A DNA stretch of 64,000 nucleotides from an uncultured Ilumatobacter sp. (GTDB lineage Bacteria > Actinomycetota > Acidimicrobiia > Acidimicrobiales > Ilumatobacteraceae). Each line of letters opens with the position of its first letter. The first letter of the stretch is position 1. Positions 1 through 64,000 of the stretch are shown here, in pieces. Where the stretch lies: NCBI GenBank assembly GCA_905182555.1, contig CAJJBX010000013.1, positions 62,001 to 126,000 of the forward strand, read 5' to 3'. The position numbers and the translations under genes are program-made. The notes under the pieces were generated by a model that saw only the letters and a program-made list of their open reading frames with translations, was not told where the DNA came from and ran no database searches.

Positions 1-189
1 CTTGCGACCTGGCTGCTGCAGGACGAGTGGTATTCGAAGGGGCTCGGGCTGCCAAGGCTCCCCGGGTTCCCATCTCACGCCGAAACGATCGAACGGTACG
101 CCGAGCTCTCGGGCCACGAAATCCGAGACCTTGAGTGGTGGCGCAAGTTCACGATCCTGCGCTTTTCGCTGACGCGGGCTCTGCGATGA
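1..189 (+). CDS. Phosphotransferase-like protein, C-terminal fragment (cut by window start)
   Basis: The reading frame is open from the first base and ends in TGA at 187-189, giving about 62 residues. The tail (GLGLPRLPGFPSHAETIERY, then LEWWRKF and TRALR) closely parallels the tail of the next gene (GLGLQPIPGFPSEGETLERF, QWWKDF, KRALRA). This is therefore the end of a paralogue of that aminoglycoside-phosphotransferase-like (APH) protein, and the two form a tandem duplication. Its stop overlaps the next start as ATGA, so the two are probably co-translated. Substrate and catalytic residues lie outside the window. Confidence 0.75.
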   Translation, partial: LATWLLQDEWYSKGLGLPRLPGFPSHAETIERYAELSGHEIRDLEWWRKFTILRFSLTRALR

Positions 190-1163
190 CCCAGCGTGGA
201 CGGCCGACTGATGGTGTGGACCCGTCCGTCGTCAAGCACCAACTGGAGCAGTGGCTGATTGAGGTTCTCGATCTCGATGCAGAAATCCAGGCGCTCTCCG
301 TTCCCGCCTGGTCCGGACACGGAGATCAGAACTGGTTCGTGTCAGTTCGTGACAGGGCCGAAGTGACCGCCCCGGTACGGGAGTGGGTTCTTCGAATAGA
401 GAACCCAACCTCAGTCGATCTCGGAGTTGATTTCGGTCTTCCCTTTGAGGTGTTCTCGGCGCTGTCGAACTTCAGCGACGTCCCTGTGCCGCGATCGATC
501 GCCCTTGAGTTGTCGTCGGAGTACTTTGGCGCACCGTTCTTCATCACCGAGCGGGTTCGTGGCCGAGAAGTTGAGGATCACCCTCCGTATGCGTTCGCGG
601 GTTGGTTGTGGGAGGCCTCAGTTGAGGAGCAGCGTCGAGTTGCAAACTCGGTGATTGACACCGTTGCCAATCTGCATCTCGTCGATGCACGGCAGGCGTC
701 GTTCGCCTTTCTGCAAGACGGTCGAACCACGATTGGGACCGACTCCGCACTCGCCAGATGGCGGTTGCTGCTCGACAGGTGCGATGACGGTCGAGCAGCC
801 AAGGCGGCCCGATCGATGTGGCCACTGCTTCTCGATGGTCGCCGAGACGATCCCCCATCCCGGTCGATCTGCTGGGGCGAGGCTCGACTTGCCAACATGA
901 TCTTCACCGACTGCACGGTGGGCGCCCTCCTCGACTTCGAGGACGTCAAGTTAGGCGCTCCCGAAGCTGACGTCGGCTCGCTGCTCTTCCGAGACGAAAT
1001 GATGACTCAGGGTCTGGGACTTCAGCCGATCCCCGGCTTCCCCTCGGAAGGCGAGACCTTGGAGCGATTCGGCTCGCTACTCGGCAGAGACCTTGAGAAC
1101 ATCCAATGGTGGAAGGACTTTGCGCAGTTCCGCTACCTGGTGAAACGGGCATTGCGCGCCTAG
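186..1163 (+). CDS. APH-family phosphotransferase-like protein
   Basis: A 325-residue protein. I chose the ATG at 186 because it overlaps the upstream stop as ATGA; an in-frame ATG at 135 would overlap much more. Near residue 230 is WGEARLANMIF, followed near 250 by LLDFEDVKLG, which match the Brenner loop and metal-binding DFE/DWE of the APH fold (small-molecule or acyl-CoA-associated kinases). The usual catalytic Asp of the W/HGD loop is Glu here, so kinase activity is uncertain. The stop shares the palindrome CTAG (1160-1163) with the stop of the convergent methyltransferase gene. Substrate unknown; no sign that it belongs to the RiPP pathway. Confidence 0.75.
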   Translation: MTQRGRPTDGVDPSVVKHQLEQWLIEVLDLDAEIQALSVPAWSGHGDQNWFVSVRDRAEVTAPVREWVLRIENPTSVDLGVDFGLPFEVFSALSNFSDVPVPRSIALELSSEYFGAPFFITERVRGREVEDHPPYAFAGWLWEASVEEQRRVANSVIDTVANLHLVDARQASFAFLQDGRTTIGTDSALARWRLLLDRCDDGRAAKAARSMWPLLLDGRRDDPPSRSICWGEARLANMIFTDCTVGALLDFEDVKLGAPEADVGSLLFRDEMMTQGLGLQPIPGFPSEGETLERFGSLLGRDLENIQWWKDFAQFRYLVKRALRA

Positions 1164-1993
1164 CCAGAAAGCGAATGAGCCGAGCCCGGGGCGGTGCCGG
1201 TACAGAGGAAGCCGAGCGCGATCATGAGTGCGTCCGGGTCCTCGAGCAGCCGCTCATGATCAGAGACCACCCGCGCATATTCCTGAATAGAGATGAGCCC
1301 TGTCTCCAAGTGGGGAAGCAGGTTGTCTGGTTTTGTGAGAGCCATGAAGGCTTCAACGCCGACTTCGTCACTCGAGGACGCGAACGGGAACAGTTCAACA
1401 CTTTCGCAGCCGGCCTCGGCGAGAATTCGCGTCAGCTTCCTACCAATGAAGCGGTCCCCACCTCTTTCGCGCTGTGACTCGAACACGCGCGAGTGGATAC
1501 CCGAGTTCGCGTCGTTGTAGGGCTCGCTCAAACCCCACAGTTGGCCGTCGAAGTCGATCACGATGAGCCGACCACCCGGTCGGAGTACGCGGAGCGCTTC
1601 GCGTGCGGCGTCGACAGGCCGTCGCAGGTGCTGATAGACGAATCGAGCGATGACGACGTCGGCACAGTTCGACTCAAGAGGGATCGCCTCGGCCGACCCG
1701 GTCGAGATTGCAGCACGTGGTGTGAGGTCTCGCCTGAGTAGCTCACGCATCTGCGTATCTGGCTCAATGAGTGTGAAGTCAGCAGCGGGGAAGCGATCAA
1801 CGAGCATGCGCGAGAATGCCCCTGAGCCAGCCCCGACCTCCACAATGTGATCGTCCGCTCCCACACCGAGAGCCTCCAAGAGGAAGAGTTCTTTCGCCCC
1901 GGTCAGCCCTGCCTGCGCCTCAAGTCGCTGCATCTCGCCTTCGGCGCCGCCCGCCATCCGGTCCGGCTCGTAGGAGCCATCCCCTGCGCTCAC
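1160..1993 (-). CDS. Class I SAM-dependent methyltransferase, RiPP tailoring candidate
   Basis: A 277-residue methyltransferase. The glycine-rich SAM motif VEVGAGSG lies near residues 51-58, followed by an acidic LIEPD strand end and a VLRPGGRLIVIDFDG post-motif segment typical of type 11 methyltransferases. A longer frame runs upstream to 2152, but the GTG at 1993 overlaps the P450 stop as GTGA, the strongest signal for the true start. It is translationally coupled to the P450 and divergent from the precursor peptide operon, so modification of the peptide (for example N- or O-methylation) is plausible. The substrate is not shown by sequence. Confidence 0.8.
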   Translation of the reverse strand: MSAGDGSYEPDRMAGGAEGEMQRLEAQAGLTGAKELFLLEALGVGADDHIVEVGAGSGAFSRMLVDRFPAADFTLIEPDTQMRELLRRDLTPRAAISTGSAEAIPLESNCADVVIARFVYQHLRRPVDAAREALRVLRPGGRLIVIDFDGQLWGLSEPYNDANSGIHSRVFESQRERGGDRFIGRKLTRILAEAGCESVELFPFASSSDEVGVEAFMALTKPDNLLPHLETGLISIQEYARVVSDHERLLEDPDALMIALGFLCTGTAPGSAHSLSG

Positions 1994-3315
1994 GGCCGCC
2001 GAACCCGCATGGGCATGCCTTCTGCCGGCTTCAGCGTGACCAGCGCTTCGGGGAGAACTTCGTGGCCCGGCCACAGCTCGAAGTCGACGTCGCGGCACAA
2101 AGTAGCGAGGACGAGTTGGGCCTCCATGAGCGCAAATCCTCGTCCGATGCACAATCGGGGACCTCCGCCGAAGGGCAGAAAGGTGAATGGGTCAGGGCTT
2201 TCGATATCGACGAACCTCCGAGGTTTGAATTCAGTCGGGTCAGGCCACAGATCCGCCTCACGATGAATCAACCAGGGGCTCACGCACACCAGCGAATCTG
2301 CTGGGACATCAAAGTCGGAAAGTTGGTCGTCGGAGACCGCCCGGCGCGAGATCACCCAGATCGGTGGGTACAACCGCATAGCTTCGTTGATGACGGCTCT
2401 CGTCATGGCGAGTTCGGGCAGTTGAGCCACGGTCGGCGGGGAATCGCCGCAAACCCGGTTGACCTCGATCCGCACGTCCGCCGCGATCGATGGGTGCTGG
2501 GAGAGGAGGTACAACGACCATGTCAGAGCTTTCGCAGTCGTCTCGTGCCCAGCCATCACCATTGTCATGACCTGGTCGCGAAGCTCGCGGTCACTCAGCG
2601 CTTCTCCTGCTGGGGTCCGGTGCTCCAGGAGAACCCCAAGAAGGTCGGGGAGGCCTGAGTCGTCGGTTCCGACAAAGCGACGTGCCCTGATGAGCAACCG
2701 AACAATTCGATCGATCGTCTGACGCGCCGTCACGAAGGAGGCAAAGTCTGCTCGCACCACGTCGGTATCGGGCGTGTCTCGAGGGTCGCCGTGAGAAACC
2801 GCCGCATTCACCGCATCGACGGCGCGGCCGAATCCTTCACCGATATCTCCAAGTTCGCCGCCGAGAATCGCAGTCACGACGACTTGGAGCGTGAGTCCTG
2901 TCAGGTCGTGGTCCGCACGAATCGGCTGTTTCTCGTCTCGTGAAGTCCAGTCGGCGACGAGTTGAGCGGCCTGCCGTTGGATGGCGCCACCAAACTGCTC
3001 CACCCGGCGCCGTTGAAACATCGGGTTGGTGTACTCACGCTGCGCACGCCACGAGTCGCCATGCGACGTCAGCAATCCTTCTCCGAGCAGCGGCGTCAGC
3101 ATCGAATTCTAGCACGCAGCCACGGACCGCCTGTGGCGTGCGAGGAGTACCTCCCGGGCGATGTCTGGTGAAGAGATCAGGAACACTCGTTGGCCGTGTT
3201 CGGTCAGGTGTGTGGAAACCGGTCCGAATTCGGCCCGCTGACTCTCGAGAAACCCGAGCGGATCGAGCCGGATATGTTCTGCAGTGACTGGCTGGCTCGG
3301 GCCTGGTGGAAACAT
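1990..3315 (-). pseudogene. Cytochrome P450 interrupted by an in-frame TAG
   Basis: The frame from ATG 3315 to TGA 1990 reads as one cytochrome P450 of normal length (about 440 residues) with a single TAG at 3111-3109. Before the stop is the N-terminal P450 region (DPLGFLESQRAEFGPV, IAREVLL); after it come MLTPLLGEGLLTSHGDSWR, the I-helix MAGHETTAKAL, the ExxR motif NEAMRL and the haem loop FGGGPRLCIGRG with its Cys. No frame change is needed across the stop. Translation could restart at ATG 3102, but the product would lack the N-terminal 71 residues. It probably oxidises the RiPP product if functional. A base error or real nonsense mutation are both possible. Confidence 0.75.
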
Positions 3316-3477
3316 CTAGCGGCCCCCGCGTGCTCGGCCGCAGCACGCTTTTGACAATGCAATACCGCGCAAATTGGTAAAATTCTTGGCTTTAGATGGT
3401 GAGACGCTGGCGATCATCGTGAGAAGAGGCTACATTCTGAATTCCGCACACAAAACCAACAGAAAAGTAGGCATAAA
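3316..3477. promoter_or_regulatory. Divergent promoter region of the RiPP cluster
   Basis: This AT-richer 160-bp gap separates the leftward P450/methyltransferase pair from the rightward precursor operon, so it should hold both promoters. A TTGACA at 3351-3356 and a TAAAAT at 3378-3383 are visible on the plus strand, but their 21-bp spacing is longer than the usual 17, so the exact promoter is unsure. A purine-rich stretch (GAAAAGTAGG) precedes the precursor ATG and may be its ribosome binding site. Confidence 0.4.
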
Positions 3478-3840
3478 ATGACCAATCTTAATAGCGAACA
3501 ACGCAAGGATTTCATCGGCGGATACACCAAATTGTTGACCGCAGCGTGGAGCGCAGACGATTTCGACGCCTTCGTCGCCTCCATCTCGGCTGATGCATCA
3601 GGCACGCTGGCCGGTTACGGATTGCCGATGCCGACCGGTGCCGCTATTGAGATCCGTACCCAGGGTGACGGCGGGGAAAGCCTCGATCAAGCGGTCGAAC
3701 TGTGGGAGAAGGGCATCAACGGTGGCCTGTACACCATCTACGTGATTCACGACGACGACATCGAATCTGTGAACCTTGAAGAGGTCTCGGGCGCTGGAAC
3801 CTACTGCTGTAGCTGCTGCCCATGCTGCACCTGCACGTGA
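3478..3840 (+). CDS. NHLP-type azole RiPP precursor peptide, Cys-rich core
   Basis: A 120-residue precursor. The leader (about residues 1-107) resembles the nitrile-hydratase-alpha-like NHLP family: helix YTKLLTAAWSADDFDAF, then LAGYGLPMPTGAAIEIRTQ, ending in an acidic stretch and SGAG. The core is TYCCSCCPCCTCT (3799-3837), 13 residues with seven Cys, one Ser and three Thr, the residues a cyclodehydratase turns into azolines. Cleavage is expected at or beside SGAG by the C39 domain of the exporter at 8.5 kb. The RRE/YcaO/SagB genes follow on the same strand. A hairpin after the gene may raise its transcript level over the rest. Which residues become azoles, and the cleavage point, are inferred. 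Confidence 0.88.
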   Translation: MTNLNSEQRKDFIGGYTKLLTAAWSADDFDAFVASISADASGTLAGYGLPMPTGAAIEIRTQGDGGESLDQAVELWEKGINGGLYTIYVIHDDDIESVNLEEVSGAGTYCCSCCPCCTCT

Positions 3841-3886
3841 GCCCCAATGCGCCGCGTAGCGACACCGGTTACGCCAATTGAGATGG

Positions 3887-3912
3887 AGCCACGTGTGGCT
3901 ACATTTTACTTT
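3887..3912 (+). terminator. Possible attenuating hairpin after the precursor gene
   Basis: AGCCACGTGTGGCT at 3887-3900 can fold into a short stem (AGCCA/TGGCT around CGTG) and is followed by a T-rich tract (ACATTTTACTTT). In RiPP operons a partial terminator just after the precursor gene commonly gives more precursor than enzyme transcript. The stem is only 5-6 bp, so this is tentative. Confidence 0.4.
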
Positions 3913-3954
3913 ATGCGATGCCAAACAAACATGATTAATGGCAAATAAGTGACA

Positions 3955-4389
3955 ATGCCGAACCCAACCCGTCCGCGCCTTAGATCGGACATTCGAGCTG
4001 AGGTAGTCAGTGATCACGAGGTGCTGGTTATGTCCGGTGCCGATCGATACATCTTCGATTCCGCTGCGACTGTCGCTTGTCTGCCGCTCTTAGACGGAAC
4101 ACGCGAGGTGGCCGACATTGCGACGGAACTCAGCGATCGTTTCGCTCCAAGGCAGATTGCGCGAGCAATTGCGTCGCTCGTCGTTCCGGGGCTTGTTGTA
4201 GACGGGCCGGTCATCGGGACACAGGACGAGACGGCCTGGCTCGATGCTCTGGGAACGGGGTCCGCGGAGGGGTTCTCGGCTCTTTCGAGTGCATGCTTCA
4301 GTTCCACGCCTAATCGCATAGAAATCGCATTCCCCTTATTCGCAGCGAGAGGTCGTCGAGGTAGGCGAGCTGCCCCACCATCGCCTTGA
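3955..4389 (+). CDS. RRE-type leader-binding protein (N-terminal part of TOMM cyclodehydratase partner)
   Basis: Residues 1-90 (RPRLRSDIRAEVVSDHEVLV through DRFAPRQIARAI and SLVVPGLVV) look like a PqqD-like RiPP recognition element, the winged-helix domain that binds leader peptides. In related systems this domain is the start of one long ThiF-like/YcaO protein. Here the frame runs out at 4389. The short stretch 4340-4400 makes better sense in a second frame (VVEVGELPHHRLDVALCDEL) before the YcaO frame takes over, implying two small indels. GTG 3949 is an alternative start. I read this as the first third of a split protein, either by sequencing error or real damage. Confidence 0.7.
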   Translation: MPNPTRPRLRSDIRAEVVSDHEVLVMSGADRYIFDSAATVACLPLLDGTREVADIATELSDRFAPRQIARAIASLVVPGLVVDGPVIGTQDETAWLDALGTGSAEGFSALSSACFSSTPNRIEIAFPLFAARGRRGRRAAPPSP

Positions 4390-4403
4390 CGTCGCCCTCT
4401 GCG

Positions 4404-6212
4404 ATGAGCTTCGCGCTCGATGACCTCGACGCATTCAACCGATCTGCCCTTGCCAACGGCCGTCCATGGCTTCTTGCATCACCGGTCCGGGCTGAACTGT
4501 GGCTTGGACCATTGTTCGAACCTGGTGCGACTGGTTGCTGGGAGTGCCTCAGGCAGCGGCTCGCAGGTAATCGGCAGATGGAGCGCTACCTGCAGCGAGT
4601 TCGCGGAGTCGAATACGACCTCTCCATGGTGCCAGCATCGACCCCAGCGGTCGCATTGGCCGCAGCCTCCATGCTGACAACTGAAGTGGAACGATTCGCG
4701 GTTGGGGCCGCGCACCACCCGGGCCTCCTCGGCCGTCTCGTCACTCTGGATCTCCTGACCTGGGAATCCGAGACGCACGTGCTGGTTCGTCAACCCCAAT
4801 GTCGAGCCTGCGGGGACGCAAGCATTGCCACGAATGATTCGCCGATCGAACTGTCCAAGCAGGCCAAGGTCGACGGTGTGGACAGCGGTCATCGAGTGAT
4901 CCCTCCAGCCGAGACCATCGCACGGCTCGAGCACCACGTCAGCCCGATACTCGGCGCAATCACTCGCCTGCACCGGTTCGAAGAAGGAGACTCCGAGGTC
5001 TCTCACAACTGGTCAGCCGGCCACAACTTCGCGATGATGTCGAACTCGACCTACTTGTTGAGGAAGAACATACGAGGCCTGAGCGGCGGGAAGGGTCGAA
5101 GCGACGTTCAAGCGAAGGCGAGTGCCATGTGTGAGGCACTCGAGCGGTATTCCGGTGTGTGGCGTGGAGATGAACATGTTCGGCGTGCAAGCGCATCCGA
5201 GCTGGGTGCCGACGCGCTCGACCTCGGTGAGCTCCTCGGCTTCTCAGATCACCAGTATGAAAACCGCGTTGAGTGGAACTCCCACCAGACCAGCGGTATC
5301 CATTTGGTGCCCTTCCGACTCGACTCTGACCGGAAGGTGGACTGGACCTCAGTGTGGTCTCTCACCGAGTCCAAGCCCGCCTGGGTCCCAACTTCATACT
5401 GCTACTTCGGCCACCCTGACGCCTTCGAAGACCCGTTTTGCTTCAGTGACGCGAATGGGAACGCCGCGGGCAACACCCTCGAGGAGGCGATTCTCCAGGG
5501 CCTTCTCGAACTGGTCGAACGAGATTCCGTCGCTCTCTGGTGGTACAACCGGCTGAGGGTGCCCGGAGTCGAACTTGAAACGATCGACGACCCCTACATT
5601 GAGCAACTGAAGCGCTTCTACACCTCAATGGGTCGCAGTCTGCAACTGCTGGACGTGACCTTCGATCTCGGTATTCCGTCATTCGTGGCTATGTCTCACC
5701 GATTCGACCATCCAGTCCAGGATCCGCTGATCGGGTTCGGCTCGCACGTCGAGCCAAGGTTGGGAGCGCTCCGGGCGCTCACTGAATGCAATCAGTTCCT
5801 GCCGAGTGTCAGCCAGCGCGATGCCTCGGGTGCCACCCGCTATCTCTTCGATGACCCTGAGATGCTCGACTGGTTCACCACTGCCACGACCTCGAGCGAG
5901 TCGTATCTCATTCCGGATCCGCAACGGCCGACCGTCGACATCTCGAAAATGGACGGCCTGACCTCCGACGACATATCGGAAGAGATTCGGCTCTGTGTCG
6001 AGGTTCTGAGGAGCCGAGGCCTTGAGGTGTTCGTCCTCGATCAGAGCAGACCGGATCTTGATGTCAAGGTTGCCAAGGTCATCGTTCCGAATCTCCGGCA
6101 CTTCTGGCGGCGACTCGGAAAGGGCCGGCTCTACAACGTGCCTGTCGAACTCGGACTGCTTCCCGAGGCTGTCGACGAGGCAGCGCTCAACCCCCGGAGC
6201 ATCTTCTTCTAA
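4404..6212 (+). CDS. ThiF-like/YcaO TOMM cyclodehydratase
   Basis: About 600 residues. The first 150 (ALDDLDAFNRSALANGRPWLL, CWEC near 45-48, CRAC near 133-136) match the ocin-ThiF-like domain with its four-Cys zinc site. The rest is a YcaO domain, with AMCEALERYSG and EEAILQGLLELVERD carrying acidic residues of the ATP/Mg site. YcaO enzymes phosphorylate the amide to cyclise Cys/Ser/Thr into azolines, here presumably on the CCSCCPCCTCT core. The C terminus NPRSIFF lacks the proline-rich PxPxP tail seen in many azoline-forming YcaOs. A TTG at 4386 is another possible start. The stop overlaps the next start as TAATG. Confidence 0.88.
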   Translation: MSFALDDLDAFNRSALANGRPWLLASPVRAELWLGPLFEPGATGCWECLRQRLAGNRQMERYLQRVRGVEYDLSMVPASTPAVALAAASMLTTEVERFAVGAAHHPGLLGRLVTLDLLTWESETHVLVRQPQCRACGDASIATNDSPIELSKQAKVDGVDSGHRVIPPAETIARLEHHVSPILGAITRLHRFEEGDSEVSHNWSAGHNFAMMSNSTYLLRKNIRGLSGGKGRSDVQAKASAMCEALERYSGVWRGDEHVRRASASELGADALDLGELLGFSDHQYENRVEWNSHQTSGIHLVPFRLDSDRKVDWTSVWSLTESKPAWVPTSYCYFGHPDAFEDPFCFSDANGNAAGNTLEEAILQGLLELVERDSVALWWYNRLRVPGVELETIDDPYIEQLKRFYTSMGRSLQLLDVTFDLGIPSFVAMSHRFDHPVQDPLIGFGSHVEPRLGALRALTECNQFLPSVSQRDASGATRYLFDDPEMLDWFTTATTSSESYLIPDPQRPTVDISKMDGLTSDDISEEIRLCVEVLRSRGLEVFVLDQSRPDLDVKVAKVIVPNLRHFWRRLGKGRLYNVPVELGLLPEAVDEAALNPRSIFF

Positions 6213-7672
6213 TGGTGGTCACCGGTTTGGAGGAGAGGATCAGGCTGAGGGACTCAGCCGAGTTCGAGTTGCTGAATGGCTCCATGACTATTTCGGCCTT
6301 CCTCCACCGGTTCAGCTTCAAGTTGGCCGACGATGGTGTCGCCACGGCGATGTCGCGTCTCGGAACAACCAACGGGCCGTCCGAACTCGCCCCGACGACA
6401 TCCGAACTGGAAAACTTGGCAACCGAGTTCGGAAATGAGACCTCCGTGCTCGGGCTTGGAAAACTGCTCGGCCGGTTGACTCTGTCCGGATTGGTGGGGA
6501 GAACAATTTCGTTCGCGGGTGAAGCCCAGTTCTCCATCATCCCCGATGCCCTTCCTGCCATCAGCGACTCACTCGAGTGCACGCCGTCGACAGTCGTGTC
6601 GTTGTCGCGTTTCGTGTTCCTGCGCGTCGACAAGACGAAAATTCTTCTCGAGACCCCCCGTTCTGGCTGGATCATTGAGATCCATGATCCGACTCTGATG
6701 ACCGTCATTGGCCAGTTGGCATCGCCCGCAACGGTCAAAGAGCACCTGGAGCGGGTCGTCCCGCAAGAAGGTGACAATCAAGAGATCGAGCGGCGCCTGC
6801 TCAGTGCACTTGGCCGCGCTGGGATGCTGACCAATCACGCGAGCCCGACCGAGGCGTCGGAAGAATCACTCGACCCATCCTTGAGGGTCTGGTCAGCCCA
6901 CGATCTACTCTTCCACCAACGCAGTCGCGTCGGTAGGAGCAGGCAACCGTTCGGCGGTACGTACCGGTTCGTTGGCACTGAGGTGCCTCCGCCGAGGTAC
7001 AGGCGTCCGGTTGACGACCAGCCGAAGATCGAGCTGCCCTCCTCCACGGACTGTGGTGAGGTCGCAGAGAACTACTTCGGACTCCTGAACCAGCGCAGAT
7101 CACAGCGCGAGTTTGATGACGGGCGCCCTGTCAGTCTCGGCGACTTGGCTGAGTTGCTGTGGAGGACCACCCGTGTGCGCGATGTTCGCGAGACCGAATA
7201 CGGAGAAATCGTCGATCGCCCGTTCCCCTCAGGCGGCGCTGTGCACGAGCTCGACACGTATATCGCTGTTCGCACCGTCGACGGTCTCGCGCCCGGCCTC
7301 TACCGATACGACCCGGTCGATCACTTGCTCGTCCTCGTCCACCCAGAATCACGGGAGTTCTGGACCTGGTTCCACAGCGTTCCGCCCTGGCCGGAACCAT
7401 CAACGCAACCGCAGGCAGTTCTCGTCATCGCGAGTCGGTTTGATCGCGTCATGTGGAAGTACGAAGGTATGGCCTATGCCGTCATGCTGAAGAACACCGG
7501 CGTGCTGATGCAAAGCTGGTCGCTTGCGGTTGAGGCGCTCGGCCTGGGCGGTTGCCCGCTCGGCGCTGGCGACTCAGAGGGCTTTGCGCGAGTCGCAGGG
7601 CTCGACCCGTATGTCGAGTCAAGTGTTGCCGAGTTCGCAATCGGACGACCGGATAACCGGCAGCCACTATGA
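6212..7672 (+). CDS. SagB-type FMN azoline dehydrogenase
   Basis: A 486-residue protein. The C-terminal half (from about residue 285) is a SagB-type nitroreductase fold: NQRRSQREFDDG, GLYRYDP, WKYEGMAYAVMLKNTGVLMQ and EALGLGGCPLGAGD. Such enzymes use FMN to oxidise azolines to aromatic azoles; the WKY motif resembles the conserved Lys-Tyr pair of this family. The N-terminal half holds two winged-helix-like segments (near 20-100 and 128-210), possibly extra leader contacts. ATG 6212 overlaps the YcaO stop, indicating translational coupling. It should finish the thiazoles made by the YcaO. Confidence 0.88.
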   Translation: MVVTGLEERIRLRDSAEFELLNGSMTISAFLHRFSFKLADDGVATAMSRLGTTNGPSELAPTTSELENLATEFGNETSVLGLGKLLGRLTLSGLVGRTISFAGEAQFSIIPDALPAISDSLECTPSTVVSLSRFVFLRVDKTKILLETPRSGWIIEIHDPTLMTVIGQLASPATVKEHLERVVPQEGDNQEIERRLLSALGRAGMLTNHASPTEASEESLDPSLRVWSAHDLLFHQRSRVGRSRQPFGGTYRFVGTEVPPPRYRRPVDDQPKIELPSSTDCGEVAENYFGLLNQRRSQREFDDGRPVSLGDLAELLWRTTRVRDVRETEYGEIVDRPFPSGGAVHELDTYIAVRTVDGLAPGLYRYDPVDHLLVLVHPESREFWTWFHSVPPWPEPSTQPQAVLVIASRFDRVMWKYEGMAYAVMLKNTGVLMQSWSLAVEALGLGGCPLGAGDSEGFARVAGLDPYVESSVAEFAIGRPDNRQPL

Positions 7673-7684
7673 GGAGCAGACAAC

Positions 7685-8479
7685 GTGACTGACGACCAAA
7701 CACCCAACGCGGCCCAGCAGAAGACAAGCCACCGTGATTTGGATTCTTCCCTCAAGACAACGAAGCCACAGACTTGGGTCGCTGTCACTGCGATAGCCGT
7801 TGCGCTTGTCGTTGCCCTGACCTGGTCGGTGGTGGCAACCATCCCCATGAAAAGCACTGCGACTGGTGTGCTGAACAACATGCGGTACGGCTACAGCTTG
7901 ACCGCACCTGCGGCCGGATTCGTGCAGCTGACCGGAATTGAGAACGGAATAAAGGAAAAACAACAGGTTGGAACGGTCACCTCCGAAAGCGGGGACTCGG
8001 TACCTTTGATGTCCCTCGGGGCCGGGGAAGTCGTCTCTCTTTTTGTCATGCAGAACCAGTACGTCGAACTTGGCGATGCCATCGCAAGCATCTCCTTCCA
8101 GCCAGCCCTTAATGAACCAATCGAACTCATCACTTTTGTCGGTGAGAGCGACATGGATTTCTTTCCTGTCGGCGGAGTTGTCCAACTCTCGGCGGTCGAT
8201 ACGGCCTCCGGCGCGCGTATTCATGCGACCGGAACAATTCAGGGTGAGACTGAGCTTCCCGCGACCGACACCACCATGTTGAACGTCAGCGCTCAGAGTC
8301 AGAGCTTGACCGATGACTGGATGACAGCCAGCGACGGTTACCCCTTCGCTATCTTCATAGCAAGCGATGACTGGCCAACGGGCGACAGCGGATTCGTCCC
8401 GCGCGGGGGCCAGATTGTCAACATCGAGAGGGTGTACACCTCCGTTCGCCCGATTTCTCGGCTCTTCGGAAAAGGCTGA
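7685..8479 (+). CDS. NHLM system HlyD-like secretion protein
   Basis: A 264-residue membrane-fusion-like protein: a cytoplasmic N terminus, one membrane helix at about 31-52 (WVAVTAIAVALVVALTWSVV), then a beta-rich extracytoplasmic part with a lipoyl-like segment (LTAPAAGFVQLT, LGAGEVVSLFVMQNQYVELGD). The GTG start at 7685 has a good GAGGAG upstream. Length and position, between the dehydrogenase and two ABC transporters, match the secretion protein of NHLM bacteriocin export systems. It probably joins the two ABC proteins in a complex at the membrane. Confidence 0.8.
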   Translation: MTDDQTPNAAQQKTSHRDLDSSLKTTKPQTWVAVTAIAVALVVALTWSVVATIPMKSTATGVLNNMRYGYSLTAPAAGFVQLTGIENGIKEKQQVGTVTSESGDSVPLMSLGAGEVVSLFVMQNQYVELGDAIASISFQPALNEPIELITFVGESDMDFFPVGGVVQLSAVDTASGARIHATGTIQGETELPATDTTMLNVSAQSQSLTDDWMTASDGYPFAIFIASDDWPTGDSGFVPRGGQIVNIERVYTSVRPISRLFGKG

Positions 8480-8482
8480 GAA

Positions 8483-10726
8483 GTGTTCCTCGGGTCAGTT
8501 CTGCGGCGGACCGCGAAAGTGTCGCCGACCAAAGCGCCGGTGACGACAAGCCCCCGGCGGGTCAAGGTACCCACAGTGTTGCAGCAGGCGGCGACTGAGT
8601 GCGGTGCCGCCTCGCTCGGAATGGTGCTCGCACACTACGGAAGGTGGTTGCGGCTCGATGACCTGAGGGATCGACTCGGTGTCGGCCGCGACGGGGCCAA
8701 CGCTCAAGCAATCGTCGACGGTGCACAGGCGCTGGGCCTGAAAGGAAAGGGCCGGAGGGTTGCACCGAGGAAGATCAGCAGCGTGAGCGTCCCAGCAATC
8801 ATCTGGTGGAAGCATCGCCACTTCATGGTTCTAGAGGGCGCGTCCCGAGGGCTGGTGCACGTCAACGATCCGGCGCGCGGGCCAGTTTCCATGCTCTGGG
8901 AGGATTTCAAGTCCGGATATTCCGGCATCGTCCTTGAGTTTGAGCGAACTGATCAGTTCGAAGAGGGTGGGAGCCCGTTTTCCACTCGCAGATCACTCGC
9001 TGTGCGACTCCGCTCGTCGAAATCGGGAGTGTGGTTCGTTGTCCTCGCTGGCCTTTTGACCATGATCCTCGGGCTGCTCGCCGCACCGCTGAGCCAGACG
9101 TTTGTTGACGATGGCCTGGGGGGATCTATTCGCGGTGTCTTGCCCGGGGTCATCGCCGCAATGGCAGTCATCGGACTCTTTCGTTCCGGCCTGACCCTTC
9201 TCCAGTATGGGGTGATCGCCCGCATCCAATCGAAGGTCAGCCTGGTTGGCTCGGTCGGGCTCACCGACCGGCTGCTCCGCCTCCCGATGATCTTCTTCAT
9301 GGAACGTTCAGTCGGCGATTTGAGCCAACGGGCCGCCTATAACTCACGGGTTGCGATGCTCGTCGCGAACCAGCTGGCGAGCTCTGCAATTGCGCTCCTG
9401 GCGGTCGCGGGTTACGCAGCACTGCTCATCTTCTACAGCCTGCCGATCGGAATGGTCGTTATCGGCCTGACAGCGGTCAATGTCGCGATTCTGAAGGCCG
9501 TGTCGGACCGAAGGAACACCCTTCAATCGCGCATCATCCGGCAGCAGAACGACCTAAGAGGACTGTCGCAGGCTTCGATCCGGAACGTTGAGACTCTCAA
9601 GGCAACCGGCAAGGAGGACGACACCTTCACCGATCTGGCTGATCTCCAGACCGACTTCGTGTCTGCTTCGGGACAACTGGTACCGACATCGGCTGTGCTC
9701 GCTGCCGCACCCCCGGCGATCAGCGCCCTGACAACCGCCGCCATCCTCTTCATGGGGGGAAGGGAAATCTTGGCCGGCTCAATGTCGTTCGGCGCGCTGC
9801 TCGCTGTGCAGGCTCTTGCGGTCAGCCTGAGTCACCCAGTCCAGCAACTCATGAGCGCGGGTAGCCAACTCCAGGTGATTACGACGAGCCTTCAAGCCCT
9901 CGACGACGTACTCGTCAACGAAACTGCTGGCAGATTTACCCGAACCGCTACCGACCAGGGGTTGAGGACCAAGCCGTTCACTGGACGACTTGACTTCGAC
10001 GAAGTTCAGTTCAAGTACAACGAGAAGGCTCCAGATCTCATCGACCATCTGAGCTTTTCCCTGATGCCAGGAAGTTCCACGGCTCTGGTGGGTGTATCCG
10101 GGGCCGGCAAGACGACGATTGGCAACCTTGCTGCAGGCTTGCTGGAGGCGACCGGAGGCCGGGTGCTGTTCGACAGCGTCCTGCTCTCCGACTTCGCTGA
10201 AGGCGTGATCGAGAACGGACTCGCAAAAGTCGATCAGGACGTCGTCCTGTTCTCAGGAACGGTCGCCGAGAACGTGACGCTGTGGGATCCAACCATCGAT
10301 CGCGAACAGATCTCTCGGGCGCTCGCCGACGCCCAGGTCCTTGGCGACGTCCTGCTGCGAAACGGTGGCTTGGATGCGGTCGTTGAAGAAGACGGACGGA
10401 ATTTCAGCGGAGGCCAAGCCCAGCGAATTGAGATCGCACGCGCAATCGTTCGTCAGCCCTCCCTTCTCATTCTCGATGAGGCGACCAGCGCCCTCGATGA
10501 CGTCACCGAAGCCCGTGTCATGGACTCGATCAGACGCCGAGGGATCTCATCGCTCATCGTCGCCCACCGGCTCAGCACGATCCGCGATGCAGACGAAATC
10601 ATTGTCCTTGGACGAGGTGGGAAGGTGCTCGAGCGGGGCAGCCATGCGGAACTCATGGGTATAGCAGATGGGGCTTACAGACGTATGGTGACTGAGGCAG
10701 GAGATGGTGGCGATGTCGGAAGCTGA
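8483..10726 (+). CDS. NHLM peptidase/permease/ATPase (C39-ABC exporter)
   Basis: A 747-residue exporter in three parts. An N-terminal C39 peptidase has the catalytic Cys in ATECGAAS (about residue 40) with His in HRHFMVLEG and Asp in NDPARGP; such domains cut leaders after small-residue pairs, matching SGAG in the precursor. A transmembrane domain spans about 170-460. The nucleotide-binding domain has Walker A GVSGAGKTT (near 536), FSGGQ (near 641) and Walker B LLILDEATSALD (near 663). GTG 8483 lies 3 bp after the previous stop. It should remove the leader and export the azole peptide. Confidence 0.9.
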   Translation: MFLGSVLRRTAKVSPTKAPVTTSPRRVKVPTVLQQAATECGAASLGMVLAHYGRWLRLDDLRDRLGVGRDGANAQAIVDGAQALGLKGKGRRVAPRKISSVSVPAIIWWKHRHFMVLEGASRGLVHVNDPARGPVSMLWEDFKSGYSGIVLEFERTDQFEEGGSPFSTRRSLAVRLRSSKSGVWFVVLAGLLTMILGLLAAPLSQTFVDDGLGGSIRGVLPGVIAAMAVIGLFRSGLTLLQYGVIARIQSKVSLVGSVGLTDRLLRLPMIFFMERSVGDLSQRAAYNSRVAMLVANQLASSAIALLAVAGYAALLIFYSLPIGMVVIGLTAVNVAILKAVSDRRNTLQSRIIRQQNDLRGLSQASIRNVETLKATGKEDDTFTDLADLQTDFVSASGQLVPTSAVLAAAPPAISALTTAAILFMGGREILAGSMSFGALLAVQALAVSLSHPVQQLMSAGSQLQVITTSLQALDDVLVNETAGRFTRTATDQGLRTKPFTGRLDFDEVQFKYNEKAPDLIDHLSFSLMPGSSTALVGVSGAGKTTIGNLAAGLLEATGGRVLFDSVLLSDFAEGVIENGLAKVDQDVVLFSGTVAENVTLWDPTIDREQISRALADAQVLGDVLLRNGGLDAVVEEDGRNFSGGQAQRIEIARAIVRQPSLLILDEATSALDDVTEARVMDSIRRRGISSLIVAHRLSTIRDADEIIVLGRGGKVLERGSHAELMGIADGAYRRMVTEAGDGGDVGS

Positions 10727-13278
10727 AGAACACGGCGGGTCCTTCTCCCGACTGCGGGTCAAGACGGCCTCTCCTGCGATCCAAGTGGTCTCAGGCACTG
10801 TCGAAGTGTTCGCGGAGGTCGAGCAGCGGCGTCTGCTTCCTCTGGCAACATGCTCCGAAGGCTCGGTGATCGTGCCGCCTGATTCAGGGGCTGGGCTGCT
10901 TTTGATCGCACACGCGACTGCGTCGGTCTCACAGGTCGACGATCCGGATGACGTAGCTGTCCAGACGTTCGTCGGACAACTTGGCGACGGTCTTGGAAGT
11001 GGCGTCGAGGCACTCGTGGGTGTTGCGCCCTCGGCATTCCCTCAGCTGTTCGCTGCAGCGATCCATGCTGCTGCCGAACTCAGAGAAGAACAGGTAATTC
11101 GGGCGGTCGAGACAACGCTGGAGGAGTCCGGTCGGGTCCGAGAACGCTCATTGAATCGGGCCCAGTTCGAGGCCTCCGAATTAGCGCTTCCCGCGGACGA
11201 GTCGGGGTCGGCCCCGGTTGTCGCAGTCATGCAACTGTTGGGCGCGGTCCAGAACTTCTCGGTTGTGGTGCCGAGCCAGGGTGAGTACGAAAGCGCCCAG
11301 GACAAGGTTCAAGCCGTTGCCCACCGGTCCAACCTTCGTTTCCGAACCGTCCAGCTTGATGACGCTTGGAACAAGAGCGATGTCTCCTCGTATCTCGGGT
11401 CGTATCAAACGTCCTCGGGTGGCTCTGAGCCGGTAGCTCTCATCCGCAGAGGCAACAGGTACACAGTGCAGGGAGCCGACGACCTGTTGCCGCGGCCCGT
11501 CACCAACGATGAACTCGACCGAATCGACCACGAGGTCTACGAGTTCTACACACCGTTCGACCCTGATCGGCCGACCGTGTTGCGCGACATCCTCCGAGTG
11601 TCGTTTCTGAACACGAGCTGGTCGTGGATGACGGTTCTGCTGCTGGCCTCCTTCGGCGCGCTGCTCGGCCTCCTCACCCCGATCCTCACCCAGATCGTGA
11701 TCAGTCGACTCATTCCGGACGGTCTCGGTGGTTTGCTCTGGGCCGCGGGCGGCGCCCTCGCGATGGCGGCGGTCCTGCTGTTCGTGGTCTCAGTCGTCCA
11801 GAACCTTGCGGTCGGCCGCATTTCGCAGCTGGCCACACGGAACCTTCAGGCCGCTTTCTGGGATCGGTTGCTGTCACTTCCAGTGTCGTTCTTCCGGCGC
11901 TTCAACTCCGGTGAGCTCGCGGTTCGCGCCCTGGCAATCGACAACCTGTCGCAAACCCTGAGCGTGCAGGTCGTGAGCTCCCTGCTTACTGCGATGTTCG
12001 GTTTCATCTTCTTGGTCCAGATGATGCTGTACGACGTCATGCTCGGTCTGGCTGGATCATTCATCATCTCAGCAACAGTTCTTGTGCTCTATCTGACCTT
12101 TGTTGCCTCGAGTCGGGAGCAGACGAATCAGCTCGATGCCCAGATGGCGGCGAACGGGTGGCTAGTTCAGATGCTCACGGCCCTACCGAAGCTTCGGATT
12201 GCACATGCTGAGGATCGCATGAGCGCTCGATATTTCGAGTTTCTTGGGCGATCGATCATGGCGCAATCGAGGGCAACCTTGGTGAATGGTCGTCTCTCGG
12301 CATGGTTCGCCCTGGTGACAACGGGAGCACCCGCGGTCTTCTACGCCGTGGTGCTGCTCCGCTGGAACGGTGATGCGGCTCCGCTGACAACCGCGACCTT
12401 CTTGGCCTTCTACGTCGCTTTCACAATCGCCTTTGGCTCGATTTCGGGGCTTGCTGTACCGCTCTCCTCGCTCGCCGTCGTCGCTCCGATGTACCGCTTG
12501 TTGGAGCCGGTCATGACCGAGCTGCCGGAGTCAAATCCAAACCTCCTCGATCCGGGCAACCTCTCAGGAAAAATCGAGTTCCGCGACGTGCGGTTCCGAT
12601 ATGCACCGGGCAGCCCGCTCGTGCTCAAGGGTCTCTCGTTGATCGTCGAACCCGCTGAACTCGTTGCGATCGTCGGCACGACCGGGGCTGGCAAGTCGAC
12701 CCTCACCCGACTCCTTCTCGCTTTCGAACAGCCAGAGGAGGGACAGGTCCTGCTGGACGGCAGGGATCTGTCCACACTTGATCCAAGAGCGGTCCGACAC
12801 CAGATGGGTGTTGTGACCCAAAGCGGTCGAATCAGCCGAGGGACCGTGTTGAAGAATATCCTCGGTGCCGGATCTGAAGATGACGACGCCGCATGGGCAG
12901 CAGCTTGAGGGCGCCGCAGTCGCCGATGACATCAGGGCAATGCCCATGGGGATGCATACTCTGGTCGACCCGGGCAATATCTCAGGTGGCCAGGCACAAC
13001 GACTTCTCATTGCGCGGGCGCTCGTCACACGACCGAAGATCATGATCATGGACGAAGCGACGAGTGCCTTGGACAACGTTGCGCAGGAGCAGGTCACTGA
13101 GGCGCTTGCAAATTTGAAGGCAACCAGACTTGTCATTGCGCATCGGCTCTCGACAGTCAGGTCGGCAGATCGGATCGTTGTTCTCGACAACGGCATCGTC
13201 GTCGAGTCAGGCACGTTTGATGAGCTTATGAACTCGCAGGGTTTCTTCGCCGATCTTGTCCGGAGGCAGGTCAGCTGA
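10713..13278 (+). CDS. NHLM ABC transporter permease/ATPase (frameshifted near 12905)
   Basis: The second ABC half-transporter of the export set. An N-terminal region of about 300 residues without peptidase motifs precedes a transmembrane domain and an ATPase domain with Walker A GTTGAGKSTL. The frame ends at 12908 inside the ATPase domain, and the rest (ISGGQAQRLLIARAL, Walker B IMIMDEATSALD, HRLSTVRSADR) continues in the next frame to 13278. Dropping one T near 12905 rejoins AWAAA to EGAAVADDI. ATG 10713 has AGGAG eight bases upstream and overlaps the previous gene; ATG 10704 is the alternative. Sequencing error or a real lesion are both possible. Confidence 0.82.
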
Positions 13279-13485
13279 CTCACGCCTACTCGGCGCGCGG
13301 CCAGAGCCTCACCGCGACAGCCATCAACTTGGCTGGAAGATCGCCGGTGCTCGCAGCGAGTTGTGGGTCCATCCCCGACGGGTCGGCCGACGTCAGCAAA
13401 CCTCGGGGCGCCTCCGCACCCTGAACTGTCATTGCCGACCGACAAAATCACCAAGAGGCCCGGCGAGCGCAGTCTCAGCCCTGCG

Positions 13486-15417
13486 TCACTCGTCGTAGAA
13501 GTCTTCGGCGAGCCCGGCCTCATCTTCAAGGGCGAGTGTGTCGTCGATCGAACCGTCGGAACCGAAATCGAAGTCCAGATACATCGGGCTTCCATCACCC
13601 TCCCACTCGAAGAAGTTCACGTACAGGGTGTCGTCAGCCTCCAACTCGATCTCGTCGTTGCCAAAGAAGTACTCGCCTTCATCATCGATGCGCGCAACCA
13701 GCAGTTCATAGACACCAAGCTCGGTCTGGTCAGTGGTGTCGAGGATGAAATCGCCGTTCGGGTAGTCGAGGATCACGTTGAACGAGCCGCCGGGCTCGAT
13801 ATCGGAGCCCCGGACAATGGCCTCATAGTCGGCCTCATCAGTGGACACTGCCAACCAGATATAGGGCGAGTCGGCGTAGTCACTCGAGTAGTTCAGTTCG
13901 AGGTATTCACCGTCGACGACGCTGACCTCAATGAGATCCCATTCACCCGGGTCGAGCACCACATCCTCAACCTCCATGCTGAAGTCCGCCCCAATCATCG
14001 TGACGGTGGAAACCGCTTGCTCGTCGAGTTGCGACCCATCGATGGTGACCGAGAATTCGGTCATGTCACCCGGGATCACGTACACGGGCTCCTCCTTGAT
14101 GTCCCAGACAGCGACGCCGAACTTGAAATCGGTGGCAGTCGCGCCGTCGATCTCGTTGACGAATGTGCCGTCTTTGAGCCAACCAACCCGACGGCCGTCG
14201 AGCGCAGTGATCAGCAGGTTGGCGTCACCGTCCAACCAAATTTCGATGCCGTCATTGCCCGCCTGCAGGACCGTTGCGTAACCCGAGACTTCGCTTGAGG
14301 AAGTAAATGCTGCGTCCTGTGAACCAAGTCGCGGCGAAGTCGGATGGATGCTGAGCGAGTCAGTATCGGCATCGCCCTCGTACAGGTCGGTTTCGACATT
14401 CGGGTTGGTGGACGCCTCGTACTGCCACGTGTCGGCATCGCGATCAATGGTGAGGACACGGCCCTGGCTGGGGTAGTTGTTGTCATAGACAAAGACCTTG
14501 TATGTATCGTCGCCGTTGCCCTCGACCGCGTACGGCGTCACAGCATGACCACCGGTGCCATCACGCTTGAAGATGCCGATTGACCACGACTCGTCGGCTT
14601 GCTGACCCTCGCTGAACGACTCGATCAACGTGTCGAGGACTTCGCTGGGCGAACCGTCCACCCTTTGCGACGCCCCAGGGGAGGTCGCCTGCGTCACCCA
14701 CCAATAAGCGATTTCGCGTTGCAGCGCTTCATTCCCCGAAATCTCCAGGTCGCGCACCGAGTCGGCACCAAAGACGCTCGTGTCCGAGCCGCCGAAGTAG
14801 AACAGCGAACTGAGCACGGCCATGCCCTCGCAATGACCTCCGGCCATGTACTTGTTCATCTGCTCCATCCACTGCCGGGCAGGAGGCGCGAGGGTGCAAC
14901 CGTCGACCTGATTCGCACAAACGCCGTCACCAAACATGCGCTGCATTTCAATGGCGGTCAGATCGACTGCGCCTGTGTCGTCGCCGTAGTTCGCGAAGCT
15001 GAACGCGTCGACGACCGGATCGAAGCCACTACTGACCGAACCGGCTCCGAGGGCCGGAGTGGGCTCCGATGCGGCCTCACTGGATCCCTCGTCATCGCTC
15101 GGGTAGCACTCGTCGAGAATGAAACCGTCGGCATCGACGCACTCGTCGGGAACCTCGCCGCCTTCCCAGCAGGCGTCGAACGCCTCATCATCGGCGAAGC
15201 ACTCGAATGGGATGATCGACGACCTGGTCCCGCCTGACTCGTCGGCCGCATCAGCCGTGTCGTCCGTGTCAGTTGCATCGACTTCTTCGGTCGTGTCGTC
15301 TGTTTGTTCGAGCGCCTGTGAGTCGGTGCTCGCCACACCAGATTCAGTGCTCCCGCCGCCGCACGCGGCAGTACTGATCAACGCGATGGCGACAAGTGTT
15401 CGGAAAAATTTGGTCAT
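13486..15417 (-). CDS. Acidic lipoprotein with papain-like Cys/His/Asn pattern
   Basis: A 643-residue protein starting at ATG 15417 with GGAGG just upstream. The signal MTKFFRTLVAIALISTAAC has a lipobox (Cys 19), so it should be membrane-anchored outside the cell. An acidic Ser/Thr/Asp linker follows. Near residue 194 is GGHCEGMAVLSS, near 290 GGHAVTPYAV and near 311 VYDNNYP: Cys, His and Asn/Asp in the order and contexts of papain-like proteases or transglutaminases. The C-terminal half is beta-rich and very acidic. It follows the pentapeptide-repeat gene by 43 bp on the same strand. Family not recognised; protease or peptide-transfer activity is inferred from the triad only. Confidence 0.7.
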   Translation of the reverse strand: MTKFFRTLVAIALISTAACGGGSTESGVASTDSQALEQTDDTTEEVDATDTDDTADAADESGGTRSSIIPFECFADDEAFDACWEGGEVPDECVDADGFILDECYPSDDEGSSEAASEPTPALGAGSVSSGFDPVVDAFSFANYGDDTGAVDLTAIEMQRMFGDGVCANQVDGCTLAPPARQWMEQMNKYMAGGHCEGMAVLSSLFYFGGSDTSVFGADSVRDLEISGNEALQREIAYWWVTQATSPGASQRVDGSPSEVLDTLIESFSEGQQADESWSIGIFKRDGTGGHAVTPYAVEGNGDDTYKVFVYDNNYPSQGRVLTIDRDADTWQYEASTNPNVETDLYEGDADTDSLSIHPTSPRLGSQDAAFTSSSEVSGYATVLQAGNDGIEIWLDGDANLLITALDGRRVGWLKDGTFVNEIDGATATDFKFGVAVWDIKEEPVYVIPGDMTEFSVTIDGSQLDEQAVSTVTMIGADFSMEVEDVVLDPGEWDLIEVSVVDGEYLELNYSSDYADSPYIWLAVSTDEADYEAIVRGSDIEPGGSFNVILDYPNGDFILDTTDQTELGVYELLVARIDDEGEYFFGNDEIELEADDTLYVNFFEWEGDGSPMYLDFDFGSDGSIDDTLALEDEAGLAEDFYDE

Positions 15418-15460
15418 GACGTTCCTCCGAACACCGTGTCGAATGTGAGATGTTGCGTAA

Positions 15461-15850
15461 TCATCGAGTTGAACCATCGGGCATGGTCGTGTTGTTAAAG
15501 CGGGTGCCAATGGTGATTGTCATCTCCATGTTGGCGTCGCTGAGATTTGCGTCGGTGAGGTTCGCCCTGGCGAGATCAGCCCAGTTCAGGTTGGCGCCGG
15601 ACAGGTCCGCACCGGTGAGGTTCGCTCCGGCGAGAATAGCACCGCTCAGGTCAGCTTGAGTCAGGAGCGCGCCGGACAGATCGCAGCCGTCGAGCCGGGC
15701 GACACTGAGGTTCGCTCCGGACAGATCGGCGCCACTCAGATCGAGTTCATAGAGGTCGGCCTTCGACAGGTTGCGCACATCGGGCTCCGCTGTCGACGGA
15801 TCTTGCTCATCGCCGCCAGCAGCGCGCTCCACGTTCGTATCAGTACCCAT
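15461..15850 (-). CDS. Pentapeptide-repeat protein
   Basis: A 129-residue protein whose residues about 25-105 are pentapeptide repeats of the A(D/N)LxG type (LSGADLSGANLSVARLDGCD and onward), predicted to form a right-handed quadrilateral beta helix. The N terminus is acidic and there is no signal peptide, so it should be cytoplasmic. Some pentapeptide proteins protect DNA gyrase from inhibitors, but nothing here specifies that role. It probably forms an operon with the acidic lipoprotein downstream, and lies about 2 kb past the RiPP exporters in the opposite direction. Confidence 0.8.
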   Translation of the reverse strand: MGTDTNVERAAGGDEQDPSTAEPDVRNLSKADLYELDLSGADLSGANLSVARLDGCDLSGALLTQADLSGAILAGANLTGADLSGANLNWADLARANLTDANLSDANMEMTITIGTRFNNTTMPDGSTR

Positions 15851-16007
15851 GGGATCCCTCTACGCCCCAGGGGACTGCTCGGATGAGCCGCCGTAGGTTG
15901 TTGTTTAAAGATCCTATGACAAGTAATCGACATAAGTTGTGCGGGTGTGATACTGCACCTCCACATTGGCTGCTGCGCAGCGCAATCGAAGCCGCGCGCT
16001 CGTCGGG

Positions 16008-16280
16008 TCAGGCGCTCACAAGCTTGAGGTATGGCGGTGTCTGCGGGAGCTGCCAGAGGCGAGCGAACTCCTCAGTGACTTCACGGATGGCCGACGACAC
16101 GCAGCCAGCGGCGATGGGGCCGTCCGCATGTCGCATGGCGACACCGAGATGCTGCATTGCACCCTGGTAGTCGCCGTTCGATCCGAGAACACATGCCAGG
16201 TTGCACCGCAGGAACGGGTCGCAGGGGTCGAGATTGACCTGTGCCTGGAGCTGTTGGGTTCCCGTTTCTCTGGTGGTCAT
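16008..16280 (-). CDS. Small TPR-like protein
   Basis: About 90 residues from ATG 16280 (MTTRETGTQQL); the frame is open further upstream to 16367. The middle, PFLRCNLACVLGSNGDYQGAMQHLGVAMRH, has the spacing of one tetratricopeptide helix pair. The remainder is helical with EVTEEFARLWQLPQTPPYL. No signal peptide and no function visible. It is divergent from the MFS gene and could also be a short remnant. Confidence 0.45.
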   Translation of the reverse strand: MTTRETGTQQLQAQVNLDPCDPFLRCNLACVLGSNGDYQGAMQHLGVAMRHADGPIAAGCVSSAIREVTEEFARLWQLPQTPPYLKLVSA

Positions 16281-16438
16281 TGATACGTGGATCGGCGCAC
16301 TCCCACTGTTCTTGAGACTCGGTGCGAATCCTGCCGAAATCTTGCATTTCAGACGGCGAATCGCCACGCAGCATCAGGCCGCCCGCTCAGTGTCACGCTC
16401 GCCGCCGCTGGGCTGCTCGGTAGCCTGCGCTCAATGCA

Positions 16439-17782
16439 TTGGCTCGCTCCAACGATCAGCACGTGCTGACGTCGAACGGCACGGCCACCGGAGCCGCACA
16501 CGTCTCGAAACTCGGCCGCCGACCCTTCGATCCCCGCCGTGTCCCGTTCTATTACGGGTGGGTTGTGTTGGTTGCCGGCACCATCGGCATCATCGCATCG
16601 GTGCCCGGTCAGACCGCCGGCGTCAGCGTCTTTACCGATGATCTGACCTCCACGACCGGCCTCACCCGCCTGCAGTTGGCGATTGCCTACCTGATCGGCA
16701 CGGGCGCGAGCGGGCTGCTGCTCGGCATCGGCGGCAGAATGATCGACCGCTACGGCTCACGCGTCGTGGCGTTCGCTGCGACGATCGGCCTGGCGTGCAC
16801 CGTCACCGGGCTGAGTTTCGTCGGCTCAATGAGCACGCCCGTCGGCCTCATCGTGATGAGCGTCGGTTTCGGTTGCCTCCGGTTCTCCGGGCAGGGCCTA
16901 CTCACGCTGTCGTCGCGGACCATGGTCGCCCAGTGGTTCGACCGGCGACGCGGCTTCGTCAGCTCACTCTCCCAGGCCGCTGGCAGCTTCGCCTTCGCCG
17001 CCGCGCCCGCCCTACTGCTTGCGCTCATCGACATCGACGGGTTCCGAACCGCCTGGCGGATCGTCGCTGTCGGCCTCGTCGTCGTCATGGCCACCCTGAT
17101 CGCAACGCTCTACCGCGTCAGCCCCGAAGCCTCGGGCATGATCATCGACGGTGGCTTGGCCGCACCCGATGTCAGCGACGCACCAGCGGTCATTGGTAAA
17201 GACACCGACGCAACGCGCGGAGAAGCCGTACGCGACCTGCGGTTCTGGGCAGTGACGCTGCCGGTCATGGCGATGTCGTCGACCGCAACGGCTATCACGT
17301 TTCACATCATCGACCTCGGCGCCGAACAGGGCTTAGATGAAGACACGATCGTGCGCATCTTTGTGCCGATCGCATTCGTCAGCGTCCCGGTCACGTTGTT
17401 CACCGGCTGGCTCATCGACCGCACGTCGCCAATGGTTGTCGCGATGGCGATGGGTGCCTCGCAGGTGCTCATGTACCTCGCTATCGGCTACCTCGATGTG
17501 ACCGCGATGGCTGTGCTCGCAATCGTCGGTTGGGGTGCTGCGCAGGGTTGCTTCTCGTCGCTCACGTCGGCCGCACTTCCCCGTCTGTTCGGGCGTCGGC
17601 ACCTTGGCGAAATCGCCGGCATCCAGATGAGTGCCATGGTGATCGGCAGTGCCATCGGGCCGGCATTTTTTGCGCTGTCCCGTTCGATGACCGACAGTTA
17701 CCGGCCAGCACTCTGGATCTCCGCCACCGTGCCCGCCGCCGCCGTGCTCCTCGCAGCCGCCGGTAAACGCCGCGACACCTGA
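16439..17782 (+). CDS. MFS transporter
   Basis: About 440 residues with some 12 hydrophobic segments. The start [31 protein letters not shown] and the loop [11 protein letters not shown] are typical of the major facilitator superfamily, closest in feel to the oxalate/formate-antiporter-like group of monocarboxylate carriers. The two halves are joined by a hydrophilic loop (about 205-260). The start is unsure: TTG 16439 or GTG 16463. Substrate unknown; no cognate enzyme lies next to it. Confidence 0.82.
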
Positions 17783-17875
17783 CCCACCCCCCCCAATCAG
17801 CCCAAAAATACTGATTCCGCTCCGGCTACCGGGGCACCCAACTGTGGGTATGCACAAACGCACTAGGTTCCGTAC

Positions 17876-18283
17876 ATGACCCGGCGGTACGTCCTACTCG
17901 CAGCGGCCAGCATGACAATGCTCGCTGCATGCAGCGGCAGTGACGACCAGGTCCGCGTTGCCGGCCCCGATCCTGTCACCGCGCCCTCAATCACCAGCAC
18001 GCCGGACACCGCCCAGGTCGACCCCGCTCCCGCGACCCCAGCCACGACCGACAGCGCTCCGGCCCCCGCCACCGAGCCAGCGCCGACCACCACGCTTGAC
18101 CCGCTCGCCGAAATCGAAGCCGCAGTAAAACAGGCCCGACTTGACGGGACGCAAGCTTCGCCGCCGGCTCGAAGCAGATCCAGGCAACCGAAGAACGTCC
18201 TGCGCGTTCCAGTATCCCGAGCGACGCCTCTCGAAGAGTCGACAGTCTCGCTGGCCAAACGGACCCGCTCGTCGATCGGGTGA
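17876..18283 (+). CDS. Pro/Thr-rich lipoprotein, possibly truncated
   Basis: A 135-residue frame. MTRRYVLLAAASMTMLAAC is a clear lipoprotein signal with its Cys at 19, followed by a low-complexity Ala/Pro/Thr linker. The last 45 residues turn basic and featureless, which suggests the reading frame was lost near 18150. Such lipoproteins normally carry a folded domain after the linker; none is visible here. Treat the first 95 residues as reliable and the rest as doubtful. Confidence 0.55.
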   Translation: MTRRYVLLAAASMTMLAACSGSDDQVRVAGPDPVTAPSITSTPDTAQVDPAPATPATTDSAPAPATEPAPTTTLDPLAEIEAAVKQARLDGTQASPPARSRSRQPKNVLRVPVSRATPLEESTVSLAKRTRSSIG

Positions 18284-18611
18284 TACCGAGAGTCCATCAC
18301 GGATGTCCCCCAGGGCGTTGCTACCATGTGGCCCAGGAGGCGTTCCTTCGGGATGCAGAGGTCGACAGCGATGTCGTGTGAACTCGCCCGATCGGCGATT
18401 GAGCGGTCGTCGACGACCGTTTCTCACTTCGACAGACGTGCGCTCTTGGCAAGCAGTGGAGCACGGCAGGCGACGCAACGCAGTGCTGGAGCAGACTCAT
18501 GCGACTGCAGCTGTCTACGTGCATCGGCGTCCTGTGCTGCGCCTCTTAGTTCGTCAGCCGGGACGATAATCGACGACAGGGGCCTCAGCCGGCACCGACA
18601 GCGGTGGCACG
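18284..18611. other. Non-coding or degraded stretch
   Basis: No convincing coding sequence in any of the six frames over these 328 bases: the open frames are rich in Arg, Ser and Cys and show no motifs. It may hold the decayed end of the preceding lipoprotein gene and the promoter of the following one. Confidence 0.4.
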
Positions 18612-19430
18612 GTGACCGCCGAGGCGGGGACGGGGGATCTCGTGTTGGGTGTTGTATATACGTCGGACGGGTCGTCGGGACCGAAGTGTTCGTGGGATCG
18701 GTACTCCAACTTTGAGTTCGAACGGGCAACGGGAACGCCGCCCCGTGAGCCGCCGCAGTACTACGACGACTCTGACGTCGAGGTCGCGCAAGAAGAGCTC
18801 GATCGGCGCGAGGCCGAACTCGAGCGCTGGCAGCGAACCGAGGACCGTCGACGCTCCGAACCAAAGGTCACCTATTTCGACGGCGAGGCACACTACGTCT
18901 ACGCCGTGCGCTGTGTTGGCTCCACCGGAACCGTGCGGCTGGTCCCAACCACCGTTGCTACCAACGACCTCATCCCCGGACTGCACGACGTCGCAACCGG
19001 CCAGATCCTGGTGCCGGTCCCCGACGTATCACCAGAACTCGGCTTCACCGGCTACGTCAACCTCGGCATGTGGCTCGCCGTAGAACCCGCCACCATCACG
19101 CCAATCACCGCCGAAGCCGGACCGGACGCGTGGATCACGGTCACGCCCGAACACCAGTCGATCCACTTCGACTTCGGCAACGGCGACACCAGAACCTGCG
19201 ACGGATTCGGCGAGCCAATCAGCTACCTCGAAACCTTCGACGAAGGCCCCTGCGGCTACACGTACCGGCACTCGTCACCCGACAGCCAGCCTTATCAAGT
19301 CCGAGTCAGCACCACCTGGAACCTGCCGTACACATCATCAAACGGCAGCGGCACACTCGCGCCCTTCACTCGCGACGCGGTGTTCCCCCACAACGTCGAC
19401 GAACTCCAGACCGTCGGTCAAAGCAATTAG
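18612..19430 (+). CDS. Secreted PKD-like domain protein
   Basis: About 272 residues from GTG 18612; the frame is open back to 18570 without an obvious secretion signal, so the true N terminus may be lost. A charged coiled segment (EVAQEELDRREAELERWQRTEDRR) is followed by a beta-rich region. The end (SIHFDFGNGDTRTCDGFG, then CGYTYRHSSPDSQPYQV) resembles PKD-like folds found at the C terminus of many secreted actinobacterial proteins of unknown function. Usually cell-surface; no enzyme motif seen. Confidence 0.6.
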   Translation: MTAEAGTGDLVLGVVYTSDGSSGPKCSWDRYSNFEFERATGTPPREPPQYYDDSDVEVAQEELDRREAELERWQRTEDRRRSEPKVTYFDGEAHYVYAVRCVGSTGTVRLVPTTVATNDLIPGLHDVATGQILVPVPDVSPELGFTGYVNLGMWLAVEPATITPITAEAGPDAWITVTPEHQSIHFDFGNGDTRTCDGFGEPISYLETFDEGPCGYTYRHSSPDSQPYQVRVSTTWNLPYTSSNGSGTLAPFTRDAVFPHNVDELQTVGQSN

Positions 19431-19460
19431 CTGCAGCCGGCTCAACCGACCGCAGCCAGC

Positions 19461-20132
19461 TCAACTATTCAGGTTTGCCCAAGCGTCGAGAATCGACTGG
19501 GACATATCGCGATGCTCCTTCGCCAACGTCTTTGCCTCGTCACCTTCGGCACGCATCCCGAGCGCGATTGCACCGAACTTGTTCCCCGCAAAATACGGCC
19601 CGAACAGCTTCGGGGCGAACGCTCCCTTCTGGTGCTCCTCGGGCGCATCGCCATTTGGCAACGCGGTCGGCCCACCGGCAGGTGGTGCGAACGACGCGAG
19701 GCCGAGCGGTTCGAGCTGCGCGAACAGGTCCTCATCGTTGCGACGGTCAGCGAAGTCGTTCCCTCGATAACCAAACACCTCGTTGCCGTCGGGATCGATG
19801 ACGAAGAGGCCAGGCAGAGCGATACCGCCACGCTCGTTGGGGTCGAACATGTCCATGGGGTGCAAATATCGCGCACCGCCAGGATCGCTCACATACAAGA
19901 CGTGCGGTGTCGGCCAACGGGCAGACATAGCGGCCGTCCGTTCGTCACCGTCGACGCTGATCGCAATGACCTCGGCGCCTGCGTTGCTGATTCGTTCGTT
20001 GAGGGATGCCAGCTTCACGAGCTGGCCACAGCAATATGGTCACCAATCGCCCCGGTACGTCAGGAGCACCACCGCACCGTCCTCGCGTCGGAGATCGAGG
20101 ATGTCTGCAGTGACGTTGCTACTCAGAGTCAT
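19461..20132 (-). CDS. Peroxiredoxin-like AhpC/TSA selenoprotein (UGA-encoded Sec at residue 31)
   Basis: Read through one in-frame TGA (20042-20040), the frame from ATG 20132 gives a 223-residue thioredoxin-fold AhpC/TSA protein. The TGA falls in TYRGDWUPYCCGQL, where relatives have RGDWCPYC, so the first Cys of the CxxC active site is replaced by UGA, as expected for selenocysteine. Downstream, AEVIAISVDGDERTAAM and PGLFVIDPDGNEV are standard peroxiredoxin-like segments. A 7-bp hairpin with a CGUGA loop follows the UGA at 20 bases. It probably reduces peroxides or disulfides. It lies 91 bp downstream of the SelW-like gene on the same strand. Without Sec insertion only 30 residues would be made. 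Confidence 0.82.
20008..20026 (-). promoter_or_regulatory. Candidate bacterial SECIS hairpin of the peroxiredoxin-like gene
   Basis: On the minus strand GCCAGCT and AGCTGGC pair perfectly (7 bp) around the loop CGTGA. There are 20 bases between the UGA and the loop, and the second loop base is G. This fits the published bacterial SECIS pattern (loop 16-37 bases after UGA, G in the first two loop positions). SelB would bind here to direct Sec insertion. Confidence 0.7.
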
Positions 20133-20223
20133 GCCCCAATCTTGACTCACCTGAAGGGCGCCCGACGACCGGGAGCCATTTTGCACAAAGCAACGAACGT
20201 GCGGCCTGCTACTTCCAACAGCC

Positions 20224-20496
20224 TCAGGTGCCGTAGCGGAGGGTTCCGGCAGGCAGCAGCGCAACGAGTGCCTCGACGACTTCGCCCTCGTTGGCCTGCC
20301 GACGGGTCCGGCGCTTGGAGTAGATCGTGCTGACCTCTCCATCTTGTTCAGCGGTCACCTCGAACACACCGCCGCCACCGGGAACCAGGGTGAGCTCAGT
20401 GACCATATGTTGATAATTCGCCATGATCTCGTTGGTCACGCGCACGGCGTGGGGCCAATAATTTCAAGCGAGGCAGTAGGTGATACTGATCTTCAT
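20224..20496 (-). CDS. SelW/Rdx-family selenoprotein (CxxU)
   Basis: From ATG 20496 the frame reads MKISITYCLAUNYWPHAVR with TGA at 20466-20464, then continues to 20224 for a 90-residue product. The C-x-x-UGA motif right after the first beta strand, the GGGGVFEV strand and the following IYSK are the signature of the Rdx (SelW/SelT/SelH-like) family, where CxxC or CxxU is the redox site. No other start explains the conserved N-terminal strand. A hairpin with loop CGUGC follows the UGA. Small thioredoxin-fold oxidoreductase, cytosolic. It is likely co-transcribed with the peroxiredoxin-like selenoprotein downstream. Confidence 0.85.
20432..20458 (-). promoter_or_regulatory. Candidate bacterial SECIS hairpin of the SelW-like gene
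   Basis: On the minus strand CACGC/GCGTG form a 5-bp stem around loop CGTGC (20437-20451), with a lower TTGG/CCAA stem (20455-20458 with 20432-20435). There are 17 bases between the UGA and the apical loop, whose second base is G. The CGUG loop start matches the other two candidate SECIS elements in the window. Confidence 0.65.
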
Positions 20497-20543
20497 CCAC
20501 CCGTGTCTAGCACCCAACACAGCGACCAGTAAGTTCGGCGCAC

Positions 20544-20948
20544 ATGAGCAACGAGAACAGCATCGAAGCAACATCCGGGAGCTTTCCGCTCCAAGAATTT
20601 CTCGGCATGGAACTGACCGGCGGCGAGCCGGGCACCAGCGTTGCGCACCTCACACTCGGCGAGCAGCACGCCAACCCCAACGGTGTCGCGCACGGCGCCG
20701 TGCTCTTCGCTTTGGTCGACACTGCAATGGGCAAGGCCACGATGAGCGTCATCGACGAAGGCCAGTACTGCGCGAGCGTTGAGTTGTCGTTGCGCTTCAT
20801 TCGGCCAGCCGCCCAAGGCGAACTCACCGCTGACGCACGTCATCGTCAAGCGCGGCAAGACCAAGACCACCTCGAAGCCCGCGTCCATGGCCCCGACCAA
20901 CGTTTGGTCGCAACAAGCGCCGGCACCTTCGCCATCCTCGGCGGCTGA
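20544..20948 (+). CDS. Hotdog-fold PaaI-type thioesterase
   Basis: A 134-residue hotdog thioesterase. ANPNGVAHGAVLFALVDTAMG is the typical helix start with the HG and D of PaaI-type acyl-CoA thioesterases; SVELSLRFIRPA and LVATSAGTFAIL are later strands. Between about 20835 and 20875 the frame reads as ARHRQARQDQDH, while the next frame reads HVIVKRGKTKTT, which fits the family strand much better. Two compensating one-base indels are therefore likely inside the gene. Hydrolyses acyl-CoA thioesters, substrate unknown. Divergent from the SelW-like gene with 47 bp between. Confidence 0.75.
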   Translation: MSNENSIEATSGSFPLQEFLGMELTGGEPGTSVAHLTLGEQHANPNGVAHGAVLFALVDTAMGKATMSVIDEGQYCASVELSLRFIRPAAQGELTADARHRQARQDQDHLEARVHGPDQRLVATSAGTFAILGG

Positions 20949-21024
20949 AGCTAGCTGGCAACTGAGAGAGCAGCTGAACAAGATCTGGTGATCGATCGCT
21001 GCAACTCGCTGGCAAGCTGGACAG

Positions 21025-22377
21025 GTGACCGACGACGCGATTCCCGACACTGGCGACGAGTTCGATGATCAGTTCGATGACGTGATTGGCTCAGAAGCGG
21101 CTGAGCGGCTCAAGATGCGCTTCGGGTTCGACGACGAACAGGCCCAGATGTTCATGCTGCTCACCGGAGCGGCATCGCTGTTCGCCGCCGATGGCGACCC
21201 CGCCCTCGGCGAAGACGCCGAACGCGACGAAGCAATCGATCTCTTGCTCACTGCACTCGACGACCCGACCATTGCGTTTGCCGCCTGGGATGCCTGGGCC
21301 GAAGAAGGCATCACCGGCGACAAGCTTCAGCGTTTCGTCGACGAGATCGCCGGGCCCGACCACTGCGGTAGCCAACCCAGCGACCGCGACCACGACGGCA
21401 CCAGCCGGCCCGGTATCACTTGGCTGCAATCACGCCAGGCCTTGCTCCGCCTCGATAGCGACGAATCGATCCGGCTGCTCGACAGCGTCCGCGACTCTGG
21501 TCATGCCGCTGCACTCATCGACCTCGCTGGGCTCCAGGCAGATGCCAGCAACCCAATCGAGACCCGCGACCTGCTGGAAGCAGCAGGCGTGAACGTCGCC
21601 ATCGACCTCGACGCGGCCTATGACCCGTTGACCAGCGAGCGTGGTCTCGGTATCGAACTCGCCGAAGAGATCGCCCCCTTCGCGGCGCTGCGCCCCAAGG
21701 CAGTCGCTGGCCGCAACGACACCTGCCCGTGCGGTTCTGGCAAGAAGTACAAGCACTGCCACCTCGGCAACGAACTGCACTCGCTCAACGATCGAGCGGC
21801 CTGGCTCTACCTCAAGATGATGCGGTTCATGCAGCTCACGAACCCGTTCCTGCCCGACGGGATCGTCGCCGAGATGACGAGCAGCATGATCACGTCCAAC
21901 ATGGCTGAGATGCTCGAACAGTCCTACATCCCGACCGACATTGCGCTGCACGAAGGCAATGTTGCCAACCGGTTCCTCATGGCCAAGAGCGCCATTTTGC
22001 CGGCCGACGAAATCGAGCTGACCGAGCAGTGGATCGCCGCGCCGCGCAGTGTCTTCCGCGTCAAAAAGTCGACGCATGCCGAACTCGAACTCACGGAACT
22101 TCGCAGCCGCGACCGGATCAGCATTGTTGGCACGATTCCCGAGCAGCCGCTCGAAGTCGGCACTCTGATCTGCGGCCGCCCGCTGCCCGTTGGCCAAACG
22201 CATCGCTCGTACGGCGGGTTTGTGCCGGTCGATGAGTCAATGATCGACAGCCTGCTCGAAGCATGCGCGAGCCGCAATCTGGAGACCGTCGCGATCTCTC
22301 TGTCGCAGATCTTCGACGCTGCCGAACTCGCCGACGCCTTCGCCGCCGAGGACACGCAAAGCGATCTGCCGATCTGA
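21025..22377 (+). CDS. SEC-C zinc-motif protein
   Basis: A 450-residue cytoplasmic protein with an acidic helical N terminus. Near residue 231 is NDTCPCGSGKKYKHCH, the SEC-C metal-binding motif found at the end of SecA and in many unrelated proteins (CxCGSGxKxKxCC/H). The flanking regions match no family I recognise. GTG 21025 is the only start near the first conserved-looking residues. It stands alone between the thioesterase and the convergent ferredoxin reductase. Function unknown. Confidence 0.7.
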   Translation: MTDDAIPDTGDEFDDQFDDVIGSEAAERLKMRFGFDDEQAQMFMLLTGAASLFAADGDPALGEDAERDEAIDLLLTALDDPTIAFAAWDAWAEEGITGDKLQRFVDEIAGPDHCGSQPSDRDHDGTSRPGITWLQSRQALLRLDSDESIRLLDSVRDSGHAAALIDLAGLQADASNPIETRDLLEAAGVNVAIDLDAAYDPLTSERGLGIELAEEIAPFAALRPKAVAGRNDTCPCGSGKKYKHCHLGNELHSLNDRAAWLYLKMMRFMQLTNPFLPDGIVAEMTSSMITSNMAEMLEQSYIPTDIALHEGNVANRFLMAKSAILPADEIELTEQWIAAPRSVFRVKKSTHAELELTELRSRDRISIVGTIPEQPLEVGTLICGRPLPVGQTHRSYGGFVPVDESMIDSLLEACASRNLETVAISLSQIFDAAELADAFAAEDTQSDLPI

Positions 22378-22416
22378 TCAGGTGCCCAGGCCGACGAGCC
22401 GGCCTCGTAACCAGCT

Positions 22417-23334
22417 CTACCAGTACTCCTCGAAGTGGATGTTGCCGGGTGCGTTACGGCGATCAAGGGTGAAGCCCTCGTTGACGAGCAACTCGACGAC
22501 TCCGACGGTTTCAGGGAAGACCTGCTTGCCGTCGATCGCTTCAGGCGAACCAATCATTGCGGGGTTGCCACACAGGAAAACGTGGCTGGTCTCTGGCGAC
22601 AGCGTGACGCCGAGCTTCTCGGAGAAATCGTTATCGCGCAACAGGTCCTGCAGGTAGCGCTTAGGGACGCCTTCTTCGCGAGTCGGCATCGGCACGTAGT
22701 GGTAGTTCGGATAACGCTCTTCAAGCTCGCGGTGCTTGTCGGCGTAACCGAGGTCGGCGTTCTGACGAACCGTGACCGCCGAGATGATCGGGCCGGTGTG
22801 GCCCTTGCGCAGCAGGTCGATGATCATGCCGTTGTGCGGGGCCTCGCCGGTTCCGGTCGAGAAGAACACGATCTCGGCCTTCGGATTCTGTACGTCATTG
22901 AGTGTGTAGCGGCCCGCAACTTTCGGACCGAGATAAATGCGGTCGCCAGTCTTTTTGAGCGCCAGGCGCGGGGTGAGTGCCGGGATGTTGTCCGACGTTG
23001 GTGGCACGAGGACGATATAGAACTCAAGCTCATCGAGACCGTTCTCGTCAGTCAGGTAGCCGTAGTCGTCGAAGATGCGCGATGAGATCGAATACGAACG
23101 ACGGATCAGCTTGTCCCATCGCTTTTCGGCTTCAGGGTCATCGGCGTTGTCAATGCGCTTTTCCCAGTAGCCGATCCCGAGTGACGCGTACTGGCCGGGC
23201 AGGTACGACGTGTCGCCATTGTCAGGCTTGACACCCAGCACCCAAAGGTCGGAGTGCGTTGGCTCGAAGTACGTAATTGTTGCGTTGTAGTGCTCATGCG
23301 GCGCGCCAAGGGGGAGCTTGCGAGGACGAGGGAC
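22417..23334 (-). CDS. Ferredoxin-NADP(+) reductase
   Basis: About 300 residues. LPGQYASLGIGYWE, then RRSYSISSRI, is the FAD-binding RxYS site of ferredoxin/flavodoxin-NADP reductases. FFSTGTGEAPHNGMI is the NADP pyrophosphate loop, and VFLCGNPAMIG and a C-terminal aromatic (EEYW) follow. No start codon lies in frame near the natural N terminus (HEHYNATITYFEPTH), so the start is approximate. The upstream FAD protein overlaps it in another frame, so a single indel near 23300-23330 probably separates two fused or coupled proteins. It likely feeds electrons to the Rieske oxygenase at 27 kb. Confidence 0.8.
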   Translation of the reverse strand, partial: VPRPRKLPLGAPHEHYNATITYFEPTHSDLWVLGVKPDNGDTSYLPGQYASLGIGYWEKRIDNADDPEAEKRWDKLIRRSYSISSRIFDDYGYLTDENGLDELEFYIVLVPPTSDNIPALTPRLALKKTGDRIYLGPKVAGRYTLNDVQNPKAEIVFFSTGTGEAPHNGMIIDLLRKGHTGPIISAVTVRQNADLGYADKHRELEERYPNYHYVPMPTREEGVPKRYLQDLLRDNDFSEKLGVTLSPETSHVFLCGNPAMIGSPEAIDGKQVFPETVGVVELLVNEGFTLDRRNAPGNIHFEEYW

Positions 23335-24190
23335 GAGGCGCTGGCACTGCAGCGCCCGGGAAGGAACTCGAGAGCAGCGCAAACCCGATCTCAGAACCGA
23401 GTGCTGTCGTGGCGGGCTTGCTGTTCCCGTCTGCGTCAAGCCCCGGCTCGCCGACGAACCATACGTTGCCAGTAGCAACCGCAGCCTCGCTCAGCCCGAT
23501 GCTTTCGTGGGTCACGGTGATGCGCGACGGTGCGAACACAACGTGATCGAACTGCAGGTCGGGTGTACGGCGATCACCGAACTCGACAAGCGGGAACTCG
23601 CCGATCATCGACACGTGCTTTGGCGTCGAACGGTAGAGCAGCGTGGCGCGACGGCTGCGTTCAAGGTGACGCAACACGTACTCGCCGGTCGGCGAGAGCT
23701 TGGTCGGGTCCATGCCCTGCGCAGCGAGGACGACGCGATTGCCAGTGTCAACGAACTGTGCGGTGAGTTCGACAGCGTGATCGGACGGGCCAACGACGAG
23801 GACATCGTTGTCGGTGCCGACGTCGGCGTGGCCAATGTGGATCCGGTCGCTGTCCGGCAGGTTCACGGTGGGCGACCAGGTCGGGTCGCTGTGGCGGTCC
23901 GCTATCAGCACCGTGCGGGTGCGGTAGCTCAGCCGGTCGGTGTCGACAACGAGATGTTCACCGGCGACGTTGATTGCCGTTGCCGTCTCGCCGTACCCGA
24001 CGTCGAGTTCGTTCGCGCCGATCACGTCGGGAAGCGCAACGTTCGAGTTGCCCTCAAGAATGCGGACACGCTGGAGGCCCGAACGACGGGCGAGGACAGC
24101 GGCCGACAAGCCGCTCGCTGAGCCTCCAACAACCACCAAGTCGTACAGGGTCGGGTCGTTCAGCGCCGTCAGGTCGGTGGAATCAGCCAT
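23294..24190 (-). CDS. Thioredoxin-reductase-like FAD oxidoreductase
   Basis: A 298-residue pyridine-nucleotide-disulfide-oxidoreductase fold. YDLVVVGGSASGLSAAVLARR is the FAD dinucleotide motif, and ALGSEIGFALL near the end resembles the terminal FAD-contact helix. The central part (DNDVLVVGPSDHAVEL) is the NAD(P) motif. I see no CxxC, so it is not a thioredoxin reductase proper. The last 25 residues look out of frame and overlap the ferredoxin reductase, suggesting that the two form one fused polypeptide broken by an indel. It lies in a leftward operon after the DAO-type gene. Confidence 0.72.
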   Translation of the reverse strand: MADSTDLTALNDPTLYDLVVVGGSASGLSAAVLARRSGLQRVRILEGNSNVALPDVIGANELDVGYGETATAINVAGEHLVVDTDRLSYRTRTVLIADRHSDPTWSPTVNLPDSDRIHIGHADVGTDNDVLVVGPSDHAVELTAQFVDTGNRVVLAAQGMDPTKLSPTGEYVLRHLERSRRATLLYRSTPKHVSMIGEFPLVEFGDRRTPDLQFDHVVFAPSRITVTHESIGLSEAAVATGNVWFVGEPGLDADGNSKPATTALGSEIGFALLSSSFPGAAVPAPRPSSSQAPPWRAA

Positions 24191-24273
24191 GATTGAACCA
24201 ACCTACGCAACCCCGAGTTCATTCGGAAAGTCCAGCACCGCTCCGAACACACCAACATTCCACATCAGCCCGT

Positions 24274-25626
24274 TCAGCCGTGGACACTCATGGAAGACGA
24301 AGGGTTGATCTGACGGTTGCGGCTGAACGTGGCCATGTCAAGGTTCAAGCCGGTGTAGCGAGCAGTGACCTGCAGCGGCTCGGCGTCGTGATCATGGCCG
24401 CCTTGGACCGCCTCGATGAGCTCCGCCATCATGTGCCCGGCAACGCCCGCGTTCTTGAACTGGTTGCCGCTGGTGCCAATTGCGACGTAGAAGCCGTCGA
24501 GGTCAGTGCGGTCGTAGATCGGGATCCAGTCGTCGCTCTTGTCGTAACGGTCGACCACGCCCTTCTTCTCGTGCGGCAAGGGCACGCCGAGCGTCGGCAT
24601 CCGCTTGTTCAGCCGCATCGTGTTGGTCTCCCAACCATCACTCGTGATCTCTCCGAGTTCTTCGTCGGGGCCGACGGGAACCTTCGGATCGCACGGCGGA
24701 TCGGTCGTACCAACGAGGATGTTGTTGCCAGGCTGCGGCCGGAAATAAATGCCGCTGTCGTCGTCTGCCACAGCGAGCCCGTTAGCGGTGAAGTCCATGT
24801 CAGACGGTCCGGGCACGTGGTACGTCTCATGGCGGATCGACGTCGTCTTGATGTTCATCGCGTCGTACACGCCGGCGAGCTTGTTGATCGCCGAGCTGTG
24901 CGGCCCGCCGACGTTGACGACGACCTTGGCGGTGACAGTCGAGCCGTCAGCCAACTCGACTCCCGTCACGCGGCCCCCCGAAGCACCGGGTTGCGTCAAG
25001 AATCCGACGACCTCGGTGCGGAACCGAAACTCGCCGCCCCGGGCTTCTGTCGCGCGCTGCAGGTTGTGGGCTGCGAGTTGAGGGTCGTCGACATAGCCCG
25101 CGTCAGGTGAAAACAGCGCGCCGACCATCGTGCCGTGCGCGTCCTTCCAGAAGTCGTCGTCAGTCGATCGAGACGGTGGGCCGTAGAGATCGAGGTCGAA
25201 GGTGGGGAGACGCTGTCCGAGTTCGACGCGGTCCCAATACTCGTAGGGGACGCCGAGGCGGTCCCACAGCGGCATCACTCGGTTGTGGTGGCCCTCTTCA
25301 CCCTGGATGAGTAACACCATGCCGCACTGCACCAGTTTGGCGTAGCCGCTCTCGTCGGGAGCACCGAGGTACTCGGCCCAGTTCCGCCAGTAATGCATAC
25401 CGTCCCAGGCCGCAGCGACACCCGTCTCGGTCGAGTAACTGAATCGGACAACGGCGCTCGACGCGCTCGTGCTGCCGTAGCCCGCACCTGGGCCCTTGTC
25501 GATATTTAAGGTGCGATGGCCGCGGCGGGCAAGCTCGTAGGCGACCGCTCCGCCAATTATTCCAGCACCAATAACGATCGCGTCGTACTCCAGCTCGCCT
25601 GATCCAGCACCTGTGGGGTCGCTCAT
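24274..25626 (-). CDS. DAO-family FAD-dependent oxidoreductase (sarcosine-oxidase-like)
   Basis: A 450-residue flavoprotein. YDAIVIGAGIIGGAVAYELARRG is the FAD motif, GSTSASSAVVRFSYSTE the second FAD/substrate segment, and FYVAIGTSGNQFKNAG the C-terminal FAD contact. This is the D-amino acid/sarcosine/dimethylglycine oxidase-like (DAO) group, which oxidises amines at a C-N bond. ATG 25626 was chosen because the FAD motif then begins near residue 15. It is divergent from the LysR gene, which probably controls it, and heads the operon with the FAD protein and ferredoxin reductase. Substrate unknown; a methylated amine is a reasonable guess. Confidence 0.82.
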   Translation of the reverse strand: MSDPTGAGSGELEYDAIVIGAGIIGGAVAYELARRGHRTLNIDKGPGAGYGSTSASSAVVRFSYSTETGVAAAWDGMHYWRNWAEYLGAPDESGYAKLVQCGMVLLIQGEEGHHNRVMPLWDRLGVPYEYWDRVELGQRLPTFDLDLYGPPSRSTDDDFWKDAHGTMVGALFSPDAGYVDDPQLAAHNLQRATEARGGEFRFRTEVVGFLTQPGASGGRVTGVELADGSTVTAKVVVNVGGPHSSAINKLAGVYDAMNIKTTSIRHETYHVPGPSDMDFTANGLAVADDDSGIYFRPQPGNNILVGTTDPPCDPKVPVGPDEELGEITSDGWETNTMRLNKRMPTLGVPLPHEKKGVVDRYDKSDDWIPIYDRTDLDGFYVAIGTSGNQFKNAGVAGHMMAELIEAVQGGHDHDAEPLQVTARYTGLNLDMATFSRNRQINPSSSMSVHG

Positions 25627-25741
25627 GATCACCGAGTTTGGCAGATGGACAGACGCCAATCGAGGGCTCACTGGCATGACAGCCGTGCGATTTGTTCATC
25701 CGCTCCAGAAGGTTCTGTCATGATCTGACTACTCCGAGGAC

Positions 25742-25795
25742 GAGATCCGGGATGAAATCGCGGATGAAATCGCGGATGAAATCGAGGAAAGGGTC
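25742..25795. repeat. 12-bp tandem repeat upstream of the LysR gene
   Basis: The unit GATGAAATCGCG is repeated about three times with a diverged first and last unit. In the LysR frame it reads DEIADEIADEIEERVKARF, an acidic amphipathic helix directly before ATG 25808, but no start codon exists in that frame after the TGA at 25721. It lies in the divergent LysR/DAO control region. Confidence 0.6.
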
Positions 25796-25807
25796 AAGGC
25801 GAGATTC

Positions 25808-26662
25808 ATGGGGAGTTTGCGACTGGACGTCGAATCACTGCGCACGTTTCGCGCAGTCGTCGATTGCGGCAGCGTCACCCGGGCCGCATCGCAACTCAAC
25901 CTCACGCAATCGGCAGTGAGCTGGAAAATGAAGCGGCTCGAAGAACGCCTCGGCTCGCCGCTTCTCGTGCGGGACGGGCGCGACCTGACGCTGACGGAAC
26001 TCGGCACCGAGCTCCTGGTCCATGCCGAACAAATTGTCGGAGCGCACGATGATGCCGTCGACAGCTTGCAGCAGTCGCAGCTCGAAGGCACTGTGCACCT
26101 CGGCGTCAACGACGAGCTGGAAGCCGACGAGGTCGCGACCCTGCTCGCTCGATTCCAGCGTCGTCACCCGATGGTCAGGCTGCACGTCCGGATGGGGCTC
26201 AGTGGCCCCATCGCGCAGCTTGTGCGCGGCGGCGATCTCGACCTCGCGCTGATCCAAGTCATCGAGCCGGCGCAGCGCGACAAGGTGCTGTGGACCGAGT
26301 CGATCGAATGGATTGCCTCGCCCACCTACATGCCTGATCTCGGCGAGTCGCTCCCGCTCGTCACCTTCGGGCCGAACTCGAACTACCGCACGTTGATGCT
26401 GGGCGCGCTCCGCGCCGCCAACATTGACCACTACATCGCGTTTGAGTCAGAGAGCTCGTCGGGCGTCCGTAGCGCCGTAGCGGCCGGGTTCGGCGTGGCG
26501 CTGATCAACGGACGCGGTGTGACTGAAGAATGTCCGATCTGGGAATTTCCCGAGCTGAACAGCTCTATGCCGACCGCTTCGTTCGTTGTCCGCGTCAACA
26601 GCCGCAGCCGCACCTCCGCCGTCCGCACCCTCGTCGACGAAATCCACGACACCCTCACCTAA
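25808..26662 (+). CDS. LysR-family transcriptional regulator
   Basis: A 284-residue LysR-type regulator. The N-terminal winged helix-turn-helix (LRTFRAVVDCGSVTRAASQLNLTQSAVSWKMKRLEERL) is followed by a substrate-binding domain (VHLGVNDELEADEVATLLAR, GFGVALINGRGV). It is transcribed away from the DAO-type oxidase, the classical arrangement for a LysR activator of a divergent catabolic operon. ATG 25808 was chosen because the helix-turn-helix begins 10 residues later. The 3' end lies 7 bp from a palindromic repeat. Confidence 0.88.
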   Translation: MGSLRLDVESLRTFRAVVDCGSVTRAASQLNLTQSAVSWKMKRLEERLGSPLLVRDGRDLTLTELGTELLVHAEQIVGAHDDAVDSLQQSQLEGTVHLGVNDELEADEVATLLARFQRRHPMVRLHVRMGLSGPIAQLVRGGDLDLALIQVIEPAQRDKVLWTESIEWIASPTYMPDLGESLPLVTFGPNSNYRTLMLGALRAANIDHYIAFESESSSGVRSAVAAGFGVALINGRGVTEECPIWEFPELNSSMPTASFVVRVNSRSRTSAVRTLVDEIHDTLT

Positions 26663-26669
26663 CTCCCAC

Positions 26670-26708
26670 ACAGTTGCGTATGGGGTCAGGCCCCTTTCGC
26701 AACTCTGT
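26670..26708. repeat. Palindromic repeat, copy A
   Basis: An arm CAGTTGCG and its partner CGCAACTCTG surround GGGGTCAGGCCCC, forming a two-level stem-loop. Three further copies lie at 28010, 30968 and 31425; this copy is in the same orientation as the one at 31425. The convergent Rieske gene ends inside it: its last residues (DRVAKGA) and its TGA come from the repeat. Confidence 0.88.
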
Positions 26709-27934
26709 CGATGGCGGCGGGGGTGGGATTGTCGCCGGCACCCCAGGTGTCGCCAGGCTGGTCGCCGGTCGGAACCCGCAGCGCACCAAGGCCGTCGTTG
26801 GTCATGCAATCAGCAAGCATGTTGTGGAATCGATGCAGCGGCTCTTCGAAGCGTGGCGCCAACGGGCCCGCGGGAACGCCACCACGAGCGAGGCCGCGCT
26901 GACCACGCTGAACGATGTCGATGTCTTCGTTGTTCACATCGACCCAAAACCGGCGCGTCGGTGCAATGGCATCTGCATCTGCATCTGCATCACCATCACC
27001 ATCACGCACACCGTCGGGAAGGAGCATCGTGCAGGTTTCTCGGGTGATGCCGGGGGCGAGCGGATCGAGGCGCATCATCCACACATGGTTCGGCAGAACA
27101 GAGAGGATGACGTTCGGAAAGATCGCAACGAAACGTCCACTCACCAAGTCAGAAGCATCGAGTCCTTGCGCTTCGGGCAGCGCCAGCCAGTCGTCGCGCT
27201 CGTCGCCTGAGACCGGCGTGGTGGTCTGCCCGCAGTACATGCCCCGGCCCTGGTATCGGTAGTGATCGGCAACCCGCGACACCTTCGCGAGCTCGGGATG
27301 GACCCACGTCAGGTGGTAATACTCCTGGAAGTTTTCAGTGATCAGCTTCCAGTTCGCCTGGACGTCGAGCGACTCCTGGTGCACAGTCGACCACGTGTCG
27401 AGGTGGTACCCAGCCATCCGATCGGCAATGCTCGACATCGAGGAGCGGCGGCGTGTCGTCGGAGAGACAGGCAAAGAGCAACACGCCCCACGTGTCGACG
27501 CGGACGGGGAGCAAGCCGAATTCAGACTTGTCGAAGTCGTCGCGCGGCACTTCGTTGAAGAACGGCGTCGCCTTCAGCGCGCCGTCCAGCGAGTAGCCCC
27601 ACCGGTGATAGGGGCAGCGGATCGTGCCGGCGATATCGCAGTCGGCCTCGGCCAGTTCGGTGCCGCGGTGCCGACACGAGTTGATGAAGCCACGGAGGTC
27701 GCCTGTGTCATTGCGGGTCAGGAGGACCGACTTGGAGCCGACCTGGCGAACGAGCATCCGCCCAGCAACGGCCTCGTCGGCGATTCCGACGCAGACCCAG
27801 GCTTGGCCGAAGACACGACGCTGTTCCACAAAATAGAACTCATCGCTCGCGTAGGCAGCCGGATCGAGGCCCGTCGCAGTACGCATTGGGCGGCGCGTCC
27901 CCACCCATGATGCCTCGTCTGTCCAGCTTGTCAC
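26686..27934 (-). CDS. Rieske non-haem iron oxygenase, large subunit (frameshifted near 27435)
   Basis: Two frames on the minus strand form one protein of about 410 residues. The first (from 27934) has the Rieske cluster ligands CRHRG and CPYHRWGYSLDG. The second (ending at 26686) has the mononuclear iron segment NWKLITENFQEYYHLTWVHPEL. Their break lies in SDDTPPLL/SMSSIADRM near 27435 and needs one base change in count. A low-complexity DGDGDADADADA stretch near 26980 is unusual for the family. Such enzymes hydroxylate or demethylate amines and aromatics; the ferredoxin reductase at 22.4 kb is the likely partner. The 3' end is supplied by a palindromic repeat. Confidence 0.8.
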
Positions 27935-28009
27935 GGCGCTGATTCTCCACTGCTACCGATGCTCGGTCAACGCCGATCGTGTCATGTGGATTCGAACCGC
28001 TGCTCTGAG

Positions 28010-28050
28010 ACAGAGTTGCGAAAGGGGCCTGACCCCATGCGTAACTCTGT
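28010..28050. repeat. Palindromic repeat, copy B
   Basis: Arms ACAGAGTTGCG and the nearly complementary CGTAACTCTGT enclose GGGGCCTGACCCC. It shares with copy C the flank GCTGCTCTGAG, and runs opposite to copies A and D. It sits just upstream of a short remnant of a protease-like gene. Confidence 0.88.
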
Positions 28051-28052
28051 GC

Positions 28053-28199
28053 GCATGTCGGGCAAGATCGCAGCGTCGTTGGCAAGCGCTGCAGCCAAAG
28101 TTCGCTTCGCCGGAGGGCGTCAAGCTCGAGAACCAGGTGCTCGTCACGGCCGACGGCCCTGAACTCCTCACGCACTTTGCGCTCGACCTGCAGCTCTGA
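28053..28199 (+). pseudogene. Possible remnant of an M24-type peptidase C terminus
   Basis: In one plus frame the last 37 residues read PEGVKLENQVLVTADGPELL then THFALDLQL. This resembles the C-terminal strands of M24-family (Xaa-Pro aminopeptidase or creatinase-like) proteins, which end with a v-x-LENQ-vvVT-dG-e-LLT pattern. Nothing upstream in frame continues the protein; the palindromic repeat B begins just before. The match is short, so this is a weak call. Confidence 0.35.
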
Positions 28200-28262
28200 G
28201 CAGGCGCGCCACACTTGATGGCACGAGGCCGACCGACGATCACCGGGTGCGAAAACGACAAC

Positions 28263-28288
28263 AACCCTCTGGCCTGAGCCTGAGGGTT
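28263..28288 (-). terminator. Bidirectional-looking hairpin after the csp operon
   Basis: AACCCTC and GAGGGTT (7 bp) pair across a 12-base loop; on the minus strand GTTGTTGT follows. It sits 25 bp beyond the stop of the small charged protein and probably ends the cold-shock transcript. Confidence 0.55.
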
Positions 28289-28313
28289 ATTGTGAGATTC
28301 GGACTGGTGACCG

Positions 28314-28625
28314 TCAGTCGGTCGACTCGGCCGCTTCTTTTTCGGCGTCCTCTTCACGAGGCTCAGGCGCTTCGCCTAAGCCCATCTTGTGAAAAAGATC
28401 AGCCTTGCGGTAATCGAAGTCGTCCTGAATGACGTCACCCGCGGCGAAGGACTCGTTCAGGATGCGAAACTCTTCGAGTAGCGCGTCCTCATCGGGTGCA
28501 TCGTCGTCATCGTTCTCATCTTTGGCAGCGCTTTTTCCGTGGCGAATAGCCTGTTTTTCGGCCTTCTTTTCCTTCTTACGGAGTTCGCGCTGACGCTTTT
28601 GATATGACTGTGGGCTAGAGGCCAA
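28314..28625 (-). CDS. Small charged coiled protein of unknown function
   Basis: A 103-residue protein, very rich in Lys, Glu and Asp. The start is basic (SYQKRQRELRKKEKKAEKQA) and the middle acidic (DENDDDDAPDEDALLEEFR), ending in an acidic helix. No membrane segment or known domain. It begins 14 bp after the cold-shock gene stop on the same strand, so the two share a transcript, and similar small charged proteins often follow csp genes in actinobacteria. An RNA- or ribosome-associated role is possible but not shown. Confidence 0.7.
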   Translation of the reverse strand: MASSPQSYQKRQRELRKKEKKAEKQAIRHGKSAAKDENDDDDAPDEDALLEEFRILNESFAAGDVIQDDFDYRKADLFHKMGLGEAPEPREEDAEKEAAESTD

Positions 28626-28638
28626 TCAGACCGCCTCC

Positions 28639-28842
28639 TCAGATTACTTTGACGTCGACAGCCTCGGGGCCCTTGCGGCCCGGGGCGATGTCGAACTCGA
28701 CAGTGTCGCCGTCAGCCAGCGAACGACGGCCAGTGCCGGCGATGTTGGAGTAATGAACGAAGACGTCGTCGCCATCGTCACGTGAGATGAAGCCGAAGCC
28801 CTTCTCGTCATTGAAAAACTTGACCGTACCGGTAGTTGCCAT
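28639..28842 (-). CDS. CspA-family cold-shock protein
   Basis: A 67-residue single OB-fold protein of standard length. [10 protein letters not shown] is the RNP1 motif and VFVHYSNI the RNP2 motif, the aromatic patches that bind single-stranded RNA and DNA. It acts as an RNA chaperone. AAGGAG-like purines (from AGTTAATAAGGAGCCAC) lie just before the ATG at 28842, giving a strong ribosome binding site. It heads a two-gene unit with the small charged protein. Confidence 0.95.
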
Positions 28843-28949
28843 TGTGGCTCCTTATTAACTTCCGGGCCACTTTGACCCGTGTTCAACCGCCCACTCTAAT
28901 GAGTGAGGGGACCGAACACACCGCGGCACGCCTCCGTGGCGCGTGTGCG

Positions 28950-29575
28950 TTACGCCACTCCAAGTCGGCGAAGCCGCGCGATTGCGAAGGGGCGATAGCC
29001 CGTGAAGGCCAGACGGAGCAGGATCGCGCCCGCCATAACGATGCCAACGGCGCCACCAGCGACGAGCGCTGCGTCAGCCACGGAAAGGCCGTAGACGAGC
29101 CAGAGCAACGCCTCGACGAACGACATGTTCCACGTTCCCGCCGAGACGCCATCGAGTGCCCGAGTGCGATGTGCAGCCACGACGGCTGGCGCGAGCTGAA
29201 TGCCATAGCAGAGGCCAATTGCCAGACCGGCCACTTCCCAGCCGGCTGCAAGCAGAAAAGGAAGCGGCACCATGCCGAGCCCGAATGCTCCAATCGCCAT
29301 GCCGCCAACGCTGCGTATGCCGACCGTCTTGACATACAGGACCGCAATCGATGCGTAGAGGAGGAACGACACGCTCGAGACGGGCAGCAGCGCCCACAGC
29401 GGCGGCTTCTCGCGTATGCAGTCCACCAGCCGTTGATTGCCATGCTCACGCCAATCCATACGGGAGACACACCGTCAACGCTGCGCGTCTTCATCAATCG
29501 CCGGGCCTGAGGGAAGGCCATGCCGGATCCCAAGACACTGGCGGCAATCACTACGAGATTGAGTATGAGGTTCAC
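28950..29575 (-). CDS. PQ-loop (SWEET/SemiSWEET-like) membrane protein, frameshifted near 29415
   Basis: Two frames on the minus strand make one protein of about 205 residues with seven hydrophobic stretches. The first PQ-loop is FPQARRLMKTRSVDGVSPVW with NGWWTAY after it; the second is LAPAVVAAHRTRALDGVSAG with LWLVYG. The break falls just after GWWTAY: one missing base restores a continuous reading into REKPPLWALLPVS. PQ-loop proteins move small solutes such as sugars or amino acids; the substrate is unknown. It diverges from the CGNR protein at 29.7 kb. Confidence 0.75.
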
Positions 29576-29690
29576 GGAACACTCCCTTCGAGGGGCCGAC
29601 GTCGATCACAATCGGGCCTGACAGTTTGTAAGTAGTCAAACTCTACTGACTCCTTACATTTGCGAGATGCGCTAGCTTGACGATGTGTAT

Positions 29691-30260
29691 GTGACTTCGG
29701 GCAACGACACCGAGATCCAGCTGACGATCGATGCAGCCATCGAATTTGCCAATGCGATCAACGACGCCATTAATGACACCGGCGAGGTCCTCGAACCCGA
29801 AGCGGCACGCCAGCTCCTTCACGACCAGGGATTTTCACGTGCCGCTACCGCTCCGATTGCAGCAGTCCGTCGGTTGACGCAGCGCATGTTCGACCTCCTC
29901 CCCCGCCTCGCAACACTGCCAACCAGCGACATTGGTCCAGCTGGAACCTGGGTCAACGCCGAGCTGACCGAGCTCACCGTCGCCCCCTCGCTCAGCGACC
30001 ACGACGGCTCCAACCTCCATGTGCACTGGACACCCCCGTCAGCCACATTCGACGACCAAGTCATGGCAGATGTACTGATGGCCATCACCCAAGACCTCTG
30101 CGAACACGGAGTGAAGCGCTTCGGCCGATGCGCCGCCGATGACTGCGAGCACCTCTTCTACGATTCGTCTCGTAACGGGTCTCGGCGGTTTTGCTCCAAT
30201 CCGCGGTGTGCAAGCCGCACCCATACCGCTGATCATCGAAAGCGCCGGAAGGCCCGCTGA
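29691..30260 (+). CDS. CGNR zinc-finger protein (ABATE-like)
   Basis: About 189 residues. The C terminus (RFGRCAADDCEHLFYDSSRN, then GSRRFCSNPRCASRTHTADH) is a CGNR-type zinc finger with four Cys, which usually binds DNA. The N-terminal two thirds is the helical ABATE-like stress domain. CASR replaces the CGNR core, a minor variation. These are putative stress-responsive transcription regulators. The start is GTG 29691 or 29685. It is followed 3 bp later by the GNAT gene, so they are co-transcribed. Confidence 0.78.
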   Translation: MTSGNDTEIQLTIDAAIEFANAINDAINDTGEVLEPEAARQLLHDQGFSRAATAPIAAVRRLTQRMFDLLPRLATLPTSDIGPAGTWVNAELTELTVAPSLSDHDGSNLHVHWTPPSATFDDQVMADVLMAITQDLCEHGVKRFGRCAADDCEHLFYDSSRNGSRRFCSNPRCASRTHTADHRKRRKAR

Positions 30261-30262
30261 TC

Positions 30263-31015
30263 ATGTCGGACTACACCAACGAACTCGGCCAGCCAATCGG
30301 CCAAGCCCTTCCCAACTGGCAGCCCAGCACCCTGCCGTCTCGCTCACAGATGCATGGTCGGCTCGTCAACCTCGAGCCGATAGATCTCGACCTGCACTGC
30401 GCTGACCTGTTCGATGCCTTCGCGCTCGACACCGATGGCCGCAACTGGACCTATCTCCCGCACGGCCCTTTTACCGACATCGACGCCTTCGGAACCTGGA
30501 TGGCCGCGACCTGCTTCGAAGACGATCCGCTGTTCCACACGATCGTCGACACATCGACCGGTCGAGCCGTCGGTTTCGCGAGCTATCAACGAATCGAGCC
30601 GAACGTCGGCAGCATTGAGGTCGGTTACATCAATTTCTCGCCGGCTCTGCAGCGCACACCGCTCGCCACCGAAGCAATGTTCCTGATGATGCGCCGAGCA
30701 TTCGACGAACTCGGCTACCGCCGATACGAGTGGAAATGCGACGCGCACAATGCCGCATCGCAGGCGGCTGCGCGGCGACTCGGGTTTACTTACGAAGGTA
30801 CCTTCCGCCAGGCAATCATCTACAAGGGCCGCACCCGCGACACCACGTGGTTCTCGATCACCGACGTCGAGTGGCAGGCCAGAAAGATCGAGTTCGAACG
30901 TTGGCTCGACCCAACGAACTTCGACTCCAACGAGTCCTCGACTTCTTTGCCGAAAAGCTGCTCTGAGACAGAGTTGCGAAAGGGGCCTGACCCCATACGC
31001 AACTCTGTGAGTTGA
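30263..31015 (+). CDS. GNAT-family N-acetyltransferase
   Basis: About 250 residues. The family features are a long N-terminal segment with LVNLEPIDLDLH, SIEVGYINFSPALQRTPLATEAMFLMM (the acetyl-CoA strand and helix region), YRRYEWKCDAHNAASQAAARRLGF and the RQAIIYKGRTRDTTWF end, typical of the RimJ/RimL-like group. It acetylates an amino group, on a protein or small molecule. The last 18 residues (SETELRKGPDPIRNSVS) are encoded by palindromic repeat copy C, which has evidently fused onto the 3' end and replaced the original stop. Confidence 0.82.
   Translation: MSDYTNELGQPIGQALPNWQPSTLPSRSQMHGRLVNLEPIDLDLHCADLFDAFALDTDGRNWTYLPHGPFTDIDAFGTWMAATCFEDDPLFHTIVDTSTGRAVGFASYQRIEPNVGSIEVGYINFSPALQRTPLATEAMFLMMRRAFDELGYRRYEWKCDAHNAASQAAARRLGFTYEGTFRQAIIYKGRTRDTTWFSITDVEWQARKIEFERWLDPTNFDSNESSTSLPKSCSETELRKGPDPIRNSVS
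30968..31008. repeat. Palindromic repeat, copy C
   Basis: Perfect 11-base arms ACAGAGTTGCG/CGCAACTCTGT enclose a GGGG/CCCC inner stem. It is the most symmetrical of the four copies and shares the flank GCTGCTCTGAG with copy B. It lies inside the GNAT reading frame and only 9 bp from the stop of the convergent membrane protein. Confidence 0.9.
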
Positions 31016-31016
31016 A

Positions 31017-31362
31017 TCACGCGGTCGGCGCATTCGAACGCAACAGCACGGCGACGACTCCGACGACCCCGACGGCCAGCACGAATGCCCCGGCCACCTT
31101 GGGCGTCACCTTGCCAAGAAAGTCTGAAACCGGCGTGGTGTCACCGTCGACACCCTGAATCAACTTGCCCGGTGCGTGGCGGCGATAGTGGCCAGCCCTG
31201 GCGGTTGAGCAACTTAACCACGCAGCGCTGTGCGTGCGAAACGTCGGGCGGTCCTTCGATTTTCACCGCACCGTCGTCGAGTTCGGCACGGTCAGCCAGT
31301 TCTCGAAGGCCGCGTTCCATCAGGCCGCCGACTCGACGAAGGACCTCGACGCCGGAAGACAC
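31017..31362 (-). CDS. Small single-span membrane protein (frameshifted near 31190)
   Basis: Two minus-strand frames fit one protein of about 115 residues. The first (from GTG 31362) reads MERGLRELADRAELDDGAVKIEG to VVKLLNRQGW. The second reads HYRRHAPGKLIQG, then PKVAGAFVLAVGVVGVVAVL, a membrane helix, ending SNAPTA at 31017. A one-base indel near 31190 explains the break. No family recognised; it could be a soluble domain tethered to the membrane. It lies between two copies of the palindromic repeat. Confidence 0.45.
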
Positions 31363-31424
31363 TCATTACATTGCTCCGGCTCATTGCGCGCCACAGCTTC
31401 TTCGAACCGGAGCAGCCGCCCCCA

Positions 31425-31462
31425 ACAGTTGCGCATGGGGTCAGGCCCCTTTCGCAACTCTG
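31425..31462. repeat. Palindromic repeat, copy D
   Basis: ACAGTTGCG at the left pairs with CGCAACT at the right around GGGGTCAGGCCCC. Same orientation as copy A and with the same two-base loss in the left arm. It lies in the 250-bp gap before the acyl-CoA dehydrogenase, which otherwise shows no gene. Confidence 0.88.
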
Positions 31463-31618
31463 CGACCAAGCGGTCACGAATGCATGAGGCAAGCGCAACC
31501 AAGTGCGTATGGCCCTCACGCCTCCGTCGCGTTTTCGCCAGGTTGGGGCGTCCAGCCCGATCCAGACGGAGCGTTCTGCCTATGTTCGGCTTAACCAATC
31601 GACGAGCAGGAGCCGACC

Positions 31619-32953
31619 ATGGCATGGGATTTCGAGACCGAACCAGAATTCGAAGCAAAGCTCGCGTGGATGCGCGAGTTCGTGAAGAAGGAGATCTTCC
31701 CGCTCGAAACACTCGCTCCGGAGTTCCGCAGCCCTGAGGGTCGTGAGGCTTTCGCCAAAATCACCGAGCCGCTGAAGCAACAAGTCAAAGACCAAGGCCT
31801 GTGGGCGGCGCACCTGCCGCCCGAACTCGGTGGCGGCGGTTTCGGGCAGGTCAAGCTCGGGCTGATGCATGAGATCCTCGGCCAGTCACCGCTCGCCCCG
31901 CGCATCTTCGGCAACAACGCACCCGACTCGGGTAATGCTGAATTGCTGTCGCTCGGTGGCACTGAGGAGCAGAAGGTTAAGTGGATGCAGCCGCTGCTCG
32001 ATCAGAAGATCCGGTCGTGTTTCTCAATGACCGAACCGGGTGCCGGCGCCGACCCGACACTGCTCACGACGCAGGCTGTCCGCGACGGTGGCGAATGGAT
32101 CATCAACGGCCACAAGTGGTTCTCGTCGAACGCATCGGTCTCCGACATCTTGATCGTGATGGTCAAGACCAACCTCGACGAAGACGCCTCGCCGTACCAG
32201 GCGTTCTCGATGATCGTCGTCCCCACCGACACGCCTGGCGTCAACATCCTGCGTGACGTACCGACGATGGGTGAACCCGACCACAAGACCGGCGAGCCAG
32301 GCGGTCATGCGGAGATCCTCTACGAAGACGTACGCGTTCCGTTCGAGAACGTCGTTGGTGGCGAGGCTGGCATCGGCCAGGGCTTTGCGCTCGCTCAAAA
32401 GCGCCTCGGGCCGGGCCGCGTCCATCACGCCATGCGCTGGCTCGGTCAGTCACAGCGAGCATTCGACCTCCTGTGCGAGCGGGCACTGACCCGTTACACC
32501 AAGGGCTCAATCCTTGCCGACAAGCAAATGATCCAAGACTGGATCGCCCAGTCGTACGCCGACCGAGAAGCGGCCCGGCTGCTCACCCTGCAGGCCGCCT
32601 GGAAGATGGACAAACTGCACGAGGCAGGCGGCACCTACAGCGACGCCCGCCTCGAAATCGCGGTCATCAAGTTCTGGGGCGCCAAGGTGTTGCACGACGT
32701 GATCGACCGTGCGATCCAGATCCACGGGTCGCTCGGCTACACCACCGACCTCCCGCTCGAGGCGATGTATCGCGCGGCGCGCGCCGCCCGGATATACGAC
32801 GGCCCAGACGAAGTCCACAAGGTCACCGTTGCCCGCCAGTTGTTGAAGCGTTACCGCCCGAGCGAGCCGAGCATCGACCACGTCCCCACGCGGCGCGCCG
32901 AAGCAATGGAGCGGTACGGCGACGTGTTGGAGGAGCTCGCCATCAACTCGTAG
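31619..32953 (+). CDS. Acyl-CoA dehydrogenase
   Basis: A 444-residue acyl-CoA dehydrogenase of normal length. CFSMTEPGAGADPT is the FAD-binding motif of the beta domain, WIINGHKWFSSNA follows, and DRAIQIHGSLGYTTDLPLE in the C-terminal helical domain is the conserved FAD/catalytic-side segment. It oxidises acyl-CoA to trans-2-enoyl-CoA and passes electrons to ETF. ATG 31619 has AGGAG eight bases upstream. A VOC-type gene follows 50 bp downstream. The chain-length or branched substrate cannot be read from sequence. Confidence 0.92.
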   Translation: MAWDFETEPEFEAKLAWMREFVKKEIFPLETLAPEFRSPEGREAFAKITEPLKQQVKDQGLWAAHLPPELGGGGFGQVKLGLMHEILGQSPLAPRIFGNNAPDSGNAELLSLGGTEEQKVKWMQPLLDQKIRSCFSMTEPGAGADPTLLTTQAVRDGGEWIINGHKWFSSNASVSDILIVMVKTNLDEDASPYQAFSMIVVPTDTPGVNILRDVPTMGEPDHKTGEPGGHAEILYEDVRVPFENVVGGEAGIGQGFALAQKRLGPGRVHHAMRWLGQSQRAFDLLCERALTRYTKGSILADKQMIQDWIAQSYADREAARLLTLQAAWKMDKLHEAGGTYSDARLEIAVIKFWGAKVLHDVIDRAIQIHGSLGYTTDLPLEAMYRAARAARIYDGPDEVHKVTVARQLLKRYRPSEPSIDHVPTRRAEAMERYGDVLEELAINS

Positions 32954-33004
32954 CGCACCGCCCGGCGTCGCTCAACCTGTCAGACCGAGGCCTACTGTGC
33001 AGGT

Positions 33005-33361
33005 ATGCAGTTTGCCGGGGTTCATCACGTGTCGCTCAACGTCACCGACGCTGCCGAGTGCACGCGTTTCTATGTCGATATCGTCGGGATGACCCTGCGT
33101 GAAGATCGGCCTGACTTCCCGTTTGAAGGTGCGTGGTTGCAGGCCGGCGAGCAACAGGTGCACCTGCTCGAAGTCGCTGGCTTCGTACCGCCGAAAGGCC
33201 AACACTTCGCCCTTCGAGTCGCCGATCTCGATGCTGCCAAAGCCGACTTGGAGTCGAAGGGTGTCAAGGCCAGCGACCCGAGTCAGGTCGGCGACATCTG
33301 CCGGCAGGCCTTCTTCCACGACCCGACCGGCAATCTCATCGAGATCAACCAGCCGCTCTGA
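33005..33361 (+). CDS. VOC/glyoxalase-family protein
   Basis: A 118-residue single vicinal-oxygen-chelate domain: FAGVHHVSLNVTDAAECTRF at the start (His ligand), VHLLEVAG, and DPTGNLIEINQPL at the end (Glu ligand). The babbab repeat binds a divalent metal; members are lyases, isomerases or dioxygenases, or simply binding proteins. Start ATG 33005. It probably shares a transcript with the acyl-CoA dehydrogenase. Activity unknown. Confidence 0.8.
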   Translation: MQFAGVHHVSLNVTDAAECTRFYVDIVGMTLREDRPDFPFEGAWLQAGEQQVHLLEVAGFVPPKGQHFALRVADLDAAKADLESKGVKASDPSQVGDICRQAFFHDPTGNLIEINQPL

Positions 33362-33592
33362 GCTGGCCCCAATCCGAGACAAGCAGACAGAAAACCGCAA
33401 CGGCCGAGCCCCTCACAACGAGAAGCCCGGCCGCAGCAGAGTCAGCACCAGATCGAGGTGCTGAGATCAACCCCTCAAAGCTCGATGGGCTGAGTGGTGA
33501 TCAGATCGCTCGGCGACAAGGCACCGAGAACGGAGTTGAGCGTGCTCAATGACCGACGACGGCACCGCAGTATCCGGGCGATCTGGCGCCAC

Positions 33593-34758
<1,166 letters not shown>

Positions 34759-34816
34759 GTGTTGTCTCTTTCTTGTCTTGAGGTACAACGCAACGTGTCT
34801 GGCACGACGCTGCACC

Positions 34817-35281
34817 TCACTGGTTGATTGCGGATTGGAGATTCACTTGCAGCCGGGTGAGAACCCAGCTGAGGGCTTGACGTTCTTCGCGGCCGATGCC
34901 ATGGCGGAGTTCGCCTCGCAGCACCTCGTCGACGCCGACGACACGTGCGGCAAGTTCGCGGCCGTTATCGGTGATGTCGATGCGCCACACTCGTCGGTCG
35001 TCGGGGTCTGGGTGGCGTTCGATCAAGCCGCGCTTCTCGAGACCGTCGACCACAGTGCCCATGGCGGCGCGACCCGTCCCCATTTTTTCGGCGAGCCCAG
35101 TTTGCGTGGTGGCACCGAGCTCGGCGACGTAGGCGAGCAGGCTGGCCTGGGTGAGGTTGAGATCAAGCGGCTTCAGGCGGGAATCGAACGCTTCACGAAT
35201 GAGCCGCGCCGTCGCCATCAGCGTGGACTCGACGCGCAACCATGGCGGTGCGTCAAGTTCGTTGTTGGTCAAGCTGCTCAT
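34817..35281 (-). CDS. MarR-family transcriptional regulator
   Basis: A 154-residue MarR protein from ATG 35281. The winged helix-turn-helix is LLAYVAELGATTQTGLAEKMGTGRAAMGTVVDGLEKRGLIERHPDPDDRRVW, with the DxRxxxI-type wing (DPDDRRVWRID). It is divergent from the acyl-CoA dehydrogenase at 35403 and 58 bp upstream of the thiolase, so it probably represses a fatty-acid degradation regulon and responds to an acyl-CoA or aromatic ligand. A 25-bp palindrome at 35302-35326 between it and the dehydrogenase promoter is a candidate site. Confidence 0.88.
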   Translation of the reverse strand: MSSLTNNELDAPPWLRVESTLMATARLIREAFDSRLKPLDLNLTQASLLAYVAELGATTQTGLAEKMGTGRAAMGTVVDGLEKRGLIERHPDPDDRRVWRIDITDNGRELAARVVGVDEVLRGELRHGIGREERQALSWVLTRLQVNLQSAINQ

Positions 35282-35301
35282 ACGCGTAGGTGGAGTTTCG
35301 G

Positions 35302-35326
35302 TCACACTGTGCCTGGCACAGTGTGA
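35302..35326. repeat. 25-bp palindrome between MarR and acyl-CoA dehydrogenase
   Basis: TCACACTGTGCC and GGCACAGTGTGA are perfect inverted halves with one base (T) between them. A near-identical copy occurs at 55084-55109 in an unrelated intergenic gap, which argues for a dispersed repeat; yet its place 10 bp upstream of a -35 box would also suit an operator. Confidence 0.75.
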
Positions 35327-35335
35327 GCGTCCGTC

Positions 35336-35364
35336 TGGACACTTACTGTACGACGTCATACAAT
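35336..35364 (+). promoter_or_regulatory. Sigma-70-type promoter of the acyl-CoA dehydrogenase gene
   Basis: TGGACA (35336-35341) and TACAAT (35359-35364) are separated by exactly 17 bp. The start codon of the dehydrogenase lies 38 bp beyond, with AGGAGA in front. The best-formed promoter I see in the window. Confidence 0.65.
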
Positions 35365-35402
35365 CGACTGCAACACGAACCTCGAGCCAGGAGAAGCACT
35401 AC

Positions 35403-36605
35403 ATGAGCACGATGACTGAGACCAACGTTGCGGAGTTCCGCAAGAAGTGCGTTGACTTCATGGACACCTACGCCGTCAAGTCGGGCAAGGCAATGCCGTC
35501 CCTCGACGACCAGAAGGCCTACCTTGCAGCTGCTGCGGGCGCAGGCTTGGCCGGCGTTCCGTTTGCCGAGGAGTTCGGCGGCGGCGGCTTGACCCTCGAG
35601 CACGAAAAGGTGTGGCGCGAAGTCAAGGGCAACTACCGAATGATGGACAGCGAGTTCATCATCAGCCATGGCATGTGCCTGCCGATGCTCAACGAGTACG
35701 GCAACGACGAGCAGAAGACTGCGTACATGGCCGACATGATTTCAGGCAAAACCATGTGGTGCCAGATGTTCTCCGAGCCCGGCGCCGGTTCCGACGTTGC
35801 GTCACTGCAGTCGAAGTGCGAACTCGACGGCGATGAGTGGATACTCAACGGCCAGAAGGTCTGGACGACACTCGCTCACAAGTCGCAGTACGGCGTCGTC
35901 GTGGCGCGCACCGACCCCGAGCAGGTCAAGCACGCTGGGCTGTCGATGTTCATCCTCGATATGGCCGCACCCGGCGTCGAGATCCGCCCGATCCATCAGA
36001 TCGACGGCGGGAGCCACTTCAACGAGGTGTTCTTCACCGACGTTCGCATCCCCAAGGACCATCTGCTCGGCGAGTACAACGCTGGCTGGAAGCTCGCCAC
36101 CGCAATGCTCATGTACGAGCGCGTCGCCATTGGCGGCGCCGGCTCCGGCAAGATCAACCAGCCGACCTACAAGCTACTCAAGAGCGCCGCTGAAGAGAGC
36201 GGCAAGCTGCAAGACCCAGTCGTGCGCGACCAGCTCATGAAGATCTACGCGATGGAGACCACGAAGTCAATGGTGGCAATGCGCAATAATGCCGAGCAAA
36301 AGGCGGGCAAGACACCGGGCCCTGGCGGCTCACTCGGCAAGCTCTTTGGATCGAACATCGCTTGGAAGATGCGAGAAATCGCACTCGAAATCGCCGGTAT
36401 GTCATCGATTGCATGGGACCCGGCCGACGCAAGCGGTGCCGAGCGTCAGCGCATTGTCCTCAATAGCTTCCAATCATCGATCGCCGGCGGCACCGACGAA
36501 ATCCAGCGCAACATCATCGGCGATCGCGTTCTCGGCCTCCCGCGCGACATCAGCGTCGACAAAGGCGTGCCCTTCAATCAGACCAAGGTCGGCACCCAGG
36601 CCTAA
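35403..36605 (+). CDS. Acyl-CoA dehydrogenase
   Basis: A 400-residue acyl-CoA dehydrogenase. MFSEPGAGSDVASL is the FAD motif, WILNGQKVWTTLAHKSQ follows, and SSIAGGTDEIQRNIIGDRVLGLPRD at the end is the conserved C-terminal FAD-contact region. The frame is open back to 35151, but ATG 35403 follows AGGAGA and a good promoter. Divergent from the MarR gene, its likely regulator. Oxidises an acyl-CoA thioester and hands electrons to ETF. Confidence 0.92.
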   Translation: MSTMTETNVAEFRKKCVDFMDTYAVKSGKAMPSLDDQKAYLAAAAGAGLAGVPFAEEFGGGGLTLEHEKVWREVKGNYRMMDSEFIISHGMCLPMLNEYGNDEQKTAYMADMISGKTMWCQMFSEPGAGSDVASLQSKCELDGDEWILNGQKVWTTLAHKSQYGVVVARTDPEQVKHAGLSMFILDMAAPGVEIRPIHQIDGGSHFNEVFFTDVRIPKDHLLGEYNAGWKLATAMLMYERVAIGGAGSGKINQPTYKLLKSAAEESGKLQDPVVRDQLMKIYAMETTKSMVAMRNNAEQKAGKTPGPGGSLGKLFGSNIAWKMREIALEIAGMSSIAWDPADASGAERQRIVLNSFQSSIAGGTDEIQRNIIGDRVLGLPRDISVDKGVPFNQTKVGTQA

Positions 36606-36628
36606 CGCAGGCCTAACCCATTGATCGT

Positions 36629-36663
36629 CCTGTCACACTTTGGTCTGACCTCGGTGTGACAGG
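36629..36663 (+). terminator. Strong hairpin after the acyl-CoA dehydrogenase gene
   Basis: CCTGTCACAC and GTGTGACAGG form a perfect 10-bp stem around a 15-base loop containing TTTGGTCTGACC. It sits 24 bp after the stop. No T tract follows, so it may be a repeat rather than an intrinsic terminator; a related sequence with the same TTTGGTCTGACC lies near 46190. Confidence 0.6.
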
Positions 36664-36741
36664 CACGAGCACGAGAACTCTTACCTCGAGTACGAGTTCA
36701 TCTTCGAACGCCGCACCGACACCAGCGAGAAAACAAACGCT

Positions 36742-37690
36742 CTAGACCTCAGAGAGTAAGTCGCCACTTGTCACCCACGGGACAAGGTTCGCGAAGAATC
36801 GTTCAGCTGCGCGGCGCGCCGTGCCATCGGTGCTGCCGGAGTTGTGCGGTGTGATGATCACGTTGGGTAGTGCCCACAGTGGATCGTCGGCGGGTAGCGG
36901 TTCGGGATAGGTCACGTCGAGGCCGGCACCACCGAGCATGCCGGTCGCCAGCGCCTTGGTCAGGGCCAACTGATCGACCAGCTCGCCACGCCCAACGTTG
37001 ACGAAGAACGCGTGCGCTTGCATCGCGCTGATCAGGTCAGCGGAGATGATGCCGTGCGTGTCATCGTTGAGCGGCAACGCGAGCATCTTCGCCCCCGCCG
37101 CCGGCGACCCGAGCGAGCTCGGCGAGCGGACGGACGGGACATGTTTCGTCGCCCTGAGCCTGGCGCCGGACGATCACGGGTTGCATGCCAAACGCTGTGG
37201 TCAGGCGAACTACTTCCTGACCAATCGGGCCGTAACCGACGACGGCGACGCTCTTGCCTTCGAGTTCGCTCCATCGATCCCACGCCCACTCGGCATTGGC
37301 CTGTGCTCGCATCATCCGCGGGAGATCGCGGGCCAAGGCGAGGAGGAACATCATGACGGTCCGAGCAATCGGCGAGCTGCTCGAACCCGACGAGTTGGTG
37401 AGACGTACGCCGCGGTCCTTGAGCGTCTGGAAGATCGGACTGTCGACACCGGCCGACATCGAGTGCAGCCAAGCCAAGTTGTCGGCTCGCAACGCCACGC
37501 CGAAATAGTTCCCTGCGCGCTCGGGCCAGGCGTCGTGCGAGAAGAACGCGATCGTGATCCGTTCCAGGTCGGCGTCGGCAACGGGTTCTTCGTTGACAAG
37601 TAACACCGTCTCGATGTCCGGTGCAATGGCGGTGACCTGATCGCCCCACGCCTTCCAGAAGGTGTCAGTGCAAAACAGAACATCACTCAT
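36742..37690 (-). CDS. D-2-hydroxyacid dehydrogenase, frameshifted near 37075
   Basis: One NAD-dependent hydroxyacid dehydrogenase of about 315 residues, in two frames. The first (from ATG 37690) has SVAVVGYGPIGQEVVRL (NAD motif). The second (ATG 37086 to 36742) has LPLNDDTHGII, FFVNVGRGELVDQ, GAGLDVTYPEPLPADDPLW and NVIITPHNSG with the catalytic His. The break lies in a run of Gs (GGCGGGGGCGAAG), a classic place for a miscounted base. Reduces 2-ketoacids or the reverse. Its start overlaps the CMD-family stop as ATGA. Confidence 0.82.
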
Positions 37691-38418
37691 TCTTCTTCTC
37701 CCGCATCTTCTCCCGCATCTGAGCCCGCACCTGAGCCCGAATCTGTCTCGTCCATCATCAGTCTCTCGTCCGCTCTGCCTCTGTCCGGCCCGCTGATATC
37801 GCGCACGATGTCGCGCGGATCAAAGTCGTCTGGCGCAGTGACCTCAACGACGCGCTCATCAACATTGTCGAACTCCGTCCGCAGCGCCTTCGACATCACT
37901 GCGTGCTGCGAATACAAGCACGTGATGTAGGTCAGCTCCAGAATCTGCGTGTCGGGCAAGTGCTCTCGAAGGCCGTCGAAGATCGCTTCAGGCACCCGGC
38001 CCTGGCCGGTGACGAGGCAGTCGGCATAGCCGAGCACGAGGCGTTCGAGTTCGTTCCAACAGGGCGCACCGGCGCCGACAGCAATACCGGCTATCTGCTC
38101 TTCAGTCGCGCCGAGCCCACGCAACGATTTGCAGTGCTGCGAGTAGACGAACTGGCTTCCCACCAACCAGCCGGCGCGCGTCTGACCGAGCTCGCGGAGC
38201 ATCGGGTCAAGCGTCGCGTGCCGGTAGACGCGAAAGCCCTGCACTGCGTGCTCGAACACGGAGTGATCGTTGGCGAAGACCGTCCACCAGTCTCCGGGCG
38301 TACCAGTGGCCGTCCCCGGTTCGGCAACGGGGTCGCGGTCACCGAAGAGGATCCCGTACATCTGCTCGACGAGTGGCGACTCGTTCTCCTCGCGGGACAC
38401 TTCGTTCAATCGTGGCAT
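37687..38418 (-). CDS. Carboxymuconolactone-decarboxylase/AhpD-like protein
   Basis: A 243-residue CMD-family protein: MLRELGQTRAGWLVGSQFVYSQHCKSLRGLGATEEQI is the core helix pair. The usual CxxC is reduced to SQHC, so the peroxidase pair of AhpD is absent and a decarboxylase or other role is more likely. ITCLYSQHAVMSKALRTE follows. The last 25 residues are a low-complexity acidic tail (DSGSGAGSDAGEDAGEEE) encoded by a short tandem repeat. The stop overlaps the start of the hydroxyacid dehydrogenase as ATGA, suggesting a shared pathway. Confidence 0.75.
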   Translation of the reverse strand: MPRLNEVSREENESPLVEQMYGILFGDRDPVAEPGTATGTPGDWWTVFANDHSVFEHAVQGFRVYRHATLDPMLRELGQTRAGWLVGSQFVYSQHCKSLRGLGATEEQIAGIAVGAGAPCWNELERLVLGYADCLVTGQGRVPEAIFDGLREHLPDTQILELTYITCLYSQHAVMSKALRTEFDNVDERVVEVTAPDDFDPRDIVRDISGPDRGRADERLMMDETDSGSGAGSDAGEDAGEEE

Positions 38419-38536
38419 CTGCCGATCGTGTCAGACCTGACACCGAGCGCACGAAGACGACCGCATGAGTTCCAAAGAGGTGGCCATGCGTCGTCCGATC
38501 CCAACCCGGATGGCCGAGCGCGACACAATGGTCTGC

Positions 38537-39685
38537 ATGAAGACAGCTGCCACCGAACTGCTCGGTATCGAGTTCCCCATTTTCGCGTTCAGTCATTGCC
38601 GCGACGTCGTCGCCGCGGTGACCAAGGCCGGCGGCCTCGGCGTACTCGGCGCAGTTGCCCACTCGCCGCAGCAATTGGAGATCGACCTCGAATGGATCGA
38701 GGCTGAAGTCCGCGGGCGGCCGTACGGCGTCGACCTGATCGTGCCTGCCAAATACGCCGGTGATGAAGACGGTGGTTACACGCTCGAAGACATCGCGAAG
38801 CTCATCCCCGACACCCATCGGGCGTTCATCGACGAGATCCTCGAACGCTACGACGTCCCAGAACTGCCCGCCGACGACACGACGACCCGTTCGAACACCG
38901 CCATCGGCGGCCACGACGGCAATGCACCGTTCAGCGCAAACGCCGCCCTGCCGCAGCTCAACGTCGCACTCGCCAGCAACGCAGCATTCATCGCGAACGC
39001 GCTCGGCCCGCCGCCGAAGTTCCTCATCGACCGCTGCAAAGAAGAGGGCAAGCTGATCGGTGCGCTTGCCGGACGCCCACAGCATGCCGAACGGCACCAG
39101 GCTGCCGGTGTCGACATCATCATCGCGCAGGGTTCTGAAGCAGGTGGCCACACCGGCGAAATCGGTTCGATGGTGCTGATTCCCGAGATTGTCGACGCCG
39201 TCAACATCCCCGTCCTCGGTGCTGGTGGCATCGGGCGCGGCCGCCAGATGGCAGCAGCCATGGCGCTCGGGGCCGAAGGTGTCTGGTGCGGTTCCGTCTG
39301 GTTAACAACTGAGGAAGCCGAAACACATCCGGCCGTAAAACAGAAGTTCCTCGCAGCCACGTCAGCCGACACGATCCGTTCGCGGTCGCTCACCGGCAAG
39401 CACGCCCGAATGTTGAAATCTGCCTGGACAGACGAGTGGGAGCGCGACGATCGCCCTGACCCCCTCGGTATGCCGCTGCAACCGATTCTGACAACCGAAG
39501 CTCAGAAGCGCATTGCCCGCGCCGCCAATACGAAGGGGTCGGGCGCCGAGAAGCTGGCCAACTACTTCGTGGGCCAGATCGTCGGCACGATGAACCAGAC
39601 AAAGACCTCCGGCCAGGTCGTCATGGACATGATCGAGGAGTTTATCGAGGCAGTCGAGGGCCTCGCCCACCAGCTCGAAACCTGA
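38537..39685 (+). CDS. Nitronate monooxygenase family FMN enzyme
   Basis: A 382-residue TIM-barrel flavoprotein from ATG 38537. IEFPIFAFSHCRDVVAAVTKAGGLGVLGA is the opening strand, DIIIAQGSEAGGHTGEIGSM the FMN phosphate region with its His, and IPVLGAGGIGRGRQMAAAMALGAEGVWCGS the glycine-rich FMN loop, as in 2-nitropropane dioxygenase-like proteins. Family members oxidise alkyl nitronates or act on acyl-CoA-like compounds. Divergent from the CMD gene with about 120 bp between. Confidence 0.85.
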   Translation: MKTAATELLGIEFPIFAFSHCRDVVAAVTKAGGLGVLGAVAHSPQQLEIDLEWIEAEVRGRPYGVDLIVPAKYAGDEDGGYTLEDIAKLIPDTHRAFIDEILERYDVPELPADDTTTRSNTAIGGHDGNAPFSANAALPQLNVALASNAAFIANALGPPPKFLIDRCKEEGKLIGALAGRPQHAERHQAAGVDIIIAQGSEAGGHTGEIGSMVLIPEIVDAVNIPVLGAGGIGRGRQMAAAMALGAEGVWCGSVWLTTEEAETHPAVKQKFLAATSADTIRSRSLTGKHARMLKSAWTDEWERDDRPDPLGMPLQPILTTEAQKRIARAANTKGSGAEKLANYFVGQIVGTMNQTKTSGQVVMDMIEEFIEAVEGLAHQLET

Positions 39686-39732
39686 ACCGGCGCGGGTTCG
39701 CGCCATCCGAACTCTGCGATACGGTCCGCTTC

Positions 39733-40287
39733 ATGTCTGGGCTCGACGCCACCGAGCGCCCCGATGCGCACACGGCGCTCGTTCGCACTCGCGTCGGCAA
39801 AGCCGTGGTGGCTGTACTCGTCATTGTGATGTCAGTCTGGATCGTCGGGCCAAACATCCCTGCGAGCCCGGTCCGCGACCGGGTCGAGGTCGTGTGGTCG
39901 CCAGCGATTAAGGCCGGCTTCAAACAGAACTGGTCAGTCTTCAGCCCAAACCCGCGCGCCCAAGCGCTCGAAGTTGTCGCTGTTGCTGAGTTTGCCGATG
40001 GCACCACGACTGAATGGACGTTGCCAGAGCTCGGCCAGACAATCGGTGCCTATCGGAGCTACCGATGGCGCAAATGGCAGGAGCGAATCCGCCTTGATTC
40101 GAACGCGCGCTACTGGGACTCGTCAGCAGCATGGATTGCCCGAGACGTCGCCCGGGGCGACGAACTCCCCGTTTCTGTTCGGCTCATACGACGCTGGCGC
40201 GACATCAAACCACTCACCGCAAACGGCATCGTCGACACGAAAGTGAACGAGTTCGAATTTCACGTCTGGGGTCGCGTCGATGGTTGA
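39733..40287 (+). CDS. Single-span membrane protein linked to HTTM
   Basis: A 184-residue protein with one membrane helix at about 22-42 (KAVVAVLVIVMSVWIVGPNI) and an outward-facing domain beginning WSVFSPNPRAQALEVV. FxPxP after the helix is typical of small proteins encoded immediately before HTTM genes. The stop overlaps the HTTM start by 8 bp, so they are translationally coupled and probably act together. Function unknown. Confidence 0.7.
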   Translation: MSGLDATERPDAHTALVRTRVGKAVVAVLVIVMSVWIVGPNIPASPVRDRVEVVWSPAIKAGFKQNWSVFSPNPRAQALEVVAVAEFADGTTTEWTLPELGQTIGAYRSYRWRKWQERIRLDSNARYWDSSAAWIARDVARGDELPVSVRLIRRWRDIKPLTANGIVDTKVNEFEFHVWGRVDG

Positions 40288-41212
40288 TATCGCAGCCCCC
40301 ACAGCGGCGCTGCTCGAACGAACGCGATCGCAGTTCGACGCCGCAACTCACGCACTCCTCCTGCGAAAGCGTCCCGCCTGGCTGCTTGCGATCATGCGCA
40401 TCCTGTTCGGGCTCGTCGTGTTCGGGTGGACTGCCACGATGGCGGTCGATGTCGGCAGCCTGCTGGGCTCCGACGCGTTGGTCCCTCTGGAGTTCGCGTC
40501 GCAGGATCGCTGGAACTGGTTCACACTTGAATCGACCGGAGCGGCGTGGGTCGCGATCGGCGTTCTACTCATTGCTTCGGTAGCGATCACTCTCGGCTGG
40601 CGACCGACCGCATGGTTGGTAGTCACCTTCGTTCTCCTCGTAGCGGTGCAGCGTCGCAACCCAATGATTCTGAACTCGGGCGACGTGCTCCTACGCAACT
40701 TCGCGCTCATCCTCGCCTTCATGCCAACGGGCGCTGCGCTCTCCGTTGACCGCTGGCGCCGTCACGGACGTGGCGCCCTTTGGACCGCTCCTGACGTTGC
40801 CCCGTGGGGGCTGCGCCTGATCCAACTCCAGTTGTGCGTCGTGTACTTCTTCGCCTTCTGGTCGAAGGGCGGCGATCTCTGGCACAACGGCACAGCGGTC
40901 TCGACGGTGTTCCGCATCGACGACATCACCCGATTTGGGAGCCCCGGTTGGTTGACCACCAACGTGGCCCTGATTGGCCTCTTCACGTGGGGAACGCTGG
41001 CCATCGAACTCGCGCTGACCACGCTGCTCTGGGCCCGCCGACTCCGCCCTGTACTGATCGGCCTGGGCTTCCTGTTGCACTTCTTCATCGACGTGTTTGT
41101 CCTCGTCGGCTTCTTCGGGCCCTTGATGATGATCGGGCTGCTCTCGTTCGCCGATGCCGACTGGCTTGAACGGCGAATCGCAGCCCGACGGGCCACACCG
41201 CAGCCAGCTTGA
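40280..41212 (+). CDS. HTTM-domain protein (vitamin K carboxylase-like membrane domain)
   Basis: A 310-residue integral membrane protein with about seven hydrophobic segments. RIMFG-like RILFGLVVFGWTATM, QRRNPMILNSGDVLLRNFALIL and RLIQLQLCVVYFFAFWSKGGDLWHNGTAV are hallmarks of the HTTM domain shared with vitamin K-dependent gamma-carboxylase. The bacterial role is unsettled. It is coupled to the small membrane protein before it and followed 54 bp later by a peroxiredoxin-like selenoprotein, so a membrane thiol or quinone redox role is possible. Confidence 0.82.
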   Translation: MVDIAAPTAALLERTRSQFDAATHALLLRKRPAWLLAIMRILFGLVVFGWTATMAVDVGSLLGSDALVPLEFASQDRWNWFTLESTGAAWVAIGVLLIASVAITLGWRPTAWLVVTFVLLVAVQRRNPMILNSGDVLLRNFALILAFMPTGAALSVDRWRRHGRGALWTAPDVAPWGLRLIQLQLCVVYFFAFWSKGGDLWHNGTAVSTVFRIDDITRFGSPGWLTTNVALIGLFTWGTLAIELALTTLLWARRLRPVLIGLGFLLHFFIDVFVLVGFFGPLMMIGLLSFADADWLERRIAARRATPQPA

Positions 41213-41266
41213 GTTTCCGGCTTGTTGTCGATCAGCGGCAACCGGTTACACCCACGGATCTCTACC

Positions 41267-41818
41267 ATGAGCAGCATGATGCTGAGCGAAGGGACCCCAC
41301 TGCCAACTTTCGAATTTGCAGCCGCCGGCGGCGCGACCTGGTCGAGCGACGAGCACCGCAAGCACAACGTGCCGCTGGTGCTGATTTTGCATCGCCACCT
41401 TGCTTGACTGCCGTGCCAGGAACACGTGCTTGCCGTGAGCGAGCGCATCAAAGAATTCGGTGACGCACAGATCGCCGTTGTCGCCTTCACCGACCCCGCA
41501 CGGCTCGACGCCTACGTCAAATACCTCGGCGTCACGTTCCCCGTGGTAACCGATGTCGACCGCAAGTTGTATCAAGCACTCGGGCTCGAGCGCGGCACGC
41601 GCCGTCAGGTGTGGTCGCCCGGCACGCTGAAGAAGTACTGGCAACTGCTGCGCGCCGGCAAGAAGCTGCAGCGCTCGCATGAAGACATCCGCCAACTCGG
41701 CGCTGACGTGATCGTCGGGGCCGACGGTCGCATCATCAAAATTTTCCGCCCGGCCACGCCGGACGCCAGGCCGAGCGTCGACGACTTACTCGCCCACCTG
41801 GGCGGCTCATCGACCTAA
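41267..41818 (+). CDS. AhpC/TSA_2-like peroxiredoxin selenoprotein (UGA at residue 47)
   Basis: From ATG 41267, through one TGA at 41405-41407, the frame gives 183 residues. The stretch VLILHRHLAULPCQEHV places the UGA at the first Cys of the CxxC motif that relatives carry as RHxxCxPCxEH. Later parts (AQIAVVAFTDPARLDAYVKY, FPVVTDVDRKLYQALGL) are typical of the AhpC/TSA_2 (PRXL2-like) family. An 8-bp hairpin with loop CGUGA follows 26 bases after the UGA. Thiol peroxidase or oxidoreductase by family. It is on the same strand as HTTM and likely co-transcribed. Its stop nearly overlaps the convergent kinase stop. Confidence 0.8.
41426..41446 (+). promoter_or_regulatory. Candidate bacterial SECIS hairpin of the AhpC/TSA_2-like gene
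   Basis: GTGCTTGC pairs with GCGAGCGC (8 bp, two of them G-U) around loop CGTGA. There are 26 bases between the UGA and the loop, and G is the second loop base. The loop is identical to that of the peroxiredoxin-like gene at 20 kb. Confidence 0.68.
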
Positions 41819-43263
41819 ATCGTTGGGAGGCGAAAGCCGACGTCAGCGCCGCCGTGTTCAGACTCGGCCACCCAAGTCTCTCCGCCATGGCGCTCGACAA
41901 TCTGGGCAACGATGGCCAGTCCAAGCCCAGAGCCCGGCATCGTGCGTGTGGCATCAGCTCGGTAGAAGCGATCGAACACGCGGGCACGATCAGCAACCGC
42001 AACACCCGGACCCCGATCACGTACAGACACAAAACCATCCCTGACCACGACGTCGATCGGTTCGCCGGGCGGGCTGAACTTGTGAGCGTTGCCGAGCACG
42101 TTGGTCACGGCCCGCTCGATCATCGCCTCGTTGCCAGAAACCATTACTGACTCAGCATTCAGAGAGATCTGGCGGTCGACGCGCCGCTGCCACCGCTCCA
42201 CCGAACGCGAAACCACCTCGGCGAGATCGACCGCTTCCATCGTTGCATCGGCGTCATGGCTGTCCGTGGCCAACTCCATCAATTCAGTGAACAGGTTGCT
42301 CAGTTCACCAACTTCTGAGTTGATCGCGTGCAGCAGCTCGCGTCGGTCTTCGGGTGTCAGCGCGGCATCGGGTCGGCTATCGATTCGTTGCAACATTTCC
42401 ACGTTGGCACGCAAGCTTGTCAGTGGAGTGCGCAGCTCATGACCAGCATCGAGGACGAGCCGGTGTTGCTGTTCGCGGCTGGTCTCCAACGCAGTCAGCA
42501 TCTCGCGGAAGCTGCCCGCGAGCTGGCCGATCTCGTCGGGCCGTCCGACAGGGACGTCGATCGAGACGTCGCGGGTATCAGCAACGGTCGCGGCGACATC
42601 TGCGAGGCGGCGTAACGGACGCGTCGTGCGTCGCGCGATCCACCAGCCAGCAAACGCTGCGAGCACAGCGGCAATCAAGCCGATGATCGCGATCCGGCTG
42701 ACCAGCACGCTCAACACGGCGTCGTTCTCGGTCGTCGACCGTGCAACTTGGATAGCGCCACCGCCCTGGAGCGCACGCGTGTACATCCGGTAGGACGTGC
42801 CATCAATCTCGACGTCGTCGTATCGATCCGGTGCGCTCTCACCCGGACGCGGTCGCTCAACAATCAACCGCTCAACCGCGTCGGTAATGGGGAGCTCGTT
42901 GCTGCCCGAACTCAGGACCACGCCGTCCCTGTCGATGACCTGGACAATTGCGTCCGGATCGAACGGCAGCCGAGGCAGCAGCGTCGCAGCGTCGCCTATG
43001 GCTCCATTCGCTCCATTCGCTCCATTCGCTCCATTCGCTCCATTTCCTAAATCGTTGGTGTTCGCACGATTGGGTCGCAAGGGCGGGTTGCCTGGCTGCT
43101 CGCGAATGCCCCGTGTCACCTCGATGGCGCGGCTTTCAAGAAAGCGGTCGGTCGACTCCGAGACTTCTGAACGCATCGCCTGATACGAGGCCGCGCCGAC
43201 GATTGCGCTGACAACCAGTGCGAGGAGGCCGAACAGGATCGCGAGGCGCGAACGCAGACTCAC
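41815..43263 (-). CDS. Sensor histidine kinase (MprB-like)
   Basis: A 482-residue membrane kinase. Two membrane helices (about 6-28 and 192-212) bracket an outside sensor domain; a HAMP linker (RRTTRPLRRLADVAATV) follows. HisKA contains DAGHELRTPLTSL (His near 276) and the ATPase domain has NVLGNAHKFSPPG, VRDRGPGV and GSGLGLAIV. The sensor region holds a 9-bp tandem repeat encoding about five GAN tripeptides (near 73-88). It overlaps the response regulator stop by 4 bp, forming a two-component pair. Confidence 0.92.
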   Translation of the reverse strand: MSLRSRLAILFGLLALVVSAIVGAASYQAMRSEVSESTDRFLESRAIEVTRGIREQPGNPPLRPNRANTNDLGNGANGANGANGANGAIGDAATLLPRLPFDPDAIVQVIDRDGVVLSSGSNELPITDAVERLIVERPRPGESAPDRYDDVEIDGTSYRMYTRALQGGGAIQVARSTTENDAVLSVLVSRIAIIGLIAAVLAAFAGWWIARRTTRPLRRLADVAATVADTRDVSIDVPVGRPDEIGQLAGSFREMLTALETSREQQHRLVLDAGHELRTPLTSLRANVEMLQRIDSRPDAALTPEDRRELLHAINSEVGELSNLFTELMELATDSHDADATMEAVDLAEVVSRSVERWQRRVDRQISLNAESVMVSGNEAMIERAVTNVLGNAHKFSPPGEPIDVVVRDGFVSVRDRGPGVAVADRARVFDRFYRADATRTMPGSGLGLAIVAQIVERHGGETWVAESEHGGADVGFRLPTI

Positions 43264-43946
43264 GTGTTGGACTCGCTGGAGCGAACGACGTAACCAATAC
43301 CGCGCACCGTGTGAACAAGCCGTTCCCTGTCGCCCTCTTCGAGTTTCCGGCGCAGGTAACCAATATGCACATCGAGTGACTTCGAGTTGGTCTCGAAGTC
43401 GTAGCCCCAGATGGTCTCGTACAGCTGGCTACGCGAGAGCACGATCTCGGCGTTGGTCATCAAAGTGTGCAGGATCTCGAACTCGGTGCGGGTCAGCTCG
43501 ATCGAGTCGCCAGCACGAGTGACCAGGTGCTTGGCCGGATCGAGAACGAGATCGCCGCAGCGCAACGTTGCCGAGTCGCTGTGATCGGTGCGCCGCAGCA
43601 GGGCACGAACACGGGCAAGGAGCTCATCGAGTTCGAAGGGCTTCGCCAAATAGTCGTCGGCGCCAGCGTCGAGCCCGGCCACCCGGTCTGGCGTTTCTTG
43701 GCGTGCGGTCAACATCAAAATCGGGGTGCGGTCACCGCGATCACGCAGTTTGCGAACCACGGTGAGGCCATCGACGAAGGGCATCATCACATCGAGGAGC
43801 GCGATATCGGGCTCATGAGCGACAAACGCCTCGAGTGCCGCAGCCCCGTCCTTGGCGAGCACCGTCTTGTAGCCCTCAAAACGCAAGATGCGATCGAGCG
43901 CCTCGCGGATCTGCTGATCATCTTCGGCAATAAGGATGGTGGCCAT
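43260..43946 (-). CDS. OmpR-family response regulator (MprA-like)
   Basis: A 228-residue response regulator. The receiver domain has DD near 9-10, the phosphorylated Asp in ALLDVMMPF (near 52) and K in YLAKPFELDELL. The winged-helix output domain (LTRTEFEILHTLMTNAEIVLSRSQLYETIWGYDFETNSKSLDVHIGYLRRKLE) binds direct-repeat DNA. Its partner is the kinase whose start overlaps its stop. The repeat-rich secreted protein upstream on the same strand could be a target. Confidence 0.93.
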   Translation of the reverse strand: MATILIAEDDQQIREALDRILRFEGYKTVLAKDGAAALEAFVAHEPDIALLDVMMPFVDGLTVVRKLRDRGDRTPILMLTARQETPDRVAGLDAGADDYLAKPFELDELLARVRALLRRTDHSDSATLRCGDLVLDPAKHLVTRAGDSIELTRTEFEILHTLMTNAEIVLSRSQLYETIWGYDFETNSKSLDVHIGYLRRKLEEGDRERLVHTVRGIGYVVRSSESNT

Positions 43947-44136
43947 GTGGCTCTCTCAGGAGGCGGTTGCGGCATTCGCAACGGTGTGTTCAGGGTACGA
44001 GACAGGACGGAGCGGGTGTGAGATAGGCGTGTGAAAGAGGCGTGTGAGATGGGGGACGCAGCGGGGGGGGGCGCATCCTCCATCTCACAATTGGCGTGGT
44101 CGGCGGGCTGATCGCCCGACGACCACATCATGCTGA

Positions 44137-44727
44137 TCAGGCGTCTTGGTCAGCTGCGGGTGCACCGTTGCGCACCGGACGTTCGCCGCGTTCGCCGCGG
44201 GCCGGACGCTCGCCGTCTGCACTGCGGTCCGGGCCACCTTCGTTCACACGGGTGGTCACCTGTGCTTGGAGGCCGGCCAACTTCTCGTCGGCCTCAGCTG
44301 CGGTCAGTCGACCCGCCTCGACCGCAGCGTTGATGCGCTCGGTCTTGGCCGAAACCTTGGCGTCGATGATCGTCTGGACGTCAACACCGTTCGCCTCGGC
44401 GAGCTGTGCAAGGGTCTGACCCTCCTGGAAAGCCGCCCAGAGCTCCTCGGCATCAATGCCGAGCAGGTCAGCAGTTGCCTGAGCGCGATCGCCGCGATCT
44501 CCGCGATCTCCGCGATCCCGCGATCCCGCGATCACCGCGATCTCCACGATCTCCACGATCTCCACGATCTCCACGATCTCCACGATCTCGTCGACATCGA
44601 CAGACTGTTCGATGACCGTGTCGGTCGTGACGGTGTCGTCGGCCTGGGCGCTCACTGCGCTGGCGCCAAAGAGGCTGCCTGCCACAAGTGCGGTGCTGAT
44701 GAGTCCGGTACGAATGCGCTTGTTCAT
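44137..44727 (-). CDS. Secreted repeat-rich protein (EIV and DRG repeats)
   Basis: A 196-residue exported protein from ATG 44727. The signal peptide RIRTGLISTALVAGSLFGASAVSAQA cleaves after AQA. Then follow five EIV tripeptides (DEIVEIVEIVEIVEIVEIAV) and DRGDRGDRGDR, both coded by a 9-bp DNA repeat at 44500-44590. The rest is a helical segment (LLGIDAEELWAAFQEGQTLAQLAEANGVD) with two imperfect repeats, then an Arg/Gly/Glu-rich tail. No family recognised. It precedes the two-component genes on the same strand, so it may report to or be controlled by them. Confidence 0.72.
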   Translation of the reverse strand: MNKRIRTGLISTALVAGSLFGASAVSAQADDTVTTDTVIEQSVDVDEIVEIVEIVEIVEIVEIAVIAGSRDRGDRGDRGDRAQATADLLGIDAEELWAAFQEGQTLAQLAEANGVDVQTIIDAKVSAKTERINAAVEAGRLTAAEADEKLAGLQAQVTTRVNEGGPDRSADGERPARGERGERPVRNGAPAADQDA

Positions 44728-44943
44728 GATGTGCTCGTTTCTGTTTGGGGGAGTGTTTCTGTCGGGTTGACATGGACCATCAAAGAGGTCCCAGGTCAGA
44801 GGCCAGCTACGCGAAACCACAAGATTCGTTAAAGACCCAAACGCCATACCCTCTCCGGCCAAATCTGGACATGCGCCGCGGATCACACGACGATCGCCGC
44901 GCTCAACGGTGCAATTTCACGCAATCTGCGGCACCGTGGAGGG

Positions 44944-46179
44944 GTGAACACCGAGCAGTACGACATCGCAGTCATTGGTGGCGGCCCGGCCGGCACAGCA
45001 GCGGCGATTCGAGCGGCGCGTGCAGGCCTCAGCGTGATCGTCTTCGAAAAGGCAAAACACGGCCGCGACAAAGTCTGCGGCGATGGTCTCACCCCGCGCG
45101 CGATCGGTGCGCTCAACGAACTTGAGATCCCGCTCGACGACGCCCACTACATCAAGGGCCTGCGAATGATCGCCGGTAAACGAGTGCGCGAACTCGACTG
45201 GCCGACCACCGAACGATTCCCAAATCACGGAGCGGTCTGGCCGCGACGTCGGCTCGACAACGGGAACGTGGATGCCGCCGCCGCCGCTGGCGCCGAAATG
45301 GTCTACGAGACCGAAGCAATCCCGATCATGGACGGCGACAAAGTGCTCGGCGTCGAAGCCGGCGTTGGGCCCAATGCGCGCAAGATCCACGCCGGCCTCA
45401 CGATCGTCGCAGCCGGTGCCGTCGGCAAGGTCGCCAAGATGCTGGGCGCCAACCGGGTCGAGGGCGAAACGTTCGGGCTGGCCATTCGCACCTACGCCGA
45501 AACGCCGCGCCACGACGATGTCCACCTCGAAGCACTGCTGTCGCTCAAGGGCGACGACGGCAAAGCTGTTCCCGGCTACGGGTGGATGTTCCCTGCCGGT
45601 GACGGCACGGTCAACATCGGGTGCGGCGCGCTGTCAACCATGAAGGGGTTCAAGAAGCTGAACCTCAACAAAATGCTCGAGAACTACCGCAACCAGGTGA
45701 TGCCCGAATGGGACCTCGGCCCCAACCTCGAACGGGCCCGCGCCTGGCGTCTGCCAATGTCGACGCAGAAACGCCATGGCGCCGGTTGGGTCGCGATCGG
45801 CGACGCCGCCGGCCTCGTCAATCCAATGAACGGCGAAGGCATCGACTATGGGTTGGAAAGCGGCATGCTCGCCGTTGACCTGTACATCGAGAACCCAGCC
45901 AACGCTCCAGCCCGTTACGACCAGTTGGTTGGAGAGCAGTTCGATGCGTTCCTGCGCACCGGGCGTCGCTTCTCGTTCCTGATCGGCCATCCGTGGATCT
46001 TGAAGCCCGGCCTGGCGCTGTCGGTCAGCACCGAGTCGATTGCGAAGATCACGCTTGCCGTCATGGGCAACCTTGTCGACAATCAGACTCCTGGCATGGC
46101 AGGCAAAGTGATGTGGCTTGCCGACAAGGGCCTCGGTGTCGTCGACCCGATCCTCCGCAAAACTCGCGCCGCCGCGTAA
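44944..46179 (+). CDS. Geranylgeranyl reductase-family flavoprotein (menaquinone-reductase-like)
   Basis: A 411-residue FAD protein from GTG 44944. YDIAVIGGGPAGTAAAIRAARAG is the FAD motif, KHGRDKVCGDGLTPRAI the PxxYxWxFP-group Cys-containing motif of geranylgeranyl reductases, and WVAIGDAAGLVNPMNGEGIDYGLESG the GD motif. This family saturates prenyl chains; actinobacterial members reduce a menaquinone isoprene unit. Stand-alone gene facing away from the secreted protein. Confidence 0.88.
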   Translation: MNTEQYDIAVIGGGPAGTAAAIRAARAGLSVIVFEKAKHGRDKVCGDGLTPRAIGALNELEIPLDDAHYIKGLRMIAGKRVRELDWPTTERFPNHGAVWPRRRLDNGNVDAAAAAGAEMVYETEAIPIMDGDKVLGVEAGVGPNARKIHAGLTIVAAGAVGKVAKMLGANRVEGETFGLAIRTYAETPRHDDVHLEALLSLKGDDGKAVPGYGWMFPAGDGTVNIGCGALSTMKGFKKLNLNKMLENYRNQVMPEWDLGPNLERARAWRLPMSTQKRHGAGWVAIGDAAGLVNPMNGEGIDYGLESGMLAVDLYIENPANAPARYDQLVGEQFDAFLRTGRRFSFLIGHPWILKPGLALSVSTESIAKITLAVMGNLVDNQTPGMAGKVMWLADKGLGVVDPILRKTRAAA

Positions 46180-46291
46180 AGCGACTGGCACACTTTGGTC
46201 TGACCGGAGCGTGACGCTGGTGTCGCCCGACTCGCTCACGCTCTGGAGCTCAGTCGGAGAGCCCGCCTTCGCGACGTGACAAGATCGCTGC

Positions 46292-47797
46292 ATGGCAATT
46301 GAAACCGTCACTGGGTACTGCTGGCCGCAATCTGTTGCAGCGGGTGGGTCGATCGGGTTGCACCTGTCGTCGGCTGGCGGTCGGCCTGTCAGCGTCGAAA
46401 TAGCACGCGTCGGGGCGCACCGGACGGTCGTGTGGGCGGGCACAGTGGAGGCCGACGATCATCCGACACCACGCGACGCCGACTCGAACGGGTGCGGCTG
46501 GCCGGCGGCCACCACAATCACGCCAGGCAACGACTGGGTGTCGGGCTACTACGAAGTGCTGCTGACGATCAACGTCGACGGCAAGACACGCCAAAGCCAC
46601 GCATTTGTGGTCGTCCGGCCGAGCACCGACTCGAAGAACACCATCCTCCTGCAGCTCGCCACCAACACCTGGCACGCCTACAACGACTTCGCTGGTCGCA
46701 ACCTCTACAACGGCGGCACGCACGCATCGTTGCAACGGCCAATGGCCCGCGGCTACCTGTCCAAGCCGCCAGGGGCGGGCCGACGCGTCACCACGACCAA
46801 CCCACCGGATCGCGACATGAACGCCCATGTCGGATACATCCGGATGAACCACCTTTCAGGATGGGCTGGGTCCGCAGGCTGGCCAGACTGGGAGCAGCCG
46901 TTCCTCGCCTGGGCCGAGCAGCACGGCTATGGCATCGACGTAATCACCAACGCCGATCTCGATGAGCATCCCGGCATCATCGACAACTACAAACTGCTGC
47001 TGTCTGTCGGCCATGACGAGTACTGGTCGAGCCCGATGCGCGACACCGTCGAAGGCTTCATCGGCCGCGGCGGGAACGTTGCTTTCTTCTCCGGCAACAC
47101 CGCGTTGTGGCAGGTCCGCATGGAGGACCCGATTGACAGCACAGCCTCGGTCATGGTCGGCTACAAGGGCCAGTTCAAAAATGATCCCGTCTACGACACC
47201 GACCGTATTGCAGAACTCACGAGCATCTGGTCCGACCATCTGATCGGTCGGCCTGAGAATCACATGACCGGCGTGTCGTTCACACGTGGCGGCTACCACC
47301 GCATCGGCAAACGAGTCACGAACGGCGCTGGCGGCTACACCGTGTTCCGGCCCGATCACTGGATGTTTGAGGGCACCGACATCGACTACGGCGACGTGCT
47401 CGGCGCCGCTGCGACCACCGTCGGCTACGAGTGCGACGGCTGCGAGTACACCACCGTCGACGGGCTCCCCGTGCCCACCGGAGCGGACGGAACACCGGAG
47501 TCGTTCGAGATCCTCGCAATGGTCCCGGCAGCCCACTTCACCCGCACGACCGCTGGACGGCCGCCCAAGCCGCATGAACCCTCAGAGATCGAGTTCCTCG
47601 CGTCACGTGTGTTCGACGATCGAAGCGAAGCCGCCGTCAAACGCATCGCTGCAGGCCAAGCGATGCTCGGCAGCTACACGTCACCTGGTGGCGGCACCGT
47701 GATCACGTCCGGCTCAACCGACTGGGCCCACGGACTCGCCGGACGCGACGCACAGATCGAAAAGATCACCTCGAACATCCTCGACCGACTCGGCTGA
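46292..47797 (+). CDS. N,N-dimethylformamidase large-subunit-like protein
   Basis: A 501-residue protein. Beta-sandwich N terminus (SGYYEVLL), then NTWHAYNDFAGRNLYNGG, YKLLLSVGHDEYWSSPMRDTVEGF (a Glu/Tyr-rich segment that carries iron ligands in the DMFase large subunit) and GGNVAFFSGNTALWQVRM. The family hydrolyses an N-substituted amide. Start ATG 46292. It is followed on the same strand by a catabolic run of genes to 51.4 kb, and may start that pathway; its substrate is unknown. Confidence 0.78.
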   Translation: MAIETVTGYCWPQSVAAGGSIGLHLSSAGGRPVSVEIARVGAHRTVVWAGTVEADDHPTPRDADSNGCGWPAATTITPGNDWVSGYYEVLLTINVDGKTRQSHAFVVVRPSTDSKNTILLQLATNTWHAYNDFAGRNLYNGGTHASLQRPMARGYLSKPPGAGRRVTTTNPPDRDMNAHVGYIRMNHLSGWAGSAGWPDWEQPFLAWAEQHGYGIDVITNADLDEHPGIIDNYKLLLSVGHDEYWSSPMRDTVEGFIGRGGNVAFFSGNTALWQVRMEDPIDSTASVMVGYKGQFKNDPVYDTDRIAELTSIWSDHLIGRPENHMTGVSFTRGGYHRIGKRVTNGAGGYTVFRPDHWMFEGTDIDYGDVLGAAATTVGYECDGCEYTTVDGLPVPTGADGTPESFEILAMVPAAHFTRTTAGRPPKPHEPSEIEFLASRVFDDRSEAAVKRIAAGQAMLGSYTSPGGGTVITSGSTDWAHGLAGRDAQIEKITSNILDRLG

Positions 47798-47891
47798 TCC
47801 TGCTCGGACGCTCAGCGCAAGCCGCGCTGCACTCGACCCGCGCTGCACTCGACCCGCAAGGGCAACCCCACCGAACCTAAGCTCGCCAAAG

Positions 47892-48902
47892 ATGCGAGTC
47901 TTCGTGACCCACAACCCCGAAGACCTGGCCGCGTACTACGGCCGTGCGCTCCCGGAGCTTCGATTGCTGACCGAGCCCGATGGCGCGCCCATCAACGTCG
48001 TACTCAACCCGCTCGACCGCGACCTGACAACACCCGAATTGATCGAAGCCGCGTCGGGCTGCGACGTGATCGTGGCACACCGCTCGACACCTGGCGAACC
48101 AGAGTTGTTCGCCGCACTCCCGTGCCTTCTCGCGTTCCTGCGGTGTGCCGTCGACATCAGCACCGTCGACGTGGATACAGCATCAGCTGCGGGGGTACTG
48201 GTCGCGCGCGCCGACAAAAGCTTTGTTCCGTCGACCGCCGAGTTGGCTCTCGGCCTCCTGCTCGACTGCGCTCGAACCATCTCTGCGTCAACGATCGACT
48301 ACCGCGACGGGAGACAGCCCCCGCAGCGACCGGGATGGCAACTGGCGGGGCAGACCGCGGGGATCCTCGGATACGGCGCGATTGGCTCGTATCTCGCCGG
48401 CCTGCTCGCCGGGATCGGCATGCGCGTGCTCGTCCACGACCCGTTCGTCACCGATGTCGGCGATACAGCCAAGCTCGCCGAGCGCAACCAACTCCTCACC
48501 GAGGCCGACGTTGTCTTCCCGCTCGCGCAAGCAACGCCAGAGACCGAGAACATGGTCAACGCCGACTTCCTCGCGCAGATGAAACCGGGCGCCACACTGA
48601 TCAACGTTTCACGCGGGGAACTGCTCGACGACGATGCCGTGTTCGCCGCACTCGAATCGGGCCAGCTCCGCGCCTTGGGCCTCGACGTCGGCCGTGCTGC
48701 TGACCAGCGGCCTGCTCCGCTTTTAGCAGCTCATCAGCGGTGCGTCGCCACCCCACACCTCGGTGGCCTCACTCCCCAAAACGCCGACGCTCAAGCCATG
48801 AGCAGCGTCGAGCAGATCAGCTCGATGATCGCCCGCGAGGTCCCGGCCCGATCAGTGAACGCCGACACCGCCGTGCGGCTGCACGGCCACTTCAAGAAAT
48901 GA
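47892..48902 (+). CDS. D-2-hydroxyacid dehydrogenase
   Basis: A 336-residue NAD-binding hydroxyacid dehydrogenase, more complete than the broken one at 36.7 kb. GQTAGILGYGAIGSYLAGLLAGIGMRVLVHD is the NAD fold, ATLINVSRGELLDDDAVF and CVATPHLGGLT (catalytic His) follow. ATPETENMVNADFLAQMKPG is the standard loop. It opens a tightly packed plus-strand set: its stop overlaps the next start as ATGA. Likely interconverts a 2-hydroxy and a 2-keto acid in the same pathway as the next genes. Confidence 0.85.
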   Translation: MRVFVTHNPEDLAAYYGRALPELRLLTEPDGAPINVVLNPLDRDLTTPELIEAASGCDVIVAHRSTPGEPELFAALPCLLAFLRCAVDISTVDVDTASAAGVLVARADKSFVPSTAELALGLLLDCARTISASTIDYRDGRQPPQRPGWQLAGQTAGILGYGAIGSYLAGLLAGIGMRVLVHDPFVTDVGDTAKLAERNQLLTEADVVFPLAQATPETENMVNADFLAQMKPGATLINVSRGELLDDDAVFAALESGQLRALGLDVGRAADQRPAPLLAAHQRCVATPHLGGLTPQNADAQAMSSVEQISSMIAREVPARSVNADTAVRLHGHFKK

Positions 48903-49723
48903 ACGCGACAGACGCGTGCGACACGCACATTCACTTCTACGACGAACGGTATCCGTCGGCGCCCAACGCAGTGCTGCATCCACCCGACGCGACCACTGAC
49001 GACTATCGCGCAGTACAGACCGAGCTCGACCTCGAACGTGTCGTCGTGGTCCAGTCGACCACCTATGGACTCGACAATTCGTGCCAGCTCGACGCGATGG
49101 CAGCTTTTGGAGATCGTGCTCGTGGCGTCGTGGTCGTCGACGACTCACTGAACTCCAGCGAACTCCGTCGCCTGACCACACTCGGCGTGCGCGGCGCTCG
49201 ATTTCACATGCTTCCCGGAGGCGCTGTGCCGTGGGAGATGTTGGAGACCGTGGCGGCGAAGATCGCTCCGTTCGGGTGGCACATCCAACTGCAATGCAAC
49301 GGCCGCGAACTCGCAGCCCGACAAGACCAGCTCGCTGCACTGCCGACCGAAATCGTGATCGATCACATCGGCCGGTACATGCCACCCGTTCCAACCGACG
49401 ACGACAACTTCACCGCACTCCTCCAGCTGGTCGAAGCTGGGCACGCATGGGTCAAGTTGTCAGCCCCCTACGAGTCGTCGACCGAACCAATTCACAACGA
49501 CGATGGCGCCGAGACGAATCACGCCGACGTTCTCCCGCTGATCGACGTGCTTGTCGAACGGGTCGCCGACCGGCTGCTGTGGGCCAGCAATTGGCCCCAC
49601 CCCGCGCAGTCGCCGGCGCCGTCGTCGGGCACACTCAGGACCCAGCTCGAACAATGGCTGCCTACCGACGACCTCCGCTACCAGGTGCTCGTCACCAATC
49701 CCGACCGCCTGTATTTCTGCTGA
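48899..49723 (+). CDS. Amidohydrolase_2-type TIM-barrel hydrolase
   Basis: A 274-residue metal hydrolase from ATG 48899 (ATGA overlap). CDTHIHFYDERYPSAP carries the HxH metal motif, TEIVIDHIGRYMPP a conserved His, and LLWASNWPHPAQSP the late Asp/Asn-Trp-Pro-His motif of the amidohydrolase-2 group (lactone hydrolases and decarboxylases). It likely opens a lactone or decarboxylates an acid. Coupled to the hydroxyacid dehydrogenase before it. Confidence 0.85.
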   Translation: MNATDACDTHIHFYDERYPSAPNAVLHPPDATTDDYRAVQTELDLERVVVVQSTTYGLDNSCQLDAMAAFGDRARGVVVVDDSLNSSELRRLTTLGVRGARFHMLPGGAVPWEMLETVAAKIAPFGWHIQLQCNGRELAARQDQLAALPTEIVIDHIGRYMPPVPTDDDNFTALLQLVEAGHAWVKLSAPYESSTEPIHNDDGAETNHADVLPLIDVLVERVADRLLWASNWPHPAQSPAPSSGTLRTQLEQWLPTDDLRYQVLVTNPDRLYFC

Positions 49724-49765
49724 ACCCGGTGCGACATAATCGCACCACAACGAAAGACCGCTGAT

Positions 49766-50557
49766 ATGACCGACCCAACCGCCGCCCCCGACACCACGTA
49801 CGCCTCGTACCCGTCACTCGTTAACCGCACCGTGCTCATCACAGGCGGCGCCGACGGCATCGGCGCTGGCATTGTCGAGCAGTTCGTTGCGCAGGGCAGC
49901 AAGGTTGCATTCATCGATATTCAAGCCGACAAGGGCAACGCACTGGTCGAGCGGCTCTCCGCAGACGCAGCACATGTGCCGCTGTTCTTCGAGGTCGACC
50001 TACTCGACATTCCTGCAACGCAGGCAGCAATTGCGTCGGCGTCCGAACAGCTCGGCGGCATCACCGTGCTCGTCAACAACGCGGCGAGCGACGACCGCCA
50101 CACGTGGCAGGAGATGACGCCTGAATACTGGGACGAGCGCCTCAACGTCAACCTGCGGCACTACTTCTTCGCTATCCAGTCGGTCGCCCCAGGGATGATC
50201 GAGGCGCAGAACGGATCGATTGTCAACATTGGTTCCAGCAGCTACATGATGCAGGAAGACTTCTTCCCGGGCTACGCGATAGCGAAGTCAGGCGTCGAAG
50301 GCATCACGCGGACACTCGCCCGGACGTTCGGGCCTGACAACGTGCGCGTCAACACCGTCTTGCCCGGCTGGGTTGCGACCGATCGTCAGCTCACCAAGTG
50401 GTGGAGCCCCGAAGGAGAAGAGGGTACGTTGCACGACCAGGCCATCAAGCGTCGCATCTACGCTGCCGAGTTCGCGCAGATGGTGCTGTTCCTCGCGGCC
50501 GACGACGGCGGCGCGGGCACCGCACAAGATTTCCTCGTCGACGGCGGAAGAAGGTGA
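49766..50557 (+). CDS. SDR-family oxidoreductase
   Basis: A 263-residue short-chain dehydrogenase. VLITGGADGIGAGIVEQF is the TGxxxGxG coenzyme motif, LVNNAASDDRH the NNAx strand, NIGSSSYMMQEDFFPGYAIAKSGVEG the Ser-Tyr-Lys catalytic triad (Ser, Tyr, Lys in SSS, GYAIAK), and an extended C terminus ends FLVDGGRR. It oxidises an alcohol or reduces a ketone with NAD(P). The stop overlaps the PhyH start as GTGA. Part of the catabolic operon. Confidence 0.9.
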   Translation: MTDPTAAPDTTYASYPSLVNRTVLITGGADGIGAGIVEQFVAQGSKVAFIDIQADKGNALVERLSADAAHVPLFFEVDLLDIPATQAAIASASEQLGGITVLVNNAASDDRHTWQEMTPEYWDERLNVNLRHYFFAIQSVAPGMIEAQNGSIVNIGSSSYMMQEDFFPGYAIAKSGVEGITRTLARTFGPDNVRVNTVLPGWVATDRQLTKWWSPEGEEGTLHDQAIKRRIYAAEFAQMVLFLAADDGGAGTAQDFLVDGGRR

Positions 50558-51396
50558 ACTCCGTGGTGATTCAACACTTTGCAGCTGAGGCTTCGATCGA
50601 CGAGATACATGCGGTGCTCGAACGTGATGGCGCGCTGATCATCGACGGGCTCGCATCGCACGAGCAGGTCGACGCCGTCATGGCCGAGATGCAGCCGCAC
50701 ATCGATGCCACCGCAGTCGGCGGCGACAACTTCACCGGCAAAAACACCCGCCGATCCGGTGCACTGATTGCTCGATCACCATCAAGCCACGAGCTGATTC
50801 AACATCCGACCATCCTCGGCGTCACCGAGAAGCTGCTCCACAAGGCGCAGTCGTTCCAGATCCATTTGACCCAGACCATTGCGATTAGCCCGGGCTCGCC
50901 GAGCCAGTCGATCCATCGCGACGAGTGGGCCTTCGACTTCTTTGAGTTCCCGAGCGACTACCACGTCCAGTGCAACACGATCTGGGCGATGACCGACTTC
51001 ACCGAAGAAAACGGCGCCACACGGCTGATCCCTGGCAGCCAGGCCGACCCGATCGACCTCGGCCGCAAACACGAAGAGTCGGTCCCGGCCGAAATGACCA
51101 AGGGGTCATGCCTGCTCTACACCGGCAAGGTGTACCACGGCGGCGGAGCCAACGATTCTGACGACGTCCGGGTCGGATTGAACCTGACCTACAACGTCGG
51201 CTGGTTGCGCCAAGAAGAGAACCAATACCTGTCCGTACCCGCCGACGTCGCAGCTGAATTACCCGACGAACTCCTGCGTCTCATGGGCTACCGGATCGGG
51301 GCGTACGCCCTGGGCTACATCGACGACGTGCGCGACCCAATCGAAGCCCTCCGCGGCAAATCAAACGGAGCATCCCAAGCCTTCACGAGCACCTGA
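50554..51396 (+). CDS. Phytanoyl-CoA dioxygenase (PhyH)-family protein
   Basis: A 280-residue Fe(II)/2-oxoglutarate dioxygenase-like protein. The frame is open back to 50398, but GTG 50554 overlaps the SDR stop. QSIHRDEWAFD provides the HxD iron ligands and KVYHGGGANDSDDVRVGLNLTYNVGW the distal His and Arg for 2-oxoglutarate. It hydroxylates an aliphatic substrate. Last gene of the overlapping set; the product of the hydroxylation may feed the SDR. Confidence 0.88.
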   Translation: MNSVVIQHFAAEASIDEIHAVLERDGALIIDGLASHEQVDAVMAEMQPHIDATAVGGDNFTGKNTRRSGALIARSPSSHELIQHPTILGVTEKLLHKAQSFQIHLTQTIAISPGSPSQSIHRDEWAFDFFEFPSDYHVQCNTIWAMTDFTEENGATRLIPGSQADPIDLGRKHEESVPAEMTKGSCLLYTGKVYHGGGANDSDDVRVGLNLTYNVGWLRQEENQYLSVPADVAAELPDELLRLMGYRIGAYALGYIDDVRDPIEALRGKSNGASQAFTST

Positions 51397-51478
51397 TTCG
51401 CAGCAAATGGACCTACAGGAGACAGCCCGCAGGCTTGCGTGAAGCCGGCCCATGCCAGCCAGGCCTCGTCGCGATCGT

Positions 51479-52633
51479 TCAGGATTTACGAACAATGACG
51501 CTGCCCACGGAATAGCCGGCGCCGAAGGAACAGATCACGCCAAGTTGGCCCGCATCAAGATCGGCCCGATGCTTGTGGAATGCAATGACCGAACCCGCCG
51601 AGCTCGTGTTCGCGTACTCGTTGAGAATCACGGGGGCTTCGTCATTGTCAGGAACTCGGCCGAGCACCCCCTTCGCGATCAGCTGGTTCATCTTGAGGTT
51701 CGCCTGGTGCAACCAGAATCGTCGAACCGCCGACGCGTCGAGATCAAGCGCTGCGAGGTGTGTGGTGATGTGGTGAGCAACCATCGGGCAGACCTCACGG
51801 AACACCATCTGACCGTTCTGACGGAATACCACTTCGTGCGGATCGCGTTCGTCGACCTCAGCAGAGTTGAGAAAGCCGAAGTCGTTGCGGATGTTGTTAG
51901 AGAACTGCGTTGCCAGCTTCGTGCCGAGCACTTCCCAACGGTGCGCAACGTCGCCGAGCCCGTCGGCGACCACTGCGTCAGTTCGTTCAAGCACCAGTGC
52001 GGTGCATGCATCGCCAAAGATGAAATGGAAATCGCGCAGCTCGAAGTTGTTGTGCCCGGACGTGATCTCGGGGTTGACGACCACCACGCACTTCGCCGAT
52101 CCGTTTCGCAATGCATCGACCGCTGCCTGGATCGAGAACGTCGCCGACGAGCACGCCACGTTCATGTCGTACGCCCAACCGCCAGCACCGAGTGCGTCCT
52201 GGATCTCGACGGCCACCGCCGGGTAGGCGCGCTGCAGGTTCGAGCAGCCAACAATCACTGCATCGACATCGCTGCCTTGGCGACCAGCCTGGGCAAGGGC
52301 TTCGCGAATGGCGGGCAGGGCCATCTCGGCCTGAATGCCCAGCTGGTCTTCGGTGCGCGTTTCGAGCCGAGGCCGCATCCGGTCGGGGTCGAGCACGCCG
52401 GACTTCTCCATGACATACCGCGACTCGATACCAGAGGCTTTGACAATGAACGCCTCGTCAGGAGCGGAACGCGCCTCCACCGTGCCCGCCTCGATCTCAG
52501 CAGCGTGCGCACCGTTCCACTTCTCAACCGACGCAGTCAGCGAAGCGGCCAGTTCTGCATTGCTGATCGACTCGGGTGGTGTGAACAGACCGGTCCCTGT
52601 GATCGACACTGACGGAAAGACGAACGCAGTCAT
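51479..52633 (-). CDS. Beta-ketoacyl-ACP synthase III-like protein
   Basis: A 384-residue KAS III/FabH-like enzyme from ATG 52633. VACSSATFSIQAAVDALR contains the nucleophile Cys, RFWLHQANLKMNQLI the His, and LNEYANTSSAGSVIAF the Asn; all three catalytic residues are present. Inserted near 40-75 is a stretch longer than in FabH. It condenses an acyl-CoA with malonyl-ACP or performs a related chain start. Transcribed alone, toward the PhyH gene. Confidence 0.88.
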   Translation of the reverse strand: MTAFVFPSVSITGTGLFTPPESISNAELAASLTASVEKWNGAHAAEIEAGTVEARSAPDEAFIVKASGIESRYVMEKSGVLDPDRMRPRLETRTEDQLGIQAEMALPAIREALAQAGRQGSDVDAVIVGCSNLQRAYPAVAVEIQDALGAGGWAYDMNVACSSATFSIQAAVDALRNGSAKCVVVVNPEITSGHNNFELRDFHFIFGDACTALVLERTDAVVADGLGDVAHRWEVLGTKLATQFSNNIRNDFGFLNSAEVDERDPHEVVFRQNGQMVFREVCPMVAHHITTHLAALDLDASAVRRFWLHQANLKMNQLIAKGVLGRVPDNDEAPVILNEYANTSSAGSVIAFHKHRADLDAGQLGVICSFGAGYSVGSVIVRKS

Positions 52634-52706
52634 ATTGCAGAAGCTACGCACCTACCCACCGGTAACCCCGCTCGTGAAAAATGACCCACTGCCTGAGGCG
52701 GACGAA

Positions 52707-53306
52707 TTAGTGCAGGAGGTGCGAACGAACCAGGCCGCGGAGCATGTCGATACCAATGCCCTTGGATGCGCTGACCCAGACAATGTCGCCCTTCTCCAGC
52801 TGGCACCCCGCCGCAAGTTTGTTCTTGCGCGTCGCTCGCTGAGAGGACTTGACCTTGTCGTGCTTCGTGGCGACGACCGTGTGCGGGACCTCGCTCTGAC
52901 GCAACCAGTCGAGCATTTGCTGATCGAGCTTCGTCGGGCCAATTTCGCCGTCGATCAGGATGAAGACCATCACCAGGTAGTCGCGCTCGAGGAGGTAGCC
53001 CTCGATCATTGCGGGCCAGTCGCGGCGCACCGATTTGGACGCCTTGGCATACCCGTAGCCGGGGAGGTCGACGAGTGTGCCGAGGCCATCGCCCTCGTCG
53101 AGGCTGAATAGGTTGATCAGCTGCGTCCGTCCAGGGGTATTGGACACACGGGCGAGTTGCTTGTGGTTGGCGAGTGCGTTGATCAGTGAGGATTTGCCCA
53201 CATTTGATCGACCCACGAACGCAACTTCGACGGTTGCCTCGGGCAAAGTATCGAGCCGCGACGCCGACTCGACAAACGAGATTTGCAGGGGCCTTCCAGA
53301 ACTCAC
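52707..53306 (-). CDS. engB: Ribosome biogenesis GTPase EngB/YihA
   Basis: A 199-residue small GTPase. GRSNVGKSSLINAL is G1, a G2 Thr lies in TPGRTQLINLF, DLPGYGYAKASKSV is G3 and ATKHDKVKSSQR is G4. This layout with a TPG-R-T motif and DLPGYGYA is typical of EngB, which helps large-subunit ribosome assembly. The frame continues upstream, but GTG 53306 puts the family N terminus (SFVESASRLDTLPE) at the right place. Confidence 0.92.
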   Translation of the reverse strand: MSSGRPLQISFVESASRLDTLPEATVEVAFVGRSNVGKSSLINALANHKQLARVSNTPGRTQLINLFSLDEGDGLGTLVDLPGYGYAKASKSVRRDWPAMIEGYLLERDYLVMVFILIDGEIGPTKLDQQMLDWLRQSEVPHTVVATKHDKVKSSQRATRKNKLAAGCQLEKGDIVWVSASKGIGIDMLRGLVRSHLLH

Positions 53307-53489
53307 CCCACAAACCTCGCAGGTAATTGAAGGAAAAGTGCAAGATGGGCATGCGACGATGGTTTTGAACGCTGACAACCACACCGTCGGTTCGACCCCG
53401 AGACGACGGTGGCAGCGCGGCACAGCGACCTACGAAAGTGAAGCCTGAGACCTTGGTCCTGTGCGCGAACGCGACCGGACGCGACGGTC

Positions 53490-53720
53490 TTACCCACTGA
53501 CGAGCGAGGCCAACGCCCAGACCGCTGCCAGGAGGCCGATCCCGGAGTACAGCAGGGATCGGCCGACGGGAGCGCGTTCGAGGTGTCCCTCGTCGAGCTG
53601 CCGTTCGGGCGGACGCACCACTGCCATGAAGTTGCCGACACAGAGCGCGGCACCAAAAGCGAGCACAAGGTACGCCAGCAGATCTTCGCCGAGGAACATG
53701 CAGAACAGCATGCCGAACAT
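53490..53720 (-). CDS. Small membrane protein
   Basis: About 76 residues from ATG 53720, with two hydrophobic stretches (FCMFLGEDLLAYLVLAFGAALCVGNFMAVV and LLYSGIGLLAAVWALASLV) joined by a charged loop. The frame extends to 53828 but that part overlaps the next gene. No family recognised. It sits convergent-adjacent to EngB; function unknown. Confidence 0.5.
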   Translation of the reverse strand: MFGMLFCMFLGEDLLAYLVLAFGAALCVGNFMAVVRPPERQLDEGHLERAPVGRSLLYSGIGLLAAVWALASLVSG

Positions 53721-53782
53721 TGCGGGCAACGCCACGGCAGGCCGCCAGCACCCTGACGTCGTGGATGCGCGAGACTGATGCA

Positions 53783-54352
53783 ATGGGGTTCCATCACGTT
53801 GCACTCGCCACTCACGATGCTGTGGCAACCCACGAGTTCTACACCCAGGTGATGGGCTTTGAATTGGTCAAGGTCCACGTCGGCCCGACCCCGAACACCA
53901 CAGGTGCCGCAAACCACGCCGGATTCAGTAAGCACTTTTTCTACGCAACAAACACTGACGTTGAGGATCGCGACGATGCCGACCGCGATCTGATCGCGTT
54001 CTGGGAAATCCAAGACGAGTCCCTCGGCGACTATCAGGTGAACATCAATGCGGCCGCTGGCCTGCCGGGCTGGGTCAACCACATTGCCTTCGACGCCCCG
54101 TCCCGTGAGGCTCTCGACCGTCATCGCGCACGCTGGCAACAGCACGGCCACCGGGTGATCGAAATCGATCACGGCTTCTGTTCCTCGATCTACCTGGGCG
54201 ACCCATCCGGCAACATGGTCGAGTTCTGCCTCACGACTCGGTCGTTCACCGACGCCGAGCGCGCTGATGCGCTCGCCAAGCTGCAGGCCCCGCAGCCCGA
54301 GTTCGACGCTGATCCGACGATCATCGTGCACGACGCCCTCACCCCCGCCTGA
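53783..54352 (+). CDS. VOC-family dioxygenase-like protein
   Basis: A 189-residue vicinal-oxygen-chelate protein from ATG 53783: GFHHVALATHDAVATHEFY (metal His), VNHIAFDAP (second His) and SSIYLGDPSGNMVEFC (Glu). Two VOC modules of the extradiol-dioxygenase/glyoxalase type. It can oxidise or isomerise a small substrate with a metal. Divergent from the small membrane protein, no operon partner. Confidence 0.85.
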   Translation: MGFHHVALATHDAVATHEFYTQVMGFELVKVHVGPTPNTTGAANHAGFSKHFFYATNTDVEDRDDADRDLIAFWEIQDESLGDYQVNINAAAGLPGWVNHIAFDAPSREALDRHRARWQQHGHRVIEIDHGFCSSIYLGDPSGNMVEFCLTTRSFTDAERADALAKLQAPQPEFDADPTIIVHDALTPA

Positions 54353-54453
54353 TCAGCCGCATCGACCGGCGCTTCCAGCACTGAAATATTCCCGGCAACG
54401 CCTGTGACTTCTATTTCATTGCGCGCACAACCATTGTGGTTACAATTTCATCC

Positions 54454-55044
54454 ATGTCCAAGCTCCTCCGTATCGATTCCTCCGCACGCACCGCCGATTC
54501 CGTCAGCCGCCAGCTCTCCGATCGACTCATCAACCGCATTGCCCCCGACGCCGATGTCACCGTCCGTGATCTTGCTGATGGCATCCCCCTCCTCAGCGAA
54601 TCAACGCTTGGCGCCATGTGGACCCCCGAAGCAGACCGCACCGATGCACAGAATGCCGAACTCGCTGACGCCAATACGGCGATTCAAGAACTGTTTGACG
54701 CCGACACCATCGTGATCGGCCTCCCGATCTACAACTTTGGCCCGCCCGCCGCACTCAAGGCTTGGGCCGACCTCGTCGCACGCGCCGGAACGACCTTCCA
54801 GTACACGCCAACCGGACCCGAAGGCCTCATTCCAAACAAGCCGGTCTACGTGATCGTCGCATCGGGCGGCGTCCCCGTCGGCTCGCCAATGGACTTCTCG
54901 TCCACCTGGCTCACAACTTTCCTCGGATTCCTCGGCCTCACCGACGTCACCGTCGTCGCTGCAGACCAACTGAACGTCGATCCCGAAGGTGCGCTCACAG
55001 CCGCCAAGGAGCGCGTCGACGCAGTCCAGCTCGCGGCAGCCTGA
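54454..55044 (+). CDS. azoR: FMN-dependent NADH-azoreductase-like flavoprotein
   Basis: A 196-residue flavodoxin-fold quinone/azo reductase. LLRIDSSARTADSVSRQLSDRL is the FMN phosphate loop, IGLPIYNFGPPAALKAWADLVARAGTTFQYT the FMN-isoalloxazine segment of AzoR, and VASGGVPVGSPMDF the last contact. Reduces quinones or azo dyes with NADH. TACAAT at 54437-54442 lies 11 bases before the ATG, suggesting an almost leaderless transcript. Confidence 0.85.
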   Translation: MSKLLRIDSSARTADSVSRQLSDRLINRIAPDADVTVRDLADGIPLLSESTLGAMWTPEADRTDAQNAELADANTAIQELFDADTIVIGLPIYNFGPPAALKAWADLVARAGTTFQYTPTGPEGLIPNKPVYVIVASGGVPVGSPMDFSSTWLTTFLGFLGLTDVTVVAADQLNVDPEGALTAAKERVDAVQLAAA

Positions 55045-55076
55045 CAACGAGACAGGAACACCCCAAGCGGTTCGCG

Positions 55077-55115
55077 AGAGCGGTCACACTGTGCCTGGCA
55101 CAATGTGACCGCTCT
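55077..55115 (+). terminator. Long hairpin after the azoreductase gene, repeat-related
   Basis: AGAGCGGTCACA and TGTGACCGCTCT form a perfect 12-bp outer stem; the inner CTGTGCC/GGCACA continues it with one mismatch. The inner part is nearly identical to the palindrome at 35302-35326. Its place 32 bp after a stop and its symmetry suit a terminator, though no T tract follows. Confidence 0.7.
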
Positions 55116-55267
55116 CCACTTATGAGGTGGCCCAGTCCGGCGGAGTGAATCGCAATCCTGCGCAGCCGGCCGTTCTTGGGTTCACCGGGTTCATCACTTT
55201 CAGGCAGCTGACTGCCAGCTGCATCTATTTTTGCGAGAACTCATCGACAGTCTGGAAAGATTTCATA

Positions 55268-56539
55268 ATGGATCTCGATCATGCCGTTCAAGCTGCCCGA
55301 ACTGCATACGCGACGGCCCGGCCCCAAAGTGCTGGCTGGGCCGATCGCGCCCGCCGCGTTCTGCCGGGCGGCAACACGCGGTCGGTGCTCCAGTTCGATC
55401 CGTTTCCATTCCGCGTCGAACGAGCACAAGGTCGCTTGCTCTTCGACATCGACGGGTACGAGTACCTTGACCTGCTCGGCAACTACACCGCCGGCTTGCT
55501 CGGCCACTCCCCTGAACCCGTCTTCGCCGCCGTACGTGCCGCGCTCGGACGCGGCTGGTCGCTCGGCTCTGTACACAGCGACGAGGTCCGGCTCGCCGAG
55601 TTGATTGTCGATCGTTTTCCGTCGATCGACCAGGTGCGTTTTACCAACTCCGGCACCGAGGCGAACCTGATGGCTCTCGCCGTCGCCACCCATCACACCG
55701 GTCGTTCGAAGATCGTGGTGTTCGAGAACGGATACCACGGCGGCGTCATCACCTTTGGCTCAGGCCCGAACCCGGTCAATGTGCCGCACGACTGGCTGAT
55801 CCTTCCCTACAACGATGGGGCAGCTTTCGAGGCGGCGATGGACCAGCACGGCGACCAGGTCGCTGCCGTGCTCGTCGAGCCGATGCAAGGTTCGGGTGGC
55901 TGCATTCCGGGCGACCCCGACTTCCTCGCCGTGCTTCGCTCCGCGTCCACTCAGCACGGCAGCGTGCTCATTTTCGACGAGGTCATGACCTCCCGACTCT
56001 CCGTCGGTGGCGCGCAAAAACAACTCGGCATCACACCCGACATGACCACACTCGGCAAGTACCTCGCCGGAGGGCTCAGCTTCGGCGCCTTCGGGGGCCG
56101 AGACGACCTCATGGCTGCGTTCGACCCACGCCGCGGCGGCACACTTGGCCATGCCGGCACCTTCAACAACAACGTGGCGTCAATGGCAGGTGGCGTTGCA
56201 GCGCTGACTGAAGTCCTCACTGCCGACGTCCTGAACGCAACGAACCATCGAGGCAACGACCTCCGCAACCGCCTCAACGCGGTCTTCGCCAACCACCAGA
56301 TGCCAATGTGCGTCACGGGCGTCGGCTCCCTCATGAACATCCACGGCATCGTTGGCCCGGTCGACTCTGCGAACGATCTCGCCGGCGCCGACGACCGTCT
56401 CAAGGAGCTCCTCTTTTTTCACCTTCTCGCCGCCGGCATTTACACCGCGCGCCGGGGTTTCATCGCCCTCTCGATCGAGATCACCGACGAAGATGTCGAC
56501 CGAGTCATTGCCGAAGTCGAGTCGTTCTGCATGCCATAG
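55268..56539 (+). CDS. Class III PLP aminotransferase / glutamate-1-semialdehyde mutase-like
   Basis: A 423-residue PLP enzyme from ATG 55268. FTNSGTEANLMALAVATHHTGRSKIVVFENGYHGG is the PLP phosphate site with the substrate helix, VLIFDEVMTSRL carries the Asp to the pyridine N, and TTLGKYLAGGLSFGAFGG the Schiff-base Lys. It matches the HemL-like branch of class III aminotransferases (glutamate-1-semialdehyde mutase family), though some residues differ, so it is probably a transaminase of unknown substrate. Stand-alone gene. Confidence 0.88.
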   Translation: MDLDHAVQAARTAYATARPQSAGWADRARRVLPGGNTRSVLQFDPFPFRVERAQGRLLFDIDGYEYLDLLGNYTAGLLGHSPEPVFAAVRAALGRGWSLGSVHSDEVRLAELIVDRFPSIDQVRFTNSGTEANLMALAVATHHTGRSKIVVFENGYHGGVITFGSGPNPVNVPHDWLILPYNDGAAFEAAMDQHGDQVAAVLVEPMQGSGGCIPGDPDFLAVLRSASTQHGSVLIFDEVMTSRLSVGGAQKQLGITPDMTTLGKYLAGGLSFGAFGGRDDLMAAFDPRRGGTLGHAGTFNNNVASMAGGVAALTEVLTADVLNATNHRGNDLRNRLNAVFANHQMPMCVTGVGSLMNIHGIVGPVDSANDLAGADDRLKELLFFHLLAAGIYTARRGFIALSIEITDEDVDRVIAEVESFCMP

Positions 56540-56555
56540 CCGACCAATCGGTTGC

Positions 56556-56951
56556 TCAAAACTCTGTCTCGAAAACGGTTCGCTTCATCTCGCCCTCTTC
56601 AGGTTCGGCGCCCCACAGCGCAGAGAAAGAGCCCTGCAACCGCCGCGAGGCGTGCAGTTGGCGGTAGCCAATATTTTCTGCGATCGTCGCCATGACCGCA
56701 ATGCCAATGTCTGACCAACGCCCATATTTGTGAAACGAAACATCCTCGACAAACAGCACCGCGAACTCAAGCGACACCAGACAAAACGCAAATCCAGCAC
56801 CGCCGGCGATTTGCCCGAAGACTTCGGCCGCTGGTCCAACCAGTTCGAAGACCGAGTAGCAGAGCAACGCAGTCACACCGATGCGGCCGTGTCGCGAGTT
56901 GAACATCATTCCACGGAGCTTCGGTCGTTCTCTTTGACAACGACTCCGCAA
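56556..56951 (-). pseudogene. Truncated C terminus of a membrane glycosyltransferase
   Basis: A 131-residue frame whose reliable part (NSRHGRIGVTALLCYSVFEL to ENIGYRQLHASRRLQGSFSA) is the C-terminal membrane region and GYRQLxAxxRL ending of a family 2 glycosyltransferase. The catalytic domain is missing upstream, where the next gene starts in the other direction, 10 bp away. This looks like a decay remnant left by a rearrangement, or the end of a gene replaced by the D-aminoacylase-like gene. Confidence 0.6.
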
Positions 56952-56960
56952 GACTGTGGC

Positions 56961-58698
56961 ATGGCTGACTATGACCTTCTGATTCGCGGCGGTTCAGTGA
57001 TCGACGGCACGGGGGCCGATGCACGAATTGCTGACGTCGCCGTCAGTAACGGCGTCATCGTCGCGTTGGGCGTCGACCTCGAGGGCACAGCCAACCATTG
57101 ATGCAACTGGAAAAACTTCCCTTCCCGGCATCGTCGACATCCATTTCCACTACGACGGCCAAGCCACCTGGGACTCGCGGATGCACCCATCCTCCTGGCA
57201 CGGCGTCACCACCGCGGTGATGGGCAACTGCGGTGTGGGGTTTGCCCCAGTGGTCGCATCGAACCACGGCAAGCTCATCGAGCTGATGGAGGGCGTCGAG
57301 GACATTCCCGGCGCAGCCCTTCACGAAGGGCTGCAGTGGAACTGTAGCCCTCGGGCATCTGCTCGTCCCGGTCTAAGAGGTTGGCACGCACGACATCGAC
57401 ATCGCCGGAGAGGCACGCCGCACGGCGCACTGCGACTGCACGTCATGGGCGAGCGCGGCGCCAACCACGAAGACGCCACCGCCGACGACATTGCCGCAAT
57501 GGCCGAACTCGCCCGCGAGGGCATCGAAGCCGGCGCCCTCGGATTCACTACCAGCCGAACGCGCAACCACAAGACGTCGACGGGGGCATACACGCCCACT
57601 CTCACCGCTGCGCCCGACGAACTGATTGGTATCGCCGAAGGTGTGGGCGCGGCGGGCAGCGGCGTCCTCCAAGTTGTGTCTGACTTCCTCGATGTCGACG
57701 CCGAATTCGCGACCTTACGGTTGATGATGGAGCGCTCGGGTCGTCCGCTGTCCATCTCGGTCGTGAGGAATCCGATGGCGCCCGACGACTTCCGGGTCTG
57801 GCTCGATCACATCAGCGCAGCCCGCGCCGACGGCCTTGCGTTGACCGGCCAGGTGGCAGCGCGCGCCGTGGGTTTGATCCTCGGCTTGGAATGCACGCTC
57901 AATCCGTTCCTGACGAACCCGGTTTACCGTGAGATCGCCGACCTCCCATTGCCCGACAAAATCGCTCAGCTGCGCGATCCCGACTTTCGGGCGCGGCTCC
58001 TGACCGAAGCCGGGGAACGTTCCAAAGCCAAGCTTGGCGCGAACCTCATCGGGCGCTTCGACGTGCTGTTTGAGATGGCCGACGAACCCGACTACGAGCC
58101 GTCACTCGAGGAGTCAATCGCAGCTCGCGCCGCCCGGGCAGGGGTCACCCCCGAAGAGTTCGCCCTCGACGCGATGCTCGACAACCACGGCGTCGGCGAT
58201 GGCAAGGGCCTGATCTACCTCCCCTTTCTCAACTACGTCGACGGCGCGCTCGACGGCCTGCACGAGATGCTGAGTCACCCGTTCACCGTGCCGGGTCTCG
58301 GCGACGGCGGTGCCCACGTCGGCACGATCTGCGACGGATCCTTTCCGACCACCCTGCTGGCCTACTGGGGTCGGGATCGTGCACGAGGCACCCTGCCTCT
58401 GCCGTACCTCGTACAGCAGCACTGCCGCGATACCGCCCAGACAGTCGGCCTGTTCGACCGGGGCGTACTCGCCCCCGGCTACCGAGCCGACATCAACATT
58501 GTCGACTACGACAATCTACGGTTACACAAGCCGGAGATTGTCGCCGACCTCCCAGCGGGTGGCAAGCGGCTGTTGCAGCGCGCCGAGGGGTGGGCGCACA
58601 CGTTCGTCGCCGGCGTCGAGACCTACCGCAATGGCGAAGCCACAGGTGCCCTCCCTGGCCGCCTCGTTCGTGGCGCCCAACCGGCACCCACCCGCTGA
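56961..58698 (+). pseudogene. N-acyl-D-amino-acid deacylase-like amidohydrolase, several lesions
   Basis: From ATG 56961 the D-aminoacylase-like sequence runs YDLLIRGGSVIDGTGADARI then in a second frame from about 57093 [20 protein letters not shown] (metal HxH). The 57330-57420 stretch is a scramble; MGERGANHEDATADD resumes in frame and the rest (FTTSRTRNHKTSTGA, IADLPLPDKI, HVGTICDGSFPTTLLAYW) is intact to 58698. At least two frameshifts are needed. The 3' end holds a 12-bp tandem repeat (GAGTTCACGCCA) just after the stop. The family deacylates D-amino acids. Confidence 0.72.
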
Positions 58699-58745
58699 GT
58701 TCACGCCAGAGTTCACGCCAGAGTTCACGCCAGAGTTCACGCCGG
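58698..58745. repeat. 12-bp tandem repeat after the D-aminoacylase-like gene
   Basis: GAGTTCACGCCA is repeated four times with small changes, directly after the stop codon and 40 bp before the enoyl-CoA hydratase start. Its reading frame would give EFTP repeats, but no start codon precedes it. Unit length is a multiple of three as in the other tandem repeats of the window. Confidence 0.7.
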
Positions 58746-58784
58746 CATCTCCGCTGTTGATCTCGTGCGTCTACGGTTGATCGA

Positions 58785-59486
58785 ATGGTCGAACTCCGTA
58801 AAGAAGGCGACGTTTTCGTCGCGACAATGAACGACGGTGAGAATCGCTTCAACCCCACCACGGTGGCAGCGTGGAACACGGTGCTCGACGAGGTCGAAGC
58901 AGCAGCGGCCAAACCCGATGCGTTGTGCGCGCTGGTCACGACCGGCACCGGCAAATTCTTCTCGAACGGCCTCGATCTCGGGTGGCTCAGCGCGGCGTTT
59001 CAGGACCCCGACATTGCCGACCCAATGGCAATGGTTGCCGACCTGCAACGGATGTGGGCCCGAATGATGTCCTTGCCGGTTCCCACGATCGCCGCGCTCA
59101 ACGGCCACGCATTCGCCGGAGGAGGCATGTTCGCGCTCGCTCACGACCACGTGTTGATGCGCGAAGACCGCGGGTTCTGGTGCGTCAACGAGTTGCTCTT
59201 AAAGATGCGATTCACGCCGGGGATGCAGGCGCTGCTGTCGGGCCGGTTGCCGATCCAGACCGCCCGCAAGGCAATCCTCACTGCGCATCGGTTCAACGGC
59301 CCCGAGGCGCTTGCCGGCGGTATCGCCGATTCGCTCCACGACGAAAGCGGCTTGCTTCCTGCCGCCATCGAGCTCGCCCAAACGCTGTCACCAACGGCCC
59401 ACAAGACGCTGAACATCCTGAAGGAAGATCTCTTCCCCCACGCACTCGCCTGCTTACGATCAGCAGTCGTGCCCGACGCCTTCTGA
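58785..59486 (+). CDS. Enoyl-CoA hydratase/isomerase
   Basis: A 233-residue crotonase-fold protein. ATMNDGENRFNP and SNGLDLGWLS carry the first oxyanion-hole backbone, PVPTIAALNGHAFAGGGMFALAHDHVL the second (GHAFAGG). The catalytic Glu of standard hydratases is not clear in MREDRGFWCVNE, so it is nearer the 3,2-enoyl-CoA isomerase branch. Acts on acyl-CoAs. Start ATG 58785, about 39 bp after the tandem repeat. Confidence 0.85.
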   Translation: MVELRKEGDVFVATMNDGENRFNPTTVAAWNTVLDEVEAAAAKPDALCALVTTGTGKFFSNGLDLGWLSAAFQDPDIADPMAMVADLQRMWARMMSLPVPTIAALNGHAFAGGGMFALAHDHVLMREDRGFWCVNELLLKMRFTPGMQALLSGRLPIQTARKAILTAHRFNGPEALAGGIADSLHDESGLLPAAIELAQTLSPTAHKTLNILKEDLFPHALACLRSAVVPDAF

Positions 59487-59532
59487 TTGGGACGTCTTGT
59501 CCCTGCGACGCCTACAGCGGCGTGCCGAAGAC

Positions 59533-60006
59533 TTACACCCAGCACAGACGGCTGAATGCGTCCGGTGCAGCAACGATCCCTATGGAGGCGAACTTGCCGT
59601 AGCGCATGTTGGCGCTGTGGCTGGCGCTGTTCATCCATCCATCTAACACCGCACCCGGCGCCTGAAAGCCGCAGGCAAGGTTCTCGCCCGCTGCTCGGTA
59701 ACTGAAATCGGTGCTCCTGATTCGATCGAAGGGGCTCGACCACTCACTGCCGGTGTGCGAGAAGTTTGAGCAGCCCCGGCTGAACTGATCGGTGAAATGT
59801 GATTTGGCAGCTTGCGTGAACTTCAGATGCAGCGAAACTGGCGAGAGGTCACGGCTCGTGCGTTCGGCGTTGGTCAAATCGAGGACAGCCTGCGCCTCGG
59901 CCAACGTTCCGCTGGCCACAGTGGCCCGCGGAGAAGGCGGAGAAGGCGGCACGTCACGCAAGGAGACGGACGAGCGCTGTTGCAGCCGCTGCGACCAGCA
60001 CGACAA
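59533..60006 (-). CDS. CAP-superfamily secreted protein, end altered by TAA
   Basis: About 140-157 residues. The CAP (SCP/PR-1) fold is shown by AVLDLTNAERTSRDLSPVSL, LKFTQAAKSHFTDQFSRGCSNFSH and SASHSANMRYGKFASIGI. The usual end WVQVFG reads WV then TAA then VFGTPL, so the last residues are cut by a TAA in place of Gln. The start is unclear: GTG 59952 or the longer frame to 60006, and no signal peptide is seen in frame. It overlaps the 3' end of AzlD by up to 53 bp. Confidence 0.65.
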   Translation of the reverse strand: MSCWSQRLQQRSSVSLRDVPPSPPSPRATVASGTLAEAQAVLDLTNAERTSRDLSPVSLHLKFTQAAKSHFTDQFSRGCSNFSHTGSEWSSPFDRIRSTDFSYRAAGENLACGFQAPGAVLDGWMNSASHSANMRYGKFASIGIVAAPDAFSRLCWV

Positions 60007-60262
60007 GAACGAACGGGGCTCGCCGCCAGAGCGCTATCGCGGCAACGACGACACCGACGAGACGTGCATCGATCGAGATTGATGCACCCGAACCCACCGT
60101 CGACACCAGGGTCAGCGCTGCAAGCAAGGCCGCCGGCAGAAGGTCGACGAGCGCCTGGACCCTGACCGGTAACGAACGGGCACCCAGCACGAGCGGACCA
60201 ACGGACTTGAGCGCGTAGGTGCCGATTGTCATGACGATCAACACCGCCACAGCGTCACTCAT
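59954..60262 (-). CDS. azlD: AzlD-family branched-chain amino acid export subunit
   Basis: A 102-residue, four-helix membrane protein of standard AzlD length (AVAVLIVMTIGTYALKSVGP, LPAALLAALTLVS, FVLVVLVAAAATALVRLL). It overlaps the AzlC stop by 8 bp. AzlCD pairs export branched-chain amino acids or other neutral amino acids. Short hydrophobic family, but position next to AzlC makes the call firm. Confidence 0.85.
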   Translation of the reverse strand: MSDAVAVLIVMTIGTYALKSVGPLVLGARSLPVRVQALVDLLPAALLAALTLVSTVGSGASISIDARLVGVVVAAIALWRRAPFVLVVLVAAAATALVRLLA

Positions 60263-60989
60263 CGCCTGCCCCTTCGATCACGGCTGGCGTCTGTCGGCCC
60301 GCAGCGACGACACCGGCGATCGCCGCCAAGATCGGCAAGCCCGGCGGCGCGATCGGCACGAGCACCAGGGCAATCACTGCGCCAGCAATTGCGGTCCGTA
60401 GCTGTGGACGTTGCCGCAGCCGCGGCCAAAGAAGTGCCAAGAAAGCCGCCGGCCCTGCGGCATCGAGGCCCAAGTCGTTGATCAGGTCGCCGGCATCGGA
60501 AAAGACGAGATGGCCAAGCACCGTGGTGATGTTCCAGACAACGAAGACGCCGAGTCCGGCACACAGGTATCCGTACCTCCGCAGTGCCGGGTCGGTGGTC
60601 GAGGTTCCGACCGCCGTCGATTCGTCGATCATGAGTTGTGACATCGCCGCGCGCTGCCAAAACGCGCCCGTGAGGGCCGGCGCCATGATGACGCCGAAGG
60701 CGAGCGAACGAACGTTGAGTAAGAGCCCAGCGACTGCCGCCGACGCGATCGAACCACCATCACCAAGTATCTCTGCAGCGGCGAATTGCGAACTCCCACC
60801 AAAGACCAGCGCGGAAAACCCGATCGCTTCAAGCATCGTGAACCCAGCAGTTGCCGCCGACGCACCGAACACGATGCCGAACGGGGCCACGGCGGCAATG
60901 ATTGATGCCGCCTGCCGCCGAATAACCCGCCGCGCCGCAGCCTGCTGCAGATCTCCAGCTGTTTTGCCCACAACATCAGTGTGGGGCAC
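60255..60989 (-). CDS. azlC: AzlC-family branched-chain amino acid export permease
   Basis: A 244-residue permease with six to seven hydrophobic segments. IIAAVAPFGIVFGASAATAG, VFGGSSQFAAAEILGDGG (the conserved GSSQFA motif of AzlC) and LLNVRSLAFGVIMAPAL (N-x-R) identify it. It forms the large subunit of the AzlCD exporter with the downstream small subunit. No regulator next to it. Confidence 0.88.
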   Translation of the reverse strand: MPHTDVVGKTAGDLQQAAARRVIRRQAASIIAAVAPFGIVFGASAATAGFTMLEAIGFSALVFGGSSQFAAAEILGDGGSIASAAVAGLLLNVRSLAFGVIMAPALTGAFWQRAAMSQLMIDESTAVGTSTTDPALRRYGYLCAGLGVFVVWNITTVLGHLVFSDAGDLINDLGLDAAGPAAFLALLWPRLRQRPQLRTAIAGAVIALVLVPIAPPGLPILAAIAGVVAAGRQTPAVIEGAGDE

Positions 60990-61221
60990 GTTCGCCGTCG
61001 ATCGGGCAATATGTCAGACATGGCAAGGTTTCAGCCGCGAACCCACCGGGCTGACGATTCCAGCCGACACCGCGGCGATCACCACAACACCGCAGCACCG
61101 CGGTTACGTAGCCAGCGAGTTCACCGTGCCCCAATCAGCACAGGCCAGGCTTGTCCACGTTTACCAGAATGGCGACCATTGCACCCGGTCTCCATTTCAG
61201 GGCGCCGATAGCTTTCGGGGC

Positions 61222-61941
61222 ATGCTCGGACCAGCGGCAGGACCGGATCGTGTTGTTCCCCGGCCGAACAACACCTTCAAGCCACGACGTCGCGCCATGT
61301 CAGAACAGCGCCAAGCCGAGTTCGACACGTGGCTCGAGCGATGGGGCCTCGACCAGAGCGGCGAACTCGTCGACTGGAACGAAGTGTTCGGTGGGCGCCC
61401 CGTGGTCCTCGACATCGGCTTCGGTCGCGGGGAGGGCACAGTCGACATGGCTCGCGCCGATTCGGGCACTGCGATCGTTGGGATCGAGGTCCACACACCA
61501 GGTGTGGTGGCCGTGCTCGACGCCATCGAGAACGACCCGCTACCGCACGTCCGCGCGGTCCACGGAGATGTCCTTCGCTTTCTGCTTCGGGTCCCACTCG
61601 ACTCGCTTGCAGGCGTGCGGATCTATTTCCCTGATCCGTGGCCGAAGAAGCGTCACCACGCCCGGCGCCTCGTGCGATCCGACGTGGTCGGGGCGCTTGT
61701 CGACCGGCTCGAAGTTGGCGGCCTACTCCACTTGGCAACCGACATTGCCGACTACGCCCAGCAGATGGCCGAGGTCTGCAATGCCGAGGACCGGCTCGAA
61801 GGTGGCATCGTGCCGCGCCCCGACTGGCGCCCTCTTACTCGGTTCGAGCAGCGCGGCCTCGACGCTGGTCGCCCACCCACTGACCTGATCTACACCCGAT
61901 CTCCACCCGCCGCATCTGATCGTCCAGCGGATTTTATTTAG
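61222..61941 (+). CDS. trmB: tRNA (guanine-N7-)-methyltransferase TrmB
   Basis: A 239-residue TrmB. VVLDIGFGRGEGTVDMARAD is the SAM motif, IGIEVHTPGVVAVLD the acidic strand, RIYFPDPWPKKRHHARRLV the signature motif and PPTDLIYTR the C-terminal T-x-x-E/Y-like end. It methylates G46 of tRNA. Start: ATG 61222 rather than ATG 61297, because the conserved N-terminal FKPRRRAMSEQRQAEFDTW would be lost with the latter. Confidence 0.93.
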   Translation: MLGPAAGPDRVVPRPNNTFKPRRRAMSEQRQAEFDTWLERWGLDQSGELVDWNEVFGGRPVVLDIGFGRGEGTVDMARADSGTAIVGIEVHTPGVVAVLDAIENDPLPHVRAVHGDVLRFLLRVPLDSLAGVRIYFPDPWPKKRHHARRLVRSDVVGALVDRLEVGGLLHLATDIADYAQQMAEVCNAEDRLEGGIVPRPDWRPLTRFEQRGLDAGRPPTDLIYTRSPPAASDRPADFI

Positions 61942-61976
61942 TTGCGCCCGCAATGATCAGTCGCTAACATATTCGT

Positions 61977-63046
61977 ATGGCCTCGATCCTCCAGTCGTTC
62001 CAACTCGGCACGCAATGGCCGACGCTCGATCCGTTCCTGTTCTGCGCACACCACCTCGACGACTACCCCAATGGAACGGTTGAGCTTGAGCCTGATGCGT
62101 CGCTGAACTCGCGCAATATCGGTCAAGATTTCGATGGCATTGATGGCTGGAACATGTACCACGGCAAAAACGTCCCGGGCTTCCCGCAGCACCCACACCG
62201 CGGCTTTGAGACGATTACCTACGTGCGTACCGGTGTCTGCGATCACAGCGACTCGATGGGGGCCACGGCACGTTTTGGGAGCGGCGACACCCAGTGGATG
62301 ACTGCTGGCAAGGGCATCGTGCACTGCGAGATGTTCCCGATGCTCAATCGCGATGAGAAGAACCCGCTCGAGCTGTTCCAGATCTGGCTGAACCTGCCGG
62401 CCGTCGACAAAATGGTCGACCCGTACTTCACCATGCTCTGGAGCCACGACACCCCGACCGTTGTCGAGGCCGGACCGGACGGCCAACTGGTCGACGTCAC
62501 CGTGATTGCCGGATCGCTGGCATCTCAAGATCGTGCTGATGGCGCTGACGCCGTCACGGCGCAGGCGCCTCTGTGCGGGCGGAGCGCGCGCGCCGCCGAC
62601 CTCGCGATCTGGCACGTCTCCGTGGCGGAGGACGGCACGGCGCGCCGCGCGCAACTGGCGCCGACACCAACCGCATCCTCTACGCCTTCACTGGTTCATC
62701 GGTCACAATCAACGGCGAGACCATCGAGGCCGGAACAGGTGCCGTTGTCGACGCATCAACGGCGCTCGAACTGATTGCTGGCGACGGCGGCGTCTCCGGC
62801 ATCGAGATCATGGTGCTCCAAGGCCGCCCAATCGGCGAGCCCGTGGCACGGTACGGCCCCTTCGTCATGAACACCGACGCAGAGATTCGCCAGGCATTCG
62901 CCGACTACAAGCGCACCGAGTTCGGTGGCTGGCCGTGGCCAAGCGACGATCCGACGCACGGCAGCGAGGAAGGCCGATTCGCCCATCACGCCGATGGCAA
63001 GCTCGAACACTTCGGCCTCGACGCACCGAGACCTGCACAGGCCTGA
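61977..63046 (+). CDS. Pirin-family protein, frameshifted near 62645
   Basis: Reading two frames as one gives a pirin of about 355 residues. The N-terminal cupin has HPHRGFETITYVRTG and HCEMF (metal His/Glu), the link ELFQIWLNLP, and the second cupin begins NRILYAFTGSSVTINGETI in the other frame from about 62650. The break lies in a GC-rich run. Pirins act as quercetinases or redox-linked transcription partners in the cytosol. The C-terminal tail (FGGWPWPSDDP) is typical. Confidence 0.82.
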
Positions 63047-63104
63047 CGCCCCGTTTATCGATATTGCGTGGGGCCCGGCGCCCGGTTTACGGCAGAATGG
63101 CGTC

Positions 63105-64000
63105 GTGACCGTGCTGCACGATCTGCTCGCCGAACGCGGCACCCTGCTCATCGACGGTGCCATGGGCACCGAGCTCTTTGCTCGTGGCCTCGGCTCGGGA
63201 GATCCGCCGGAAATGTGGAATGTCGACCACCCAGACCGTGTCATTGCGGTGCACGCCGACTACATCGAGGCCGGCTCAGACATCGTGCTGACCAACTCGT
63301 TTGGTGGCACCGGGTTCCGTCTGAAGCTGCACAAGCTGGACGACCGCTGCATCGAGCTGAACCGCTCCGCAGCCCGGGTGGCGCGGGCTGCGACCGACGC
63401 ACATTTCGAGGCGACTGGACATCGAGTGCTCGTTGCCGGGTCGATGGGACCGTCAGGCGAGTTGCTCGTGCCTATGGGCACGATGACGCCGGCGACCTGC
63501 GCCGATGCATTCCGCGAGCAGGCCATCGGCCTCGCCGAGGGTGGCGCCGAGATCTTGTGGATCGAAACAATGAGCCACCTCGACGAGATCGCGGCTGCAG
63601 TCGAAGGGGCTCGCTCAGTCAGCGATCTTCCGATCTGCACGACGCTGAGCTTCGACACAGCAGGGCGCACGATGATGGGTGTCACCGGCGCTGACGCCGT
63701 CAATCGACTGGCCGAAGTCGGTGTCACCGCTGTCGGCGCGAACTGTGGCAACAATCTGGCTGACACAGAAGCTGCGCTCGTCGAGATGCGGGCGGCCAAC
63801 CCCGACATCCTGCTGATCAGTAAGGCCAACGCCGGAATGCCCGAGTGGCACGGCACCGAGCTCCACTACTCAGGTTCGCCCGACGTCATGGCGGCCCACG
63901 CAATCCGCCAGCGCGATGCTGGCGTCCAGATCATTGGCGCCTGCTGCGGAAGCGCACCTCGCCACTTGCACATGATGCGTCAAGTGCTCGACGGCGTCAT
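63105..64000 (+). CDS. Homocysteine S-methyltransferase-family protein (cut by window end)
   Basis: From GTG 63105 at least 298 residues to the window edge. LLIDGAMGTELFARGL is the opening strand, GANCGNN holds the first zinc Cys and GACCGSAPRHL the Cys pair, the three ligands of betaine-homocysteine and MetH-type methyltransferases. It transfers a methyl group, from a methyl donor such as a betaine or a corrinoid protein, to homocysteine. The C terminus is outside the window. Confidence 0.88.
   Translation, partial: MTVLHDLLAERGTLLIDGAMGTELFARGLGSGDPPEMWNVDHPDRVIAVHADYIEAGSDIVLTNSFGGTGFRLKLHKLDDRCIELNRSAARVARAATDAHFEATGHRVLVAGSMGPSGELLVPMGTMTPATCADAFREQAIGLAEGGAEILWIETMSHLDEIAAAVEGARSVSDLPICTTLSFDTAGRTMMGVTGADAVNRLAEVGVTAVGANCGNNLADTEAALVEMRAANPDILLISKANAGMPEWHGTELHYSGSPDVMAAHAIRQRDAGVQIIGACCGSAPRHLHMMRQVLDGV

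Follow-up and report, generated by a model that had tools for sequence, protein, structure and literature searches.

Precursor peptide and leader

What does the Cys-rich peptide gene at this locus give rise to, and do its neighbours form a pathway of a known kind? In the window, by which we mean the whole 64,000-nucleotide stretch of DNA analysed here, the precursor gene (3478..3840, forward strand) was recognised from its open reading frame and from homology to relatives. It encodes 120 aa with an apparent NHLP-type leader and a Cys-rich core, ends in GTYCCSCCPCCTCT, and carries seven Cys within its final eleven residues. By itself, the window precursor matched no NCBIfam family. TIGR03793 was found in three of five aligned precursors (best 1.8e-11; the window protein is not among them), TIGR04351 in four of the five, and Pfam NHase alpha gave a weak match for two. 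A profile of the five precursors, searched against the PDB, matched NHase alpha chains (5.3e-5) and the NHLP structure 8tb1 (6.3e-5). The precursor of locus L010 in G490, a genome of the window's own genus, is 62% identical to the window protein. An NHLP leader, as claimed in an earlier note on this DNA, is supported for the window protein through these relatives.

Cys was absent from the leaders of all seven precursors compared, and the CxxCSC metal motif of NHase is thus lost from the leader. In PMC12455567, an NHLP leader is described that uses its first helix together with an L(X)4L motif to bind an RRE-YcaO protein. Close to the cleavage site, on its N-terminal side, we found LSESDL (G020 and G073), LSDEQL (G580), LEPDRL (G490) and IESVNL (window). 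These look like the L(X)4L motif of the MprE7 type, the window's IESVNL being a conservative form.

Modification and export genes

The genes that follow lie on the forward strand. The first segment (3949..4389) encodes the RRE and the first part of a fused cyclodehydratase, and is broken off in this assembly. Its PqqD-like match is weak (18.6 bits, under the cut-off of 46; TIGR03859, E 0.0012), and it aligns to residues 26-137 of a 778-aa relative. The E1-like and YcaO part (4386..6212) scores above the cut-offs for TIGR03604 (249.6 bits vs 219.25) and TIGR03882 (139 vs 36.9), and corresponds to residues 183-778 of the 778-aa relative at 68% identity. RRE, E1 and YcaO form a single protein of 755-783 aa in four relatives. 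The RRE and the ThiF/YcaO protein that the earlier note listed one after the other are therefore both present, but as one gene in these relatives that is broken here.

Next come a SagB-family FMN dehydrogenase for the step from azoline to azole (6212..7672; TIGR03605, 145.4 bits, cut-off 78.4; 47% identical to a relative) and a short HlyD-like secretion protein (7685..8479; TIGR03794, 45.2 bits, under the cut-off of 156.2; 39%). An exporter combining C39 peptidase, permease and ATPase (8483..10726) matches TIGR03796 at 747.2 bits, under the cut-off of 853.3, and Peptidase_C39 at 1.4e-27. The second NHLM-type ABC transporter (10704-13278) lies in two frames, with the first part at 10704..12908 (TIGR03797 profile positions 3-562) and the remainder at 12865..13278 (positions 563-686), scoring 438.4 and 210.6 bits against a cut-off of 709.4. 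TIGR03794, TIGR03796 and TIGR03797 are each the best NCBIfam match of their protein, all under the curated cut-offs.

Divergent from the precursor, on the reverse strand, lie a cytochrome P450 (1990..3309; PF00067, 4.9e-67), 60% identical to a relative over 439 aa in a single frame with one stop (3109-3111), and a SAM-dependent methyltransferase (1160..2152, homology about 1184-2008; PF08241, 4.1e-18), 48% identical to a relative. Every part named beforehand was thus located. Since full-length relatives of the precursor adjoin the same genes in other genomes, the arrangement is not due to chance.

Some neighbouring genes were also noted. Adjoining the end of the cluster, 13486-15510 encodes an acidic protein of 674 aa whose N-terminus may be lipoprotein-like and which has no Pfam match at E 0.01. 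Positions 1-1163 (with L009 5224-7163) hold two adjacent phosphotransferase-like (APH) genes. An APH relative of 346 aa also adjoins the G490 cluster, so one of these genes may serve the pathway in tailoring or self-protection. In G020, SagB and the HlyD-like gene are separated by L007 13824-15128, which encodes a protein that by eye resembles a solute-binding lipoprotein; no such gene was seen at that place in the window or in L021.

Distribution of related precursors

Precursor searches drew on overlapping genome samples. In the order (298 genomes, E 0.01) five genomes matched, namely the window's own, G020, G073 and two that we judged to be chance. In the class (395 genomes, E 0.001) the five matches were the own genome, G490, G020, G541 (NHLP with another core) and one likewise judged to be chance. 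These presumed chance matches (G256 and G234 in the order, G576 in the class) were rejected because they were short, fell within another reading frame or contained a stop. The family (150 genomes) gave three matches (own, G490, G580), and the phylum (396 genomes, E 1e-6) gave four (own, G869, G883, G1016). G869 alone matched among 24 genomes of its class, and five of 249 genomes matched in the order of G883 (G883, G1225, G1229, G1245, G1120). A precursor search of genome contigs returned three loci, L010, L011 and L012, on the same contigs as G490:C15, G020:C24 and G073:C4.

The window precursor had no match in viral contigs or plasmids. When plasmids were searched with the YcaO part instead, an unannotated precursor came to light on plasmid NZ_CP064706.1 of Bradyrhizobium sp. 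155, which is typed as conjugative. This precursor (L058 8882-9211) ends in CCCCCPPCCSCCG and is missing from the gene table; a YcaO fusion and SagB follow closely downstream of it. A seven-precursor profile found it at 7.1e-13, with one of the four plasmid records searched matching; a plasmid search with the Bradyrhizobium precursor returned itself alone.

Several relatives have additional precursors or enzymes. In G1120 (L061 9877-11028) two precursors that differ in their Cys-rich cores stand in tandem, in a cluster with P450, methyltransferase and a radical-SAM match. In the G883 group (L042, L053-L055) the Cys-rich precursor is accompanied by a second NHLP precursor whose core is hydrophobic and lacks Cys (one example ends in VDVNIVVIAIVI), and L044 of this group has a second YcaO-like gene (8737-9981). 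G1016 (L045 9735-10088) encodes an NHLP precursor with a Cys-free core, alongside ABC genes of the NHLM type and a match to SagB; no YcaO match was found in the 20 kb read of L045.

The core peptide

The earlier note had put the core at 13 residues. In the alignment, Ser-Gly-Ala of the window is placed with Gly-Gly of the relatives, and this boundary gives 14 residues instead, which is the more likely length. The motif before the core is Gly-Gly in G580, G020 and G073 and Gly-Ala in the window and G490, with none clear in G869. From this alignment we infer the cleavage site, and hence a probable core at 3796..3837 (forward strand) with a block of five Cys/Ser/Thr residues, one Pro and another five Cys/Ser/Thr residues.

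The block reads CCSCC-P-CCTCT in the window, CCSCC-P-CCSST in G490 and CCCCC-P-CCSCT in G869, and CCCCS-P-CCTCT occurs three times (G580, G020, G073). This 5-Pro-5 layout is found in all six closest precursors, with four distinct blocks. Cys, Ser or Thr stands at 60 of 60 block positions in the six, and four positions vary. The count leaves out the G883 group, both G1120 precursors, Bradyrhizobium, and the NHLP-like precursors without a Cys-rich core (G541, G1016 and the second precursor of the G883 group). More distant cores are CACCC-P-CCCT with an Ala (G883 group), CCCC-P-CCCC-T and CCSCC-PS-CC (G1120), and CCCCC-PP-CCSCC-G (Bradyrhizobium). A different, non-Cys-rich core in a homologous cluster had been named as evidence against an azole peptide. 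The closest clusters keep the Cys-rich core, whereas the distant precursors of G541 and G1016 and the second one of the G883 group do not.

Heterocyclisation predicts that interchange is limited to Cys, Ser and Thr, whereas peptides that rely on disulfides or metal thiolates would be expected to keep to Cys. Ring formation in the block is supported because these three residues alone fill the ten positions in six genomes. The near-full heterocyclisation proposed earlier thereby gains indirect support. Between G020 and G073 we counted 12 nonsynonymous and 51 synonymous differences in the first 110 codons, and 0 nonsynonymous and 2 synonymous differences in the 11-codon block, where about 1 nonsynonymous difference is expected. 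This comparison fits selection on the core but, as the sample is too small, proves nothing alone.

Putative tailoring genes in the relatives

Proteins of L021 (G490) were used as queries against ten loci; the loci L056, L057 and L059, and those of G1225, G1229, G1245, G541 and G576, lay outside this comparison. P450 and methyltransferase were found in six of the ten: the window, G490 (the source of the queries), G020, G073, G580 and G1120. Neither was found in G883 (L044, L062), Bradyrhizobium (L058), G1016 (L045) or G869 (L043); for G869 the comparison covered 12 kb of its 16.3 kb contig, whose end falls within YcaO. Within the genus, P450 at E 1e-40 was found in two of ten genomes, several of them incomplete; these two, the window's own (G000) and G490, are also the two that carry the precursor. 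The suggestion that P450 and methyltransferase may decorate the peptide is strengthened by their conservation and by this distribution of P450.

A B12 radical-SAM methyltransferase-like gene is present in five of the ten loci (G490, G020, G073, G580 and, partly, G1120). Identity to the L021 query is 48-53% in G020, G073 and G580 and 34% over 408 positions in G1120; G883 gave a 23% match only. The gene was not found in window positions 1-16000 or in the window's own genome, which is 72.7% complete. For the L021 protein the nearest family is that of the KedN5 C-methyltransferases (NF033712, 285.8 bits, cut-off 700); judged by this score, it is a relative rather than a member of the KedN5 B12 radical-SAM methyltransferases.

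Broken genes and assembly quality

The cyclodehydratase, the second ABC transporter (with a frame break in its ATPase domain) and the P450 are broken in the window, while the relatives' copies are unbroken. As three genes are broken in the assembly, the strain may not make the product. A decaying cluster from which nothing is made would account for these breaks and for the lacking B12 radical-SAM match; in the same genome UvrA is whole, and two amidohydrolase genes are nearly so. However, RpoC in the same genome (G000 C5:68062-71818) falls into eight matches, three with stops. Elsewhere in the window, a Rieske/ring hydroxylase (oxygenase) gene and a 2-hydroxyacid dehydrogenase gene look split (four of ten other pieces scanned), with split-looking stretches at 26686-27934 and 36742-37690, which points to frame errors beyond the cluster. 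The reading frames of the precursor, SagB, HlyD-like and C39-ABC genes are open, and the genome (2.56 Mb in 26 contigs) is, at its stated completeness, far from whole. We therefore regard decay as improbable. Because the essential RpoC is also broken, assembly error is favoured, and the breaks in the three cluster genes are probably of this kind; the low completeness of G000 may partly be due to sequence error as well. A frame scan based on codon usage, which reported 11 events for the window and 5 for three control loci together, was discarded, as it flags ordinary overlapping genes and missed the breaks known from homology.

Comparison with known systems

The NHLP/proteusin azole clusters (PMC2887384, Haft 2010; PMC12455567, MprE/MprC/MprD) share with the window the leader, a fused RRE-E1-YcaO protein, an FMN oxidase and a Cys/Ser/Thr core; they have NHLM-type export genes, to which the window's export genes have their best matches. 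The window cluster is grouped with them (PMC2887384) because of its leader and enzymes. By comparison with those accounts, the window core is short, mostly Cys and of 5-Pro-5 layout, Ser-Gly-Ala replaces Gly-Gly, and P450 and methyltransferase adjoin the cluster, joined by B12 radical-SAM in relatives. In the MprE7/MprC/MprD system, as PMC12455567 describes it, an NHLP leader serves an RRE-YcaO protein and an FMN oxidase.

The nearest characterised azole NHLP product that we found is nostatin A, whose cluster likewise has a B12 radical-SAM C-methyltransferase. Its core is very different, and PMC11583998 gives it 30 residues, LanM-like dehydration, an epimerase and a sactionine. No LanM-like dehydratase, epimerase or sactionine enzyme was found among the window proteins scanned.

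Plantazolicin, in the part of PMC4603692 that treats it, has five heterocyclisable residues, two nonpolar ones and five to six further heterocyclisable residues, and a SAM methyltransferase. The window's CCSCC-P-CCTCT matches this arrangement of five and five around a nonpolar hinge, but the hinge is one residue, not two. The plantazolicin precursor is about 45 aa with a core that mostly starts with Arg (same section of PMC4603692), whereas the window has a 120-aa NHLP precursor and a core starting with Gly (or Thr). That section names no P450 or radical-SAM enzyme. The Bradyrhizobium locus L058 resembles the window in its distant NHLP-like leader, its YcaO fusion (39% identical), SagB and its two-block core, and differs in a two-Pro hinge and in that its 21.8 kb gave no match to the P450, methyltransferase, radical-SAM or ABC proteins.

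Of the features that define linear azole peptides (TOMM/LAP), YcaO with an E1/RRE partner is present and the FMN dehydrogenase TIGR03605 is above its cut-off. A scan of window proteins at E 0.01 brought up neither the lanthipeptide-like dehydratase nor the [4+2] cyclase of thiopeptides. Three other readings were set aside: thiazole formation by a GMC oxidase (described in PMC13083261), as the cluster has YcaO; dehydrazoles (PMC10676384), as the proteins scanned included no recognisable dehydratase; and a streptolysin-like peptide, as nothing follows the ring block. Core strings searched in open-licence PMC papers gave one match, unrelated by title, and such a product is unnamed in the titles and abstract starts of this literature among the matches listed.

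Proposed pathway and function

RRE, YcaO, SagB, methyltransferase, P450, C39 and ABC families have established roles, and our proposal follows them. We consider it probable that the cluster makes an NHLP-leader azole peptide, namely an exported and decorated two-block polythiazole. The first steps have been demonstrated for an NHLP leader with MprC and MprD (PMC12455567). In the presumed order, the folded leader would dock on the RRE of the RRE-E1-YcaO protein, which, using ATP, would cyclise the core Cys (probably also some Ser/Thr) onto the preceding carbonyl. SagB would oxidise the azolines to azoles, so that CCSCC and CCTCT would each become a rigid run of perhaps up to five rings, with Pro as the hinge between them. 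For the 14-residue core the calculated [M+H]+ is 1307.211 with seven thiazoles and 1247.133 with azoles at all ten block residues; the values for a 13-residue core are 1250.190 and 1190.111. Methyltransferase and P450 may then decorate the ring product, and in the relatives the B12 radical-SAM enzyme is probably responsible for C-methylation. The C39-ABC exporter would cut after Ser-Gly-Ala and export the product together with the second ABC transporter and the HlyD-like protein.

Most characterised linear azole peptides are antibacterial, and we propose on this ground that the product is secreted against competing bacteria, a role for which the chances seem about even. The seven Cys near the C-terminus, and the ability of tandem azoles to bind metals, would also suit a peptide that is cyclised only in part and serves as a thiol- and thiazole-rich metal ligand, no antibiotic. 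Free-thiol ligation would hardly allow the Cys/Ser/Thr swaps seen at four block positions, and the relatives keep SagB and the C39 exporter, which makes this function very unlikely. As to the mode of action, the two-block layout and the Pro fixed in all six precursors would fit ring blocks that act on nucleic acid or the ribosome rather than on membranes, with a pair of flat blades closing on the target about the hinge, and phazolicin is said to be a linear azole peptide acting on the ribosome. Plantazolicin acts on membranes. Its layout is similar (PMC4603692, plantazolicin section) and the target of a clamp is wholly putative, so this mode of action, although conceivable, is doubtful. The secreted azole peptide described above remains our preferred reading.

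Meaning for the family

Taken together, the cluster appears real and coherent. It would be of a known kind, the NHLP-leader azole peptides, and the new elements would be the two-block core and the tailoring set kept in the closest relatives. Among the literature matches listed, no paper on azole RiPPs of Acidimicrobiales was found by title. As a caution, error-prone assemblies can break such clusters. A broader and unlikely extension is a recurrent class of exported two-blade polythiazoles, with about five azoles per Pro-hinged run, C-methylated and oxidised through a dedicated radical-SAM/P450/methyltransferase set and clamping a nucleic-acid, ribosomal or metal target. Such a class would span several lineages of the phylum to which the window belongs and, with two Pro and without the set, would also be present on the Bradyrhizobium plasmid. 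If our reading is true, the family would be a coherent one with a simple 5-Pro-5 Cys/Ser/Thr core rule that can be mined directly. Its peptides are predicted to be aromatic almost throughout, on either side of a fixed hinge, and it would pair an NHLP leader with P450, methyltransferase and, in the relatives, B12 radical-SAM enzymes acting on oligothiazoles.
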